Shown here piece after piece: positions 1-64,000 of a DNA stretch of 64,000 nucleotides (position 1 is the stretch's first letter; each line of letters opens with the position of its first letter). A model generated the notes under the pieces. That model did not search any database. It was not told the origin of the DNA and worked only from the letters and a program-made list of their open reading frames with translations. The translations under genes and the position numbers were made by a program. Source of the DNA: Bryoerythrophyllum caledonicum. Taxonomy: Eukaryota; Streptophyta; Bryopsida; Pottiales; Pottiaceae. The DNA is taken from positions 18,108,990 to 18,172,989 of the forward strand of contig OZ020518.1 of assembly GCA_963971425.1 (NCBI GenBank), given 5' to 3'.

Positions 1-2187
1 TGCGCCGGGTACGTCACCCAGTAATATAGGCTCCGTTCCTGGAGGTAATACTCTTGGTAATATTTTCATAACACGTCTAGCCTTCCGTAGAGTCGACCCT
101 TGTTCTATTTCCTTATTTTTGTCCGTATCGTCGGGAAAAATTATCTTCTCCTTGTTACTTCTAGTCTGTACTGTTGCCACCAATTCCACTCTATTAACGG
201 GTAATCCTTCCATGGGGCCCTTCGATGCCTTTGAAAGATTCGTTGCTTGTATATGTTGGTCCTTATTGTTAAAGTTGAAGGGAGCATTACATTCCGCCGT
301 AGTGTGTCCATTTTGTTTGCAGTTACCACATAACGGAACGTAATCAACAGTGGCTCTTTCATTTGTGCACTCGTTGGCATAATGTCCCATCTGTCGACAT
401 CGAAAACACCTAACTGGTCGTTTAATATTTCCTCCCGGTATATCAGACATAGGTAGAGGTATGAAACGGCTTGGTGCGTTCCATGTAGCCTTTGTGAAGG
501 ACCCCGGTTGTCCTGTATTTACTCGATTATCCATATTTTGATTCTTCATCCAGTGTTGTGCATTGGCTTCATAACTGTGTCCTTGATTATATCTATATTG
601 ATTATTCTCTTGATTGGGTTGCTTACTCCCATTATATCCGTTTTGTGCTTGTACTTGATTCACGTCCCATGGTGTTATTGGTATCACTTGCTGACCTATA
701 TACATCTGCGATCTGGTCAAATGCCAACAATTTTCCGTAGGGTGGGGCTTCCCACATATTTGACATTGACCCTTCAGGTTCACTGGCGAAGGACATTCCG
801 TATTCATGTGGCCCTGGCCTTTACAGTTGGTGCACCACACATTGGGTCTAAAGTTCGTTTGTTTCGGTCGCTTTTCTTTATCCTTAGCCATATTGACTGC
901 CAATTCTTCCATTTTCTTCGTTAAATTCAACAACAACTGTTCATTAGCACCCTCTTGTCCTGTTAGCATAACGCCCGGCTTAGATCCTTCCAACCTCGGG
1001 GGTAAATCTTGATACGGCGGATAAACTATGGATGGGGATATACTTTGTATTGGTACTGCATTTATTATCCCTGCTGGATATGCCCTTGCGGAATTGGATA
1101 CCGTCATTGGTTTCGTGTGAGTTCCCAGTGCCTCCATCCAACTTGGTCCCTTAACTCCATCTGCAGGTATCATTGTCGATCCTATAGACAAAACGGGGTC
1201 GAAATGACACTCTTCCCACAACTTTGCTCTTAGCAGTGAGGCTGCTACTGTAACGGGCCGTTCTTCCTTTACAAACATCCTTAGTTTAGGTGGGTACAAT
1301 CCGTTAACCAAGATTGATAACACAAACGATTCTGGCAAGTCATTATTTGGCCATCGGCGTATTATATCTGCCACCCTCCCATAATATGACTCCACGGCTT
1401 CTCCTGGGATCATTCGACTATTGATCAGTAGTTCTCTTAACCTATCTTCATAACCCACTGGTCTGAAATGCGCCAGAAATGCGGCCCTCAACGTATTCCA
1501 GTTCGCAAAGTGACCCACCGCCTGTCGATTATACCAATCAAATGCCACTTCCTTCAACGTGGCTGGAAACCATCTTAACCACACATCTTCCGTTCTGCCA
1601 TTGTTCGCGACACACGCTGTTAGAAATTGAGATGGGTGCTGGTCTGGATCCGCTCCTAGCCAACCACTAAAAGTCGGTAACGGAGCAACGTTCGTAGTGC
1701 GATCCGTTGCCGCTCCCATTTGTATTACAATTGGTACCGCTCGAAATCCAGGTGGTGGTGGATTTAGTGGGGCAGCCATATCTTCTTCTTGTTTTTCCTT
1801 TTCCTCTTCTTCAAACAATCGTTTTACTATTTGTTCCTCCTCTTGATCTTCGTGATGTTTAGCTCCTGATAGCGCTTGCAGTTTTGCTGCTGCCGAGTCG
1901 AATAAAGTACGTAATGCTCCAAATGTACCCAAGGGGGTTCCCAAACCTTCCGAGATCCCTCTCCTTGCGCTTGAGTTCGTAGACCAACTTCTGGATAACT
2001 CCGTCCGTACAACGTTCTCGGGGCTACGGACAATCCCGTCCACAATCGAAATACAGATTCTCTTTCCTCTACTGGGCAAGATAACGCTCGTCGAAAATCT
2101 CTTAACCACGGTTTTACCCAACTCCTTCTTCGTTGGCTTTTCCGTACTCGATCCTCCCGCTCTCTAATTAGATTTCTTGTTCGCCAT
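1..2187 (-). CDS. gag: Ty3/gypsy gag polyprotein, 3' end beyond window edge
   Basis: Structural protein of an LTR retrotransposon on the minus strand. From about 2,163 to the left edge I read one frame without stops. A retrotransposon-gag capsid-type domain lies at about 1,640-1,250 (features such as WYNRQAVGHF and the following aromatic/basic pattern). Four zinc knuckles follow: CTNCKGQGHMNTEC and CQICGKPHPTENC near 840-740, then CFRCRQMGHYANEC and CGNCKQNGHTTAEC near 410-310. The ATG at 2187-2185 is followed seven codons later by an in-frame TAG (2166-2164), so this copy may be damaged or may start at a later codon. Protease and pol are expected to the left of the window. Identification as gypsy rather than copia rests on the gag type and the adjacent primer binding site. 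An overlapping minus-strand frame (2264-1827) diverges from the gag-like reading and looks like a shadow. Confidence 0.75.
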
Positions 2188-2316
2188 CGCCTTTCCCTTG
2201 TTGAAATCCAACGATCAACATTCCCTTCAGCATCCACATCTTTGTTGTTCATAATCTTCTCCAAACATTTCCAACATATTACATATGATTTTCTTAATAT
2301 TTACAATTTTATCAGT

Positions 2317-2334
2317 TCCCCGGCAGCGGCGCCA
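2317..2334 (-). promoter_or_regulatory. Primer binding site of the minus-strand gypsy element
   Basis: The minus strand reads TGGCGCCGCTGCCGGGGA, ending in the complement of a tRNA 3' end (CCA preceded by GGCG). This form is familiar from plant gypsy elements and is usually ascribed to tRNA-Asp. It lies three bases from a TGTGAAG that would be the inner border of the LTR on the plus strand, which is the expected spacing. It is the main evidence that the 5' LTR lies immediately to the right. Confidence 0.75.
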
Positions 2335-2337
2335 AAA

Positions 2338-3113
2338 TGTGAAGCATAAAACCGAGATAGTTAAAATAACTATGACTCAGCGAATTCGTCCCTAGGGAAT
2401 TGAAAGTTATGTTTTGCCGTAATATTAGTGTCACTATTATATGTAAGTGTGGTCCGTAATCCTTACGAAGCCTTGATTTAGCACCATAATCCGTTAATAA
2501 TCCTCCAAGTCAAGTGCCATTAAGTCTTCCATAACATCCTCCACATCCAAGTGCAAGTACTCTGCCCTCCCTATGGCTTCCGTTGTCTCGTACTCACCAA
2601 TGTTCCATTCCATTGCTTCTTCTATTGTTATCAGTTCAGCGGGAATTCCGTTCTTCTCCTCTTCCGTTCCGTATCTCATTAACCAGGTGTAGTCTTCTTC
2701 TCGTAATCTCACTCCTATCTCCGTTCTTTGGTTTGCTTTGATCCGTATGTAGATTTTGTGGTCGATTCTCTCCTTTTCCACTCGGTTTACAATCGTCACT
2801 CTTTCCTTATCGCTATTCAACCATCCATACTTCAAATTCAACCAACACCTGAATGCCTTGAATTTCTCCTCGTCCGTTAGTTCCAATCCTGGCATTACTT
2901 CATCTTCATAATCTGATTATGAATTATGTTCAATTCATAACACACTTTTATTGTGATCATTATTTGATCACTCTATTATTTATCTCCTAAATTAACCCGC
3001 AATCGCGGTCCTCAGATTTATTTTCGTATCAATTCCTTATGATTTCCTTCTCTCAATTCACTCATTTCTCCTTCTCGGTGTCATTGATTTACTGTCAATT
3101 GACTTCATTCACA
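2338..3113 (-). repeat. Putative 5' LTR of the minus-strand gypsy element
   Basis: The inner end is placed by the primer binding site. On the plus strand the block begins TGTGAA, and the first good matching inverted end is TTCACA at 3108-3113, giving a 776-bp LTR with TG...CA ends. The partner LTR is outside the window, so the outer border and the target duplication cannot be checked. The block is AT-rich and contains the open frame described separately. Confidence 0.45.
2494..2895 (-). CDS. 133-aa acidic ORF inside the putative LTR
   Basis: An ATG-started frame of 133 residues, highly charged and rich in Glu, Asp and Arg, ending in an acidic tail (LDVEDVMEDLMALDLEDY). I recognise no domain. 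It lies upstream of the primer binding site on the same strand as the gag gene, so if the LTR borders are right it sits wholly inside the LTR. Alternatives are a captured gene fragment, a chance frame, or a flanking gene if the LTR is much shorter than proposed. Its composition looks protein-like, but no independent support is visible. Confidence 0.35.
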   Translation of the reverse strand: MPGLELTDEEKFKAFRCWLNLKYGWLNSDKERVTIVNRVEKERIDHKIYIRIKANQRTEIGVRLREEDYTWLMRYGTEEEKNGIPAELITIEEAMEWNIGEYETTEAIGRAEYLHLDVEDVMEDLMALDLEDY

Positions 3114-3439
3114 ACGTAATCTTTCTCAATTCTTCAATATGCACAACATTCAATTACATTCAATTCCGGAAAACAATACAGCAATTTAAACAAAGAGATA
3201 GCACAACGCGTATCTCGGCACTACAACTGATCAACACAATTGGGCCTCGAGCCAATTCCAAAAACTCCTACTTAAACACCCGCAACTCCCAACTGTCTAC
3301 CCTTTCAACGCAACCGACACCCCTTCCGATCTCAAGTCCGTTGGAAATCCTGAACTTAAGCTCCTAAACCTGTAACTAACTAACTTTAACTACAAAAAAG
3401 GGTTAACTCGAAAAGAAAGACTATTCTACATTCTACATA
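3114..3439. other. Leader region between two retrotransposons, no gene seen
   Basis: An AT-rich stretch of 326 bases with no convincing ORF. Near 3,370-3,400 it carries an AACTAAC-rich run ending in ACAAAAAAGG, which loosely resembles the end of the 3' LTR near 10,745-10,780. It may therefore hold the remains of the 5' LTR and leader of the element that starts at 3440. No primer binding site could be recognised. Confidence 0.3.
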
Positions 3440-5182
3440 ATGGCTGCAGAAGAGGCAACACCTATAAATTCTCGTATAAGGTGTTGGGGATGTGGAGAAT
3501 TGGGCCATAGCAAGAAGGAATGCCCAAAGCCTTCTGATAGTGTAGGTGGTGCATGTGGAAGTAAAGGTAAAGCAGCTGACAAGGGTCAACAAACGAAGAC
3601 ACAAAGTCAAGGCAAGCCTGCCAACTCTCCTCCTAAATGCTCTCATCCTGCTTGTGGACGGGTAAGGCATACTGAGGCTCAATGTTGGATTAAAAATCCA
3701 CAATTGAGGCTTCAACTTTTTCAACCTCAAGGGAGTAGATCAACCTCTGGAATTAACAGTTTGGAGGCACGTATGGGTGAATTGCAAAATAGCTTGGCGT
3801 TGTTGCTTGCAGCAATAACTAAGCAAGCACCTGCAACCTCCAAATCAAGATCGGCACATAGTGCCTCTCCACAACCATGGTATGATAGATTTGAGTATGG
3901 AGCCCAAGGAGGATTGATGGCAGCTGCAACAACAAGGTCACAGTTGAAGACACCATCACAGACATCAGATATACTTCGAGATCCCGTGTTGATTGATAAT
4001 GAGCTTGGTGCACGCTACAAAGGACCTACGGACAATATTGGACAATCACGATTGCCCTTGACATTTAGTCTTGCACATGTGGCAACCAAACCACTTCACA
4101 ATCAAAGTCCCAATGAGGACAAGACATCTTTGGAGGAGGATATGGTCAAGAAATTGGCGCTTAAGGTATTAGAGATCCCATTGTTTTCAGGCATGCAAGT
4201 GCAGAGTTTGAACTTTGATGGAGCTATGGTCTATTATATGGCTGGAAAGATAATGCAAAGGAAAGTGCAATTACTTGCCAATGTGGCCATGAAGGAAACA
4301 GAAGAGGCTATTGTGACTGAAGATATAGAAGGTAAGAGGAAACAAGCTGCTTCTGAGGCAACTCATGCACTAAGGCGCAAGAAGGATTGGAAGAAGGAAC
4401 TTCCTTTGGCAATAAAGTTTGATAGCGGTCTACATTTGAATGAGAACCATCTTGATTTGGAAGACGATGTGAAGGTTGTTACAAGCTACTTGGCTAATAT
4501 TCCAGCTAGGGCAACTTGCGAGCGCTTACAGATGAAACCAGGGGTGGTTAAATTGGCCAATTCAGGCCATGTATTTTCTATGGCTAGAGGTAATGGTTCT
4601 AAGGTGTACCCACAAAAGGTTTTGCTTGATACAGGGGCTCAACGAATTATGTTGGGAAAGAACCTAACAGAGAGCCTAGGTATTAAAGCAGAAGACCTTG
4701 GTCCATGCCCTTTTACAATTGCAACATCTCTTGGGGGCACAGAACATCCAACAGGGCTTACAAAAGAACCTTTAATGCTACAATTCAAGGTGGGCAACGA
4801 TGCATATACTCACATATCTGTAAGATGTGTGATCACGGGTGCCACCACTTATGATATAGTTTTAGGGCAACAGGCATTGTACCCCATTGGTTTTGGTCAC
4901 GATTGTTGGACTGAGGAGACATGGTTTAGACCGGGTTGGTCTCAAGGAGATGGAAGGAAGGAAATACTCCCTATTACCTTTAGTACCTGTGCAGAAATAG
5001 TACATGGACAAGTAGCGATGTATGGATGCGTTGCCGAGTGGTTTCCATCTGGTGATTTGCTAATTGAGGGAAATATGTCTTCATTGGATTCACCTCCACA
5101 ATCAGACATGCAAGTGCCAACTCAATTGGACAAGTTTGTTAGGCATCCAAAGGATCCAACGCCGCCTTGGACTTCAACATAA
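3440..5182 (+). CDS. Gag zinc-knuckle region and aspartic protease
   Basis: 580 codons from ATG to TAA. A CX2CX4HX4C zinc knuckle lies at residues 15-28 (CWGCGELGHSKKEC) and a looser Cys/His cluster at about 68-84 (CSHPACGRVRHTEAQC). A long polar middle region follows. A retropepsin domain near residues 390-490 shows the catalytic LLDTGAQ and a later DIVLGQQAL, where family members have an I-x-G motif. The retroviral-type protease would cut the polyprotein. A typical capsid domain is absent, which is unusual: the frame opens almost directly with the zinc knuckle. The stop at 5180-5182 is in frame with the methyltransferase frame downstream, so the two may once have been one polyprotein. Confidence 0.75.
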   Translation: MAAEEATPINSRIRCWGCGELGHSKKECPKPSDSVGGACGSKGKAADKGQQTKTQSQGKPANSPPKCSHPACGRVRHTEAQCWIKNPQLRLQLFQPQGSRSTSGINSLEARMGELQNSLALLLAAITKQAPATSKSRSAHSASPQPWYDRFEYGAQGGLMAAATTRSQLKTPSQTSDILRDPVLIDNELGARYKGPTDNIGQSRLPLTFSLAHVATKPLHNQSPNEDKTSLEEDMVKKLALKVLEIPLFSGMQVQSLNFDGAMVYYMAGKIMQRKVQLLANVAMKETEEAIVTEDIEGKRKQAASEATHALRRKKDWKKELPLAIKFDSGLHLNENHLDLEDDVKVVTSYLANIPARATCERLQMKPGVVKLANSGHVFSMARGNGSKVYPQKVLLDTGAQRIMLGKNLTESLGIKAEDLGPCPFTIATSLGGTEHPTGLTKEPLMLQFKVGNDAYTHISVRCVITGATTYDIVLGQQALYPIGFGHDCWTEETWFRPGWSQGDGRKEILPITFSTCAEIVHGQVAMYGCVAEWFPSGDLLIEGNMSSLDSPPQSDMQVPTQLDKFVRHPKDPTPPWTST

Positions 5183-5272
5183 GGCTTAATGGATCAATGC
5201 CAAAAATTGGTAAAAAATGTTGATCAACACCTTTGGGAGCCAAAATATACAAGGCCTCCTCTGTAAAAGCTT

Positions 5273-6646
5273 GTGGAGCTTCACAAAGAGGCTGGGGGCA
5301 TAGTTCTTGTAGAACTATTTGTTGGACTTGGTACAGGATTGGCTGCTACTTTAGAAGCTGGATTATCTATACAAAGTTATACATATGTGGATAATAATGC
5401 CATTGTCAGCACAGTAGCAAAACATCATCTTCAATACTTGCAGATGAGATATTTAATGCAATTACCCGCAAGTGCTATACAAGGTTGTATGTCACGTTTA
5501 CTATCGGACATTGCTTTGATTGGCCAAGAGGATCTCCGAAGGTTAGGAAGAGTGGACCTTGTGATGGCTGGATGTCCTTGCCAAGGGCATTCCCGAGTTG
5601 GGCCAGGTCAAGGCTTCCAAGACCCTCGATCTGCTCTATTTTGGGAGCTATTGCCGTTGTTGAAGTGGTGGCAACACCTTCAAGCCACTCATGTGGCCTA
5701 TATCTTTGAGAATGTCCCACCATTGGGGGTGGTCAATGCACAGTTGCAAAATGCTGCAGCAGAGGTGTGCTTACATCTTGGAGAACTAGTACTAGTGGAT
5801 GCAACAGCTCTTGGTTCTTATGCACATCGGTTGCGGTGGAAATGGACAAACTTGGCTTCCGCACCTGGTATTTCGGCAACATTGGGGCAACTTACATGTC
5901 CACAAGGGAGGCATGTTGACCACATTTTAGATGTTGGTCGCTTTTCTCAACAAGTGGTGCAGGCAGATTCAGCCCCATTTGCCTTGATAATTAATATAGG
6001 GGAGCCTCATTTGGCTTTGCCTACATTCATGAGTTATCCTCGATCATTCGCATTTCGTGAAAGAGGACCAGACTTAATATTTGATAGTAGCACACAAAGT
6101 CTTTATGAGCCTTGTGCTGATGAACGGGAGAGAGCCATGGGCTTTCTTACAGGTACAACAGCTGGCCCTGGAATTACAGAGTTTCAACGCGGCCACATCC
6201 TTGGACAAGCCATGGATTTAAACTCCATGACTTGGTTTCTAGGGGTTTGTCTAGCAGCTCAAGTGCATCAAAATGGTGGCTTCAATGGACATCTGGGGAC
6301 AGAGTCTTCAAGCCAGGGGGCACAGGTTGGAATGACACCTCATGATATTTCAAAAGAAATTCATCCAAATGCAGAGGTGTGGCTGGAAAGTAAGCAAGCC
6401 CAGGATACAATCCTTAGAAGAATGAAGACACGGGATGGAGGTGCCTTTAAATGGGTTGTAGAAGATGAACTACGAGGTCAAAGGGTCTTGGCAGCATTGG
6501 CCCAAGAATTGGGTAAGGAGAATGCCAAGGAAGTTTTTAACAAGGTATTTTTTGTAAAGAAAGCACCTCCTTTGGCTCATGTTCATGATAAAAAGATAGC
6601 ATTTATTGCCTTGGAAAAGGCCAATGGTGCATCTTCATCCAACTAG
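5273..6646 (+). CDS. C5 cytosine DNA methyltransferase domain within the retrotransposon
   Basis: 457 codons, first possible start a GTG at 5273; the frame opens at 5267 after a TAA. It would transfer a methyl group from S-adenosylmethionine to cytosine C5 in DNA. Motifs in canonical order: I (ELFVGLGTG, residues ~14-22), IV with the catalytic Cys (GCPCQGHSR, ~100), VI (ENVPP, ~145), VIII (RLR, ~187), IX (ERERAMGF, ~283) and X (GQAMDLNSM, ~310). The order is not permuted as in plant DRM enzymes. All signature motifs are present and the frame is uninterrupted, in contrast to the mutated pol region. About 100 residues after motif X have no recognised domain. It lies between protease and reverse transcriptase and is bounded by in-frame stops. 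Confidence 0.8.
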   Translation: MELHKEAGGIVLVELFVGLGTGLAATLEAGLSIQSYTYVDNNAIVSTVAKHHLQYLQMRYLMQLPASAIQGCMSRLLSDIALIGQEDLRRLGRVDLVMAGCPCQGHSRVGPGQGFQDPRSALFWELLPLLKWWQHLQATHVAYIFENVPPLGVVNAQLQNAAAEVCLHLGELVLVDATALGSYAHRLRWKWTNLASAPGISATLGQLTCPQGRHVDHILDVGRFSQQVVQADSAPFALIINIGEPHLALPTFMSYPRSFAFRERGPDLIFDSSTQSLYEPCADERERAMGFLTGTTAGPGITEFQRGHILGQAMDLNSMTWFLGVCLAAQVHQNGGFNGHLGTESSSQGAQVGMTPHDISKEIHPNAEVWLESKQAQDTILRRMKTRDGGAFKWVVEDELRGQRVLAALAQELGKENAKEVFNKVFFVKKAPPLAHVHDKKIAFIALEKANGASSSN

Positions 6647-7605
6647 CAACTAGAAAGAGTGCCAGCACCTATATTGGAGTCTTTAGGAAAGAATGTAATC
6701 TTGCCAGTTCAGAAGGATTGGGAGATGGACATAGGGATGGGACTGAGAGGTGCAGAGGCACGGAAGGTGCGAGCTTACATTTGCTCGTACAGGGCCTGCT
6801 TTGCTTTCAAGCTCACTGATTTAAAGGGCTATAAGGGCAAGCCAGTAAGAATACAATTGGAAGACGATTATCCAATATTTAGACGTCCATACAAGTTGAG
6901 TATTTCTGAGAGGATGGGGTCAAACTGCGATGCAAGGAGTTGTTTGATGCAGGTTTGGTGGAGCTCTCAGATGATGAATATGCATGTGCAACGGTCATGC
7001 CAGCAAAGAAGGACATTCTTGGAAATTGGACTGAGAAGCGTATGTGTGGAGACTACCGGCCAGTTAACAAGAAGACCATATCGGATCGCTACCCTATGCC
7101 TACACCTGAAGAGTTATTTGATGCAGTTGGAAAAGCAAGAGTCTTTAGTATTTTGGACTTGAGGTCAGGGTACCACCAATTGCCATTGAGAAAAGAAGAT
7201 CGGGTGAAGACAACATTTTGGGGAGTAGATGATGATGGAAGAGATATGCTCTTTCATTGGAAGTTTTTACCTTTTGGATTGAAGAATTCTCCAGCGGAAT
7301 TTCAATGTGTGATTGATCAAGTCTTAAAGGGTTTGTCATTTGCTCGGTGTTACATGGATGATGTTATTATCTTTAGTGATACACCACAAGAGTATGTAAA
7401 ACATTTGTAACAAGTATTTGAAAGGTTGCAACAATGGGGTCTTCGCTTGCATCATGAAAAGTGCAGGTTCTTTCATAATCAATTACCTTATTTGGGCCAT
7501 ATGATTACGCCAAGAGATTTAGGTGTACAACAAGCAAAAGTGGAAGCCTTAAATAGAATTCCAATTCCTAGAGATGTGTCAAGGTTGAGAGCTTTTATTG
7601 GTTTT
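6647..7605 (+). pseudogene. pol: Reverse transcriptase region, interrupted
   Basis: Gypsy-type reverse transcriptase. The frame continues from the methyltransferase after its TAG through KPVRIQLEDDYPIFRRPYKL, shifts near 6,920, then runs through the palm motifs DYRPVNKKT, FSILDLRSGYHQLPL, LPFGLKNSPAEFQ and the catalytic YMDD (about 7,350-7,361). A TAA at 7408 interrupts the frame. The thumb region (GHMITPRDLGVQQAK) follows, and a second shift occurs near 7,600. At least two frame changes and one stop mean no full-length enzyme can be made from this copy. Confidence 0.8.
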
Positions 7606-9070
7606 AGCAAACTATTACCGTCGATTTGTTCGTGATTTTAGTCTTTTAGGTAAATCTTTGACTCTATTGACACGCTTTGATCAAGAATGGATGTGGGGCC
7701 CTGCTCAAGAAGAAGCATTTGAGGCCTTGAAAGGAGCACTAGGTTCAACACCAGTGTTGAGGAGGCCAGATGCAAGACGACCATTCCAACTCCATACAGA
7801 TTGGAGTATGTTGGGAATTGGTATTGTTTTAACTCAAAAAGATGATGATGGAAAGGAGTATGCCATTGTTTATGCTTCTCGAAGTAACAATGATGCAGAG
7901 GCCAAGTATTTATCCTATGAAGGAGAATGTCTTGCAGTAGTATGGGCTGTGGCGCATTTCCGTCCATACCTTTATGGGCAAAGCTTCACACTTGTGACTG
8001 ACCATCAACCTCTGAAGCGGTTGATGGAATCAGACAAGCTTATAGGGAAGTTAGCCAGGTGGGCATTATTATTGCAAGAATATGATTTTGAAGTAGTCCA
8101 TAAGGTAGGGTTGGAAAATTTGGATGCAGATGGCTTAAGCCGTAATCTAAGCCCATTGCAAGAGGACTTGACCGGTGCTAGGTGGCACGGTACTTCTGAC
8201 CAAGAGGCAATTCCAGGTTGGCATGCTTCAGCTTATTTGGCATGGATGGAAGGGAAATCTGGCCAAACTATTGAAGAAGCTTTGGGAAATGTTGTGGATG
8301 AACAATCAGATGTAAAGGGATCCAGAATCACCACTGATGTGTGGCGAGATGAAGGGATTTTGTATCGTCTACAACATGGGGGGTTTCTTCCTAATACCAC
8401 ACCTCAAGAGCGGGACCGGATAGCTCATAGAGTGGCTAGATTTCATTGGGAGGGTGGACTTATGTTTCGGAGATGGCAAGATGGAACGCAGAGGGTAGTT
8501 CCTAGGCCAGAACAATGTCTTCAGTTGATACAGCAAATGCATGAAGACTTGGGACATTTTGGAGTACGACGCACACACTCTATGTTGCGTGGTCAATATT
8601 GGTGGATGGGCAAGCAACAAGAGGTGGCAACCTATGTGAAGAGGTGTGAAGTTTGCGATCGGGTTAGATCAAGCTTCAATACCTTGTCTCCCCAACTACA
8701 ACCATTACCAATTACGGGATTGGGCTATAGGTGGAGTTTTGATTTTGCTGGACCATTGATGACCACAAAACGAGGTGCTAAGTATGTACTTGTTATGGTA
8801 GAGCATTTCAGCAAGTGGATTGAGCTGGTGGCTTTACCGCAAAATTCCTCTGAGCTAGCAGCGACGACATTCCTAGATCGAGTTCTAGCTAGATTTGGAG
8901 CCCCTGCAGAGGTGTTGACAGACCAAGGAAGGGAGTTCCTAGGGTCTTTTGATCATCGAACAACTTCTAGAGACCATCCAGAGGCAGATGGATTGGCACA
9001 GAGAGTGGTTCAGACAGTCAAACGTGGATTGCGCAAATATGGATTGCTAGCAGGCAATCATGGAGATTGA
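7606..9070 (+). pseudogene. pol: RNase H and integrase core, interrupted
   Basis: After ANYYRRFVRDFS (end of RT) comes a gypsy RNase H with its acidic residues in LHTDWSMLG, YEGECLAVVWA and LVTDHQPL. The integrase zinc domain follows (HEDLGHFGVRRTH, then CEVCDR), then the core with Asp in SFDFAGPL and in LTDQGREF. The third catalytic position, normally Glu in a GLAER-type motif, is Gln here (GLAQRVV). The segment between the second Asp and that motif is also shorter than usual. The frame ends at a TGA (9068-9070) where family members have a Trp. These are signs of decay in this copy, not necessarily of the family. Confidence 0.8.
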
Positions 9071-9757
9071 GACCTCAAGCTACCGTGGATAGCAATGGGT
9101 TATTGCTTCAGTCGGCAAGCTTCTCTAGCATGTTATAGTCCTTATCAGCTACTCTATGGCAGAGAGCCAGTATTGCCTTCGACAGTAAGAGAGAAACTAA
9201 ACCCTCTTGTGGACTTGGATGATCCAAAGATTTGGGCACAAGTGCTACAAGATCATGCTGAGTATTTTCAGAGGGTCATGCCTATGGCTATGGAGAACTC
9301 GGCAATAGCGCAACATAGAGATAGGTTGCGTTACGCACGTATTAGGAGTGGGGCTTACAAACCTCAGCTTCGACGTTTTCAAGTGGGTGATTACGTATAT
9401 TTACAACGTGAGGCGCCCACGACCTTAGATGTTCGAGCAAGTAGAACCATCTTGCGGGTCAAGGAGATCTTACCAAGTAGGGTCCTTCTTTTAGAAGAAA
9501 AAGATGGACAAGACTGCAGGGACAATACCAAGAATTGTGCACCTTGTCATTTGCCTATTGAAGGATCAGTACATCCTGAGATGGCGGTGGTTCCAGCTGG
9601 ATATAGATGTTTTGTTTGTGAAGAAACCAAGGACGCAGCAACTATGTTGTTATGTGACCAATGTCAGAGAGGGTGGCATATGGCATGTCTTCGTCCTCCT
9701 CTGGCAATACTTCCTGAAGGAGATTGGAGTTGCCCACGGTGTAAGAAATCAAGGTAA
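9071..9757 (+). CDS. Integrase C-terminal region ending in a PHD finger
   Basis: Continues the integrase frame beyond the TGA: the gypsy motif YSPYQLLYGREPVLP, then a basic C-terminal domain (FQVGDYVYLQREAP) and a PHD zinc finger in the last ~50 residues. The finger shows the Cys4-His-Cys3 order: CFVC, then LCDQC, GWH, AC, and CPRC near the stop. PHD fingers bind histone H3 tails. Many gypsy integrases end instead in a chromodomain that guides insertion into chromatin, so the finger may have the same job. It is in the same frame as the integrase and ends the polyprotein, so it belongs to the element and not to a host gene. Confidence 0.75.
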   Translation, partial: DLKLPWIAMGYCFSRQASLACYSPYQLLYGREPVLPSTVREKLNPLVDLDDPKIWAQVLQDHAEYFQRVMPMAMENSAIAQHRDRLRYARIRSGAYKPQLRRFQVGDYVYLQREAPTTLDVRASRTILRVKEILPSRVLLLEEKDGQDCRDNTKNCAPCHLPIEGSVHPEMAVVPAGYRCFVCEETKDAATMLLCDQCQRGWHMACLRPPLAILPEGDWSCPRCKKSR

Positions 9758-10038
9758 TCCTATGTTGCGTGGATGAAGTTAGAATGTACCATCATCAAGA
9801 GTACTGCTAAGTTGAAAGTAGAGTCCAACCACAAAAATGGCGTTGGAAGCAAATGAGGATGGGGCTCAATTGTACCCAGTTTACCCCTCTCTTTATAACT
9901 TGGTTTGAAGACTCAAATAAATTATCATCAACTTCATGTTTGTAATAGTATATTTTGTAGATAGTTATTTACTTCAGTAGCTATGTTTTCTTTTGCTAGC
10001 TGAGTTGCGAGGGCGCTATACTCAGCTAGGGAGGCAAT
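9758..10038 (+). other. 3' untranslated region of the methyltransferase gypsy element
   Basis: No ORF of note. It links the polyprotein end to the 3' LTR. The last bases before the proposed LTR start include a purine-rich stretch (CTAGGGAGGCAA) that may serve as the polypurine tract for plus-strand priming. Confidence 0.4.
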
Positions 10039-10785
10039 TGTGGAATTCTACATGGTTGCCTTGTATAGTGTGGATTTGTTGATAGTTACATGTTATGTAT
10101 GTTTATGATAGGGTAGCTCTTATGAGATTTGCATAGACCATGAGTATATGTAGTAATGAAGTGGCTATACGACACATACTATTGATGACATGAAGAGATA
10201 CGACAGCTATCATGGCATATGACAACGGTAAAGATTAAGTATCTCTTTAGGGATTGGTAGTATAGTTTTATTGTTAGTATAGCCTAAGAGGGGGCCTAGT
10301 TAGGACTTAAAGTCACTTAATAGGGCTGAATTAACACTAGGCGAGTTTGGAAGTGTCAAAGGGGTTATTTTGGGACTGGTTCGGGGTGGTTCTAACCCCA
10401 AGCCGCCCATGTCACCTTCATTCTTGTCAAGTTCAGATTTGGGTGTAGAAGGGAGAGTTGGAAGGATGTGTGGCTAGGAGGCTTGTTGGCTTTGGCGGTT
10501 TGCCATGTAATATAAAGCTTAGTCGCGGTTTCTTCTCTTTCTTCACTTTTTTGGAAGAAGAAGAAGAGCGCCGGTCTCCTAGGGAGACCGGCGTGAATAA
10601 AGTGTCTGTTCGTTCCACTACTAAGACCATGCCCAAAGGACAAGGAATTAGTGAGCTGGAATAACCTCCCTCTCTCGAGGATAGACACTATGTAACAAGA
10701 AACCAAAGAACCACAAGTCAACCAACCAACCAACGAATCACAAACCAGGCAACTAACCAACGAACTAACCACAAAAAAGGTAAGT
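10039..10785 (+). repeat. 3' LTR of the methyltransferase gypsy element
   Basis: The left border is placed at TGTGGAATTC, because a second copy of the first 168 bases occurs at 22,996 with only about six differences and no indels, and similarity stops at this point. Inside are an AATATAAAG TATA-like box near 10,510, a strong hairpin at 10,569-10,593 and an AATAAA at 10,596. The right border is uncertain (AC-rich direct repeats near 10,720-10,785). LINE sequence begins shortly after. Confidence 0.55.
10569..10593 (+). terminator. 11-bp perfect hairpin directly before AATAAA in the LTR
   Basis: Arms CGCCGGTCTCC and GGAGACCGGCG separated by TAG form a perfect GC-rich stem. AATAAA follows three bases later at 10,596-10,601. 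The position next to a polyadenylation signal in an LTR suggests a role in RNA 3'-end formation or in keeping the R region structured. That role is inference. Confidence 0.5.
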
Positions 10786-10837
10786 AGTCAAAAACCTTAA
10801 AACCAACTAGTCATGAAAATCTAGGTGGGGGGAGAAT

Positions 10838-13264
10838 TTACGGGGGGTCCTGTGTATCGGGGAGGGCTTGGTTGTTTTCGATTTTGCGATTATGTAGAAG
10901 AATGGACATGGCATGTTGGATAGCTATGGTGTTAATGTTTTTAAAGGATGTTTTAATTGTTTCAATGGGTATCTTGAAGGTGTCTTCTAGAGTTTTCATA
11001 GATGGGATAAAGGTGGTGGCCCAAGCGCCGGATGTGATTACCATAAGGGGGTCGACATTCCATCCGAGGGTAATGATGTCGTCAATAAGGGGTTGGTATT
11101 TGTCTATTTTGTTTTGGATTGTTTCCGGGGAAAATCTATCGTTGCAATATGTGAATTCAATGAATTAAATGGTGTAGTCTTGGTTGACGTTATCGGGTGG
11201 TGGGTCATTGTATGGTAAACCTTTGACACAAAGGATGTCCGGTTTGAGCCTAGCGTTGCAATGACATCTTTGGGTCGTACATGAGCATGGGAGTAGCCAC
11301 GGGGGGACCGTATTTTTTTGTGGATTGTTATTGAAAGTGCCGGCGTTCATTAGTATAAAACATCTCGATTTATTGTGGGAGGTGATTAGTTTTCGGACTT
11401 CCCATACTGCTTTGTCATGTCTTTTAACAATTAGGGAGTGTATGTGGTGGTTTTGGCATTTGAGTAGAACATGTAGCCATGTGTCGGGGTCCATTGAGGG
11501 GCATATGGGGCATGTTATGGATGGAAAACTTGCTATTCTAAAGAAGAGTTGTTTACGGGCGTTTCCCATGTCTTGACCGGTACGGAATTTGATAAGGCAT
11601 GTTATTTGTGAATCGGTGACGATGGGGTTTTTCCAAAAGTTTGTAGAGAGTTCATTGTCTATGTCATTGTTGTTGATCCACTTTTCTATGTTAGGAAGGT
11701 TATCTGTGATTGTGTCAAGATTGTTATGTAGGTCTTGTTTTTTGAGGTATTTACTCAGGAATCTAACCGGGCCTTTATCGGGGGTATCTTCTTTGGAGGG
11801 CCAATCTTCTTTTTGGAAATAGTAAGGGGTGGCGTGGGCGTGTTCATGTGGGTCTTTGGCATTTTTATGTGATTTTTCTCTTCCTTCTTTTGCGAGTTTA
11901 TCCGCTTGTTCGTTGCCATCAATACTAGCATGGGCTCGGACTTTGTGAAGGGTTGTGATTTGTTCTCTTTTTAGTATCATTTGGACCATTGATTCTAGTA
12001 TGATTTGGTCGGGGTGACTATTATGGAGGGTAGGATGTGTTATTTTAGTGTTTAATAAATATAGTGCATTAATGCAATCTGTAAATATGTGCACCGGTTC
12101 ATTGTTGTATTTTGTTGAGACAATTTCTAATGTTTTGTGGATGGCCGTTAGTTCTGCTCTGAGGATATTTTGCAGTCCATGTAGTCTTTTGGCTAGTTTG
12201 ATTTCTTTCATAGCGTTGTATATTCCATAACCGGCTTTTTCTCTGCGCCAAGATCTCGGGCTAATTTGTTCTGGCGGTTTAAAGGAGCCATCAGTATAGT
12301 AGCTATATTCGGGGTTAAATTTAGGTGGGGTGTTAGTTTGATACTCCGGGAGGGGTGGGGGTGTTAGGGTGTAGTTTAGTGTATTGTTTTTGTAGTGTAG
12401 TTTTGACCATTTTTTGCTTCTGTTGACGGGTGTTTGCATTGGCATTGGTGGGGCCAATTTTGTGAGTATCCGATGTACGTTTAGAGTCTTTGCTATGGAG
12501 GAGAGTTCTTCTAGTTGTTCTTGTGTGCCTAGAGTATGATTTTGGTGGTGGATGCATATTATTTGTAGAGTGGATGATTCAATTCTGGGTTTTTTTAGAT
12601 CTAGTGGGATGGTGGGTTCTTCATATGTTATTGAATCCGCTTCGAATATTGTGATGATGTGTGTATCGGGAAAGGGGCCCGAGTGTGGATTATGATTTTG
12701 GTACCAATTTTTGTCTGGGGTTATGATTAGAGTGGAGGTGTGGTTTGGGTCATGTTTGGCCGCGAGGCGGGCCCAATGTAGAGCTTGTTGTGTTTCTTCT
12801 TCATTGTGTGGATGGGCCATATCATTACCTATCCATTTGTGGTCAAAGGCTTTGCCTAGTGATCCGAATATTTTATCTCTTTCAAAGGGGGAGTAAAATT
12901 TGTTGAGTTTGGTGGGGCATGTGACGGGGGAGGAGAAATATGAGTGTTGGATGTTGAATGTGGAGATTAGTGAATTAAGTATAGGTATGGGTAGTGTATA
13001 TTGTATAAGTTTAAGGGGGTTATTTTTTGGTAATCTATATTTGTATCTTTGGTATAGCCAAATGACTTCAGTTTCGAACGGTTGGGTTGTTGGTTCAATG
13101 TTTGTAGGGGTTTGTAGTTTAGTGTTGTATTGGTTCCACAACCATGTGAGCCTAGTGATTGGGATGGTAAAAAGATGCCTTCCATCTTCTTCGTATAAGT
13201 GTGCTTGGTCTTTGTCAATTTTTATTGTGTTAGATGAGGTAAGAGTGTCTTTTTTGGGTTGCAT
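10838..13264 (-). pseudogene. LINE ORF2 C-terminus: RNase H, CCHC finger, restriction-like endonuclease
   Basis: One frame with a single TAA at 11,165-11,167. RNase H residues are visible as YYTDGSFKP, RAELTAIHKTLE, IFTDCINAL and GNEQADKLAKEG, the full D-E-D-D set. Downstream is CPICPSMDPDTWLHVLLKC, the CX2CX7HX4C finger that precedes the endonuclease in R2-type LINEs. Then come RHDKAVWEV, LKPDILCVKG, and after the stop IEFTYCND and KYQPLIDDI, matching in order the arginine/histidine, PD, acidic and lysine elements of PD-(D/E)XK restriction-like endonucleases. This enzyme would nick the target DNA. The nonsense codon falls just before the acidic motif, so this copy could not make the full domain. 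Confidence 0.7.
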
Positions 13265-13292
13265 TCCGTTGTGTAGATGTTTAGTAGGGGGA

Positions 13293-13868
13293 TTATTGTG
13301 GGTGGGGTGACGGACCTTGTGTCTTGGGATTGGTTTTGTGGGTGTGAACTTGGATAATTTCGGTGTAGAATTTGTGTTGAGTTCTTTGATAATATTGTGT
13401 CAATTTATTTGTGTTATGTGAAATGGTGTTTTGGTTGTGTCTTGGGAAGAGGTTTCTTTGGGGGAGCCATTTGTTGTAAGTGTGGTTATTGTGAGTCCAT
13501 TGGCATAGATATCTAGTGTAATTGTTTTCTATTTGGTTTTTATCTATTTTTTTCTTGTATTCGTGGTGTATGATGTTGTTAATGGGATAGGTGGTGGGGT
13601 TTTTGAGGATGTGGTTTGGGGGGTGGGGGTGGTGTGGGTGGGAGTGGGGAGGGTGGATCGATTGTGTGGTGATATTTCTTGGGGTGATGTCATTGTTTAT
13701 AGTGATGAATGGGTCTCTAATTGTATGAGAGTATGTATGTGCATTGGTATGTGTAATGGGTGGGGGGGGATATATTGGGTGACAAAAGAGTTGTCGTGCA
13801 ATTTTTAGGGCACTTTTAATAAGTTTTGATGGGGTGAAGTGGTAGGTTTTAAATTCTTCATTGTTCAT
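13293..13868 (-). pseudogene. LINE ORF2 linker between reverse transcriptase and RNase H
   Basis: A 191-codon minus-strand frame in a different phase from both neighbours. Composition is rich in His, Pro, Asn and Thr, with runs such as HPPHSHPHHPHPPN. Near the C-terminus, YTRYLCQWTHNNHTYNKWLP resembles a short chromodomain-like or linker sequence, but I cannot assign it. Position alone ties it to ORF2. The phase differences mean frameshifts on both sides. Confidence 0.5.
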
Positions 13869-13900
13869 GATATGTGTTCCGTTGGGTAGGGAGATTTGTT

Positions 13901-14965
13901 TTAGTTCGTAGATATTTTTGTAAGGAGTTTTTGTAGTAACTTTTGAGATAATTGTGTGTTGAGTGTATTATGGCTTTGTGTTTCTAGGATCCAGGCTTTT
14001 TCTAGTGTTGTTGGTTCTGTAAGAAAGTTGGGGAGAGTACTTTTGAGGTGGACTTTTGCTATATGTTTAAGTAAGAAGAAGGTACGTGTTATTGGCGATC
14101 TTGTACAATTTGCGTTTTTTATTCTAGGCATGTTTTCGGCCCCCCCATATTGGGCGAGGATGTGATATGTTAGGCCTTTGTATATTTTCCCAAGTCTGCC
14201 ACTGTCATTTAGAGCGTTCTGGAGTTGTTCTCCTATGCATCTAAGGTATGCGTTTTTTAGTGAGAAGGCTTCTAATCCAAAGAGGTTGTGTGGTAATTGG
14301 GTTATTATATTAGAGATACATTTTGGCATGCCGCAAACGGTTTTTTGTGTGGTAGTTATTTTTTGGTCCAGTTTTTTGATGGCGGGCATTGAGTATGGTA
14401 CCGCGTAGAAGCTGTATGCCACACCCGGTCTTAAAACTGTGTCGATCATTTTTATTTTTTGTTTCATAGTGGGCGGACAAGCTACTAGTTCTTTGCATTG
14501 TTTAATTAATTTTGTGGTGGTGGCATGGATTTGGGTTTTCCATTTTAGAGAGGGGACGAGACTTATTCCTAAATATGTGTATGGTTCGTTTTGGTGTAGT
14601 ACGGATATTGGTTGGTTTCGGTAATTAATATTAGAGGTTTGTATTAAGGCTTTGAATGCAGTGGGGTTTATTTTTGATTTATTTGGGCATCCAGTGACGG
14701 CACATTTTGGGACCCCTACATCCATACCTGTCCATTTGCAGTACCTGTCTATTTTGTTAAGTTGTATTTTTATGTCATTGATTTTGTTGGTTATGGCTGC
14801 AAGGTCGTCCGCATATGCCGTGGAGTTGATGGTGGTTTGTGATGTCCCAAATGTGTATCCATTTTCGCCTCTGTCTAGCCATCTAAGTAGTGGTTCTAGG
14901 AATATAATGAATAAATATGGGCTTAGGGTATCTCCTTGTATTGTTCCTCTTTGGATCGCTATGGG
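13901..14965 (-). pseudogene. LINE reverse transcriptase, C-terminal half with YADD
   Basis: The frame opens near 14,965 and runs to 13,901. It contains RGTIQGDTLSPYLF (motif with the conserved Gly-Asp), the catalytic STAYADDLAA near 14,800, and downstream thumb motifs such as YLGISLVPSLKWKTQI and LRPGVAYSFYAVPYS. It follows the N-terminal half after a one-base frame change near 14,960. Confidence 0.75.
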
Positions 14966-15465
14966 TTTGGTTTACCGAAGTGTTCTCCTATGTAGGAGGT
15001 TGAAGATTCGGAGTATATATTTCCCACTAGTGCGGTAGCATCTTTGGGGTATCCAAGATCCGTCATTATGGCTAAAAGTCTAGCGTGGTCAATAGAGCCG
15101 AAGGCATTTTTAAAGTCAACATATAGTATAAATATGTCTTGGTTTGTAAATCGTGCATCTTCTAATGCGGCTATTACTGCTTGGATTTGTCTAGTGGTGC
15201 TCCTTTCTGCGCGGAACCCCTCTTGACTATCATGTAGTATTTTATGTTTTTCGCCATATGATGATAGTATTGATGTGATTGTGCTCGTAAATAGTTTAAA
15301 GATGGTATTGGCTAGTGCAATAGGTCTATGGTTCGGTAGCATGGAGGGGTCTCCTTTTTTGTATAGTAGGATTGTTGTGCTTGTTTTCCATGAAGCAGGG
15401 ATTTGTTTTTGTTTATAGCAGTGGGAGAAGAAGAGGTTTAATAGTTTATGGAACCTTGGGGGCAT
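14959..15465 (-). pseudogene. LINE reverse transcriptase, N-terminal half
   Basis: Contains the LINE fingers and palm motifs: IPASWKTSTTILLYKKGDP, NHRPIALANTIFKLF, DSQEGFRAERSTTRQI and the first catalytic aspartate in FILYVDFKNAFGSIDH. The frame ends at 14,959, where the sequence continues in another phase with motif QRGTIQGD. Between 15,466 and 15,686 there is further ORF2 sequence in broken frames. Confidence 0.75.
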
Positions 15466-15686
15466 ATTTTTTAGGATAGAGTTCGGTATGTGGTCCGGTC
15501 CGGGGGCTTTATTATTACCTAGGTTACGTAGGCAAGTGTCATATGTAGCTTGATTAAAGTATGTGTGTAGTGGGGTTTCCGGGTCTCCTCTTTTTTCTAA
15601 TGTGAATCCGCCTAGGTCATGCCATGGATATTGTCGTACTGCGCATGTACATGTAGAGCGGTGGTCCGGTTGATAGTTGCATGTGT

Positions 15687-17250
15687 TTACCGTAGGTGTG
15701 TTGTTTTTTGTTTGTTGGTTAAAATTTCGTTTGCAATGTCTTCTGGGCTAGTTAGTGTATTGTTATATTGGTCGGTGATACAGTCTAGTGGTGGGGACTC
15801 CATGTTTTTGAATATTCTTCTGTTTATTTTCTTTGGGCTAGTTTCATATAGTTGTCTGTATTTGGAGATGGCTTTTCGAATGTTTTCTTGGATGTGTTTG
15901 GTGGTGATTTTTCGGGCTTGTATGTTGGCATTTTTTGCAATTAGTGCTATGTTATTTATCCATGTGTCGTGGGGTAGGTGTATGGGGGGTGGATTAGAGA
16001 TTTGTGTGTGTTGAAGGTTCCGGAGTTCGATGAGGATAGGATGGTTTCGCCATTGGGGGTTGTTATTTACGATTCTTATGGTTTTCCGTATAGTGTAGTA
16101 AGTGGTTAGATGTTGTTTCCATATTTTAGATAATTTACGGGGTAAATATCCACCTTGTTGTAATGTTCTATTTGTCATTTGTGGTGTGGGTTGGGCTTTG
16201 CAGGTCTGTTCAATGGTATTGGAAGTGTTGTTGATGAGAGTGTCTAGAGTGTGACAGGCTTCTTGCCATTGCTTTGGGGAGAAATGGTTATTAGTTTCTA
16301 ATTCGTTTATTAGGAAGTCCATGCGTAGTGAGTTTTCCTCGAAGAATTTTGTGTTGAATAATTCTATGTTATTTTGTGGGATGGGGTTGAGGATACGTAT
16401 TTGGTCATTATTTGTGTTGGTTGGTGTCCGGTTTATAAATGTGTTGTTTGGGATGTGGAGTTGTATAAGTGAGTGATCGGAGTTTAGATGAATGTTATTA
16501 TTTGTAGTGGAGGTAAATGTGGTATGGTTATTTGCACGGACGTAGAATCCATCAATTAGACTCCAGTTGTTATAGTTGTATCCTCCTTGTCTAGAGTATG
16601 TGGTGTTTGTGGGGATATAATTAAAGTTTAGGTTTTCTGTAAATTGTTTCCATTGTAGGTCTATTATTTGTGGTGGTGTGTGTTGGTTTCCGTTTTGTCT
16701 ACCTATGAGGGCAACGTCTCTATTGAAGTCGCCACATAGAATGTGGTTGTGGTTGGGGTTGTTGGTAATATATGTGGTGATGTTACTTTTGATGTCCTCG
16801 GTGAGTCTAATGTCTTTGGAGTGGGATGGCATGTATATGTGGTGGATTAGCCATGGTTGTAGTGGATGATTTAAAATTTCTATAGTTTGGAGGTATGGAG
16901 ATATGTTCATTGGGGTGGGAATTTTTTGACATTGCCTGGAAAGGCGTAGTTTTTGTGTATGAGAGTGAGGAGGCCTCCTCGGCCCGGTGTGTATGGTCTT
17001 CTTTGTTGTATGCATCGTGTTAGGGCACGTGTGTTATTGAAGATAAGTTTGTAGTTTGGAAATAGTCTTTGTATGTATTTTGTGAATTTTGTGGCCGATA
17101 TTTTTGTTTCTTGTATGACTATGAATGCCGGTGGTGCGTTAGTGTGTATAATTATGTTTTGTAAGTTTGGGAGCGCGGTGTTGAGGGATGAGGCGTTCCA
17201 TGTTATTATGCTTGTGTTGTTGTTGTTCGTATGTAGGTTATGGTTTTGTG
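15687..17250 (-). pseudogene. LINE APE-type endonuclease domain
   Basis: Apurinic/apyrimidinic endonuclease-like domain that nicks the target for primed reverse transcription. The N-terminal motifs ITWNASSL and VIQETKI are readable at about 17,210-17,100, ahead of the main 442-codon frame (17,015-15,687). That frame holds ILCGDFNRD, SLIDGFYV and LNSDHSLIQL, the metal-binding and catalytic signatures of this fold. The junction near 17,015 needs a frame change. The rest of the frame is a linker towards the reverse transcriptase. Confidence 0.75.
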
Positions 17251-17560
17251 GAGGGATGTGGTTCGGTGGTGGGGGTGGGTGTGTGTATTCCGGGAGGGGG
17301 TTTAGGCATTTTAGTGCCTCATTTATGATAATGTTAGGGAGGTAGGGAAATTTGTGTTTTAGTATGTCATTTGTTGGGGGTGTAGTTTGGTTGTGTATAA
17401 AGTCATATATATCTTTGTTTACCGATGTGTTATGGTTTATGATATTTAAATTATTTTCAAGAAATGTTGTGTAAGGGTGTGGGATACTAATGTGTCTTTC
17501 GGGTGGGTTTTGTAGGTTGTGTAAGGTGCGTAGGAGTGTGTTGGTCCATTGGGTTGTGTT

Positions 17561-18613
17561 TTATTTTTGTGTGTTTAAAAGTTGATTGCAGATGTCTATG
17601 TTGGGGTGTATAGTGATGGTTAGGGCATATAGGATGTGGGATGGATGGTGTTCGCTATGTTGGTTTATATATATGGCGATATGTGGATATGTATTATTAG
17701 TTTGTTGATGTAATATATGTGTGGGTTTGAAAAGGGGGGCAAATTTTTGGGCAATGTGTACGTATTCGGGTTGTAGTTTTATGGTATTTGGTATGATATA
17801 TGTTTTGGCATTCTTTTTATGCGAAGCGGGGTGTCTTTTTAATACGTTCGGCATGGGTCCTGGGTTAGTCTCTATGTCTCCTCCAATTAGTATAAGTAGT
17901 TTGTAGTAGATGGGTTTTTTGTTTTGTTTTAGAGTTTTTTGTTTTTGTATGTGGCTTTGGTATTTGTTTGTTTTTTGTTGTAGTTTTATGGTATTGTGTG
18001 TGATGTGTTTGTTGGTATTTTTCTTGTGTGGAGTAGGGTGTCTTTTTGGTATGTTAGTTGTGGGTCCCAGGTTGGTTTCTATGTCCTCTCCTAGGATTAG
18101 TAGGTGTTTGTGATATATATGATTGTTGTAAGGTTTAGAGGTTTTTGTTTTGTTTATAGATTTTTTAGTCTTTGTTATATTGGGGTTTTGTTTGTATGGG
18201 GGTATGTGGGTGTTTATATTTTGTATGTGGATAGAGAGTTTTTTCCCATTTATTCTTATAGTGGGTGTGATTGTGTATGTCATGAACTTATTATGTATCC
18301 TTGTGTTTATTTGTGTAGTTTCATTTATTTTATTAATGTTATATATTTTTGTATATGTTTGTTTGTTTATTTTTATTATTTTTGACCATGTGTGTATGTG
18401 ATTATGTTTGAGGATATTTGTGTATGGATTTATATTGGTATTTGAGGGGGTATTTAAGTATTTATGTGGATTTGTATAAGCTTTTGTTTTGGTGTTTGTA
18501 TTAGTATGTATTTTGGTATATGTGCTGATGTTCATACTTGTATTAGTGTTTGCATAAAGGTCTGTATTTTTGTCTTGTATATGTATTTGTATTTGTATTT
18601 GTATTGTACACAC
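17561..18613 (-). CDS. LINE N-terminal ORF2 region with two 2A-like motifs
   Basis: 350 codons. The first half is a low-complexity Asn/Thr/Ile/Lys region. Two related modules follow. In the upstream one (18,062-18,085) the motif reads DIETNLGP; in the downstream one (17,855-17,878) it reads DIETNPGP, exactly the 2A consensus D-(V/I)-E-x-N-P-G-P. Each is preceded by a short hydrophobic stretch (HLLILGE; YYKLLILIGG), as in known 2A peptides, and followed by similar sequence (KRHPTPHKKN / KRHPASHKKN). 2A peptides make the ribosome skip one peptide bond and so separate two proteins. The module repeat is 207 bp. The frame stops at 17,561, before the endonuclease. Confidence 0.65.
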   Translation of the reverse strand: MCTIQIQIQIHIQDKNTDLYANTNTSMNISTYTKIHTNTNTKTKAYTNPHKYLNTPSNTNINPYTNILKHNHIHTWSKIIKINKQTYTKIYNINKINETTQINTRIHNKFMTYTITPTIRINGKKLSIHIQNINTHIPPYKQNPNITKTKKSINKTKTSKPYNNHIYHKHLLILGEDIETNLGPTTNIPKRHPTPHKKNTNKHITHNTIKLQQKTNKYQSHIQKQKTLKQNKKPIYYKLLILIGGDIETNPGPMPNVLKRHPASHKKNAKTYIIPNTIKLQPEYVHIAQKFAPLFKPTHILHQQTNNTYPHIAIYINQHSEHHPSHILYALTITIHPNIDICNQLLNTQK

Positions 18614-18941
18614 AGAATTTGGTACAGTATTTGTTTTTATTTTTTATTTTGGTATAGTATGGATATTCCACATGTATGTTGTATAGCGTACACTTTGTGA
18701 GGTCTATGTATATTGTAATATGTTCTACCATGTATTCTATTGTGTATATCTCTATTTGTACGGTAAAAAATACTAGTATTTTGTAGTATAGGTGTATGGT
18801 GACTAGTATTGATATGATTTTGTAGTGTATATAGGTAGTGTCTAAGTATATTCTACTGCGGTCGTATTTTGTATAATACGGGTAGAATATTGAATCTTTA
18901 GTCTTGAGGTTGTTGCTCTTCACATTTTTGACGGGTCTTCT

Positions 18942-20576
18942 TCAATCAAGGTGTGAGGCTTGGATCCCGTGATGTTTTGCAACATTGCAAAGGTGGTACC
19001 AACACATTCTTGAATCTTCAACATTTGGTCTTTGATTTCTTGGAGTTCCTTGGCTTGTGTCTGCTAGTTCTTTGACTTCTTGCCTCAACATCTTGTTGTT
19101 TGCCTCAAAAGCCTCCACTAGGTCCTTCTTGGTGATAGCTTGGGTCGGGGTGTGGAGGTTGAAGGTCTCTACCGTGTTGATGATGGCTTTGTTGATGTCT
19201 TCAAAGCCAAATTCTATGAGTTGAGCTTGGGTGGGGGGCTCGATTCCATCAATGCTCCTCCTATGAGGATCGAACGCCACGAAGTGGCCTCCTATGGAGA
19301 TGGTTTTCCCCGCGAATGCCCTATACACAATTGGATTAGCACATACCACGTTTGCACTTCCATTGTGGCAAACTCCGTTGTCCTTGTGAAACCAAGTAGA
19401 GCAAACATTAGAGTCTCCCATAATTTTATGGATAGCATTAGTAGTCTCAATAACAATCATTATTATAGGGAGATGGGAGAGAGTTAGGGTGAGGGCATCT
19501 TTATTAGCCTTCATCTCTTTGGTGACGCGGGTTCCTCCAAGGGGCTTCTTTGTTTGCATGACTTCTTGTCGTGCGGTTACTTGTAGCTCTTGGATTTTCT
19601 TGGCTTGTTGTGGGGTGGTGGTCAAAATGAAGGCAAATCCATCTCCTTTTGCCTTCTGCACACTAGTCACTTCAAAATCATGGCCACGTTTAAAGCTAGA
19701 TTCAAAGACCTCTTTAAAGAGGTGGTTAGCAGCAATATTATGCAAAGATGGACTTTGTATTTTGACTGATAGGCTAGAATGGTGTGCGATGCTATGGTAA
19801 GTTTTACATATTTTTCCCACCACGTTGACCTCATCGATTTTGAGGATGAATGGTCTAATCCCCTTGAGGAGGAGTAGGCCATCAATTGCCGGTTTTGCAA
19901 GGTGCAATTTGATTAGTCCTGACCATACACCCTTTATCCCTCCCCCTTGTTTGATGCTTAGACAATGAATTGAGATAGGTTCAATGAGTTTCTTACCAAG
20001 AGGGATGTCCATGTCTTTGAGGCGGTTGATGACCATAATTTTGACTTTATCATGCAAAATGGGGTTAGTAGGTAGTTCGAAATGGATGGCCACTTGAAAA
20101 TCAAGAGCCAAGCCCGTACCTTCGTCCACGGGGATGTTGGTTGGCACTTGTGTCAAGTTGTAATGTTGTCCGCCTAGGCCACCTGCCTCTCGTGAGTGTG
20201 GATAGTGGACTTGTGGGATGTGTGGAAAGGCTATCCGAGCTTCTTTGACTTCTTGGGCTTCGTTTTCTTTAAGGCCTCTGGTCACCATGTCCTCGATTGT
20301 TTCTTCACTGAAGAGCTCTTCTAGTCCTTCCTCCATCGCTAGGTCTTCCATCACTTGGAAACCTAGCCAAAATTTGAAGCAACTAGTGTCAGGGGTAGTG
20401 ATGAGAGCCATACCTTTTTCCCCGATGTCCTTTTGGCCGTTTCTGCTCTTCTTGCTACTCCCGGGTTCTTCTTCGATTCTCCTTGAGCCTTTCTCTTTTG
20501 GGGCTGTGCTTTTTTGTACAACCAACTCGTCAACATCCATCTCCTCATTGAACATGATGCTTCTTCTGCTACTCAT
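18942..20576 (-). CDS. LINE ORF1, gag-like protein
   Basis: 544 codons from the ATG at 20,576 (MSSRRSIMF). The same open frame continues upstream to 21,599 through GC-rich repeats, so a longer 885-codon product is possible. The N-terminal part is charged (DVDELVVQKS, EEEPGSSKKS). A central globular-looking region contains FKFWLGFQV and VAIHFELPTNPILHDKVKIMV; a segment from about 19,560 to 19,230 contains QELQVTARQEV, NVCSTWFHKDNGVCHNGS and ISIGGHFVAFDP. This layout is like LINE ORF1 proteins of the gag/RRM type, but I could not place a definite RRM or zinc knuckle. A predicted coiled coil (EAFEANNKMLRQEVKEL) lies near the C-terminus. Assignment rests largely on position upstream of ORF2. Confidence 0.5.
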   Translation of the reverse strand: MSSRRSIMFNEEMDVDELVVQKSTAPKEKGSRRIEEEPGSSKKSRNGQKDIGEKGMALITTPDTSCFKFWLGFQVMEDLAMEEGLEELFSEETIEDMVTRGLKENEAQEVKEARIAFPHIPQVHYPHSREAGGLGGQHYNLTQVPTNIPVDEGTGLALDFQVAIHFELPTNPILHDKVKIMVINRLKDMDIPLGKKLIEPISIHCLSIKQGGGIKGVWSGLIKLHLAKPAIDGLLLLKGIRPFILKIDEVNVVGKICKTYHSIAHHSSLSVKIQSPSLHNIAANHLFKEVFESSFKRGHDFEVTSVQKAKGDGFAFILTTTPQQAKKIQELQVTARQEVMQTKKPLGGTRVTKEMKANKDALTLTLSHLPIIMIVIETTNAIHKIMGDSNVCSTWFHKDNGVCHNGSANVVCANPIVYRAFAGKTISIGGHFVAFDPHRRSIDGIEPPTQAQLIEFGFEDINKAIINTVETFNLHTPTQAITKKDLVEAFEANNKMLRQEVKELADTSQGTPRNQRPNVEDSRMCWYHLCNVAKHHGIQASHLD

Positions 20577-20759
20577 GTTAAGGCGACCCTGATGATGTGA
20601 ATTTTTTTGAAAGTGTGGTTTGAGGTGACTTACCTGGGCTCTTGTGGGAGCGTTGATGTGGACTGTTGGGGGCTTAATGTGGTCTTTGCCGTCAACTTCT
20701 ATGGCGGCTGGATGTGGTGATGAAAGCTGGCTTTTTGGGGCAGTGTGGTTGTTGTAGAT

Positions 20760-21480
20760 GCTCTTGGTGAGCCGTTGCCTGGCCTTGTTTGGTCGGCTCC
20801 AGTCCGGTGCTCCCAGGCGCGCTGCCTTGTTTTGGTCTGTGCGCGCGCCGTTTGGCCTGCTTGTGCGTGCTTCCCAACCTGTGCTTGTGTCCGGCCTCCC
20901 AGCTTGTGCTTTGCTGTGGCGCTCCTCGCATTTTACTTTGCCCGGCTTCTCAGCCTTCGTTTCGCTGTGGCAATCCTCGCGTTTCGCCCTCTGGCACGCT
21001 CCTCTGCTCCTCGTCCTTGGCTCTGGGCGCGCTCCCTGTTCTTGCGCTCTTGCGCTCTTCGTCTTCGTCTTGTCTAGGTCTCCCTGTCCGCTCGCACTTC
21101 CTCGTTTTGGTTCAGTCTTGTGTATCAGGGCCGCTCCTCTGCTCCTCGTCCTTGGCTTGTTTGTGTCTGGGCGCGCTCCCTGTTCTCGCGCTCTTCCGCT
21201 CTTCGTCTTCATCCTGTTTGGGTCTCCTTGTCCACTCGCACTTCTTCTCTTCGTCTTTGTCATGTTAGGATCTCCTTGTCCACTCGCTCTCCCGCTCTTC
21301 GTCTTCTTCCTGTTTGTCTTCTTTCTTATCTTGCTCACGTACGTCTTGAGTTTGTGTTGCTGCGTCTTCCCTCCAGTTGTGGGTGTTTGGGCGGTTCTTC
21401 TCGTCCTTGGCTTTGTGTCGGTTTTGTATTCGGGGCAGACTTGTTTCCAGGTGGAGATTGTCTGCACACTTACAAGTTTA
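20760..21480 (-). repeat. GC-rich imperfect tandem repeats at the LINE 5' end
   Basis: Plus-strand segments beginning CGCTCCTCTGCTCCTCGTCC at about 20,998 and again near 21,130 share roughly 110-130 bp of similar sequence. A shorter unit built around CTCTTCGTCTTC and TCTCCTTGTCCACTCGC recurs at about 21,050, 21,200, 21,245 and 21,290. On the minus strand this encodes repeats of the SASGQGDP and EQGARP type. GC content is far above that of the flanks. Subrepeats of this kind in LINE 5' regions often carry promoter activity. Confidence 0.5.
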
Positions 21481-21599
21481 GAATATGTTTTGTGATGCGT
21501 GAACTTACCTGTATCATCTTGATAGTCTTGGTAGCATGTGTAACTGTGTTGTCCTGCTGGTGTCGTCTCGTGTGTGTGGTGAGTCGCTATTTGCTTCAA

Positions 21600-22995
21600 C
21601 GCTGATGTCTTGTGTAGGTTGCTGGTCTGTGAGGTTGATGTTGATGGCGGAGGGTTGAAGGAGTCCAGCTGCGGTTTGGGGACCCATGGTCTTGTCTGTG
21701 GAGTCCAGCGGTGTATTCGGGGGGCGGGGGTAGGCCAGTTACAGGCTGGGGGGGGAGGGTGAATTGTAATCCAGGTTGGGGGGGATGAGCAGTATGCTCG
21801 GGAGGTGATGGTTATCTCGTGTTTGTTCTTGAATCTTGTGCAGGGGGTGAGGGTGGTCCAGTTACTGATCTTGGGAGGGAGGGTCTTGGTCCAGGTGCGT
21901 GCAGATCCGCAGTTGGCTTTGGAGGCGGAGGCAGTCCAGCGTCGACTCTTGGGCCGAGCGTGTGCACTAGCTGTGCGGGATGTCCAGTCTCTGTACTTGG
22001 GGGTGGGTCTTGCTACAGGGAGGTTGTAGTCTAGTCTTCGTGCTGTCGTGTATGAGTCCTACTAGTCTGGGGGCATGTGTCCAGGCCGTGTAGTTTTGGT
22101 ATCTTGGTCGGATCCACTGTCGGGTCTTGAGGTTCAGTCTTGTTTGCACCTTCGTAAATCCTCCGCCTATATTAATCTTGCAGTCAAGCCTTTCGAGGTT
22201 GTCGATATATTTGATTCTACCTGAATTTCTCCAGCGCTTCCGCACACAATGTGATATGACCAAGTTTTTTGACCTAACTCTATGTATTGTGTATCTATTA
22301 CATTTGATGTGTTGCCTAAGGAATCTGATAAGCAATGAATTACTAAAGAATGATTGCAGGAGAGACCAAGTGGATACGATGCAAGGAAAGTAAATGGATC
22401 TGTTGTAAATAATGAGAGAGAGAAAGATACTTATCGCAGGTTTTGTTGTTGGAGCTTGAGTGCCGTAGTTGCAGTGGGGCAGCTCTATCTTGTGGGGGTC
22501 TTCAATGTCGTGTGTTGCTCGTGTGGGTTGGGGAGGTGGAGCGACTGCTGGAGGATGCAGATCAAGGCTGTGGGGATCAGATCTGGGGAGATTCGTCACT
22601 AAGATGTGTAGGTGGTAGCTTAGATCTAAGTTCCAACATTGGTATCCCCACTTTCAACAACTTACCACCTTAGATCTAGTACACTATCCACTCTTTGTAA
22701 ACGAATCAACACAAATCTGAATAAAGCCCTTTCCAACTACTTCCAACTCTCCATCAACCTTGCAAAATCCAGACTAGCCTCAGCTCCGTTGCAGACGAGG
22801 GCTCCACAGCAACTCCAACCACCTGTTGCTGTTCGAAAGCTTGGTTTTTGAGACTGAGTCCCTCCACTCCCCTCACCACAAATTGCGGAGCTCTACTCAG
22901 TCTTCATTTTTTCCCAAAAAACCCTTCATGATGGACCACTTTTTTGGACTAATTCTATAGGAATAGAGTAAGAAGAAGGAATGTGATCTTCATTA
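21600..22995. other. Probable LINE leader and flank, no gene supported
   Basis: A G- and T-rich plus strand with several short frames, none convincing. GGGGGG runs near 21,715-21,785 and CAG/GGT-rich repeats suggest untranslated leader sequence of the LINE. From about 22,620 the composition changes to CA-rich, so the LINE 5' end may be close to there. Confidence 0.3.
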
Positions 22996-23163
22996 TTGTG
23001 AAATTCTACATGGTTGCCTTGTATTGTGTGGATTTGTTGATAGTTACATGTTATGTATGCTTATGATAGGGTAGCTCTTATGAGATTTGCATAGATCATG
23101 AGTGTATGTAGTAATGAATTGGCTATACGACACATACTATTGATGACATGAAGAGATACGACA
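22996..23163 (+). repeat. Second copy of the first 168 bp of the gypsy LTR
   Basis: Aligns without gaps to 10,038-10,205 in the same orientation, with about six mismatches (near 96% identity by eye). Similarity starts at TTGTG and ends at GATACGACA in both. It is a truncated LTR fragment from another member of the family or a rearranged piece of the same element, lying on the far side of the LINE. Confidence 0.8.
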
Positions 23164-23580
23164 ATGACGTCATAATATTTTAGTATAAGATACTTCTATC
23201 ATATTTAAGTTCCTATACTAGCGACGTTAGGGGCACAAGAAGTTGGCACATGTGAAGAATGGCTAGGAATACGCTAATCTCCGGATTGTAGAGTACGAGG
23301 TACAAAGAGTGCTCAAGTATTTGGTTGACTAGCCAATTTTCTATTGGAACGAGTAGAGCAAATGAAGTACTATTGAACATGGGGGTACAAATAGTGGACT
23401 GCTCCACACCTTACGCCTGCCGCTTGCAACAAAGAAAATCAGATTATTATAGTCAAATAGAACTCTTAGAAACATGCATTGGAGCGGACTGAAAACAATC
23501 TAGGAAGGAGATGATAAATTGTTTTTAGCCAATAGTGGGGTCAATTTTATACAAGCCTAGAGATAGTACATACTTAAGTG

Positions 23581-24272
23581 CTAGTTGTGGCCTTGATTCA
23601 AACATGGTGTCACCCATCTACTTTTCTCTTTAGCCTTTCCAATTCTCCACAAATCATGTTGTGCGCTCGCACCAACTTCCTTGTTGGCTAGCTGGTGATA
23701 GTACCTTGTGGTAACTGCTATGCCCTCTTCCTCTTCAAGCTCTTGACGACCTTCTTCCTTCACAAACTCAAATTTTGTGTTGAATATTTCTGTATCAATG
23801 CTCGTAGGTCTAAAGAATAGCGCTAAGACATTTTAGCCCACCAAATTGTTGAGTGTGTTTCACAGAGGCACTCTTAGCAGCATATTGAGTCTTCTCCATG
23901 CCTTGGGAACTCCACATGGCTAGGCTTCCATACTGCTCAACAAACCCTGGGCAATGCTTCACTAGCACGCGAACATAGTAAGTTACATGTCCCTCTCTAA
24001 AGCATTTCATAAACAATTTGCCAAATTTTGTCACCTTCTGATTAAATCCTTTAATCTCGTCGGCTGAAAGCGATAAGGCCTTAATAGAATTGAACATCTT
24101 TCCACGCTGCCCACATGTCTAATTGATTTTTCTTTGCAGTGCCCCCGTTTAGGTAATTGTTTTCAACTGCACAAACGTCTTTCCACACTCTGGACGCAGA
24201 TGCTAACAACATTGTTTTCTTGTGCGTTTTACAACCTAAGTGCCTTGGAATTACAGGGTATTTGACTAGCAT
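23581..24272 (-). pseudogene. Degenerate transposon-like ORF fragments
   Basis: Three short minus-strand frames in different phases. The middle one (24,097-23,810) looks protein-like: FNQKVTKFGKLFMKCF, then VLVKHCPGFVEQYGSLAMWS and WSSQGMEKTQYAAK. The pattern of a His-Pro helix followed by an SxQGxEK motif recalls transposon-encoded proteins of the KDZ type, but I am not certain. No start, no full domain and several phase changes make this a relic. Confidence 0.3.
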
Positions 24273-24769
24273 TGCTTAGAAGTGCATAGTGTAAACTACT
24301 ATGGTCTCTGCGTACAACCATATTGTTGGCAATCCAGCCCCACCTATGTTAGCATTGTGTAACGTGGTATGGTACATTGAGACTGATGACTTGGACCACA
24401 AAATTTACTTATGGAGGAGCTAAACCTCAAAAATTTTACCCTCGACTACTATAAACAAAGTTCCGCTACTTGGCTTCCAACAACTTCCATATATTACCAT
24501 CCATGATCCAAATATTGTATAATACTATCATTTTCATGTAAGCGTAGTACTGTCGATCCACGTCCTGGCCCATTTTCTGTAATACTTTCTCAATCTTGAA
24601 TTCTTGGTACCAAATGTAGGTACTATGTTTGGAATTAATAATCCATTGTTGATTTCCATGATGTAAGTGGCTTTTTGCTTGAAGAGATTCAATTGGCTAA
24701 CTTCTTGGCCACTACCTCGTCCCTTCACCTTGGATGAAGAACTAAAAACCTATGAATTTTAGGTGTTAA

Positions 24770-25722
24770 CCCCTAAAGGCCCTAGGCATTTTCACACCAT
24801 AAACACTTCGAAACTCCTCGTTCTAGTGCAATGAGTAATGAGGTGATCAAAACGTTTTATTTCTACATCTAACCGTAGAATCTAAAATAAAACTTATTCA
24901 TTGATGCCCTCACAAAATCTCATAAACTTTGACCGCACGGATTGAAAGATTATAATGTTTGGTGTAGAAAAACCCGTTCTATTTCTTCCCTGCATTGAGT
25001 GGATCAACAGACTTTGACTTCACTTTATGTCAAATTTTTGCACTACAGTCTACACAAGGTCTGAAAACATTACCATCATGTTAATCATGGTGTTATTTCC
25101 TTGTACACCAGTTTTTAAGAGGTAGAGAAGGGATGTAGCATATTCAAAACAAATGTGCAAGGAGTGGAGGTTTAAAAATTGCCAATTCACGTTATTTTTT
25201 TTTGGTGAACTAAATATGTTTTAGAATGATAATCCAAATGGTCAATATGAAGGTTTAGACAACATCTTGTAGTAGGAAAAATAAAATGTAATAAATATGA
25301 AGATCTCATAGTTTCATGTGGAAAAGAAGAAGTTTTTTTGCTACCTTGCCAGACAAAGTGTGACAATGTGTGAAAATGTTTGACTTAGATTATTATGCTA
25401 TTTTCCATTTAAGACGAGAGATTTTTTTTGACAATATGAAAGGAAATAATATTATTTGCTAGTATTGAAAATCTCACATTCAATAGATTGTTTTGCCAAA
25501 AGTTTTTGGAGTTGCCCGACGTGCTCGGTCTTCCCATTTGAAATTCAAAACCCTACAACGTTTGCATAGAATGTCAGATTTAGGAAAAAATTGGACTCAC
25601 ACAAAGATTTTAGCAATGTCCATCTACAGCAGAAATTCAAAAAGGAATGCTACAAATTGACACCATAGGAACCTGCCCAAACCTTCAAGAGTCCCCTAAG
25701 GGGACTCTTGGGCCTTTAGGAG
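24770..25722. mobile_element. 953-bp non-autonomous element flanked by TTAA
   Basis: TTAA at 24,766-24,769 and at 25,723-25,726 flank inverted ends CCCCTAAAGGCCC (left) and GGGCCTTTAGGAG (right), which pair with one mismatch over 13 bp. No coding capacity. TTAA target duplications are the hallmark of piggyBac-type transposons, whose ends often begin CCC. A second, diverged copy of its left part lies at the right edge of the window (63,611 onward). A perfect 11-bp palindrome lies just inside the right end. Confidence 0.55.
25686..25710. repeat. Perfect 11-bp inverted repeat with 3-nt loop
   Basis: CAAGAGTCCCC, TAA, GGGGACTCTTG. It overlaps the subterminal part of the TTAA-flanked element and could be a transposase binding site or a replication-slippage product. 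Confidence 0.6.
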
Positions 25723-26839
25723 TTAAGATAGGGTGTTTGCCCATGGCACCTTAATGCATTTATTGCTAAGGATGTCACAAGGTCGGGGTACTAAAATGGG
25801 CTAGTTCTCTCCTAGTGCTTGACTATTTTTTTCATACAAGGACTAGAATTAAACCTCGTGTAATAAAATGAGTCCCAAAATTACCTTACATATTTAATTG
25901 ATCTGAAAATTTTACCACATAAACTAGACAAGTAGATGCGTTTTTTACAACAATTTTTACTAGATTTGGATGCTGGATGCAAAAGTTACAATTTTTTTAA
26001 GTTGAATGCAACCCAAAAACGTACTTTAATATGTCCATGGGGACCATGAGGGATTATGGTTCCTAATGACAAACCTAAACTTTCTTGGTGGTGAAGTTCA
26101 TCGGTGGACTTCACCGGATGGTGTTTACACTACAAACTAGTCAAGATCTTTTCATGCAATATTGTAATGTCTTTTTATCTTGTCCAACATCCACCGCTTG
26201 CCTCAAATAACCATGTCTTGGCTGAAACCTCTTGATCAACTGGTGGAGCTCTCTACCATAGTGCAAAGCCACGCTAAGTCTACTTCCTAGTGTTGTGGTT
26301 GAATCCTTAGGTTTCAAATTAATAAATTATTTATTTGCATTTTCAAATGGCGTGAGGTTTGTTAATTATTTATTTATTTGCATTATTGTATTAATTTGGA
26401 AATGTGGTTTTGTTTCATTGTATGTTGATTTGAGTAACGTCTTTCTTCCTTGAGCGTGCATGCTAGCTGTCCTCTGAAGGTCAAGATTTTGGCACCAAAG
26501 GGTCTCAATTTTAGGGCGCTCAAGGTCTCTCTCAAGCATTCTATCACTAAAAAACATGCCCGCATGTGGTAAGATTTAAAAAATATGGAACAAAAGCGAG
26601 TTTTTACGTCGATCCGTTGGAGACAATGAATCAATATACTAGTAATAAAAGAACAATGGTGAAGCCAAGTGAAGCCATGTGGCAAATATTGGGCAAGGAC
26701 TTAACCGAATACTTCACTACGGACTTCCATTCCCCGTTGACAACAACTAGGGGGTCTGTTGATAAGTTATATAGGGACAACCTACATTTTCTTCTTGAGT
26801 CTAAGAAGGGTGTAAATGTGAGCAATATTGGATCACTAA
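25723..26839. other. AT-rich intergenic DNA, one weak ORF
   Basis: No gene can be supported. A plus-strand frame at 26,566-26,901 (111 codons) has ordinary amino-acid composition (ASFYVDPLETMNQYTSN, YRDNLHFLLESKKG) but no recognised domain, no visible gene context, and it runs into the possible MITE at its end. It may be a relic of a transposon gene. Confidence 0.3.
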
Positions 26840-27304
26840 GAGCATCTCCACCCCTAGCAAAGAAATTTCCACGCCAAGGTGGGAGATGCCCGGGGGAGTA
26901 GAGACGCCAACTGCAATACTGTCTTTTTTTTACACCGCTCTTAGGGCCAATGGTTGCGTTAGATCACCATTTACGTGCTGGCGTTAACATACCCTGTTCA
27001 CATGGAAATTCACAAAGTATATCGCGGCCTGGGTTTGCGTTCTTGACCACTAAAGTCAAGTGCAACTGACAGGATGACGCGTTGCGATTGATGCGATGGC
27101 ACATGCCAAAATATAATTGGATATCCCGGACGGGGAGTTTATCTAACGCAACCGCATAATCTCCACACTTTGCATTGGGGAGCCTGGACATAATCAGATC
27201 GGTAGAGCGAGATTCCCAGACTTCGTGCATGGTAGGAAATTTTTTTACATTTTGAAAGCCATCCAGGTACATCTGCTGGGCCCCGTGCCCTAGTGGAAAT
27301 GCTC
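26840..27304. mobile_element. Possible MITE of 465 bp
   Basis: The left end reads GAGCATCTCCAC and the right end, on the minus strand, GAGCATTTCCAC: 11 of 12 bases match in inverted orientation. Ends of the GAGCATCTCC type are common in plant MITEs. No clear target duplication is seen, so the call is weak. Confidence 0.3.
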
Positions 27305-27906
27305 GAATAGGTTTTGGGTCATTCTACGTTACACTAAGGTTGGATGACCTATCACCACCACGAACCCCAGAATGGGTAGTCTTTTGTGGGCCAAAACCAC
27401 CAGCCGCCCACCCCATTTCCGAAACTCTAGAAAAGTGAGTTTATAATTGGGGAAGGGAAGGAGCGGATTTTGGTGAGGCAAGCCGCCAGTATGGGTCAAC
27501 AGCATGAACATATCTCCAACTGGTCACGTTCTGGTAATGGCAGAAGTGCAAAATTGGAATGTAGGCTAATCAATAACGGTTTTAGAAAATCAACATGGCG
27601 GCTGCTAGTTATTATGAGCACGATCAACTCACACTTGGCTATCAGAAATGGGTGGTATTCATGACGATATTAGTGACCTTAGTTGTTTAAAATACATACG
27701 CCAATTCACAGAAATTGCAGCCAAACTGGCTTTATTAAGTCCGAGGTTCAGCTAAACATCATGCTTACAATCTGAATTTTTTAGGAAGGTTTTCATAGTG
27801 CATCAATAGTGAGTGAATGAGTGAGGACTTGCATTCTCTGAGTGATTGCAAAAAGGAGTGCCAGCGTTGACAGTGAGTGAGTGAGGGCAGCAGTGACAGT
27901 TAGTGA
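27305..27906. other. Intergenic DNA before the pogo-type gene
   Basis: No gene seen. Near 27,810-27,905 there is a GTGA/GTGAGTGA-rich stretch, probably the untranslated leader of the transposase gene. Terminal inverted repeats of the pogo-type element were searched for by eye here and not found. Confidence 0.3.
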
Positions 27907-30842
27907 ATGTGTGTTCAACCTGCAACTTCCAAAGTGAAGATGTCAACGTTAGACCTGACGGAAGACCATGACTTCTACTACGGTGATGAGGACTACACAG
28001 AAGAGGGTGGCTATGAATCCGGTCAAGGTGTCGAATGTGAAGCACTCTCGGATGGCGATGCTTCCTCCAATAGTGGCGAAGAAGGGCAGCGAAGGGAGGT
28101 TCAGCAGGTCGACTACAGCCAACTCGAGCTGGCACAACGTGTACGAACCCGCGACCAGAATTGTCGGAGACATGGGCAACCTACGCGTGGGACACATGCA
28201 CAGGGATTCCAAGCGGAAGCACGAGGCATCGGGCTGGAGGCGCAGTCAGCAGCTGCAGACTTTGAGTCCCAAGGAGTGGGCAGAGGCACGCGCCCACTAC
28301 GCAGAGGCTTGCAACGCGGAGGTCGTCCCTGGCAATGGGGTGGGACTTTGGCCAGCTTACCCGGTGTGAGTGTTTTCACATCCCAATCCTCTGGGGGCTC
28401 GAGATTACACCCCCTCCTCAAGCCTACAAGCACAACACTGCCCATTCGTCAACCACGAACAAGGCAACAAAGACCGAAGAGGAATGGGAATTGGAGCAAC
28501 GAGCAATTGCAACGAGCACTGGCAGCAGTAGATGAAGGGAAGGTCATGAAGAGGGCTGCCCTGGAAAATAACATACCATATTCAAGCTTCCGCGATTGGT
28601 GTTATCGCGTTAGAAGAACTCGTAAGCGCGGCGTCAAGGCAGTTTTGAGTCCAGATGAGGAGGCCCAAATTGTACAGTATCTCATCACAATGTGTGACCG
28701 CGGCTACGGGCTGTCCCCAACTGCTCTGAAGATGAAGGTTTACAAAATCACCAAGTCCAGAGCCACGCCATTCAAGGACGGTATTCCCGGTGGCGGGTGG
28801 ATGCGGTGGTTCCGACGCCGTCACCCAAATTTGTCTGTACGTGCAGCCCAAGGATTAGAGAGTGCACGCGCACAAGCCCTATGTCCCGAGAATGTGCAAT
28901 CATTGTACGACAATGTGACTGAATTATACAACTTGCACAATTATCCACCCGAGCGTATCTGGAAGTGCGACGAGTCTGGCGCCCAAGCAGGTAACTTGCA
29001 AGTCCCATGTCTCAAAATTGAAAAATGAAAAACTGCCCAAACAAAGAGGTTGAGTACTTACAGCAATGATGGTGTGACAGGCAAGAACGGTGGCGGCATG
29101 GTCATGGCCAAGACCGGCGCCCGACATGTGCAAAGCATCATCCCAAACCAACGCGAGTGGCTCTCAGTGTTGGCCTGCGTAAATGCCGCTGGTAAGGCCA
29201 TCCCCTCCTTTTACATATTTCGGGGTAGAAGATTTAGACAAAATTATATACAATACTGTGAAGCAGGTGCTACCATGGCTATGCAACAAAGAGCGTGGAT
29301 GACAACATACCTTTTTCGCGCTTGGATCTCCCATTTCACTACGTCCATCAGGCGAACAATTGGCATATCACCTCAGCAACGTCATCTCCTTATCCTTGAC
29401 GGTCACAACAGCCATGTAACTCTAGATGTCGCACGAGCCGCACGGGGCGTAGGACTGGACCTAGTAAGTTTGCCATCACATACCTCACACGCGTTGCAGC
29501 CACTTGACGTTTCATGCTTCAAGCCCTTCAAACAATTCTTTAGAGAATACCGCGACTTCTGGATGTCGCGAAATGTAAACCAGCCTGCGAACAAGGAAAC
29601 ACTAGCTCAATGGGTCTCACTATCACTAAGGAAAGCTCTGACTGAATCCAACATTAAAAGTGGGTTTAGAGGCACAGGAATTTACCCTATAAACCGTCAC
29701 GCTGTGGATGAGTACTTAGCTCCCTCTGAAACCTACGCGCGGGAAGGAGGCACCAGCACTGCAGATAATGAGGGCAGCCGTGATGGGGCTTGGGAGGGGG
29801 TGGGCAGCAACCCTGGAATTGGCCGGCAGAGGGGGGTCAATGAAGGGGAAGAGGAACCACGGGAGGGCAACATTGAAGGAGGAGGGTTCAAAGAGAGAGG
29901 GGAGCTGAGCGCACCTGTGTGTTCAGCAGAATGTGAGCTCGAAGCAGACTTCAAGCAAGAACCCAACATTGGAACGCAACACTTCTTTGTGGAGGTTGAC
30001 CCGAATGATCCAGACGCCGGAGATGACGTTGCTGACCTTGATCCTGACATGGAGGAGCTAGACTCCATCACGCACTTCTTACAACTCCCCATCTTCGCTC
30101 CAAATCGAGCGCCAATCGTCGTGACCCCATAGTGGATTTTGCCAAATCCATCATCCTAACAAGCGAGGCGTACTATGAGGCTGCGGAGGGCATTCAGACC
30201 GCGCGGGAATTTGCAGTGCAAGAGAAAGAGCATCAGAAGCATGCACGGGAAGATTCAAAGAAGCGGAAGGCTGCCGAAAGAGAAGAGGCAGCAACACGTA
30301 AAGTTGCCAGCAGAGAGGAGAGCGCTCGATTGCGGGAGCAACGCGCCGCAGAGAAGGCCGCTACGTAGGCCTGAAAAATCGCAGAGAAGGAGGCAGCTGC
30401 GCGCGCGAAGGCGGCACGAGCATACGAAGCAGCACTAGGGAAGGCGGCTAGGGCCGCAGCGAAGCAAAAGCGTCGTGTCCAGCGTCAGGTGCCTCTTCAC
30501 ACGTCAAGGGCCTCTGAGAATGCAGAAGAGCATCATATTCCAGAGGGGCCGGAGGGGCAGGGAGCCTTTGTCGCGGGGCAGTTCAATCCTGGCGCTGGCG
30601 TCTCCCACTTCTCCACATACATGCCGCCTCTACATGGTGTCTCCTTCACGCAATCTCCACAGCTCCCACACCAACAGCATGAGCACTTCTTCTTCCCATC
30701 TTCTTCCTCCCTCCCCCCCCTCTCGCAATTTGACAGTCGCCCACATTCTATGACGCCCACCATGCAATATCCACTCCCGTTTCCACTGTCGCCAATCCCT
30801 GAACGCCCAAGGAGTCATTGTTCTTGGTCACAACAGGAGTAA
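27907..30842 (+). pseudogene. Pogo/Tigger-type (Tc1-mariner superfamily) transposase, broken
   Basis: Encodes a DDE transposase that would cut and paste DNA. The N-terminal part is acidic, then a psq-type helix-turn-helix (NWSNEQLQRALAAVDEG, MKRAALENNIPYSSFRDW) and a CENP-B-like region (GGWMRWFRRRHPNLSVRAAQ). The catalytic aspartates lie in KCDESGAQ, LILDGHNSHV and LQPLDVSCFKPFK. A long acidic tail and an Ala/Glu/Arg-rich coiled coil follow, then a Pro/Ser/His-rich end. Breaks: an in-frame TGA at 29,026 (or a short unspliced intron of about 50 bp around it), a frame change at about 30,130 (IVVTP to VDFAKSIILTSE), and two stops near 30,366-30,374. Terminal repeats and the TA duplication were not located. 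Confidence 0.75.
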
Positions 30843-32070
30843 GGCAGAGGATTGGAGCTGCGAGGCAACCAGCGAAGGAGTTGTCATTCATCACTGCAAC
30901 GTCACTTCAATGTTACAATACCTGATTAAAAAAATAAAAATGAAGAAAGTCACAATACCTGCTCAGCCAATGAATAGCAATTCTTCTCCCTCGCGAAGAG
31001 ATTGCAGCAACAAGATGGCGGATGATGTAGAGCAGCCCAAGCACTCGGAAGGGTTCGCCAAGTTTGATTCCCTGCAATCCAGTGTTGAAATGGAACACGG
31101 ACGACATCACAAGCTCCACAATGTTTAAGGTATGTTCTGAATGCTCGAAGAATGCTCTGAAAATGCTGTCTGATATGAGCGTTGGTTAAATTGTGGTCTC
31201 TTACCTGAGGTGAGATCGAGGGGAATGTGTTGGAACAGGCAACCTAGGAGTGTAGATGATGTGGCTGAATCTCGTGCGAACTGCAACAGCCTCTCTCTGA
31301 TGGGCGACGGAATCATGAGTTCGGGGAAGATTTGGCATAAAATTGCTGGTGCAGTTCATCAGAGGAGACAGAAGGTCGTGCTGAGATATCCCGGCTTTGG
31401 CTGCTCACCGGGGAGAAAGCGATTTCAGCAAGGTCAAAGCAGTAATAAAAGACCAAAGACTAGGATCGGTACTCCAAAGCAAGAGAGAATAATATTCATC
31501 CTAGGTTGATCAATGAAGGATTTCAAAGCATATAAATGACTGACATACCTCCATACTTGGTCAGACAGGATGAATTCGGACTGGAAGCTGGCGGAGCGGT
31601 GGTTGCTTGCGCGGGGGGGGGGGTAATTCACGCTCTAGGATGCTGGACCGTTGTTGCAGTGCCAGATTGGTGGCGAGGTCTGCATGGGAGGAATGGTGGT
31701 GCTCGGCTTGGAACATGGTGACGTCAGCAGCTGCAGGCGCAGAGGGGTCCGGCTCGAGAAGGTCGTGGGAGAGCACTTCCTGGATCTGCTCCATCAACAG
31801 AAAGTTCTCGCCAACCTAGTGTAATCACACATGTCATTAGATCTCATTCACGGCCTTGTGATGAATCTAATGCAGCTGAAGGTAGTGAAAGCACTACATT
31901 GCAAAAGCTGTCCCGAGAGAACCACTAGATGCAACTAAAGGACCTAATTGTTTGACTCGTGATCAGAGGTGGCAAAGACTGCAAACGCATCAAGAGAAGC
32001 GACCACCCCAAAAGATATCGTACTTGCCAGTGTAACTTTCAGTAGAAGCTTTGATTAACCCCTATTTTTA
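30843..32070 (-). pseudogene. Minus-strand gene fragments, unidentified
   Basis: Three exon-like minus-strand segments: 31,812-31,560 (MEQIQEVLSHDLLEPDP), about 31,340-31,213 (ERLLQFARDSATSSTLLGC, ending at a CAG|GTAAGA donor) and about 31,128-30,950 (FNTGLQGIKLGEPFRVLGL, IRHLVAAISSRGRRIAIHW). They read like exons of a conserved helical protein, but I do not recognise it. The first segment meets a stop in frame. It could be a host gene cut by the neighbouring transposons or fragments carried by one of them. The model is tentative. Confidence 0.3.
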
Positions 32071-32770
32071 ATTAGGGACGAGCTTCCGGAATGGGACGCG
32101 AACCGGAAGTGTTGGACGAATTCGCAGGTGCCGTTGAAGTTCCTTCTTGCGTATGTCAACCATGCTCGGGAAGAATCCTCGGGAGTTACCGCCACTGTCT
32201 GTGTACAAGATGGAAGCGCAATGCATCAGAGAATGGCCTTGGCGTCCTCGGAGTGGAATGTACCTTTCGCTCGGAGTGAACCCTCAACCGGCTAAGCGCA
32301 TCTGGAACTCCATCGTCAAGGCGTACTCGTCAGGAAGAAGTCGAAGATGTTTGTGATGCAAGATGTCCTACAAATCAACCAGCAGGTGAGGAAAACTACG
32401 CAGTGTATGTGTTTTGAGAATGAGCTTACGATTAAGCTGCCGATTTGTAGGCTGTTCAGGCAGGAATCGACTCGCTTGCGCTTCCTCAGACGGACGATGG
32501 AGCTGCGACATTAGAGCAGTCCGACGAGTATTGCAGAAAGCTCAACGACTCGCAGAGAGACGCGGTGAAGAGCGCACTCGCAGGCTTCCTCGCGTCGGAG
32601 GGGAAGCCTCACGTCAGGATGGTGCAAGGTCCGTTGGGGACTGGGAAGACGGCGATGCTGGTGACGTAGATCTCCGTGCTCAGATTTCTCCAGTACCGGA
32701 CCCTATCTCAGCTCCGACAAATGCTGCGGTGCTGGAGGTTTGCAAGAGGATGATGAGCTTCTTCTCCGGG
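32071..32770 (+). pseudogene. Superfamily-1 helicase (UPF1/SEN1-type) remnant
   Basis: The second exon-like segment (about 32,450-32,770) reads LNDSQRDAVKSALAGF, then the Walker A motif GPLGTGKTAML (family consensus GPPGTGKT) and, after a stop at 32,667 and a frame change, APTNAAVLEVCKRM, which matches motif Ia of these RNA/DNA helicases. The first segment (32,071-32,390) includes ELPEWDANRKCW and a stop. Only the start of the ATPase core is present, and the frame is broken twice. It ends at a tandem duplication just left of the MULE. Confidence 0.6.
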
Positions 32771-32842
32771 GTTGAGCCGCAGCAGTGCTAGAGGTTTGCA
32801 AGAGGATGATGAGCATCTTCCCCAGGGTTGAGCCGCAGCAGG
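32731..32842 (+). repeat. 56-bp tandem duplication, two units
   Basis: GCTGGAGGTTTGCAAGAGGA at 32,731 recurs as GCTAGAGGTTTGCAAGAGGA at 32,787, and both units continue through a GGTTGAGCCGCAGCAG end with a few mismatches. It duplicates the helicase motif Ia region. Confidence 0.75.
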
Positions 32843-32909
32843 AAGTATTTTCCAGATTGGAGCTGCGACGCAACCAGTGAAGGAGCCGTTGCAAGAGCAG
32901 AGCACAAGG

Positions 32910-32918
32910 CCCAGGCGG
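32910..32918. repeat. MULE target site duplication, left copy
   Basis: CCCAGGCGG lies immediately left of the terminal inverted repeat and is repeated exactly at 43,281-43,289. Nine bases is the usual duplication length for Mutator-like elements. Confidence 0.9.
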
Positions 32919-33228
32919 CCCGCTCACTAGGTTCAATCCGTGTTCGGGCTGTCAGGCCCTGTTTTGGTCTTCTTTCCGTCTCCCGCGGCCGTCCCCCAAA
33001 AGCATCTTTCCGCCCCCTTGTCCGCGTCTTTTCCTTCCAGCGCCTCTCGCCCTTTCCGAGATCCCTGCCCGATCCATCCCGATAAGCGCCTGCCCGCCCC
33101 TGCTATCGGCGCAGACCCCGAGACCCGATAACACCATATCGGCTATCGGCCTAGGAACGGATCCACGCCCACGTGTACCGGTGGGACCCATCCACCCCCC
33201 TCCGCCGCCGATAAGCCAGTATCATCCG
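32919..33228. repeat. MULE left terminal inverted repeat, 310 bp
   Basis: Starts CCCGCTCACTAGG and ends CAGTATCATCCG. By eye it is identical to the reverse complement of 42,971-43,280; every position pair checked sums to 76,199, so there is no indel. CGATA or TATCG occurs six times in it. Confidence 0.92.
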
Positions 33229-34134
33229 TTACCTGTCACAATCATCCATCGCAGGAGGGTTGCAATCAGCCGGAATCCAAATCGATTGAATCTGAAAGCA
33301 ATCATTTTTTGCATAGGGTTTCGATGGAGCTATCGCGGATTGAATGACAGGGCGGTCTCTTGATTTGGTCGAGGCGATGTGCTCTCATGGTAAAGCGTGT
33401 GATGGTTTTGATAGCTATAGTTCTGTGGTTGGCGGCTGGTAGTCTCGATAGGAGAATTAGAGTCTCATCATTGTCGCCATCAATTTCAAATGTTCCGGCG
33501 GCGTTGTTCAAATGGCGAAGGCTGCTGTTGGCTCGTTTTCTCTCTCATTTGCAAACCCGTTTGTTTGTACTCCCTACTATCGTTTGCGCTGTTCTTTTGC
33601 GAGCTCGATCTCAGAGAATTCCTTGACATCTTCCATCTCCGACGACGCCTTCTGGTAAGCATGCAAACCCTCCCGCTCTCATTCAGTTTGTAAACCTATA
33701 GGCTCATATCGAGTTGGGAAGTGGACGCAGGAAGTTGATAGTTAGGGTTTCTGGAACTCGATATTCTCAGTACTAGTTTTTCTGGAATCATACTGAAGTT
33801 TATCTGTAGACGATAAGGATTTTGGGGTTTAGCGATCTGTCGGATTTGTTTAGCCGTATACGATAAGGCACTCAGGTGATTTTCTATTCTTACGTTGTCA
33901 GTGAGCGTGAGCGTGGAGTTCATGATAGAATATACTGTGTCGATTGGAGTACGAAAGGAGATAACGATTGGAATTCCAAGTGCCGCGCTGATAGGAGTAC
34001 CAAGGGAGATACCGTTTGGAATACTAAAAGGCTTAAACTTCTCGGTTTTGGTTTAGGGTTTATAGCTTCTCATGTACCACGTTTCATAATAAGTTTCATG
34101 ACTGATTTGCTCTGTATGCTGTAGGTCTGCAAAA
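33229..34134 (+). promoter_or_regulatory. 5' region of the MULE Ulp1-domain gene
   Basis: 906 bases between the terminal repeat and the first ATG. No other gene is supported. About seven CGATA/TATCG sites were counted by eye, mostly in the last 450 bases. It should hold the promoter and leader; no clear TATA box stood out. Confidence 0.4.
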
Positions 34135-37100
34135 ATGCCGAGATGCAACTGCGTCAGTGAGTTACCGAGAGGGGTGGAGGCTGTTCCCACCCACCCGATT
34201 TACAACGATAGGCTGAAGAGGATAGAGCAAGTTTTCAAGGTGGAGGGGCATTACTGGCAAGACAGCTGGCATCCTCTGACGGCCAGGAGAATGATTCTGG
34301 CGATGCACGGGCCAGACTCGCAGATTTACAAGACCAGTGAACTGTCTCCGGAGAAGAAAGCTTTTCACTGTCCGTATTGCAAGGAGGTCGGGCAGAAACA
34401 TAGGATCAATCTGCACCTGAATCACGCGAAGTGCCCTGGGCGACCTAACAGGAAAATGCCTGCTTATCCGAACCTCGACATCAAGAATCAACCTCAGTTC
34501 ATACAGAAGATGGTGGATTGTACAACAGTGGACGACGTCATTGCTGCGTTCCAGCATATCGTCCCACTCGATAGGTCTAGCAGGAAGCCGAGAGGCGGCG
34601 GGAAGAGAGCGGCCGGGACTGGATCTCGGGACACTCGCGCAAGAAAGCGAGGTGCGTCGACCTCTCGGGCATCGAGACCAGTCCGATTGGAAGCCGATGA
34701 CGAGGAGTCGTCATCGGATGACGACGATCAGTACGAGGCGGGCGAGGATGGCGATAGGTCTGAGGACCACGAAGATGTCGATGCTAGGCCCATGGACATC
34801 GTCGCCTACAGCGTTCCAGCGACATCGGAAAGTGGGCACTTCGTTTCCGGGAATGTCGCTTCCAGCGCCCCGATAAGCCAGGCGATTGTTACATCAAGTG
34901 CTCGTGGTCGGGACATGCACTCGATAAAGCGAGGTGCATCGTCCTCTCGGGCATCGAGAGCAGTGCATGCACAGCCCCCGTCCGATACGACCACATCGGA
35001 TGAGGAGGACCAGGACGGGTCGCGAGAGGATAGCGAATCCTCTCAGGCGCGCGAAGATACCGATGCGCGTCCCAATGAAGCGATCCCGGTCAGGCATCCA
35101 GCGACGGCGAAGGGTGGGCAATGCAGCTCCGGGAACGTCGAGAAGAGGCCTACGATAGGCCAGGAGGTTGCAACACCCTCTCGGCGTGCGAGGAGCCCCA
35201 AACCGAACTTGAAGGCGCGTGCGATGTGTCCCTTTGACAGCATCACTGCCCCGAATTTCCATGGAGAAGACGATCCATATTCCGTAGGGAATGCAGCGGA
35301 AGTGCGCGAACAGTACAAGGTGGTGCGGAGGGACGACGGACCTAGCGCGACTCTCGCCGATATCTCCGACGAGAGGTTAAGTATCAGACAATACCTCGCG
35401 GGGGGCGCTAGGCCGAGGTACAGTAACCCGGACAGAGAAGCCAGGGCGCGGGAATTGGAGGAAATGCGCATTCGCGAAATAGAGCGCATTCGTCTCGACG
35501 TGGACGAAAAGTACGCGGCGTCCATCCAAACCGACATACCTCCAGTGAGGCGAACCCGAACCCCTTTGTGGATTCTCATGAACAATGGTTTGCTGTCTGA
35601 AGAGGAGCGTCGCAGCATATCGTCCGAGAATCATCTACTTCAGATGATGCAGGACGTTGTGGCGCAAGGGCAGTGGCGTTTTACGTCTGCTATCGGGCAA
35701 GCGTTCTGCACGCAAGCCATCTCCACCGACGAGCTAAATGAGTGCAAGCCTATCGTGGAGCTGGCGCAGTTTCCGTGGAGCGAGAAGCTGAGAATTCGGT
35801 GGGTGGCTACTGTGAGGGAGACGTGGCTATTTCTTCAACGAGAGAAGGAGGCGGAAGAATGGGAGGTCTCGGGAAGAGCTAGGGCCGCCAGGATCCAACA
35901 AGACCGCGAGGCGGAACTGGTCTCCCGAATTGCCTCCTACGACAAGGAGCGGTCTGTGGAATGGGAGGCCTTGGTGTGGGACTACAATCTCCTGTTCCAC
36001 TTCTGCGCCGATAACCCCTTCATTCGCGAGCTCTTGCCGCCCATGCCATGGAAACACAACTCCGAAGAGGCGAGAGTGGTGTTATCGATCTTGAAGGCAG
36101 CAAGTATCGATCCCATGCGTCCTCCACGAGAAGCGAGGCTCCTGAAGTGCTGGTTTATCGCCAACGGTTTCAGTAACCGGTTTGTCCCCCCTCTATTATC
36201 GTCATCTCTTTTACCAGCTATTTTAGGGCTTCAATGCTATCGGACTCTCGTTCCAGTTCAGAGTTTTTTGTCGTTTTAACAACTACTAGATTGGAGGTAT
36301 CGCTTATGAGTTATCGGCTGACTGTTGTTTGAATTGCAGTGGAACAAATATGTGCCATCCCCACGCGCGAATGACGCCGCTGATGATTGATAGGAACTCC
36401 GATAACGCACATTCGCCTTGGGATGGCGCATTATTTCTGTACGAGAAGCTAGGGAGGTTTCTCTTCGGGCATGTGGAGTACGCGGATGATGATCCGGAGG
36501 TGGTAGAACTCCATCAGATGCTCGTTAACGAAGCGCGTGAATGCGGCAGAGCTCTAATACAGTTCACCCATCACGTAAGAGCGCGGACAGTCATCGACAT
36601 GGCCTGTAGACACGAGGTCCAGTTTGAGCTGAGGTGGTGTCAAACCGATCTGGCGTCGTACATGCCATGGGAGCTTCTCGAAGAGCAATGCCTGTTTCGG
36701 GAAGACATCGACTTACTATATGTCGGCAGTGGATCGAGTAAGCCGTCCGCCACATCGTTTACGATCTTCACTTACAATTTTATGCATATCGTGTGTGAGT
36801 ACTTATGTTTATCCAATGTCACGTGTGTACAGATATGGTAGGTGGTCACCTTATCGGAGTCCATGACGGGCCCGAGATGCAGGCTTGTCTCACGGCGATA
36901 ACAAGTTTCTGCCGGAAGCAATGCGCAGCATCGGTGTCACGTATTCGATCCGAAGACGTCACGGAGGGTTCTTCTCGGAATACTCGAGACATCGAGGGTG
37001 CCCAGGCTCTTATCGCCGTCCACGAGGGAACTCCGATTGGGCTCGGAGAGCGACGAGAACCTGCTCAAAGAAGGGAGCACGTAGAGAAGGTCTCTCTCCC

Positions 37101-39319
37101 GCCGCATATCGTGGTGGAGGACGTCGCCGATAAGAAAGATGAGAGTCCTTCAGAAGCTGCATTTCGGGAGGGGGAGGAGACGATGGACGTTGACTCCGAG
37201 AGGGAGGAGATCTTGGGTAAGGAAGGAGATGCCAGTATCCCCGACCCCGGGTTCGATGTCGTCCCGAATTTAAGCCGTGGGAGCGAGGAGCGAGAAGCCG
37301 ATGTCACACCTGACAACGCCGAGGTCAGCCAGGAAGCTGGTCACCTAGCTGACCGGCGCACTACATCTGCAGGCGATATGTCAGGCGTCCCTTCTTACAT
37401 GGTCCCGGTTCCTATCGAAGCCGATAAGGAATGTCGGGCTAAGGAAAACAACGATCCGCCTATCGTTGAGAGAGATTCGCAGCCATCGGAGCCTATTGTG
37501 TCTGAAGAAGAAGCGGCAATGCCTTCGGAGCCTACCGTACCTGAAGAAGGAGCGGCAACGCCATCGGAGCCCCATGTGGCGGACGACGGGGACGAAACGC
37601 CTCTCGGATGGACCCAGGTAATGGCTGACCTCACGCTTGGAGATGGGTTGCTAAACCTACACGGGAACGGAACCCCCGAGGACTTACGATCATTACACGG
37701 GGTAAGAACACAACGAGCCGTGAAGGTTGCCGAGGGAATAAATAGACAAAACCGTCCTTTTAACCTATCGCGATATCCGCCTATGTATGCTATGTTCTTT
37801 GCTTCCCCTCGAATCCGTGTCATAGAGACTACGCCCCTAACGACTATAGATTCTGTGTTTTTGTAGGACGGGTTATCGGAACAATGGAGAGAGCGAACTC
37901 TAGCGCAAGTCATCGAGGGCGTGATGGAGAAGAGGGAGTCCATTGTGTATCATCCAGGACTTCTGGAATCGCTCGCGAAACGCGTCCCTGATAACCCACC
38001 CCCGTATCAGTGTATGTTGCCCGAGAACCGCCACATCTGCACGTCTCGGATGCCCGACTGGAATAGAGAGCCCACTCTATGCTTCGAGGCTGCAAGTCAC
38101 TCTCCGGAGCTGGTCGAGCAAAGTTTGGGTCTTATCGTCGAGCTTCTGAAGCACAGGTTTAGTTTTTTTACTCTTATCGTCCGATACTTTCCGATTTGCG
38201 ACCTCAAGTATAGTTCGTGTTCGATATCTTGTGAACGATAACCCCTTAATACGATATGACTTGTACTGTACAAATGCACGTATCGTTTGCTAACTCACAG
38301 TGTCATTTCTGTCCCGCAGACCCCCTGGCAAGAAACTCGATGACATTGTAGACGATATGCTCGTCTTCGGCCCGGACAAGAGGAAAGCTGTGACCATATC
38401 GCTCAATCGTGCCGACTGGGGCTGCATTCTCCAGGACGGGCGAGAGCTCGACGGCTCTCTTATGGACTTCCTACTCCGGCATATCGTATACCGCGCTGAC
38501 CCGGAGGTACGACGGCACTACGCGTTGACTCACAACTGGATGTCTAATTGCATGCAGTCGAAAATCGATGACGCAAGCACATGGGACGAAGTCGTGTATT
38601 ACATCTATCGTACCGTGCGTACCGTATCTCGACTCGAGGACACACTAGTGGTGCCCTACCAGAACATGGGTCACTGGAGCATATTTGTCGTGGAGGACTC
38701 CCAGACGATACAATTCGACACGTTGAATATGCACCGGGACGAGCGAGCGGGCAACTTCGCGTTTGTGTTGCACATGGCGTGGGCGATGGCGAGGGGTGTT
38801 TCGCCTAAGTCGGCCATGTGGAGGAAGTGGCAAGGACGGAAGGTGAAGAGGTTGCCGATTCCAAAGCAAGCGTTGTCGTGGGAGTGCGGTTACGTGTCGT
38901 GCTTGGCATTCTGGCAGTACCTCGTCATACGTGGGAGTAGTCCATCCGCCGATCCGGATTTGCTGCAGAACCACAAATGGCAGGACTGGGCGGGGTCAAA
39001 AGCGCGACTGTGGTTAGTTCAGGCGTTCTATCTCGAGCTTATTTCCCCGCCCAATGGGTTTTCTAAGCCTACAGTTGATGTCTGGAGTCCTGTACAGGCA
39101 TATGTTCTCGCCAGCGAGAACATGGAGGGCGATGATGAAACCATGGAGGTGAGCCCGGAAACAGGAAGGAGGAATACGACGAGGGCTGCTATCGACTTGG
39201 GTATCGAGAAGACGATAGCATTGCAGCTCAAGGGATGTCGTGTGAGGCAGCCTCTCGGCGAAGCACCTAGGGAAGGGGTGAAGAAGCCGGGCACGAAGAG
39301 AAAGCCGAAGAAGAAGTAG
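34135..39319 (+). CDS. MULE-encoded protein with zinc finger and Ulp1/C48 protease domain
   Basis: Five exons: 34,135-36,179, 36,340-36,737, 36,833-37,701, 37,867-38,156 and 38,320-39,319. All junctions are GT-AG with matching phases, and the total is 4,602 bases (1,533 aa). The N-terminus has a possible zinc finger (HCPYCKEV...HLNHAKC, residues ~78-103). The next ~250 residues are acidic and disordered, with two copies of a roughly 90-residue module (KRGASTSRASRPV / KRGASSSRASRAV). The C-terminus is a Ulp1-type cysteine protease: His1319 (NMGHWSIF), Asp1334 (QFDTLN) and Cys1390 (SWECGYVSC). Ulp1 enzymes cleave SUMO or related conjugates. In VANDAL elements, proteins of similar plan counteract silencing; a like role here is inference. 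No MULE transposase motif is present. Confidence 0.85.
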
Positions 39320-39728
39320 GCTCAGAGCTTCTTCTTCTTGTATTTTACATGTACGATAGGTTAGGCTCAGAGTTAGCGGTAGGACGATAGGTGTGTATAC
39401 ATTCATTTTCCGATCAAATACCGGACAAATCTGTACTGTACATTCCAAAATGTACAAGAATGTGTTGGTAATGAAATGATCTCCCGTTGTCTATCTATCC
39501 TGGCTATCGTTTATCTATGCATAATAATGTGTATTTGTCCTACCAATCCTGTTTGTATCCTATCGAGGACTATACCTCCCGCGATAAGAACTATAGGAGC
39601 GAGCGCAGTATACCTCTTCCGATAAGATGAACATATGTAGGAGAGGACGATGGACCACAATATGGCAACCCGATAACGCGGTGGCGTTATCGGATGTCTA
39701 AATTAAGAATATAGCCTATTGGCTATGC
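39320..39728. promoter_or_regulatory. Convergent spacer dense in CGATA/TATCG
   Basis: A 409-base tail-to-tail spacer between the two MULE genes. Eight CGATA/TATCG pentamers were counted by eye, where about one is expected by chance. Both genes must end transcription here. AT-rich stretches follow the Ulp1 gene stop, but I could not assign a definite polyadenylation signal. Confidence 0.5.
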
Positions 39729-42700
39729 TTACTGCGTAAGGTTCTCGGGAGCACGAGCCGAGGAATGTCGGTAACCTCGCGAATCTAAGAAATCGCGCAG
39801 CCTTTGAAGCCTCATTCCGAGCCCGTCTCGGTTACAAGGGAGGGAATGAGCAATCTGCAGCAGTGGATGAAGCATGCCGGCATCAATATCTGCCTCGATT
39901 CTGGACAATGTCCCATCCATACTTCGTAACCCGGCGTCCAAGTGCCGCGCCAGTATCGGTTGCCGATACGCCTTATCGAGGAGCTTCAAAATGAGTTGGT
40001 GCATGCGGTCGAAGTCATCTGACCACACACTTCCCAGTTCTCGTGTTGGCGATGTCTCGAAACATACATCTCGGTCACATGATCTTGAAGGCAACATATC
40101 GTTGGCGTCGATATCGAGAACAGGCCGTAGGATTTCCGATCTCTGGTCGTTGGAGAGCAGGAGATTGGTCATACCTCCTTGGGCCGTGCCGCGTAGAGAG
40201 CCGAGGTATCGGGCAATCTTGCCCGAGGCGAGGTCGGGTCTCGTTAACTCGAGTACTTTAACTTGATGCTTGCAGATGTTCCCTTTCTGGGAATACACAC
40301 ACTCGCAGACGGCCCACTCCGTGCAGGGATTGTATACAGCGTACGCAATGTGACCTCGTTTCGAAGACCTAACCAAAGCCGGTCCTCCAATATACATTGG
40401 CAATACGACGTTCTCGTTTGGGATAGAATTGGCTTGGATAATGGAGTTTACCATAATCTGCCTCAGCTTCTTGTTCTTCACGAACCCGTTCTGTTTACTC
40501 CAGTCGGTGTAGTCATATTTCTCAATGACATTCCCAGTGAGCTCATAGATAAGCCAGTCCATCCGTCGGCCGATAAGCTTCCTTTTCGACTGTCGCAAGA
40601 CGGATTTCATGTTCGAATGGAATGACTCTATCGCAGCTGTGGTATCCTGGCCCGCATGAGGGATCTTTCTGTCTCCCACTACCCACATATGGATTTTCGG
40701 CATCCATTCCTTGTCAAAATACTTCCAGTACTCCTTTGCATCTGGAATGCGTGCCTTTGCCTCCATATAGACGTGTTGAACCCACTCTAACAACGTCCAG
40801 ATCCTCGTAGGAGGTCCTCTCGTAGCAGGGTCATCGCAATCACTTGGTGTCTCCGACATGTACATAAGATCCCCTACAGTACGCAATGCAGCAGCTCTCG
40901 TCTCCATGTCTTTCAACTTCGCACAAGCGTTCTTTTGCCAGGCTCGACGCACGTGCCACAAGCATAGGAACAGAAACGACCGAGGCCAAACTTCCCTGCG
41001 ATAAGTAAAAACACGATAACCCATCAGATAACCCGGCACGATACGAGAAAGCCGGAACGCCGATATGTCGGATCATCCCGACCTGAACCTGACGTACAAA
41101 AGGCAAGATATGAAACCAGAGGGGGTATTCTGCGAGTCTCTATAGTTTCTTACCGGAGTGAGTTGATCTCGTTATCGGCGTCGTCGAGTACGAATGCTGT
41201 AGGTCTCCATCTTGGGTTGATTTGCTCTAGCTTCTCTTTTAGAGCGTGCATCCAAGGCACTAGATCACTTTGTTTTGATCTCGCGGTGATTATAAAGGCG
41301 ACGGGCACGCCATTCCTCCAGTCGTCGAACACCATCATCGTGAATAGAGGGTACTGTAAACAATAGGAAATATTAGTACTAGAAGATACGAATCGATGTT
41401 GCACAAGTTTGTAGATCGGATGAGTAGACACATTCAGAGCGAGTCGTAAAGGCACATACCTTCTTGTTGTTTGTAGCGAAGGTCCCGTCTATCGCAATAA
41501 TGCTATCGTGCCCATAGTTGAGCATCATCCGCAGCTGAAAAGGGGTCTGAATCCCTATCACGAAGGGCACGTTGTCAGAGTTCAGGACCCCTTCTATCTT
41601 AGTCCCCGGATCCTGGTAGTAGAATACCATCTCTCGATTCTCTCGTACCCACATTCTAACACTCTCGGCATCATTATGGTGCTTCATGTAGAGTTCTTGC
41701 GCACGGACGCCACAAATGTTCCGAATATCCTCCATGCTCAGGAAACAATCCCGAGAAGGTGTGAGCGTGCCCTCATCGCGTCCTTTGAGTACCAACCTCT
41801 GATGCTTTAGTTTAATCGATTCCATAGGAACGAGCTCGTCGTACTGCCGTAGAACCCAATCTCTAACCTCCTCCGATATGCACTTTCGGAATCTGAGTCT
41901 CCCCCTGGTGATGTTTACCTTATCGTGAACGATATTGCCCTCTCTATCAACGTGATCTTTGCAGAAGTACCCTATCTCGGCGATAGATGGTAGAAAGTAG
42001 TACCTCTTTACATAGAATCTACATTGGCAGCCCACCTTCATAGACCCTCCCTCCTTCGCGTCAGTAGCACGAGGGCCTTTCTGACCACGTCCTGAGTATA
42101 TCTGTTTTCCTTTCCGATTGTATCGTCGTGCTGTGGGTGCCATATCGGGAGTGATATCGTCGATCTTGTCTCTATTGTCTTGGGGACCGTATTGACAACG
42201 CCATCTGCAACGACAGCCGAGAACTTTTTGTGATGGATACAGTGCGCAGTAGACGATATGACAGTAATCCTCGTAACAGCAATGACCATCTTACCGTTGA
42301 AGCTCGATGGGGCAGTTCCAGCGATAGTGGGTCTTATCTCCCACGTTCGTGGGGTCGAATTTATCCCGCACGAATGTGGTCTCGACGTCCTTTCGGCATG
42401 ATTGCTCACCGTTCACGAAATCCATTACTCTATCCCATGGAATGTAGGCGATAAGCTTCGATTGCTTTCCCTCACCGGGGTCATGATCAGGAAGACCATG
42501 GAGGTCATCAACAGCGGACTTCGTCTCCCTCTCGGCCTCAAAATTCCACCTCAGATCTTTCCAAGTTAGCAAACCAGGTGGAGGCTTATGTAATGCATCA
42601 CGCATCCTAAGAACCTTGTGACCATGCTTCATGAGGTACCGAGCGTGCGGGCCTTCTCGGATAGCTGTATCTAGATCTTGCACACCCTCCTCACGCACAC

Positions 42701-42836
42701 CAGCAGGCTTCTTTCGACCCTGCCGCCTCCATCCTCTCGCTGCCACCCCGTTATCGGCTCCACTCCGAACTGGTACCTCACTTGCATCCACACCTGGGAA
42801 GACCGGCGGCAGGAGATTCAGATCCAGGAACTCCAT
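39729..42836 (-). CDS. MULE transposase (mudrA type)
   Basis: Four exons on the minus strand: 42,836-42,295, 42,204-41,460, 41,353-41,154 and 40,995-39,729. All introns are GT-AG with matching phases; total 2,754 bases, 917 aa. An N-terminal Cys/His region (HYRWNCP, GCQCRFYVK, FCKDHVDREG) resembles the zinc-binding domain that precedes MULE transposases. The DDE domain has Asp420 (AIDGTF) and Asp486/487 (VLDDAD), with the CxxH of the family at 507-510 (CLWHVRRAW). The catalytic Glu is not assigned with certainty. A SWIM zinc finger lies near residues 720-735 (CECVYSQKGNICKH). It would bind the terminal repeats and move the element. No stop or frameshift was found. Confidence 0.88.
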
Positions 42837-42970
42837 TCCCGCTGCCTATCGGTGACACTCTACTCTCCCGCGAGCACAACAAATGGCGCCGCAATGAACA
42901 CGGGCTGGGGAGACGTTGCAAGCCGAGTCCAACATAAATCATCTACATCATCTCCGCTCCTCGGATTGCC

Positions 42971-43280
42971 CGGATGATACTGGCTTATCGGCGGCGGAGG
43001 GGGGTGGATGGGTCCCACCGGTACACGTGGGCGTGGATCCGTTCCTAGGCCGATAGCCGATATGGTGTTATCGGGTCTCGGGGTCTGCGCCGATAGCAGG
43101 GGCGGGCAGGCGCTTATCGGGATGGATCGGGCAGGGATCTCGGAAAGGGCGAGAGGCGCTGGAAGGAAAAGACGCGGACAAGGGGGCGGAAAGATGCTTT
43201 TGGGGGACGGCCGCGGGAGACGGAAAGAAGACCAAAACAGGGCCTGACAGCCCGAACACGGATTGAACCTAGTGAGCGGG
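42971..43280. repeat. MULE right terminal inverted repeat, 310 bp
   Basis: Reverse complement of 32,919-33,228 with no difference noticed. Identical arms of this length point to a recent insertion. The 134 bases between it and the transposase ATG hold the promoter of that gene and one TATCG. Confidence 0.92.
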
Positions 43281-43289
43281 CCCAGGCGG
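43281..43289. repeat. MULE target site duplication, right copy
   Basis: CCCAGGCGG, identical to 32,910-32,918. Confidence 0.9.
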
Positions 43290-44448
43290 GAGGCCGAGCT
43301 GGATTAGGCGGGAACTCCGTGACAGGGGGACGGGCATGGGTCTTGGGAGCTGATGGGTATGGGGTTTTCGGAAGGTGGTTGGTGGGAGGGATCTAGTCAA
43401 CATCAGGTCATGGGCAAACCGGTTTTAGGTTACAGCCAAGTCGACTTATGGTTATCAGTAGAGTAGTTTTCAATTTTCACAGCTCTCGGTTTTTAGTCTC
43501 TTGTGCTCACAGTGATGGGTGCTTTGACAAGTGGTCATGAGCACAACTTAGTGTGGAAATAGAGAGTTTTGTGTGTCGAGGAATGGGTCACGGCTTACTA
43601 TCCACTTTGAAAAATTGTAGTAATTTCAATATGAAGAAATAAATGGTCACGACAATTGCAATATTCATGAAATCCTATTTTGAATTCTCAAAAAATGTCT
43701 CGTCACGTATACAAACGCTATAAATAGGTCAGCAAGCTTAAGTTGGTGGTTATAGGTCATCCAACCTTATCACCCAAAACATGCATCCCACACACTAGAG
43801 TTTTAAATCAAAAAGTAAAAATAAAACACTTTAGACACAAGCAAACTTCACGAATAAGTCAACCCATGACTTAGAAACAAGAGCCCCAATCCTCCAAATA
43901 CAAAGTGAGCCAACTCTCCCCCGGAATTTCATGAGCCGGCCACAACACAGAAACCGCTGCAGCACATGGGCCCCTCTTCCGTCATCTCTCCCTCCATCGA
44001 AACCCGTCACACAATTGTCCCAAACTCTTGGAAAACCTAACGGGTTTGCGTACCGAGCTCTACATGTCCAGATGTGTGTCAAACTCTCAGTCTCCACCGA
44101 AAACTCAGGCTCAAACAACGGAACGTGAGTCAAACCCCCAAATACACCCGGCAATCAACCCCTAAACCCATACCCAATCCAAACCCGTCTTTCTCTACCA
44201 ACTCTACGAAATCAAAGATGACGGTTTTCCATACCAAGTAACGGTTCTCAGTACCGACCGTCGTCGTGCAACCTCCGACAAGTGTACCAAAAAGCAATAA
44301 GGCACTCGAGACACATCGATATTGCATTGATTCCTCGTGTGCATGTGAACGATCACTTTCACCGAGTTTTTCTTCTCATTCGGTGATTTGAGTTGTCGAT
44401 GGTTCGCGCGTGGAGAGGTGATAATTCGATGAGGGTGAGAGAGCTTTG
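43290..44448. other. Intergenic DNA with probable promoter of the coiled-coil gene
   Basis: No gene supported. Short frames on both strands have no protein-like features. The final 100 bases carry small upstream ATGs, including one at about 44,431 that opens a very short frame ahead of the main start. Confidence 0.35.
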
Positions 44449-45754
44449 ATGTCGGGACGTTTTGGAGCGGGAGGGATGGAGCGGGTGAAGTCGCAGGACG
44501 TTGGCCGCCATATGCAGAATTCGCGGACGTGGAAGCCTGGACCTGCTTCTGCTTCTTCTTCTTCTTCTTCTGCTTCTCGCTGTAAGGGTTTGGGGGAGAT
44601 CGAGGAGATCGGGAAAGAGGAGGTCTCACACAAGATGATCCAGGCGCTGGAGCGGTTCATGGTGGCGCATCCCGCGGTGTGGAGCGAGTCTTCGGTGCAG
44701 CACCTCCTTGTGGTAGAGTCTTCCCCTCAGTTGGTCGGTTTTTCTTTCATGTAAGCACACCAGAAGCCCGAACATCTTGTTCTTTCTTTCCTTCCTTTTT
44801 GCTCTTCTTCACAGAGGGAGACTTAACAGGTGTGTGATTATTATGTAACAGGAAGTCGCTGATACTCGGTACATCAGTGATTCAATGACTCGGGAGCACT
44901 TGCAATTAATCGTCAACCGCATCCTGGTCCCTATGGCGAAGATCGTGGAGGCCGAGCAGGAGGCCGTGCTGGTGGAGAGGCAGAGGAACCACGAGGCGAA
45001 CCAGAGAGCGGGAGAGGAGCGCCATCGCGCTCTGGAAGGAATGAAGCAAGACCACGACCGCGCAATAAAGTAAACGTTCTTATACCTAATTGGTTGACAC
45101 CTTAGGCTTTTCAGTTTCGTTATACAATTTGTGGAATTCTGGCTGGTTTACCTTTCCTCCATCATGTTTAGAAGACAAGAGAACACTCGTAGACCTAATT
45201 TTGGACCTTTTGACGGCTTTCAGGTTTTCGTACATAGTTTGTGGAATTCCAGTGATGAATCACATTTTCTGAGTGAGTCCAGGGATTTGGAGGAGCTTCG
45301 GAAGGCTCTGGAGGAAACCAGGGCTGCAGCGGAGGAGTCACAGAGGAAGCTGGCTGCGAAGGAGAGGGAGCTTCACGACATGGCAGAGACGCAACGAAGC
45401 CTTGTGCTCCGCCTTGCGTGTGGAGGACCAGCGGAGGATAAGATGCTAGTTTCAGATGAATGCTCGAGCAATTCAAGCAGTGGATACAACAACAATTACA
45501 GAGACAGCACTGCGAAACCATGGAGTTCGTGGACACTGAACCTGCTGTGCTTGGTGGTTTCTGAAGTGGTCCGTCAGATGGTGGAGAGCTACGACAGGGT
45601 GAAGAGCCCCCTGTCTTTGCCCTTTGCCATTGCTGGCTTCTGGATCGGCCTCGCTCGCCGCTTCTCGTACCTTGCGCTCAGCTTGTTGCTGCCACAGCTC
45701 GTTGAGGCATCACCAGCGCAAAAGAGCCACCAATCTCATCCACCAGTTAAGTAA
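44449..45754 (+). CDS. Coiled-coil protein with hydrophobic C-terminus, function unknown
   Basis: Three exons, 44,449-44,733, 44,852-45,069 and 45,283-45,754, with consistent phases; 975 bases, 324 aa. The first donor is weak (GGTCGG) and could be wrong. The N-terminus is Ser-rich (a run of ten or more Ser/Ala near residue 40) with KMIQALERFMVAHPAVWSE. The middle is a long charged coiled coil (VEAEQEAVLVERQRNHEAN; DLEELRKALEETRAAAEE; KLAAKERELHD). Near the C-terminus two hydrophobic stretches (LNLLCLVVSEVV; SLPFAIAGFWIGLARR followed by YLALSLLL) could be membrane segments. I do not recognise the family. An alternative is a plastid or organelle membrane-tethered scaffold, but there is no direct evidence. 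Confidence 0.6.
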
Positions 45755-46410
45755 GGATCAGTGCCGTCTTATCAACTCACATGGTGTAATATATAGCACT
45801 CACTTGGCAATGGAGCTCACCTTCCGAGGATTGGCTCAAGGTGGTCAGAGAAAACTTGGTGGATTCTTTGGGAGCTCTGGCAGGTATGTATCACATATTC
45901 ATATCTTTTGTTTGTAGTTAATTCTTCCCTAGCTTTTTGCCAAGTTTTTTGTTGTATCTGACAAGATGTAAAGCTTCATCTTTCTTTTTGTACTTTAGTT
46001 CAATAGAGGCTAGCGTTGAAATATACATGCGAATTGGGATGCTTTTTATGCTCCCCTATATGTATGAACAGTCCGCAGTTTTTCCTGGTGCATTGGTCCA
46101 GTGTTTGCTTTTCCAGTTAGCAAAAGAGAAGGATGTACTTTTGTTTTGGATCAAGGTATAATGTTTGTCTTTTTGTTGGTACTTAGAAGCTGATATGGTA
46201 AATTCTGCTTATTATTTCAGTTCATTTGGTTATTTTTGGGTTCATTCTTTCCATTTTCTCCATACTTAACCCATAAAGGACCATGTGAAATTTCCAATTG
46301 GGGAGGTTCCTACGATTACAATTTTGATCATGAATTTCTAAAGTTTTAATAGAGGTTATATTCTATTGCTAATATTGACGCCTCAATTAAGTACTTGAGT
46401 GACATCTTAA
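45755..46410. other. Downstream DNA of the coiled-coil gene
   Basis: May contain further 3' exons or untranslated sequence. A frame with LAMELTFRGLAQGGQRKLGG at about 45,806-45,880 ends in a GT donor-like site (CAGGTATG at 45,880). I see no supported continuation, so an alternative transcript end is possible. Confidence 0.3.
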
Positions 46411-47121
46411 TCCTTTAACGTTGGGTTGGCTATGACAATCAATGTAAATGATTATTTCTCATCCAATTCTTTTTGAAGAGTTCATTGAATGTGTTAGCAT
46501 CGGATGATCATCAATCTTGCCTCGTTGGGGTAATCATGTTTTTATCTAAAAAGGAAAATGTTTGCAACATGGATCTCAATGTAGTGAGTTTTAGAAACTT
46601 CTAGCTACTACTCTAAATCTGAATGCGAGTGATTAAATAATTTTTAAAAATTTAGGTTCAACCAATGAAATAAAGCTTATCAACTAGACTAGTTTCCATT
46701 CCAACTTGAAAATTTGAAAAATACATTAAATTGAATAAGTTATTGCCCAGAGTTAAAATTAAACAATCTATAATTGGAATTTCGGCCTATAAACATGGTT
46801 GATTGATATTCTAATTTTAGATAAACAAAAAAGTTTCATTTACGCCACAAGTTTTGGCACTATAATGTACATTTGGTGGAAATGTGTACATTTCAAGCAT
46901 AATTTGTATTTGATACAAATTTTCTTCACTTTCTCTTCAGAAAATCACAATAATTTCAGATTTTTACCAAAACAATTGTGAATTTTGTGGCGTAAACGAG
47001 ACATGTAATCTCATCTCTAAAAAAGGAAATAAAAGAATTTCCACTTATATTTCCCCCTAGAGCACACAATAGAATGAAAATTGAAATTGATTCCACGATC
47101 ATAGGCTCCATCGTTCCAAGG
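46411..47121. mobile_element. TTAA-flanked non-autonomous element, copy A
   Basis: TTAA stands at 46,407-46,410 and again at 47,122-47,125. The ends read TCCTTTAACG and, inverted, CCTTGGAACG. Much of the interior is about 75-80% similar by eye to 50,494-51,215 in the same orientation (for example CTTCTAGCTA, TTTGAAAAATACAT, TCAGAAAATCACAATAA). No coding capacity. Confidence 0.55.
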
Positions 47122-48478
47122 TTAAACGAGATGAATGTGCATTCATCCAATGATGTTCATAAAAGAATAACTTCCCTCAAAGTGTACACATTTCCACCAA
47201 AATTCCAAATAACCAAGATTGGTAAACTATATATAGACCTAACCTAGATCTCTTAGGTGTATAGTCTAACCTTGATAATATCACACTCAATGTAAATAGA
47301 ACACCTTGATATTGTCACCTGAAACCTTGAAACCGATTTTCCTAGTTCAAAGCTCCCTTGTTAATATCCGTATCATCCTTGATAATATTACATTTTTTTT
47401 CAAAATTTCTAGTGGAAGTGTGACAATAACAAGTTACAAAGATGAACAAATGCCGGATGGATGACAGAGATACAAGCTTCTATCTTGTCACCCTTGCTCC
47501 TTGTGGACTCAACCCTCACTCTTGTCAAAAAATTCCAAATCTATAAAAAAAAAATTGAAATTGTAGAATTTGTAAACCTTCGTTGACCTTAGGCCCTCCC
47601 TCCAAACCCTCCAAGTCGACTGCCTGTTGTTGAATCGTCCCTCCCACCCCTTACCGCTTGTCCGAGAACCATGTCTCCGACCTCTGTCTGTAGTAGCGGA
47701 ACCAAAGACCAAATTCTCCCTCCCCACAGCTCATGTCCCTCGCCAAATTGCACGGTACATTGTTGAATCCGTCCCTCGCTCCATGTTTGTTGTTCCCTGT
47801 TAGCGGAATTGCTCTCCCTCACTCGTTGTTCCCCAAATTGCTCTTTTGCAGTCGTTGTTCCCTGAATAGCTCTCCTTCAGTCGTTGTTCCCTAAATCGCT
47901 CTCCATTGCCTCTTGTTGTCCCATCAAGGTGCCACCTTCGCCCTTGTTTCTGTCATTGATCCTCATTTGTTTTGTTCATTCATGGCCATATGATGATCAT
48001 TGAAATTGCTACAACAATATTGTATATGATGGCTCTTTCTGAGAGACTTTTGCCAAAATTTGTCCAATTCATTTTGCATATGCATTTTGATGGTCATATG
48101 ATGCATATTGCCAAATTTCTTGTTTGTCAAGATGTTTAAGTGCCAGATGGAAGCTATTCAATGCGAAAGTTTGTTATGTTGTTATTTTAAAAATAAAATT
48201 TGAATACCTTTCTTCATTTTTTCTACCTTTTTCTTGATACTATCACATATGCATATATTTGCCAAAAGTGATATCATCAAATATGTCACACCTCGTTATA
48301 TCACACTTTTTGGTGTAAGGGAGGTACGATATTATCAAGATTAGACTGTACACCTTCATGAAGTTGGCTTCAGAGTTACAAAGTATAAACCTCCACCAAA
48401 CCCTCAGCTAACTTTAGCTAGCCTCGTTCTTACCACCTCCATCCACCGCCGCCAGATTTGGCTATAACTTGTGGAGGG
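47122..48478. other. Intergenic DNA upstream of the SEC-C gene
   Basis: No gene seen. Between 47,750 and 47,910 there is a short irregular repeat of the TCGTTGTTCCC and CTCTCC type. The 60 bases before 48,479 are CCACC-rich and likely form the leader of the next gene. Confidence 0.35.
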
Positions 48479-49915
48479 ATGAGTATAGTGAAGATAGCGA
48501 AGACAGAGCTTGTCGAAGAGATGGCGATGGCGATGGCTATGTCGATCGGTGTGACCACAGCGGCAGCACATTCTGCAACGCATTCGCCTCTTCGCACGTC
48601 TTTGTGTTACATTTCAAGGTCCAGTGAGCTCAGGGCAGTTGATTGGCCGGTCGGGAGGCAGAATAGGGGCCGAGGAGTGGGAGTGCGCGCGGCCAAGGGG
48701 TTTGGAGAGTTGCTGCAGAAGAAGAAGAAAGGCGGAGGAGCGGAGGTGAGCACGTCGAAGGAGCCTCTAAATTGTCCCTGCGGAGGCGGTGAGGAGCGCC
48801 GGGAGTTTGCGGATTGCTGCGCTCGCTACCACGGCGGCGTTGTGGAGCCGGACGCGTTGACGCTCATGAGTAAGATTTCTTGAATTTTCGTGGTGAGCTG
48901 ATTTTTGGATGGAATTTAGGTTTCTGAGAGACTCATTTTGCAGAAGCGAGATTCAGTGCGTATGCGCGGAGTAAGGCGGATTACGTTGTGAGGACAACGC
49001 ACCCTGAGAATCCTGATTTTGGAGGTACAGCATTTTGAGTGTTCTTACCTCAGTTGTTTTCGACATGTTTTCTCCAATATTTTATATTTTGAAGCGCTCG
49101 AAGTAAGCTTACTCGTATCATGTTGTGAGGCACCTGATTACATTCGTTTCACGGAATTATTACAAGCTGTTTGAGGACGCTGATGGAATGCAGGTGCGAA
49201 GGAGCTTGCGGATGATGTTCGTGCCACTTGCGAAAGGTTGAGGTTCACTAGACTTGAGATTCTTGACTTCGAAACCACTTCAGAGGATGAGGTAGGCGCG
49301 CTAACCAATCAACCTTCATTTTAACATGAATCTTCACATTCAGTTCTGTTGGAAAACGCAGGATGTGTCACATGTAGCGCATTTCTTTAATTGCAGGAGA
49401 ACTCGCTGTGATGTTAATATTCATTTTCCTCAACCGTTCATCCCATCAAGAATTGTTATATATCTTCTCTTTTCAATAGTTATCTATGAAACCTTATTTA
49501 AATTTAATCTGTTTCATCTTTTGAAACATATCACTCTCTTCGTGGTCTCTTTTCGTTCCATCCAAAATTGTTCATATTTTCTGTTTAATCTATATGGTGA
49601 ACAAGTTATCTATAAAACTTAATTCAATTATCTTTCAAAACATAACATATTTTCTTGCAGGCTTTTGTGTCGTTTCGAGTAACGTATTCGGTTGCGAAAG
49701 GAGGAAGAGCGGGAGACAAGCAGTACCTAGTTGAGAAGTCTCGGTTTGTGAAGGAAGGTGACAGATGGCTGTACCGTGAGCGTATTCCCATCTCTCAAGC
49801 CTCAGAGGCTGCCTGGCTGACGTCCACCACTCCCAACTACGTGAACCCTGAGACAGCACGGAAATCGTTTACAAAGGGTAAGCCCCAGCCTAGTATATCT
49901 CCACGGAAAGGTTGA
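48479..49915 (+). CDS. YchJ/UPF0225-like SEC-C motif protein, probably plastid-targeted
   Basis: Four exons: 48,479-48,869, 48,947-49,024, 49,194-49,291 and 49,661-49,915; 822 bases, 273 aa, all phases consistent. The ATG at 48,479 opens a long basic, Ser/Ala-rich leader (about 70 residues) that looks like a chloroplast or mitochondrial transit peptide. Then comes a SEC-C-type metal-binding motif (CPCGGG...FADCCARYHGG, residues ~98-118), LMTRFSAYARSKADYVVRTTHP spanning the first junction, and an NTF2-like beta region (AFVSFRVTYSV, KSRFVKEGDRWLY) typical of bacterial YchJ proteins. Their molecular role is not established. The second exon's acceptor lies three bases after a closer CAG; using that CAG instead gives an early stop. 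Confidence 0.85.
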
Positions 49916-50493
49916 TGATCTCGACCTCTTTTGTCTGTACAGCTGAATAGAATTTTTGCTGCTACCGATGGCATGCATACAAACGATGTTGGAAAGTTTG
50001 TAGTTTGTAGGCATACTCCGTCTAATGTCAGACTCAGTGAATCATGTGTAGGGCGATTTCAAGTTGTGAAATCTTGCCCTAATCTGAACTCTGCAATAAA
50101 TTATACCCCCATGACCGACAGATTATGCAATGTGCGTAAGAGGAGAACCCAAATTATAATACATTTATTTAAAAGTGATTTCATATTTTTTTGATGAGAT
50201 GTGAATTAGTTATGAATTTTCAAAGTGGTTAGCCATGTTTAGCCTATCTCTGTTGCTAGGTACCTGCCTATGTGCAACCCAAAATTAGGGGTCTTGACCA
50301 AAAGTGAGCCTTTTGGAGTTGACAAAGAGTGAATGGGGTAGATATGGGGTGGAATTGGGACCAAATATAGAGTGGCAGTGATAGGAAGGTGGTGGCGATG
50401 GGCTAAACTACCTTGTATTCAAGTTTCAAGCTTGCGTTTCATGCTTCCACTTACATGCCGGTGGCAATTCGTCGGTCTCCAAAACAGTCTTAA
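49916..50493. other. Downstream DNA of the SEC-C gene
   Basis: No further gene. Untranslated sequence of the SEC-C gene probably occupies the first 150-250 bases. Confidence 0.35.
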
Positions 50494-51215
50494 CCCTTAA
50501 ACGTCGGAGCGACCAAAATGTGGTTGATGGAAGAATGTAAAATTCTCCCACGTGATGATAAAACATTACTTTCATCCAAATTTTTGTGAAGGTGTTGTCA
50601 ATGAGTGCATGTACCACATGCACTGTAGATATCCTTCATAGAGCATGTAACTTTTTCTCTAAACATAAGAATGTTTGTGACATGGAACTCAACGTAGTGT
50701 ATTTTAGAAACTTCTAGCTATAGCTCTAAATCTGAATTTGAGTCATTAAAAGGATGTTTTTTAAAAATTGAGTCCAACTAATGAAAGGAAGTTTATCAAA
50801 TCTAGTTTCCATTCCAATTTGAAAATTTGAAAAATACATAAAATTGAGTAAGTTATTGCAATTTGAACTTTGGGCCTATAACCATGGATGACCAATTTTC
50901 TAATTTTAGATGAACACAAAAGTTTCATCTACACCATAAGTTTCAGCACAATAATATACACGATCAGTGAAATTATCATATTTTTTACGCAAAATTTGTA
51001 TATGATATGAATATTCTTCAAATTTTCTTCAGAAAATCACAATAACTTGAATTTTCACAAAAAGATCTTGTGTTTTTTGCGACATGGACAAAACATGTGG
51101 TCATCTCTAAAAAATGAAATAAAAATATTTTTGCTTATATTTGATGAAGAATTAGAACACATATAAGAATGAAAATCAGGATGGATGCCACGGTCATAGC
51201 TCTGTCCTTTAAGGG
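50494..51215. mobile_element. TTAA-flanked non-autonomous element, copy B
   Basis: Begins CCCTTAAACG after TTAA (50,490-50,493) and ends with the inverted TTTAAGGG before TCAA (a one-base variant of TTAA). Much of the interior aligns with copy A at 46,411-47,121. The imperfect right flank and sequence divergence suggest an old insertion. Confidence 0.5.
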
Positions 51216-52566
51216 TCAATCCCAATTTCATAGAACCTGACTCTAAAATGTAGGCCACTTGTAGTTAGTGTCGCTAATACATACAATGACGGTTTTGTGT
51301 ATTAGCACAGCGGCGAGGTTTCCTTCACTTGGGTCGACTTTGTGCTTTTTCTAACGTTGATTTGCTTTTTACCTTTCCCGGAGGTGAAGGCAAGATGTTT
51401 TGGAATTGTTAAAGTAAAAGTCAACTTAGAAATGATCAATAGTTTTTATATCCGCATAAGGTAAAAGGAACTTATGTTTCAGTAACCGCTCAAAGGAAAG
51501 TGAGCTTGTAGTTTACTTTACCTTCTATGGTGGGAGGAAAGTATATAAGGCAACTCTCCCACAGAGTTGAAGACGCTTCTCCAAATATATTTATGTTATT
51601 TGCTCTCTCTCTTATACTTTGGCTTCCCTAGAGCCTGTAGCTCTATTTCCTTACGGTCTATAGCTCCATCTTAACAGGAACGACTCGACGTCTTCATAAT
51701 CACGTTGTAAGGTTTCGTCCCTAAACCCTAAACCCTAAAACCCCTTGACCTTCAACTTGGATAAGTAAAATGCTGACAATCCGAGTCAGCCATGGCCCAA
51801 CTCGAACCTGCTTCTGTCGAGTCACACTTCAGACCAGCGACTGGCCGACAGAGAAGTCTACGAGATGCAGATTACGAGTAGATTATCTCGAACATCATCT
51901 AGGCTTCTGTTACAATGGCTTTTGTTATGTTGCAAATGCCCCCACTTGCGGGGATAACAGCGCATCTGATCACCACCTGACATGGCGCATCTTCTCTCGT
52001 GTCACCGACCCACAAATCGACGACTGAGGTTCACGTATGTTGCTTCTTGGAGCTCGCAACTTGGAAGTTCATTCTAAAGTTTCTCCTGAGGACGTCTGGT
52101 CGTGAATATCATTGGGGTGATGTTTGTGTCTCGGTTCCACGTTATTTTGCACAGTTGGTACATGGGTCTTAGCAGAAGTGTTTGCAAACGTATTACAAGT
52201 CTGTAATTGTACCGTGATTGTGTATGTCGGTACTTGGATCTGTGTGTGAGAAGTTTGCATTTTGGGTTGCTCACTCGCTCTTTAGGGGTTCTATGGAATG
52301 GTGATGATGGCTCTGCGGGAAATTGGAATGACGGTTTCAAGGGGATTGGTGGTTTGGTTGTTGATGATAAGATTTTGTGAATTGCAGAGTTGAATCCGTT
52401 TCGTTTTCCGATCGGCATCGACCGATTCTGGGCGAGAGCTCCATCAGCAGGTTTTGCTTTAGTTATCTTTTCACAGTTTGAGACCTGCGAAGGGATTTGA
52501 TAGCGAACAGCTTTCTTTGACGATTTGGGCTTTTGGCGCTGGTGATTGGATTGAGGAGAGTGAGAA
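51216..52566 (+). promoter_or_regulatory. Region with TATA box and CCCTAAA telobox upstream of the CBP1-like gene
   Basis: A good TATA box (AGTATATAAGG) lies at about 51,540, a pyrimidine-rich stretch follows, and three CCCTAAA-type units stand at 51,719-51,744. Teloboxes occur near the start sites of many plant genes, often with a TATA or TEF box. The next supported coding start is 52,567, so either a long leader or intron lies between, or this is the relic of an LTR promoter. The frame at 51,770-52,027 (85 codons) has no recognised features. Confidence 0.4.
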
Positions 52567-53667
52567 ATGGTGTCAGTTGGAGTGACTGCGCCTTTTACCG
52601 CTGTGCCCTTGCATGGTGTGGCGCGAGCATCCGGGCATCAGACAACATGCTCCAACGGCAGAGTGATGGCATGGAGTCCGGGGAGCAGCAGAGCCATGGC
52701 GTCAGGAGGCGTGCAGCGCGACAGCAGCCATGGCCACAATGTACCTAAATTGGAGCCGTTTAATCAAAGCCGCATCAGCCGTCTCATGCGAGAACCTTCT
52801 CTTCTGGAGAAAGCTGAGCATGCACTTGCAGGTGATGTTTCAACCGAAGAATCTTCACAGATAGAAATTCAACTTGTTCGACATGAACGTTATCCATCAA
52901 GTGTTTCGACCTAGGTTGTGTGCTTTGATCTGATCATGGTGTGTTATGGCTCTTTTCGTCTGCAGAGAGGTGCGTGCTTCTGGAAGGCAACGAGGCGTAC
53001 CGTTGCTGGGAAGCGTTGTTTGAGTTTGAGAACATCAAGGTACTTTTCCGGTTCTCCATAAATGATGTAGCCTCTGGTATGGTTGGTGAGATGCCATTTC
53101 CCACACTTTGTTGATAAGAGTGCTCTCGTAATTTCAGGAGGCATACCAAGGCGAGTGTGCTGTTGCGTCTAGTGAAGATCGTGCAAGCGCGTGCCGGCCT
53201 CTGGAGCGCTTTGAGAACCTTGTCCGACAATCAGGTAGATATCCTCAACCATTTGTGACACTTTCCGTTGTTCATTACTCGCTGACCTAAGCTTACTTCA
53301 TCATCACTTCTAAATATTTTATTAGAGATATGTCGTTTCTCTAAGGCGTTCATTCTGTACAAGTATGGTGGAGCAGATGCAGTAAGCTTACAACTTAAGA
53401 GGGTGCGTTGTCTCAGGTGGCGTGTCAGGACTTATTGACAACATTCTCATGTTGGCCAAAACAGCAAAGCTACAGAAAGAGCCAGCGGAGGAAGTCTCGA
53501 AGACAGATACGCGACCAGTATTCCCTGAAGACGGAGGCCTGCCCATGGACGTCCCAGTTGCAGACGCATCAGGCCTGTTGCCAGAGTCGAGCCTCTCACG
53601 CATGCTTCGACACAACGGCTGCTCGCCCGCATGGTACACACACAGGCCGGATCACGAAAGCGATTGA
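52567..53667 (+). CDS. CCG-binding-protein-1-like (MEE14-like) protein
   Basis: Four exons, 52,567-52,831, 52,966-53,039, 53,138-53,234 and 53,417-53,667; 687 bases, 228 aa, phases consistent. The N-terminal ~55 residues are rich in Ser, Ala and His without acidic residues, as in a chloroplast transit peptide. The conserved part starts with VPKLEPFNQSRISRLM and continues with LLEKAEHALAG, CVLLEGNEAYRCWEALFEFE, and CRPLERFENLVRQSGGV leading to LIDNILMLAKTAKLQ. To my memory this matches the Arabidopsis CCG-binding protein 1 / MEE14 family, linked to pollen-tube guidance and female gametophyte function. The assignment is from recall, not a search. The Pro/Ser-rich C-terminus ends in HRPDHESD. 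Confidence 0.65.
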
Positions 53668-53936
53668 GTGGGCTTGAACCTCTTCTTTTGAGTTTGAGTG
53701 GTTCAGTATCTGTACAGTGTAACAAATTGTATCCTACGGGATTTTGAGGACAAAGATAGAATACGAAGGTAGCGTTTCGAGTTGTAGTGGCAGGGTGTCC
53801 GTTGTAAATATGAACTTGAGGTGTGACATGCGAAAGTGCATTCAGGGAATCCGAAAACATGTACAAACGTACTTTTTTCAATGAAGAGTTGGTATCAACA
53901 TATGGACGGAGGCTGCAAACACATAGAGATGCAGTA

Positions 53937-53963
53937 GTTCTACCTCTCCAGAAGAGGTAGAAC
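53937..53963 (+). repeat. 11-bp hairpin downstream of the CBP1-like gene
   Basis: GTTCTACCTCT, a 5-base loop, then AGAGGTAGAAC. It lies about 270 bases past the stop, between two genes that converge on this spacer, and could help transcript ends. The rest of the spacer (53,668-54,296) holds no gene. Confidence 0.45.
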
Positions 53964-54296
53964 CAGTTCCCTACAATACTGCATCACTGATATTCATTGT
54001 TTGGAGTGAACTACTTCAAACCCTGCAACTTGCTTCACCACCATCTAGCAGAGCCTTCATGTGGCAATAAGAAACAGGGGATCACCTTATCAATCTCATG
54101 GAGACCACCAAGAAGAAGCTAGTTCAAGCTCGCACCCTGATGGTTTCGGCCGAGACCAAAGTGGTGAAGAATCTGAAAAGCTTCTGGCCTTCCAAAACTT
54201 GTGAAAACTGAACTGCTGGTGTAGATTATCACCATTTAATGAGGTATAATCGATATGAAATGTTGGTATATCCATGTACTGCACAGGATGGTTGTT

Positions 54297-55759
54297 CTAT
54301 CTTTCCATAACCTTGGGCGTGTCGAGCTCCAACCTTCGCATGGAGGAGCACCAGGAGCTGAAGCATCGCTGCAGGTTAGGCCAGTCGGACTGAGACATGG
54401 CGTATTCCTGCAGCCAGGCGGAGAGAACCTGCTCCTGATCCGTCTCGGGGAGCTCGGCAACGAGTCGCTCCAATTGCCGTTCTGCGTCTCGTTTCTCCGC
54501 AGAGCTGAAGATTGGACCGTCGCCGCCATGCGTTGCGTTGCAGAGCAGAGGTAACCACAGAATTACCAACTGGAGGCACACATCCTGTGGAATGTTCGGG
54601 TTCCCGACCAAGCCTTGACAGAGGAGAGCTGCAACGAAAAACAACACTAGGTTAGTTGAGTTATCAGAAAAAAACGTAACCCAGACGAAGGGAAGGAAAG
54701 GTTTTTTACCCCAGAGCCGGACTAGGGACTTCTGAACCTTTGGAGAAGCACAGAGAGAAAGCTCGGCAAGAGATAGCGCGGAGCTCCATTGTTGGACGGC
54801 TTCCTCCATCCCCCCACTCGCCAGCAGCTTCTCCGCTATCCACAGGAGCTCCGTGGCGAATTTCTCCGCCATCTCCGTGTCCGCGAGGTTCGTCAGATGC
54901 GACGTTGCTTCGTTGGCGCTCGCGCGCTGGATCCATACGTTGATGTTTCCAACAAGGGATCGGACTTTGGCAAGCGGGCCCGGAAGCGATAATAATCTAG
55001 CGCTGGAAGGAAGATGCCTCACCAACCGACTGCACCACCACATCCCACGAGCTGATTCAGTTCAAACCCTAACGCAAGCACCCAGAAACACACAAAAGGT
55101 TGATCTCAAGCTTACCCGAAAAACGAATCACGCTGCTGGCGGCTCGCCAGAGACTGCCCCAGGAGGTTGATCGTCCGGGAAAATCCTCTCCGCAATGCCG
55201 CCTGGTTCACGGAGTTGAGCTTCACGCCCTCCGCTCGATTCTCCTCGATCAATCTGTCGGCGAGGTCTTGAAGAAACGCGTACTTGTTGGACGACGATGG
55301 TACATCGTTCACCAAACCCAGCACCTACGCAAACAAAACCCAACAAGTTCAGTAACCATTCCTGCTTCGTCACGTAATTCACCCAATTCACCTACTCCGC
55401 ACCTGCGTGAGCGCGCGCCCAATTGGGCTCCTTATGAGATGATTGTTGCGGGTCGCCTTATCCGGGAGTACTGCTACTCCATCGTGATCGTACTCTTCCG
55501 CTAGGGTGCTAAGCTTCTGCAGAGCGCTCGTCAACACAGGCAGCGGCACTAGCGTGGGCAAGAGAGCGAGGACGATCCTGGCGGCGTACGCCAGGATCCA
55601 CAACACCACCAGGCACAGCGAACGCAAATGCTGCACCAGCACATGGCGAGTGTCGAGCTCCACTCCTCGCAACGTGTTCACCCCGGACAGCGCCTGCGTG
55701 AGCCACGCGACGGCGTCCGGCCCCGTATTCCGCACCTCCATCGCCCCCGCCTGCTCCAT
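54297..55759 (-). CDS. Unidentified plant protein, 405 aa, four exons
   Basis: Exons on the minus strand: 55,759-55,403, 55,324-55,116, 55,029-54,710 and 54,628-54,297; 1,218 bases, phases consistent at every junction. The first exon has a strongly hydrophobic segment (SLCLVVLWILAYAARIVLALLPTL as two stretches, residues ~48-72), suggesting a membrane anchor. The rest is helical: LQDLADRLIEENRAEG, EMAEKFATELLWIAEKLL, QLVILWLPLLCNATHGG. The C-terminus ELPETDQEQVLSAWLQEYA, SDWPNLQRCFSSWC resembles a block found in some plant BTB/POZ-related or PRLI-interacting proteins, though no BTB domain is visible. Function unknown. The start is the first ATG of the open frame. Confidence 0.7.
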
Positions 55760-56236
55760 GAGAAAAATGGTGGTTGAGTGTCGAAGCTGCTCGCAACTTG
55801 TCTAGTTTGTCGTCCGGTCACTCACAAAATAGTGTAGATTAAGAATAGTAAGAGATAAAGAATGTTTATGTGATGAATACGGCAGTGACGCGAGAAGTAA
55901 CTTCGTGATCAATACATGTACGAAGCATGCTGCAAGTTTCGGCGGCTCTTTATTGAACAGTGGTGCAAAATCTCTACATATTGGAGACGAGGTCAAATTG
56001 TAATAATAATTACACATAATAATTGGTGGTGAAGCGTAGGTTTTCTCGTCAGTGCCGTTGTTTTCAAGGCGCTCGGGGTCAGCATGCGGCGGAAAGACTT
56101 ATGGCGTCTAGAGCTATGTCTGGATTATCTAACGGTTCTGTACCTCATTCTCAGCTAATTTCTACATATGTATATTCTTTTGTACAACTAACTTCGCCAG
56201 TTCAAGTTCTATTTTACAAATTGGAAACTGGTGCAG
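55760..56236. other. Divergent/tandem spacer left of the ferric reductase stop
   Basis: Holds the 5' region of the 405-aa gene and the 3' end of the ferric reductase, which is transcribed in the same direction. No other gene seen. Confidence 0.4.
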
Positions 56237-59200
56237 CTAGAGGTCGAAGCTCACAGAGTGGAAATGAAACTGCGCTTGCCGGTTTTTGAAGTTCTGGGAG
56301 CGGCATTCCAATGCTACGCTTTCTTGAAGGCCTTTGGATCCACAGATAAGAACGCCGGTCTCTTCTCCGGTAATCGTCGATGCGGCAGCGTCGAAGATGT
56401 CTGCAGACAATGCAAGCCAAATCCTGTGAGGTTTCTCGGACAAAGAAAAATGCCATCAAAAATTTCTCACTCTAATGGTTTCTCAAGCACCAGACCTCGG
56501 AAATTGGGTCGGGAGCCTTTGGTAACTTGGCACATGTCCATGAGTGTTGCAGGATGGGCTTCTAGATCAGGTTTTGCCGGATCTTCAGTGCTACTGATGT
56601 TGATGTTGGCCGTCGAGGTTTGCGGCACGGAAGGGCTGATGTAGCTCCATGCCGGGTTCCAAAGGAGAAGCACGGCACCTCCGCAGACGACGATGCCCAC
56701 TCCAGTGCTGACAAAGAACAGAAACACGTCCAGAGCGAGCGGAAACGGACTCTTGTAGAGGTTGAAGAGGCCGGACATGAGAACAAATCCTGCAACTGAC
56801 GAGAGTATGACCGCCACCATCAAAAGATTTTGGCTCGACGCGGTAGGAGTCAAGCTGGAGATGGTGTCCACGGAGTCGGCTTCTTTCTTGCTGGTGCTGC
56901 AAGTATCTTCGAAGTCCAGCACTTTGGAGTCGAATTGCGTGAAGTCGTCACAGATCATGGCGTCGTCGACTCGCGTGACGAAAACCTTGACTTCCAGGGT
57001 GAGGGAGTGGGGGTCACCGTTGGCGAGGCGTGGTAGGATTTGTGCAGGGCGGATGTCACGCAGAGTGGACAACTCGGAGACGCTGCGCACACACCATATC
57101 ACTTGCACGTGAACCGGCAATCTCTCCTGCTTGAGCTCGTGGCGCTTCAGTAGGTCGTTGAGAATCGCCAGAAAGGGAGTTATCCCTGCCCCGCCCGCAA
57201 TCAACATGAGGCTCTTGTACCTGAATTACCAGGGAATCGATCTCAAGTTAGAAACGTTCCTGAAGTCATGGTTTACAGAATCGTTTCGGGATGTGTGAAA
57301 GATATTACCTTAGGAAATAGTCTGATTCGTGCCCGTAGGGCCCCTCAGCGTGCAGTTTGAGCGCGAATGGACACTCCAGCCTGGGGTTGACTGCTTGAGG
57401 GGCGAGATTCTCAAGAATGACGCTGTGGAGGCCATGCGTCCAGTCTCCCAGCGGCTTGATGCAGATAGAGATCGTGTTGGCGGTGTTGAGCGAGCTGGAT
57501 GCGCTGCTGAAGGGGTGCCATTCCAGGCGTGAGATCCCGGGGACGTTAATGTACACGAAGCTCAATGCGTTGTACTCAAACCCTGCAGATCGAAGATCAT
57601 GTCAGGTGCAATGTTTCACGCCATGGAGTGCATGATGGAGCTGGGCATGCGATTGACCGAATCATACCTTGTTTCACGGGTATCTTGAGCTCCACGATCC
57701 CACTGGGCAGCACCTGCGCCGTCACGCCACTCAACCGTTTCCGCGACTGCACCATCCGCAAGAACCTGTCGATGAAGAAGAGGAAGACGCCGCCCATGCA
57801 CTTGCCCATGTTCCCTTTCCCGACATGCCACGCATAGAACGCGAACAGCACAATGTAGAGCTGATGTGTGCCGTAGAACAAGTTGAAAAACCGCGTCCGC
57901 ACGGGAGCAAACGCGGTGACCCACATGAGAATCCCCGCCATCGCCCCCACAACTCCAGGCAGATTCGCAATCCCTTCTTGAGAGTATCTCCACTCCATTA
58001 TCTGCTCAAAAAAACAAACTTGTTCAAATCCACAACTCCCAAGAGAAACTAGGGTTTCGCGAGATGTGTCCATCACATACCATGTGGGTTTCGTGCCGCG
58101 AGCTGTAGTAGATACAGTAGAGGACGCCGTGCATCGTGAGCAGCACCATGGTCAAGTGCCCCAGCCATCGATGGTACCGCACAGCATGCTCAAACGGCAC
58201 ATGAATCAAGCGCAGAATCGGCGACCCTCGCGTCACCGGCAGAAAGAGGAGCGTCATGACGAACGGGATCACCTTCCCGAACAGCTCCCCGGACTTGTCC
58301 AGCTTCGCTTGCCATCTGCGAAACACCAAACAAATGAACCTTCCGAACGAGACTTACACCATGAGATCGACTGATCAAGCGGAGTCGACGGACTTACTTC
58401 TTCTCGAACCCCGGAATCTCGTCCCCGTGGTTGATGCTGTCGAAGCGCGGCACGGTCAAGTTGGTGGTGAAGCAGACGACGACGAAGAGCACCAGCGCGA
58501 TGCCGAACAAGTCGATGGCGGTCAGAATACCCAGCGGACTCCGCACCACCAGCGGCTGCGTCCATATGTTGCGCGTGAAGCCTCGCCATAGCCTCTCGAG
58601 CTTGGACCTCTTGCTGTCGTTCACCTCCAGCTCCCTGAAGACGTCGAATCACACCATCAAGCACATGGAAAGAAGCTGCGGTGATGTACGTACGACGCGA
58701 TATTCATCAATATGCTTTACTGTGCAGTACGATCATGCCGTTCACCACGCCTCTGGTGGAGGTCCGGTCTCTCTCATGCGGAAAGCGAAAGTGGGGACCC
58801 CCCAACTCGGCACTTATTATGCACGCTCGCCAAAAGCGAACAGTAATCGAGAAGAAAATTATGCAAACATAATCTTGCAGTTGACCCTCATATCGTGATG
58901 AGTCAGACCGCAAAACTGCCCTCATGATCGGTCTCTGATTGTTGACCTTTGCTCATTGAGTCCAACTAATCAAAAGAATGGAAAATCAATCTAGACATCA
59001 GATGAATTAGTGCTATTTCTGTGATTAGACTGGATAGATCCGACTCTGAAGGCGGAGATAGACGAAATCCTGTCTGTATCTAGAAAAACGTCAAGTCAGC
59101 TCTGAACGATTGTGAGAAAGCCAACTGTCAAAAACACGTCGTTATTCAGATTAATGAGTGAATTTGGTGACGAGGAGATGATTGGAACTTTATAACTGTG

Positions 59201-59949
59201 TCCGTTACTGTGAAGATCATATCTGTACTCGGAATTGATGGTAAAACTCCGAGCGAAGTTACAGATTAGAAAACGCAAGCAGCTGGTTCGATCAGCAATC
59301 ACGGTGACGGCAGCTTACTTGGTGGGAAACCGCCTGGTTAACTCGAGGTAGAGCAAGGCGAAGATCGCCAACGCAATCACCGGGCACGCGTAGAGAACAT
59401 AATACGTCGCTGCAAAAACCAGGCATGTTCACGTCTTATCAGAAAACCAACATACAGCGAGGAACAAATTTTTAATTGATCGATTCCACTTCGGTCGAAG
59501 AATTCCTGTACCGAAGCATGTAAACAGAACCAAATACAGAAATCCATGCTCAATTCCTAGTAAGATCAGGAGGAAAACTTCAGAGTGTAAGGGAAACTTC
59601 TTTCAGAGTGGTGTATGAATTCAAAGGAAACGAAAAGTGGACTCCCATGATCAAACTGCAAGGAAAATAGCTAGCTCGGTGTCTGAATTTCTGTACCGCT
59701 CGAGCCAAAGAAGCTGGAGTAAACATTTTTCGTCACGTCTTGTTTAAAGATGCTTCCCGGAGTGGTGGGATACAAGAGCCACAGCACCAGCCAGAGCACC
59801 GCCACTGCCCAGCACGCGACCCGGAGACAAATCCTCAGAGCTCGTACAGAGCCGAATCCCAACCCATAGCCACGTCCGGTATCGGCAACGTTGGGCAGCA
59901 GCACCTCCACCAGCTTCATCATCATGGAAGTCCTGTCTGTAAACCTCAT
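56237..59949 (-). CDS. FRO: Ferric-chelate reductase, FRO family
   Basis: Eight exons on the minus strand: 59,949-59,697, 59,409-59,319, 58,634-58,398, 58,315-58,081, 58,001-57,668, 57,582-57,309, 57,220-56,496 and 56,400-56,237. Total 2,313 bases, 770 aa; phases match throughout. A membrane flavocytochrome that passes electrons from NADPH through FAD and heme to Fe(III) chelates. Heme His pairs lie in HRWLGHLTMVLLTMHG and GTHQLYIVLFAFYAWHVG. The FAD site is HPFSSAS (usually HPFT), and the NADPH site is LIAGGAGITPFLAIL. The end, LICGSKGLQESVALECRS and FHFHSVSFDL, is typical. Two extra hydrophobic segments before the last exon (LLMVAVILSSVAGFVLMSG and DVFLFFVSTGVGIVV) also fit FRO proteins. 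No ferric-iron response site was looked for successfully upstream. Confidence 0.92.
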
Positions 59950-61163
59950 GTCGAAGCTCTGGACAAAGCTCTACTACCATGTACTAGTCCCCCGTCTACA
60001 TCTCTCATCACAGGACTCGGATGTCAACTCCGTGACTTGGGTACTACACATGACGAGAGTGACGACTGATCGGAACATATGGATCGCTTCATGTGAATCA
60101 TCAACTGACATGGCTTTTTCTTTTCCACCATGCAGCCTACTCCAGAAGATTCAGCTTCTAGAGGAAGGAATCTAATTGCTTGTGCAGCTACTACATCATG
60201 GACGACTTAGAGTGAGAATTTTTATAGCAGTACGATTTTGGAAAGGTAACGTGCATGTAGACTTTGTTCCCTCGCTGACGTCGATGTGCAACTGAACATT
60301 AGTTGTAATGATCGAGTTCAACATGCCGGAGGTGGATTCTTAGTGATGAGATTTAGATGGTGGAGCTGCTGCAGATTAACCATGGCTCGGTGCAGCTTTT
60401 TGGAGTTGACAAGCAATCTACATTCATCACTAGATTAAGTAGGAGGACCTGCAAAGAACCAACTGAGGCATACCACTTCACTGAAATCATCTCAAGGTAC
60501 ATCCTTGGTAAACTTCTGAATCAAAACCGACGATTGCAGGAGATTGACAGGAGATTCAATGTAACGAGAAGAGATAAGTTCCATCCACGTACAGTATGTT
60601 CCCTGACAATGACTAAACTGTTTCAGTACTGTAACCACTGCCGAATTAATTTGAGGTTAGACTCAGCCGGGCCCCATAATTTAGTCCACTTTGTTGACCT
60701 CTTTCAAAGCCTGCGCTGACCTGCTGGAGTGTAGATGGTCAAAAGGGGCTTCAAGGACGCTCCGTTCCTTTGAGTTCCCTCCACGTCTTTGGGTGGGGCT
60801 TGTCACCCCCAATTATTGAGCAAAAAAACGCACCAGCACTCTTTGTCCATGTGGGAGCTTTAAGGAGACGTGCGGAAAAGCGCGCACACATACTCCAAGC
60901 GCATCGCTAGTCCGATTTCGGCACCTTTCTGGTATTTTTCACATGTTTTCCACACTTTTTTTTATCACTTCTTTCGACGCTTCACAAAGAAGTGTCGGAT
61001 TATGCCCCATTTTGTACTCGGCAGCCTCAGAAGATGACAAATTCACTTGATTAATTTCGTTCCAATCCATGAGTCATCACCTTGTCAATCGCTAAATGCC
61101 AATGTGGAGTTCTGTCTGCTTTGTTTGTTGAACAGTCAAACCAACGCCATCTGTACAGCCATG
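59950..61163. other. Upstream region of the ferric reductase, one weak ORF
   Basis: The first few hundred bases should hold the FRO promoter. A plus-strand frame at 60,357-60,719 (120 codons, ATG start, VELLQINHGSVQLFGVDKQS, YHFTEIISRYILGKLLNQNR) has normal composition but no known domain and no context. I do not count it as a gene. Confidence 0.3.
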
Positions 61164-61327
61164 CACTAGTACAAAACGGGGCTGTTTTCGACAGTGCTCT
61201 ACATACGACACTTTTTGATGAAGTGTCCCCAAAAAAAAAGTGTCAACAAAAATTGTCGAAAACTTGTGCATAATGTAATACGTGTTTGAATGTAGAGTGT
61301 CGAAAACAGCCCCCACTTGTACTAGTG
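61164..61327. mobile_element. CACTA-type MITE, 164 bp
   Basis: Begins CACTAGTACAAAACGGGGCT and ends with the inverted match (right arm, minus strand: CACTAGTACAAGTGGGGGCT); both arms continue with GTTTTCGACA, about 26 of 30 positions matching. ATG flanks it on both sides (61,161-61,163 and 61,328-61,330), the 3-bp duplication expected for CACTA elements. The interior has repeated AGTGTC motifs, like subterminal binding sites. It has no coding capacity. Confidence 0.85.
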
Positions 61328-62015
61328 ATGGAAGAAGTGGTCATAATCCGACTTGCACGCAACGTCAGCTGTGTGAATGTAATGCTTATAATGAGTCTAC
61401 CTACTCGGACAGGAGATTGTTTAACACAATATTCGCCTTTCAAGTGAATGGTGGCAGCAGTCAAGCTTCACATCCATGGTTGACATACGCGAATAAGGGA
61501 TAAATTTTCATATTCTGACGTTGCCATCCAGCACTGTGCATCATCTGGAACTGTAGTGATCCTACATTGACAGGAGAGATGACTCCTTCCTTCAAAAAGG
61601 CGGTCCGAAAACTTACACACGTAAAAAGTGGTAAAAATCAATAGGAAATCCTCACTATGTCGCATTCCTTTTTTGAAATGCTGCACTAGGTTGCAGTTGT
61701 TGAATAAAAACGTATAGAATGTCAAAAAACAGTGAATAGCTATTGTAGACAACATATGACACCTGTGTTGACGTAAATGTGATTATCTGAGAAGACCATT
61801 TCAGGTGCTCAAACTTGATCACTGAGCTCCAACTGAGGTGAACCTACTGACGTAATGCGCCAAAGGATGATGTGTACAGGCTGCAAGAGTAGAAAGCAGT
61901 GACTTACAAGTGAACCAGATCTTTGTGGGGCCAGCACAGTTAAATGAAATTCAACCAGTCACTGCTTCATGTCACCAGCCACACGATCCTTGCCTCATAC
62001 GGATCTCCCTATTTA
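61328..62015. other. Intergenic DNA between two MITEs
   Basis: No gene or clear structure seen. Confidence 0.3.
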
Positions 62016-62542
62016 AGGTAGAGGCACCCAATTCCGATCACTTAAGCCAGTTCGGGACTCAAATGACATTGTATGTTAAAAACATTTATGTAGAAAGATG
62101 CGGAATTAGGAATGAAACTCGACAAATGTTTTTTCAAATTTAATCACAAAGATTTCGAATTGGTATAGAATTTAAAAACCCAGGAATCACTGGGGCCCAT
62201 AATCAAACTCTAGAGTAGGTGAGATTTGGTGCCCTCCTTTGCCCAATGCCAATATGTGAGAGTGAGTAAAAGATAGAAGGCATGCCATGGATAACCAACT
62301 CATGGAGGGTACCCAAAACCGATAAGCCTTGTTCGACTTTTGAGGCAATGCCACCAATGAGAGCTCAACTGAGGTGGAGCAACCCAAAATTGCACACATC
62401 ATGACCCAATGCCGATAATGGTTGGTGTTCTCAAATTTTGAGTTATCGATTTTGGGTCACTTCATGCACCATTTCAAGCATATGCCACTTTCATGCACCA
62501 TGCCATGCATACTCTACTGATCGGAATTGGATGCCTCTACCT
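62016..62542. mobile_element. TA-flanked MITE, 527 bp
   Basis: The left end AGGTAGAGGCACCCAATTCC and the inverted right end AGGTAGAGGCATCCAATTCC match at 24 of 25 positions including the next five bases (GATCA). TA stands on both sides (62,014-62,015 and 62,543-62,544), the duplication of Tc1/mariner-type elements. Inside, variants of CCCAATGCC and CCGATAA recur several times. No coding capacity. Confidence 0.75.
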
Positions 62543-63307
62543 TACCCAGGTCGAGCGCTGCACCAAGTCATACCCTTGGGTGGGTCCATTTTTCTGGCCT
62601 TTTAACTTTTGTGGCTCTAGAGGCTGTTTTTGGAATTTTCTTGGAGGCCCTCTCCAACATAAAAATAGGGGCCGATTTTGTCCCTATCCTCCCCACCATC
62701 CCCCACCCTCCCAAGCCTGAGGCTTGGTGCAACGTTCAACCGGGGTATTTGGGCATATCCGCTTCATATCCACACCAGAATTTTTTTAATTTTTTAATTT
62801 TAGGGAACTCTATAGCCCCTGATGTGAGCTGTAGGTGCTTCGAGAGGCTACGAGTAATTGGCTAGAAACTCTGTACCACCAGAGCCTATGAATTGATTCC
62901 AGGGTGGTAGTCCACCAAATCTGTTGCAAGGTTATGTAGCACTGCACTTTCATAGAGTGTGCAGGCTATATTCCATACTATGTACTTGCGGTTTTCATGA
63001 CGTGTGGCACTTTTGAGTAACAATACAAAGACCTTTGGTTTTTTAATATTCTATCATCAATGTTTGATTTGTCACTGGAGCGGAGAAAACAGAGAAAACA
63101 GTACTTGATGTGGAAGATTCTTAGTGTGAAATATTACCTTTCACACAATTGTTCCTTTTTGAGTTAAAGAGGCTAGGTCAACCCAAGGGGAGCTTTACAA
63201 ACAGAGTTCAGTGCAGTCAAGCGCATTATCACAACAAACAGAGGCGACCATGGTCAACATGTTTGTCACCCATGTAAGCTTTCTTCCTTTTATCCTTTCA
63301 GTTCAGT
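62543..63307. other. Intergenic DNA, no gene supported
   Basis: A frame at 62,527-62,865 overlaps the MITE end and shows no domain. Nothing else stands out. Confidence 0.3.
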
Positions 63308-63478
63308 TTCTTTTTCCTTTCTCCTTTTCCTTTTTTTCTTTTTTTTCTTTTTTTTTGGCACACACAAGTTGTTACATTGGCATGCGGTCGCGTCAAGTGA
63401 GAGAAGATTTTCCAGCCAGGGATCGAACCCACAACCTCATGGATATCTCATACTACCACCTAGGTAGTTTAGGGTCAT
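63308..63478 (-). mobile_element. tRNA-derived SINE
   Basis: On the minus strand a pol III B box GGTTCGATCCC (63,429-63,419) lies about 35 bases after an A-box-like TACCTAGGTGGTAGTATG (about 63,466-63,449). The body continues for about 60 bases and ends in an A-rich tail seen as the T tracts at 63,308-63,356. Box order, spacing and the tail fit a SINE rather than a tRNA gene, since no cloverleaf can be folded. Borders and target duplication are not fixed. Confidence 0.6.
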
Positions 63479-63610
63479 CTCGGACAAATTTCACTTCAAT
63501 TGTCAAGCTTGTCTTTTGCTTTGATACTTGTCAGTTTCTGCAACAACTCCAAGATTACCAAAACAACAAATCCATGTTTCACCAAAACCACCCCAAATTT
63601 GTCTAAATAA

Positions 63611-64000
63611 CTCCTAAATATCTTTGGCAATTTCACATTAAAAAATTGCTTCAAAAATGTTGGTTCTAGTGCAATGAGCAAGGAAGGAGAGAAAAACTAT
63701 TACTTCCAGTTTTAATCGTGGGATCTCAATTGAGTCTTATTGAGTAACATACTCACAAAATTTCATAAACTTTGTCCACATGGATTGAAAGATTGTAGTG
63801 TTTGAAATAAAGAAAAGGGTCCATTTTCTTCCATGGGTTGAGTGGATCAGTAGACTTTGACTTCACTTGGTGTCAAATTTCTGCACTACACAAGGTCTAA
63901 ATTCATTACCATCATGTTAAGCATAATGTTGGTTCCTTGTATAACAATTTTTAGAGGTAGAGAAGGGGTGTAGCATATTCAAAACTATTGTGCAAGGAGT
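63611..64000. mobile_element. Second copy of the 24.8-kb TTAA element, cut by the window edge
   Basis: The left end ATAACTCCTAAATATCTTTG aligns with TTAACCCCTAAAGGCCCTAG at 24,766. The sequence from 63,665 on follows 24,822-25,160 in the same orientation, including TCTAGTGCAATGAG, GGATTGAAAGATT, AGACTTTGACTTCACTT and AGGTAGAGAAGGG. Similarity is about 80% by eye. Confidence 0.75.

Follow-up and report, generated by a model that had tools for sequence, protein, structure and literature searches.

The element and its two genes

The analyzed window is a stretch of 64,000 nucleotides of Bryoerythrophyllum caledonicum. It contains a complete Mutator-like element (MULE) with a transposase gene and a convergent second, Ulp-like gene; the family of this copy is denoted A, and a second family from the same genome is denoted B.

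32910..32918, +: left target site duplication, 9 bp, CCCAGGCGG
32919..43280, no strand assigned: complete MULE (family A copy), 10,362 bp, 104 CGATA/TATCG sites
32919..33228, +: left terminal inverted repeat, 6 CGATA (33080-33213)
34135..39319, +: Ulp-like gene, 1,533 aa, from open frames and splice sites, with a homolog in family B; exons 34135-36179, 36340-36737, 36833-37701, 37867-38156, 38320-39319
34369..34440, +: N-terminal finger CPYCKEVGQKHRINLHLNHAKCPG, candidate DNA-binding part, 14/24 residues identical in family B
36180..36339, +: intron 1 of the Ulp-like gene, with 4 CGATA; its homologue in family B carries a CGATAAGRGA array
38157..38319, +: CGATA-rich intron, 6 CGATA, 36.8 per kb
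38320..39068 (end approximate), +: protease region resembling Ulp1/C48, in which His (GHWS), Asp, and Cys (SWECG) follow in the expected order
39320..39728, no strand assigned: spacer between the convergent genes, 409 bp, 8 CGATA
39729..42836, −: MULE transposase gene, 917 aa; exons 42836-42295, 42204-41460, 41353-41154, 40995-39729
42971..43280, −: right terminal inverted repeat, of the same sequence as the left one and likewise with 6 CGATA
43281..43289, +: right target site duplication, 9 bp, CCCAGGCGG

The ends given in the original prediction, 32919 and 43280, are borne out by the terminal inverted repeats (TIRs; 310 bp, 100% complementary) and by CCCAGGCGG on both sides, a duplication of the length (about 9 bp) that is a hallmark of MULEs. 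This family A copy is a young Mutator-like transposon that looks intact. A 19-bp repeat, CGATAAAGGAGCAACGTGT, was also noted. The transposase matches the MULE transposase domain PF10551 (E 1.3e-13, 51.6 bits against the Pfam cut-off of 27.6), and P0001 is the only protein found with it in the protein search.

The 1,533-aa product of the second gene was reproduced by a gene model, which is based on open frames and splice sites rather than on transcripts. The zinc finger claimed at its N-terminus is likewise seen, with the CxxC...H...H..C pattern conserved in family B. A comparison of the whole protein with Pfam-A yields no family at E up to 1; this includes DUF1985, the marker of VANC, which has a Pfam-A entry. 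The claim of a Ulp1 domain agrees with the order of His, Asp, and Cys; at the level of the profile, the Peptidase_C48 match of the A protease region (E 0.014, 15.6 bits) is below the cut-off of 20.7, and no Peptidase_C48 match is listed among Pfam profiles for the corresponding stretch of B. SENP2 is the best solved-structure match with a two-sequence profile (E 0.031); it is not retrieved when the A sequence alone is the query. GHWS, D, and SWECG, identical between A and B, contain the candidate catalytic residues in the order His-Asp-(Gln)-Cys; the Gln is six residues before the Cys in A, and at that place the B copy has a stop codon. A single-sequence structure model of the Ulp1 exon (mean pLDDT 35) is too poor for a fold search. 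The protein search with the full 1,533-aa query finds no relatives, exon 1 alone finds one (P0002, 82% identical, encoded on an ENA contig), and scans of a prokaryote genome collection and viral contigs find none.

Distribution and sharpness of the CGATA word

The element contains 104 CGATA sites, 46 in non-coding (3,006 bp) and 58 in coding (7,356 bp) DNA, in both orientations (50/54). The earlier hand count of about 46 in 3.0 kb of non-coding DNA is thus exact, as are its parts: 6 in each TIR, 7 more ahead of the Ulp-like gene, 18 in the seven introns, 8 in the spacer, and 1 more ahead of the transposase gene; one site was counted in the right flank at 43.3-44.4 kb, said to be nearly free of the word. 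The strong excess also stands, although the expectation of about 6 was slightly low: dinucleotide shuffles of the non-coding DNA give 8.6 ± 2.9, with a maximum of 21 (n = 500). The word is indeed denser in non-coding DNA (15.3 against 7.9 per kb), but, given the 58 coding sites, it is not confined to it as had been supposed. Tandem motif arrays are absent from family A, and no helical phasing of the sites in the element is evident.

In coding DNA, the 58 sites compare with a mean of 14.9 and a maximum of 27 in dinucleotide shuffles. Synonymous-codon shuffles, which preserve the protein and codon usage, give a mean of 7.9 and a maximum of 16 for the transposase (22 observed), and a mean of 10.4 and a maximum of 21 for the Ulp-like gene (36 observed; n = 1,000 each), so the two genes contain about three times as many sites as expected. 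In the reading favoured below, the transposon marks its own DNA with CGATA; the enrichment extends to the synonymous level in coding DNA.

The word ranks first of 512 pentamers in family A, whether all, coding, or non-coding DNA is taken, and it also leads in the single complete B copy; across the remainder of the window it falls to 478 of 512, with 29 sites in 53.6 kb and an observed/expected ratio of 0.54 (53.3 kb). The element is CpG-rich (observed/expected 1.07) beside CpG-poor transposable elements, so a naive genome background exaggerates the CGATA excess. Against the elements' own dinucleotides, A reaches a ratio of 4.22 and B one of 4.15, and none of the 15 one-base neighbours exceeds 1.97 in either family, which suggests a sharp recognition site. 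G or C is favoured at the second base after CGATA. The enrichment noted earlier is confirmed and exceeds what was first described.

Family B, site turnover, and decay of resident copies

Family A has many near-identical copies in the same genome. Twelve of the 30 fetched copies, the window copy included, are identical over 4,269 bp; judged from this identity, family A has spread very recently. CGATA counts are 41-46 in 4,269 bp per A locus (30/30 loci) and 18-27 in about 3.9 kb per B locus (30/30 loci), the copy lists being the best-scored 48 of 1,937 and 66 of 1,401 candidates.

Family B has the same gene order and orientation, with a convergent second gene. Its transposase is 68-72% identical to that of A, and its second protein 28% in the N-terminal and 39% in the C-terminal part. 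The original prediction named a related MULE with the same protein and no enrichment as evidence against it; family B was checked for this, and the CGATA excess is present. CGATAAGRGA arrays occupy its first intron, homologous to that of the A Ulp-like gene; in L006 and L069 the array sits between the flanking Ulp exons, and in L003 inside a gapped match to them. In the one B copy read end to end, at which no target duplication is evident, the terminal repeats of 612 and 642 bp contain 2 and 3 CGATA, a lower density than the average of B. Three B exon stretches, two of them with one stop each, contain 19 CGATA against about 7.1 by synonymous shuffle: one is beyond 1,000/1,000 shuffles, and the other two are reached by 25 and 59 of 1,000. 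A fourth stretch (3 sites against 0.9) was excluded for a wrong frame with seven stops.

Where the transposase genes of A and B are aligned, 11 sites coincide, out of 32 in A and 22 in B, and the other 11 B sites are new; the overlap exceeds only slightly what chance would give (P 0.02 or 0.07, depending on the background). The alignment indicates that sites were turned over between A and B while their density was kept. The right edge of the word differs as well, with A at +5 in 51/64 B sites and 37/104 A sites.

Genome-wide, triple CGATA clusters are 2.5 times as frequent as the reversed pattern (2,170 against 869, overlapping matches of one array being counted separately). Of 100 such places listed, which cover C1 up to 19.3 Mb, 56 were assigned manually to A (23) or B (33) on the basis of sequence signatures and proximity to known copies. 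Two of the four fetched pattern-search places (L001 and L002) show no match to the genes of the element. Family specificity of the word is judged from A, B, the window background, and these clusters, with A and B both carrying the Ulp-like gene.

Private C>T changes favour CG and CHG over CHH about 3- to 4-fold in A and about 2-fold in B, with one of 30 A loci (L027) and seven of 30 B loci (more diverged, or a subfamily) left out; with L027 kept, the A rates are 0.091 (CG), 0.125 (CHG), and 0.050 (CHH). This pattern suggests that the host methylates the family. In resident copies, CGs within the motif have decayed much as other CGs have (7/88 and 34/470 in A; 14/50 and 165/428 in B), so no lasting protection is visible; VANDAL21 is likewise re-silenced without VANC21, according to the available text of PMC10398659. 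The changes shared in B also show the CG/CHG bias, so methylation was not simply avoided in the B lineage.

Interpretation and comparison with known systems

That A and its distant sister B have both the word and the second protein in common suggests that the protein recognizes the family by CGATA. The reading we favour, with about an even chance of being right, is VANC-like self-recognition by a MULE with TIRs, in which the second protein would read CGATA and relieve silencing of its family. Binding of the word would involve the N-terminal finger or a neighbouring part of the protein; instead of one long recognition sequence, the many sites along an element would provide family specificity, as with VANC; and the bound protein would relieve host silencing (CG/CHG methylation), possibly through removal of SUMO from silencing factors by the Ulp1-like domain. 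The earlier interpretation as VANC-like anti-silencing is, overall, partly supported. More tentatively, anti-silencing may be independent of VANC: a finger and SUMO-protease protein would read CGATA, the codons would have been rewritten so that the whole element is a binding platform, and the edge, arrays, and protein of B would have shifted together.

Alternatively, CGATA could be a site for the element's own transposase, or for an accessory protein from the Ulp-like gene, with a role in end pairing or target choice. Six CGATA indeed lie within about 135 bp of each A terminal repeat, and the transposase (about 70%) and the core word are conserved together in A and B; however, sites occur throughout the element, in codons and introns, with the densest part in a mid-element intron, the B terminal repeats are below the B average while the Ulp intron holds the array, and 104 sites are unneeded for end binding, which makes this role unlikely. 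Just as unlikely is a host transcription factor or chromatin opener that binds CGATA and keeps the element expressed, with the Ulp-like gene unrelated to that. A sharp word with flank preferences suits any DNA-binding protein, and DREF of flies, which binds TATCGATA through a BED finger, offers a parallel; but CGATA is under-represented in the surrounding 53.3 kb (0.54 of expectation), it occurs in two families that both have the Ulp-like gene, and its right edge changed while the host was constant, as expected if an element protein and its word co-evolve. Somewhat less probable still, the element protein may bind CGATA with VANC-like specificity and another effect, as a repressor, copy counter, or localization factor: sequence informs on recognition rather than outcome, and resident copies show CG/CHG decay, but lineage A has expanded very recently, and, among systems of like anatomy, the best studied that we know of acts against silencing (PMC5735166). 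Composition, codon bias, mutation bias, or chance is very improbable, as, even if the CpG-rich element beside CpG-poor neighbours inflates the naive excess, a 4.2-fold excess remains against own dinucleotides, one-base neighbours that share the CpG show no comparable rise, and synonymous shuffles are exceeded with protein and codon usage held; composition and codon bias are ruled out by these shuffles, the one-base neighbours, and the pentamer ranks.

The best-known cases of a transposon that lifts silencing from its own copies only are the VANDALs of Arabidopsis and, in maize, TnpA of Spm. If VANC-like self-recognition by the second protein is true, another word, another architecture, and long TIRs would make self-tagging with a short word a general solution, and a SUMO protease tethered to the transposable element would make the missing post-binding step testable. 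The synonymous-codon signal offers a sequence-only route to such systems, the search criterion being a transposable element in which the top pentamer stands above its one-base neighbours, in coding as well as in non-coding DNA. Among the matches listed in a limited literature search, none contains CGATA.

In maize Spm/En, the element protein TnpA binds to a short word that recurs within the element and promotes demethylation of the latter, and so resembles the system proposed here in combining an element protein with such a word; it differs in that Spm/En is a CACTA element with 12-bp sites near the ends, and TnpA has no Ulp1-like domain. Maize MuDR, with its MURA transposase, shares the MULE transposase domain, the 9-bp duplication, and long TIRs; to our knowledge, its second gene is not related to the Ulp-like gene, and we know of no motif peppering in MuDR.

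ULP-carrying MULEs, including KAONASHI (KI-)MULEs, are described from Arabidopsis, melon, rice, and grapevine, those with TIRs from melon and grapevine, in the available text of PMC2528002 and PMC13317346. The reverse orientation of the Ulp1-like gene to the transposase is shared with KI-MULEs, whereas the protease region here is too diverged for the Pfam cut-off. The descriptions in the available parts of these sources mention neither CGATA nor enrichment at the synonymous level; Ulp1-carrying VANDALs also recognize motifs, according to a review among them (PMC2528002, PMC13317346).

VANC21 and VANC6 of Arabidopsis VANDAL MULEs recognize YAGTATTAY and AGTTGTMC (Hosaka et al., 2017, PMC5735166), whereas the word here is CGATA. 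As far as that source's available text goes, further differences are the coding sites and the dispersed sites in both orientations (against VANDAL21), the lack of arrays in family A where VANDAL21 has intron arrays, and an N-terminal finger instead of DUF1985, which was not found here. The identical 310-bp TIRs contrast with absent or short degenerate ones, although some VANDAL-clade elements do carry TIRs (PMC6446971, available text). A word mainly in non-coding DNA, in tandem, and in one orientation is not what is seen here (58/104 coding, 50/54, arrays only in B); a dense family-specific short word is, in a sample that consists of related MULEs. The likeness extends, by the available text of PMC5735166, to a MULE with a second, fast-evolving protein, a short word concentrated in the introns, spacer, and ends of the family itself, related families that differ in the word, and, as in VANDAL21, tandem arrays in an intron of family B.

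The element and its genes

The stretch at 32,919–43,280 is a complete Mutator-like element (MULE) with identical inverted ends, flanked by the 9-bp duplication CCCAGGCGG; a 56-bp tandem duplication (89% identical, 32723–32834) lies just left of the element end. Two convergent spliced genes with open frames were modelled in it.

Features of the window
Element, minus strand: transposase gene, 917 aa (gene model)
Element, plus strand: second gene, 1,533-aa protein (gene model)
3407–9754, plus strand: Gypsy-type retrotransposon with its own methylase and a histone-reader-like finger; C-5 cytosine DNA methylase domain (PF00145, E 9.5e-9) in ORF 5267–6643; C-terminal PHD finger (E 2.2e-11) in ORF 9071–9754; RNase H and integrase domains between the two
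11168–18643, minus strand: non-LTR-type element; RVT_1 reverse transcriptase domain (E 1.8e-12) and, by eye, an RNase H-like ORF
27907–30129: pogo/Tigger-like DDE_1 element with open frames (PF03184, E 4.9e-24)
56470–58703, minus strand: host ferric-reductase-like gene (PF01794, E 4.4e-8, ORF 57600–58151)

The Pfam search finds the MULE domain PF10551 in the transposase and no family matching the 1,533-aa protein as a whole. The C-terminal part alone of this protein matches Peptidase_C48 below the curated cut-off (E 0.014), and the homolog from family B, a distant sister family, gives no such match in the same search. SENP2 is the best solved structure for a two-sequence profile of both families (E 0.031; His and Cys-Gly motifs aligned), and is not found with the family A sequence alone. 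Hence the Ulp1-type domain of the original prediction is plausible for the C-terminal part, not proven.

Distribution of CGATA in two families

CGATA (counted with TATCG) had been described as packed into the non-coding DNA of the element. The 46 non-coding sites counted before are reproduced exactly on recount and exceed the shuffled control (8.6 by dinucleotide shuffle), but 58 more lie in codons (vs. 14.9), so that the word extends beyond the non-coding parts. Synonymous-codon shuffling gives 7.9 sites for the 22 of the transposase (highest of 1,000 shuffles, 16) and 10.4 for the 36 of the second gene (highest of 1,000, 21). CGATA ranks first of 512 pentamers in the whole element, its coding part, and its non-coding part alike, and 478th in the other 53.3 kb of the window; it occurs at 4.22 times expectation, the strongest one-base neighbour being CGAGA (1.97). 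The sites are divided 50/54 between orientations, with neither runs nor helical phase evident, and the second base after the word is G or C in 88/104.

In the 437-Mb host genome, the best 48 of 1,937 candidates from the transposase search were scored; all are at least 97% identical across the last transposase exon. Of 30 fetched copies of family A, 12 (the one in the window among them) show no difference along 4,269 bp, and all 30 loci carry 41–46 CGATA in that length. Family B was revealed using a distant hit, P0001, as query (best 66 of 1,401 candidates scored); here, 18–27 CGATA are present in about 3.9 kb at 30/30 fetched loci. Its transposase exons are 68–72% identical to those of family A, and the product of its convergent gene is homologous to the 1,533-aa protein (28% identity in the N-terminal part, 39% in the C-terminal part; 14 identities in the 24-residue finger, by hand count on the alignment). 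The single B copy read completely (C1:33,342,600–33,355,599 of the assembly) measures 9,938 bp between ends that align with A ends, and contains 64 CGATA vs. 3 in 3,062 bp of flank. In this B copy the pentamer again ranks first of 512 (4.15 times expectation), and the word is longer on the right: A stands at +5 in 51/64 sites vs. 37/104 for the element of the window.

An alignment of the A and B transposase genes shows 11 positions common to 32 A sites and 22 B sites. By chance, 18% of CG-containing pentamers would be retained, so the sharing is just mildly above chance (P 0.02 for CG-containing pentamers, 0.07 for all), and the remaining density is kept by new sites.

The first intron of the B second gene contains consecutive CGATAAGRGA units. 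Among the four distinct places that a pattern search retrieved, L003 and L006 have such arrays beside Ulp-like protein matches, while L001 and L002 have a different repeat. At L003 and L006, CGATA sites close to the B second gene are spaced at 27 bp; these 27-bp repeats are perhaps coding, hence, peptide repeats and motif may expand together.

Genome-wide, there are 2,170 clusters of three same-orientation CGATA in a span of 75 bp vs. 869 for the reversed pattern, overlapping matches included. Hand sorting of 100 listed places gives 23 from family A, 33 from family B, and 44 others, by eye mostly short tandem repeats. With about as many others (44) as the reversed control predicts (40), families A and B account for about all of the excess on the listed stretch. 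A 19-bp unit (CGATAAAGGAGCAACGTGT or a near variant) is tandemly repeated at 12 of the 100 places (C1:5693745, 6031742, 6095713, 6128554, 6145961, 6163038, and neighbours) and might represent a third repeat family with CGATA.

Traces of methylation

Private C>T rates per site are 0.072 (CG), 0.093 (CHG), and 0.025 (CHH) in 18 distinct A sequences, and 0.28, 0.27, and 0.14, respectively, in 23 B copies, a bias suggesting that resident copies are, or were, CG/CHG methylated. Together with the gene content, the CHG-type decay makes a land plant the probable host. Shared changes in A lack the CG bias (1 CG vs. 8 CHH; Fisher P 0.012 against private ones, with small numbers and uncertain polarity); those in B carry it. 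For CpG, the ratio of observed to expected is 1.07 in A and 0.99 in B vs. 0.47–0.81 in the neighbouring TEs and flank measured, although among the host genes to the right individual 2-kb bins reach 1.04. Motif CGs decay as fast as other CGs, with no motif protection seen in the copies compared. The pattern fits lineages little methylated while active, whose copies were silenced later.

Comparison with VANDAL elements

VANC21 and VANC6 are reported to bind such short words and to remove methylation and silencing (Hosaka et al., PMC5735166). The anatomy is similar here: a fast-diverging transposon-encoded protein adjoins a slower transposase, and a short, family-peculiar word is present at high density. 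By analogy, we propose as the likeliest mechanism that the 1,533-aa protein would bind CGATA and thereby relieve silencing; as a next step, its Ulp1-like domain might desumoylate a silencing factor. Binding of the word by the transposase or by a host factor remains a rival, in both cases weakened: the sites spread through codons and introns, the B terminal repeats have few (2 and 3), and the word has changed between two families inside one host.

In the coding sequence of the 1,533-aa protein, a 39-bp tandem repeat (37482–37571) and an internal duplication (34626–34682/34908–34964) are reminiscent of the repeated peptides found in the variable regions of VANC. MULEs with Ulp1 genes, with and without TIRs, are already described (PMC2528002), and a review states the existence of Ulp1-carrying VANC genes (PMC13317346); among the papers listed by a literature search for CGATA, none contained the word. 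The window element is not classed here as a VANDAL, because the Pfam search finds no DUF1985 in its second protein, its TIRs are long, and its word is restricted neither to non-coding DNA nor to one orientation; it may well work like one.
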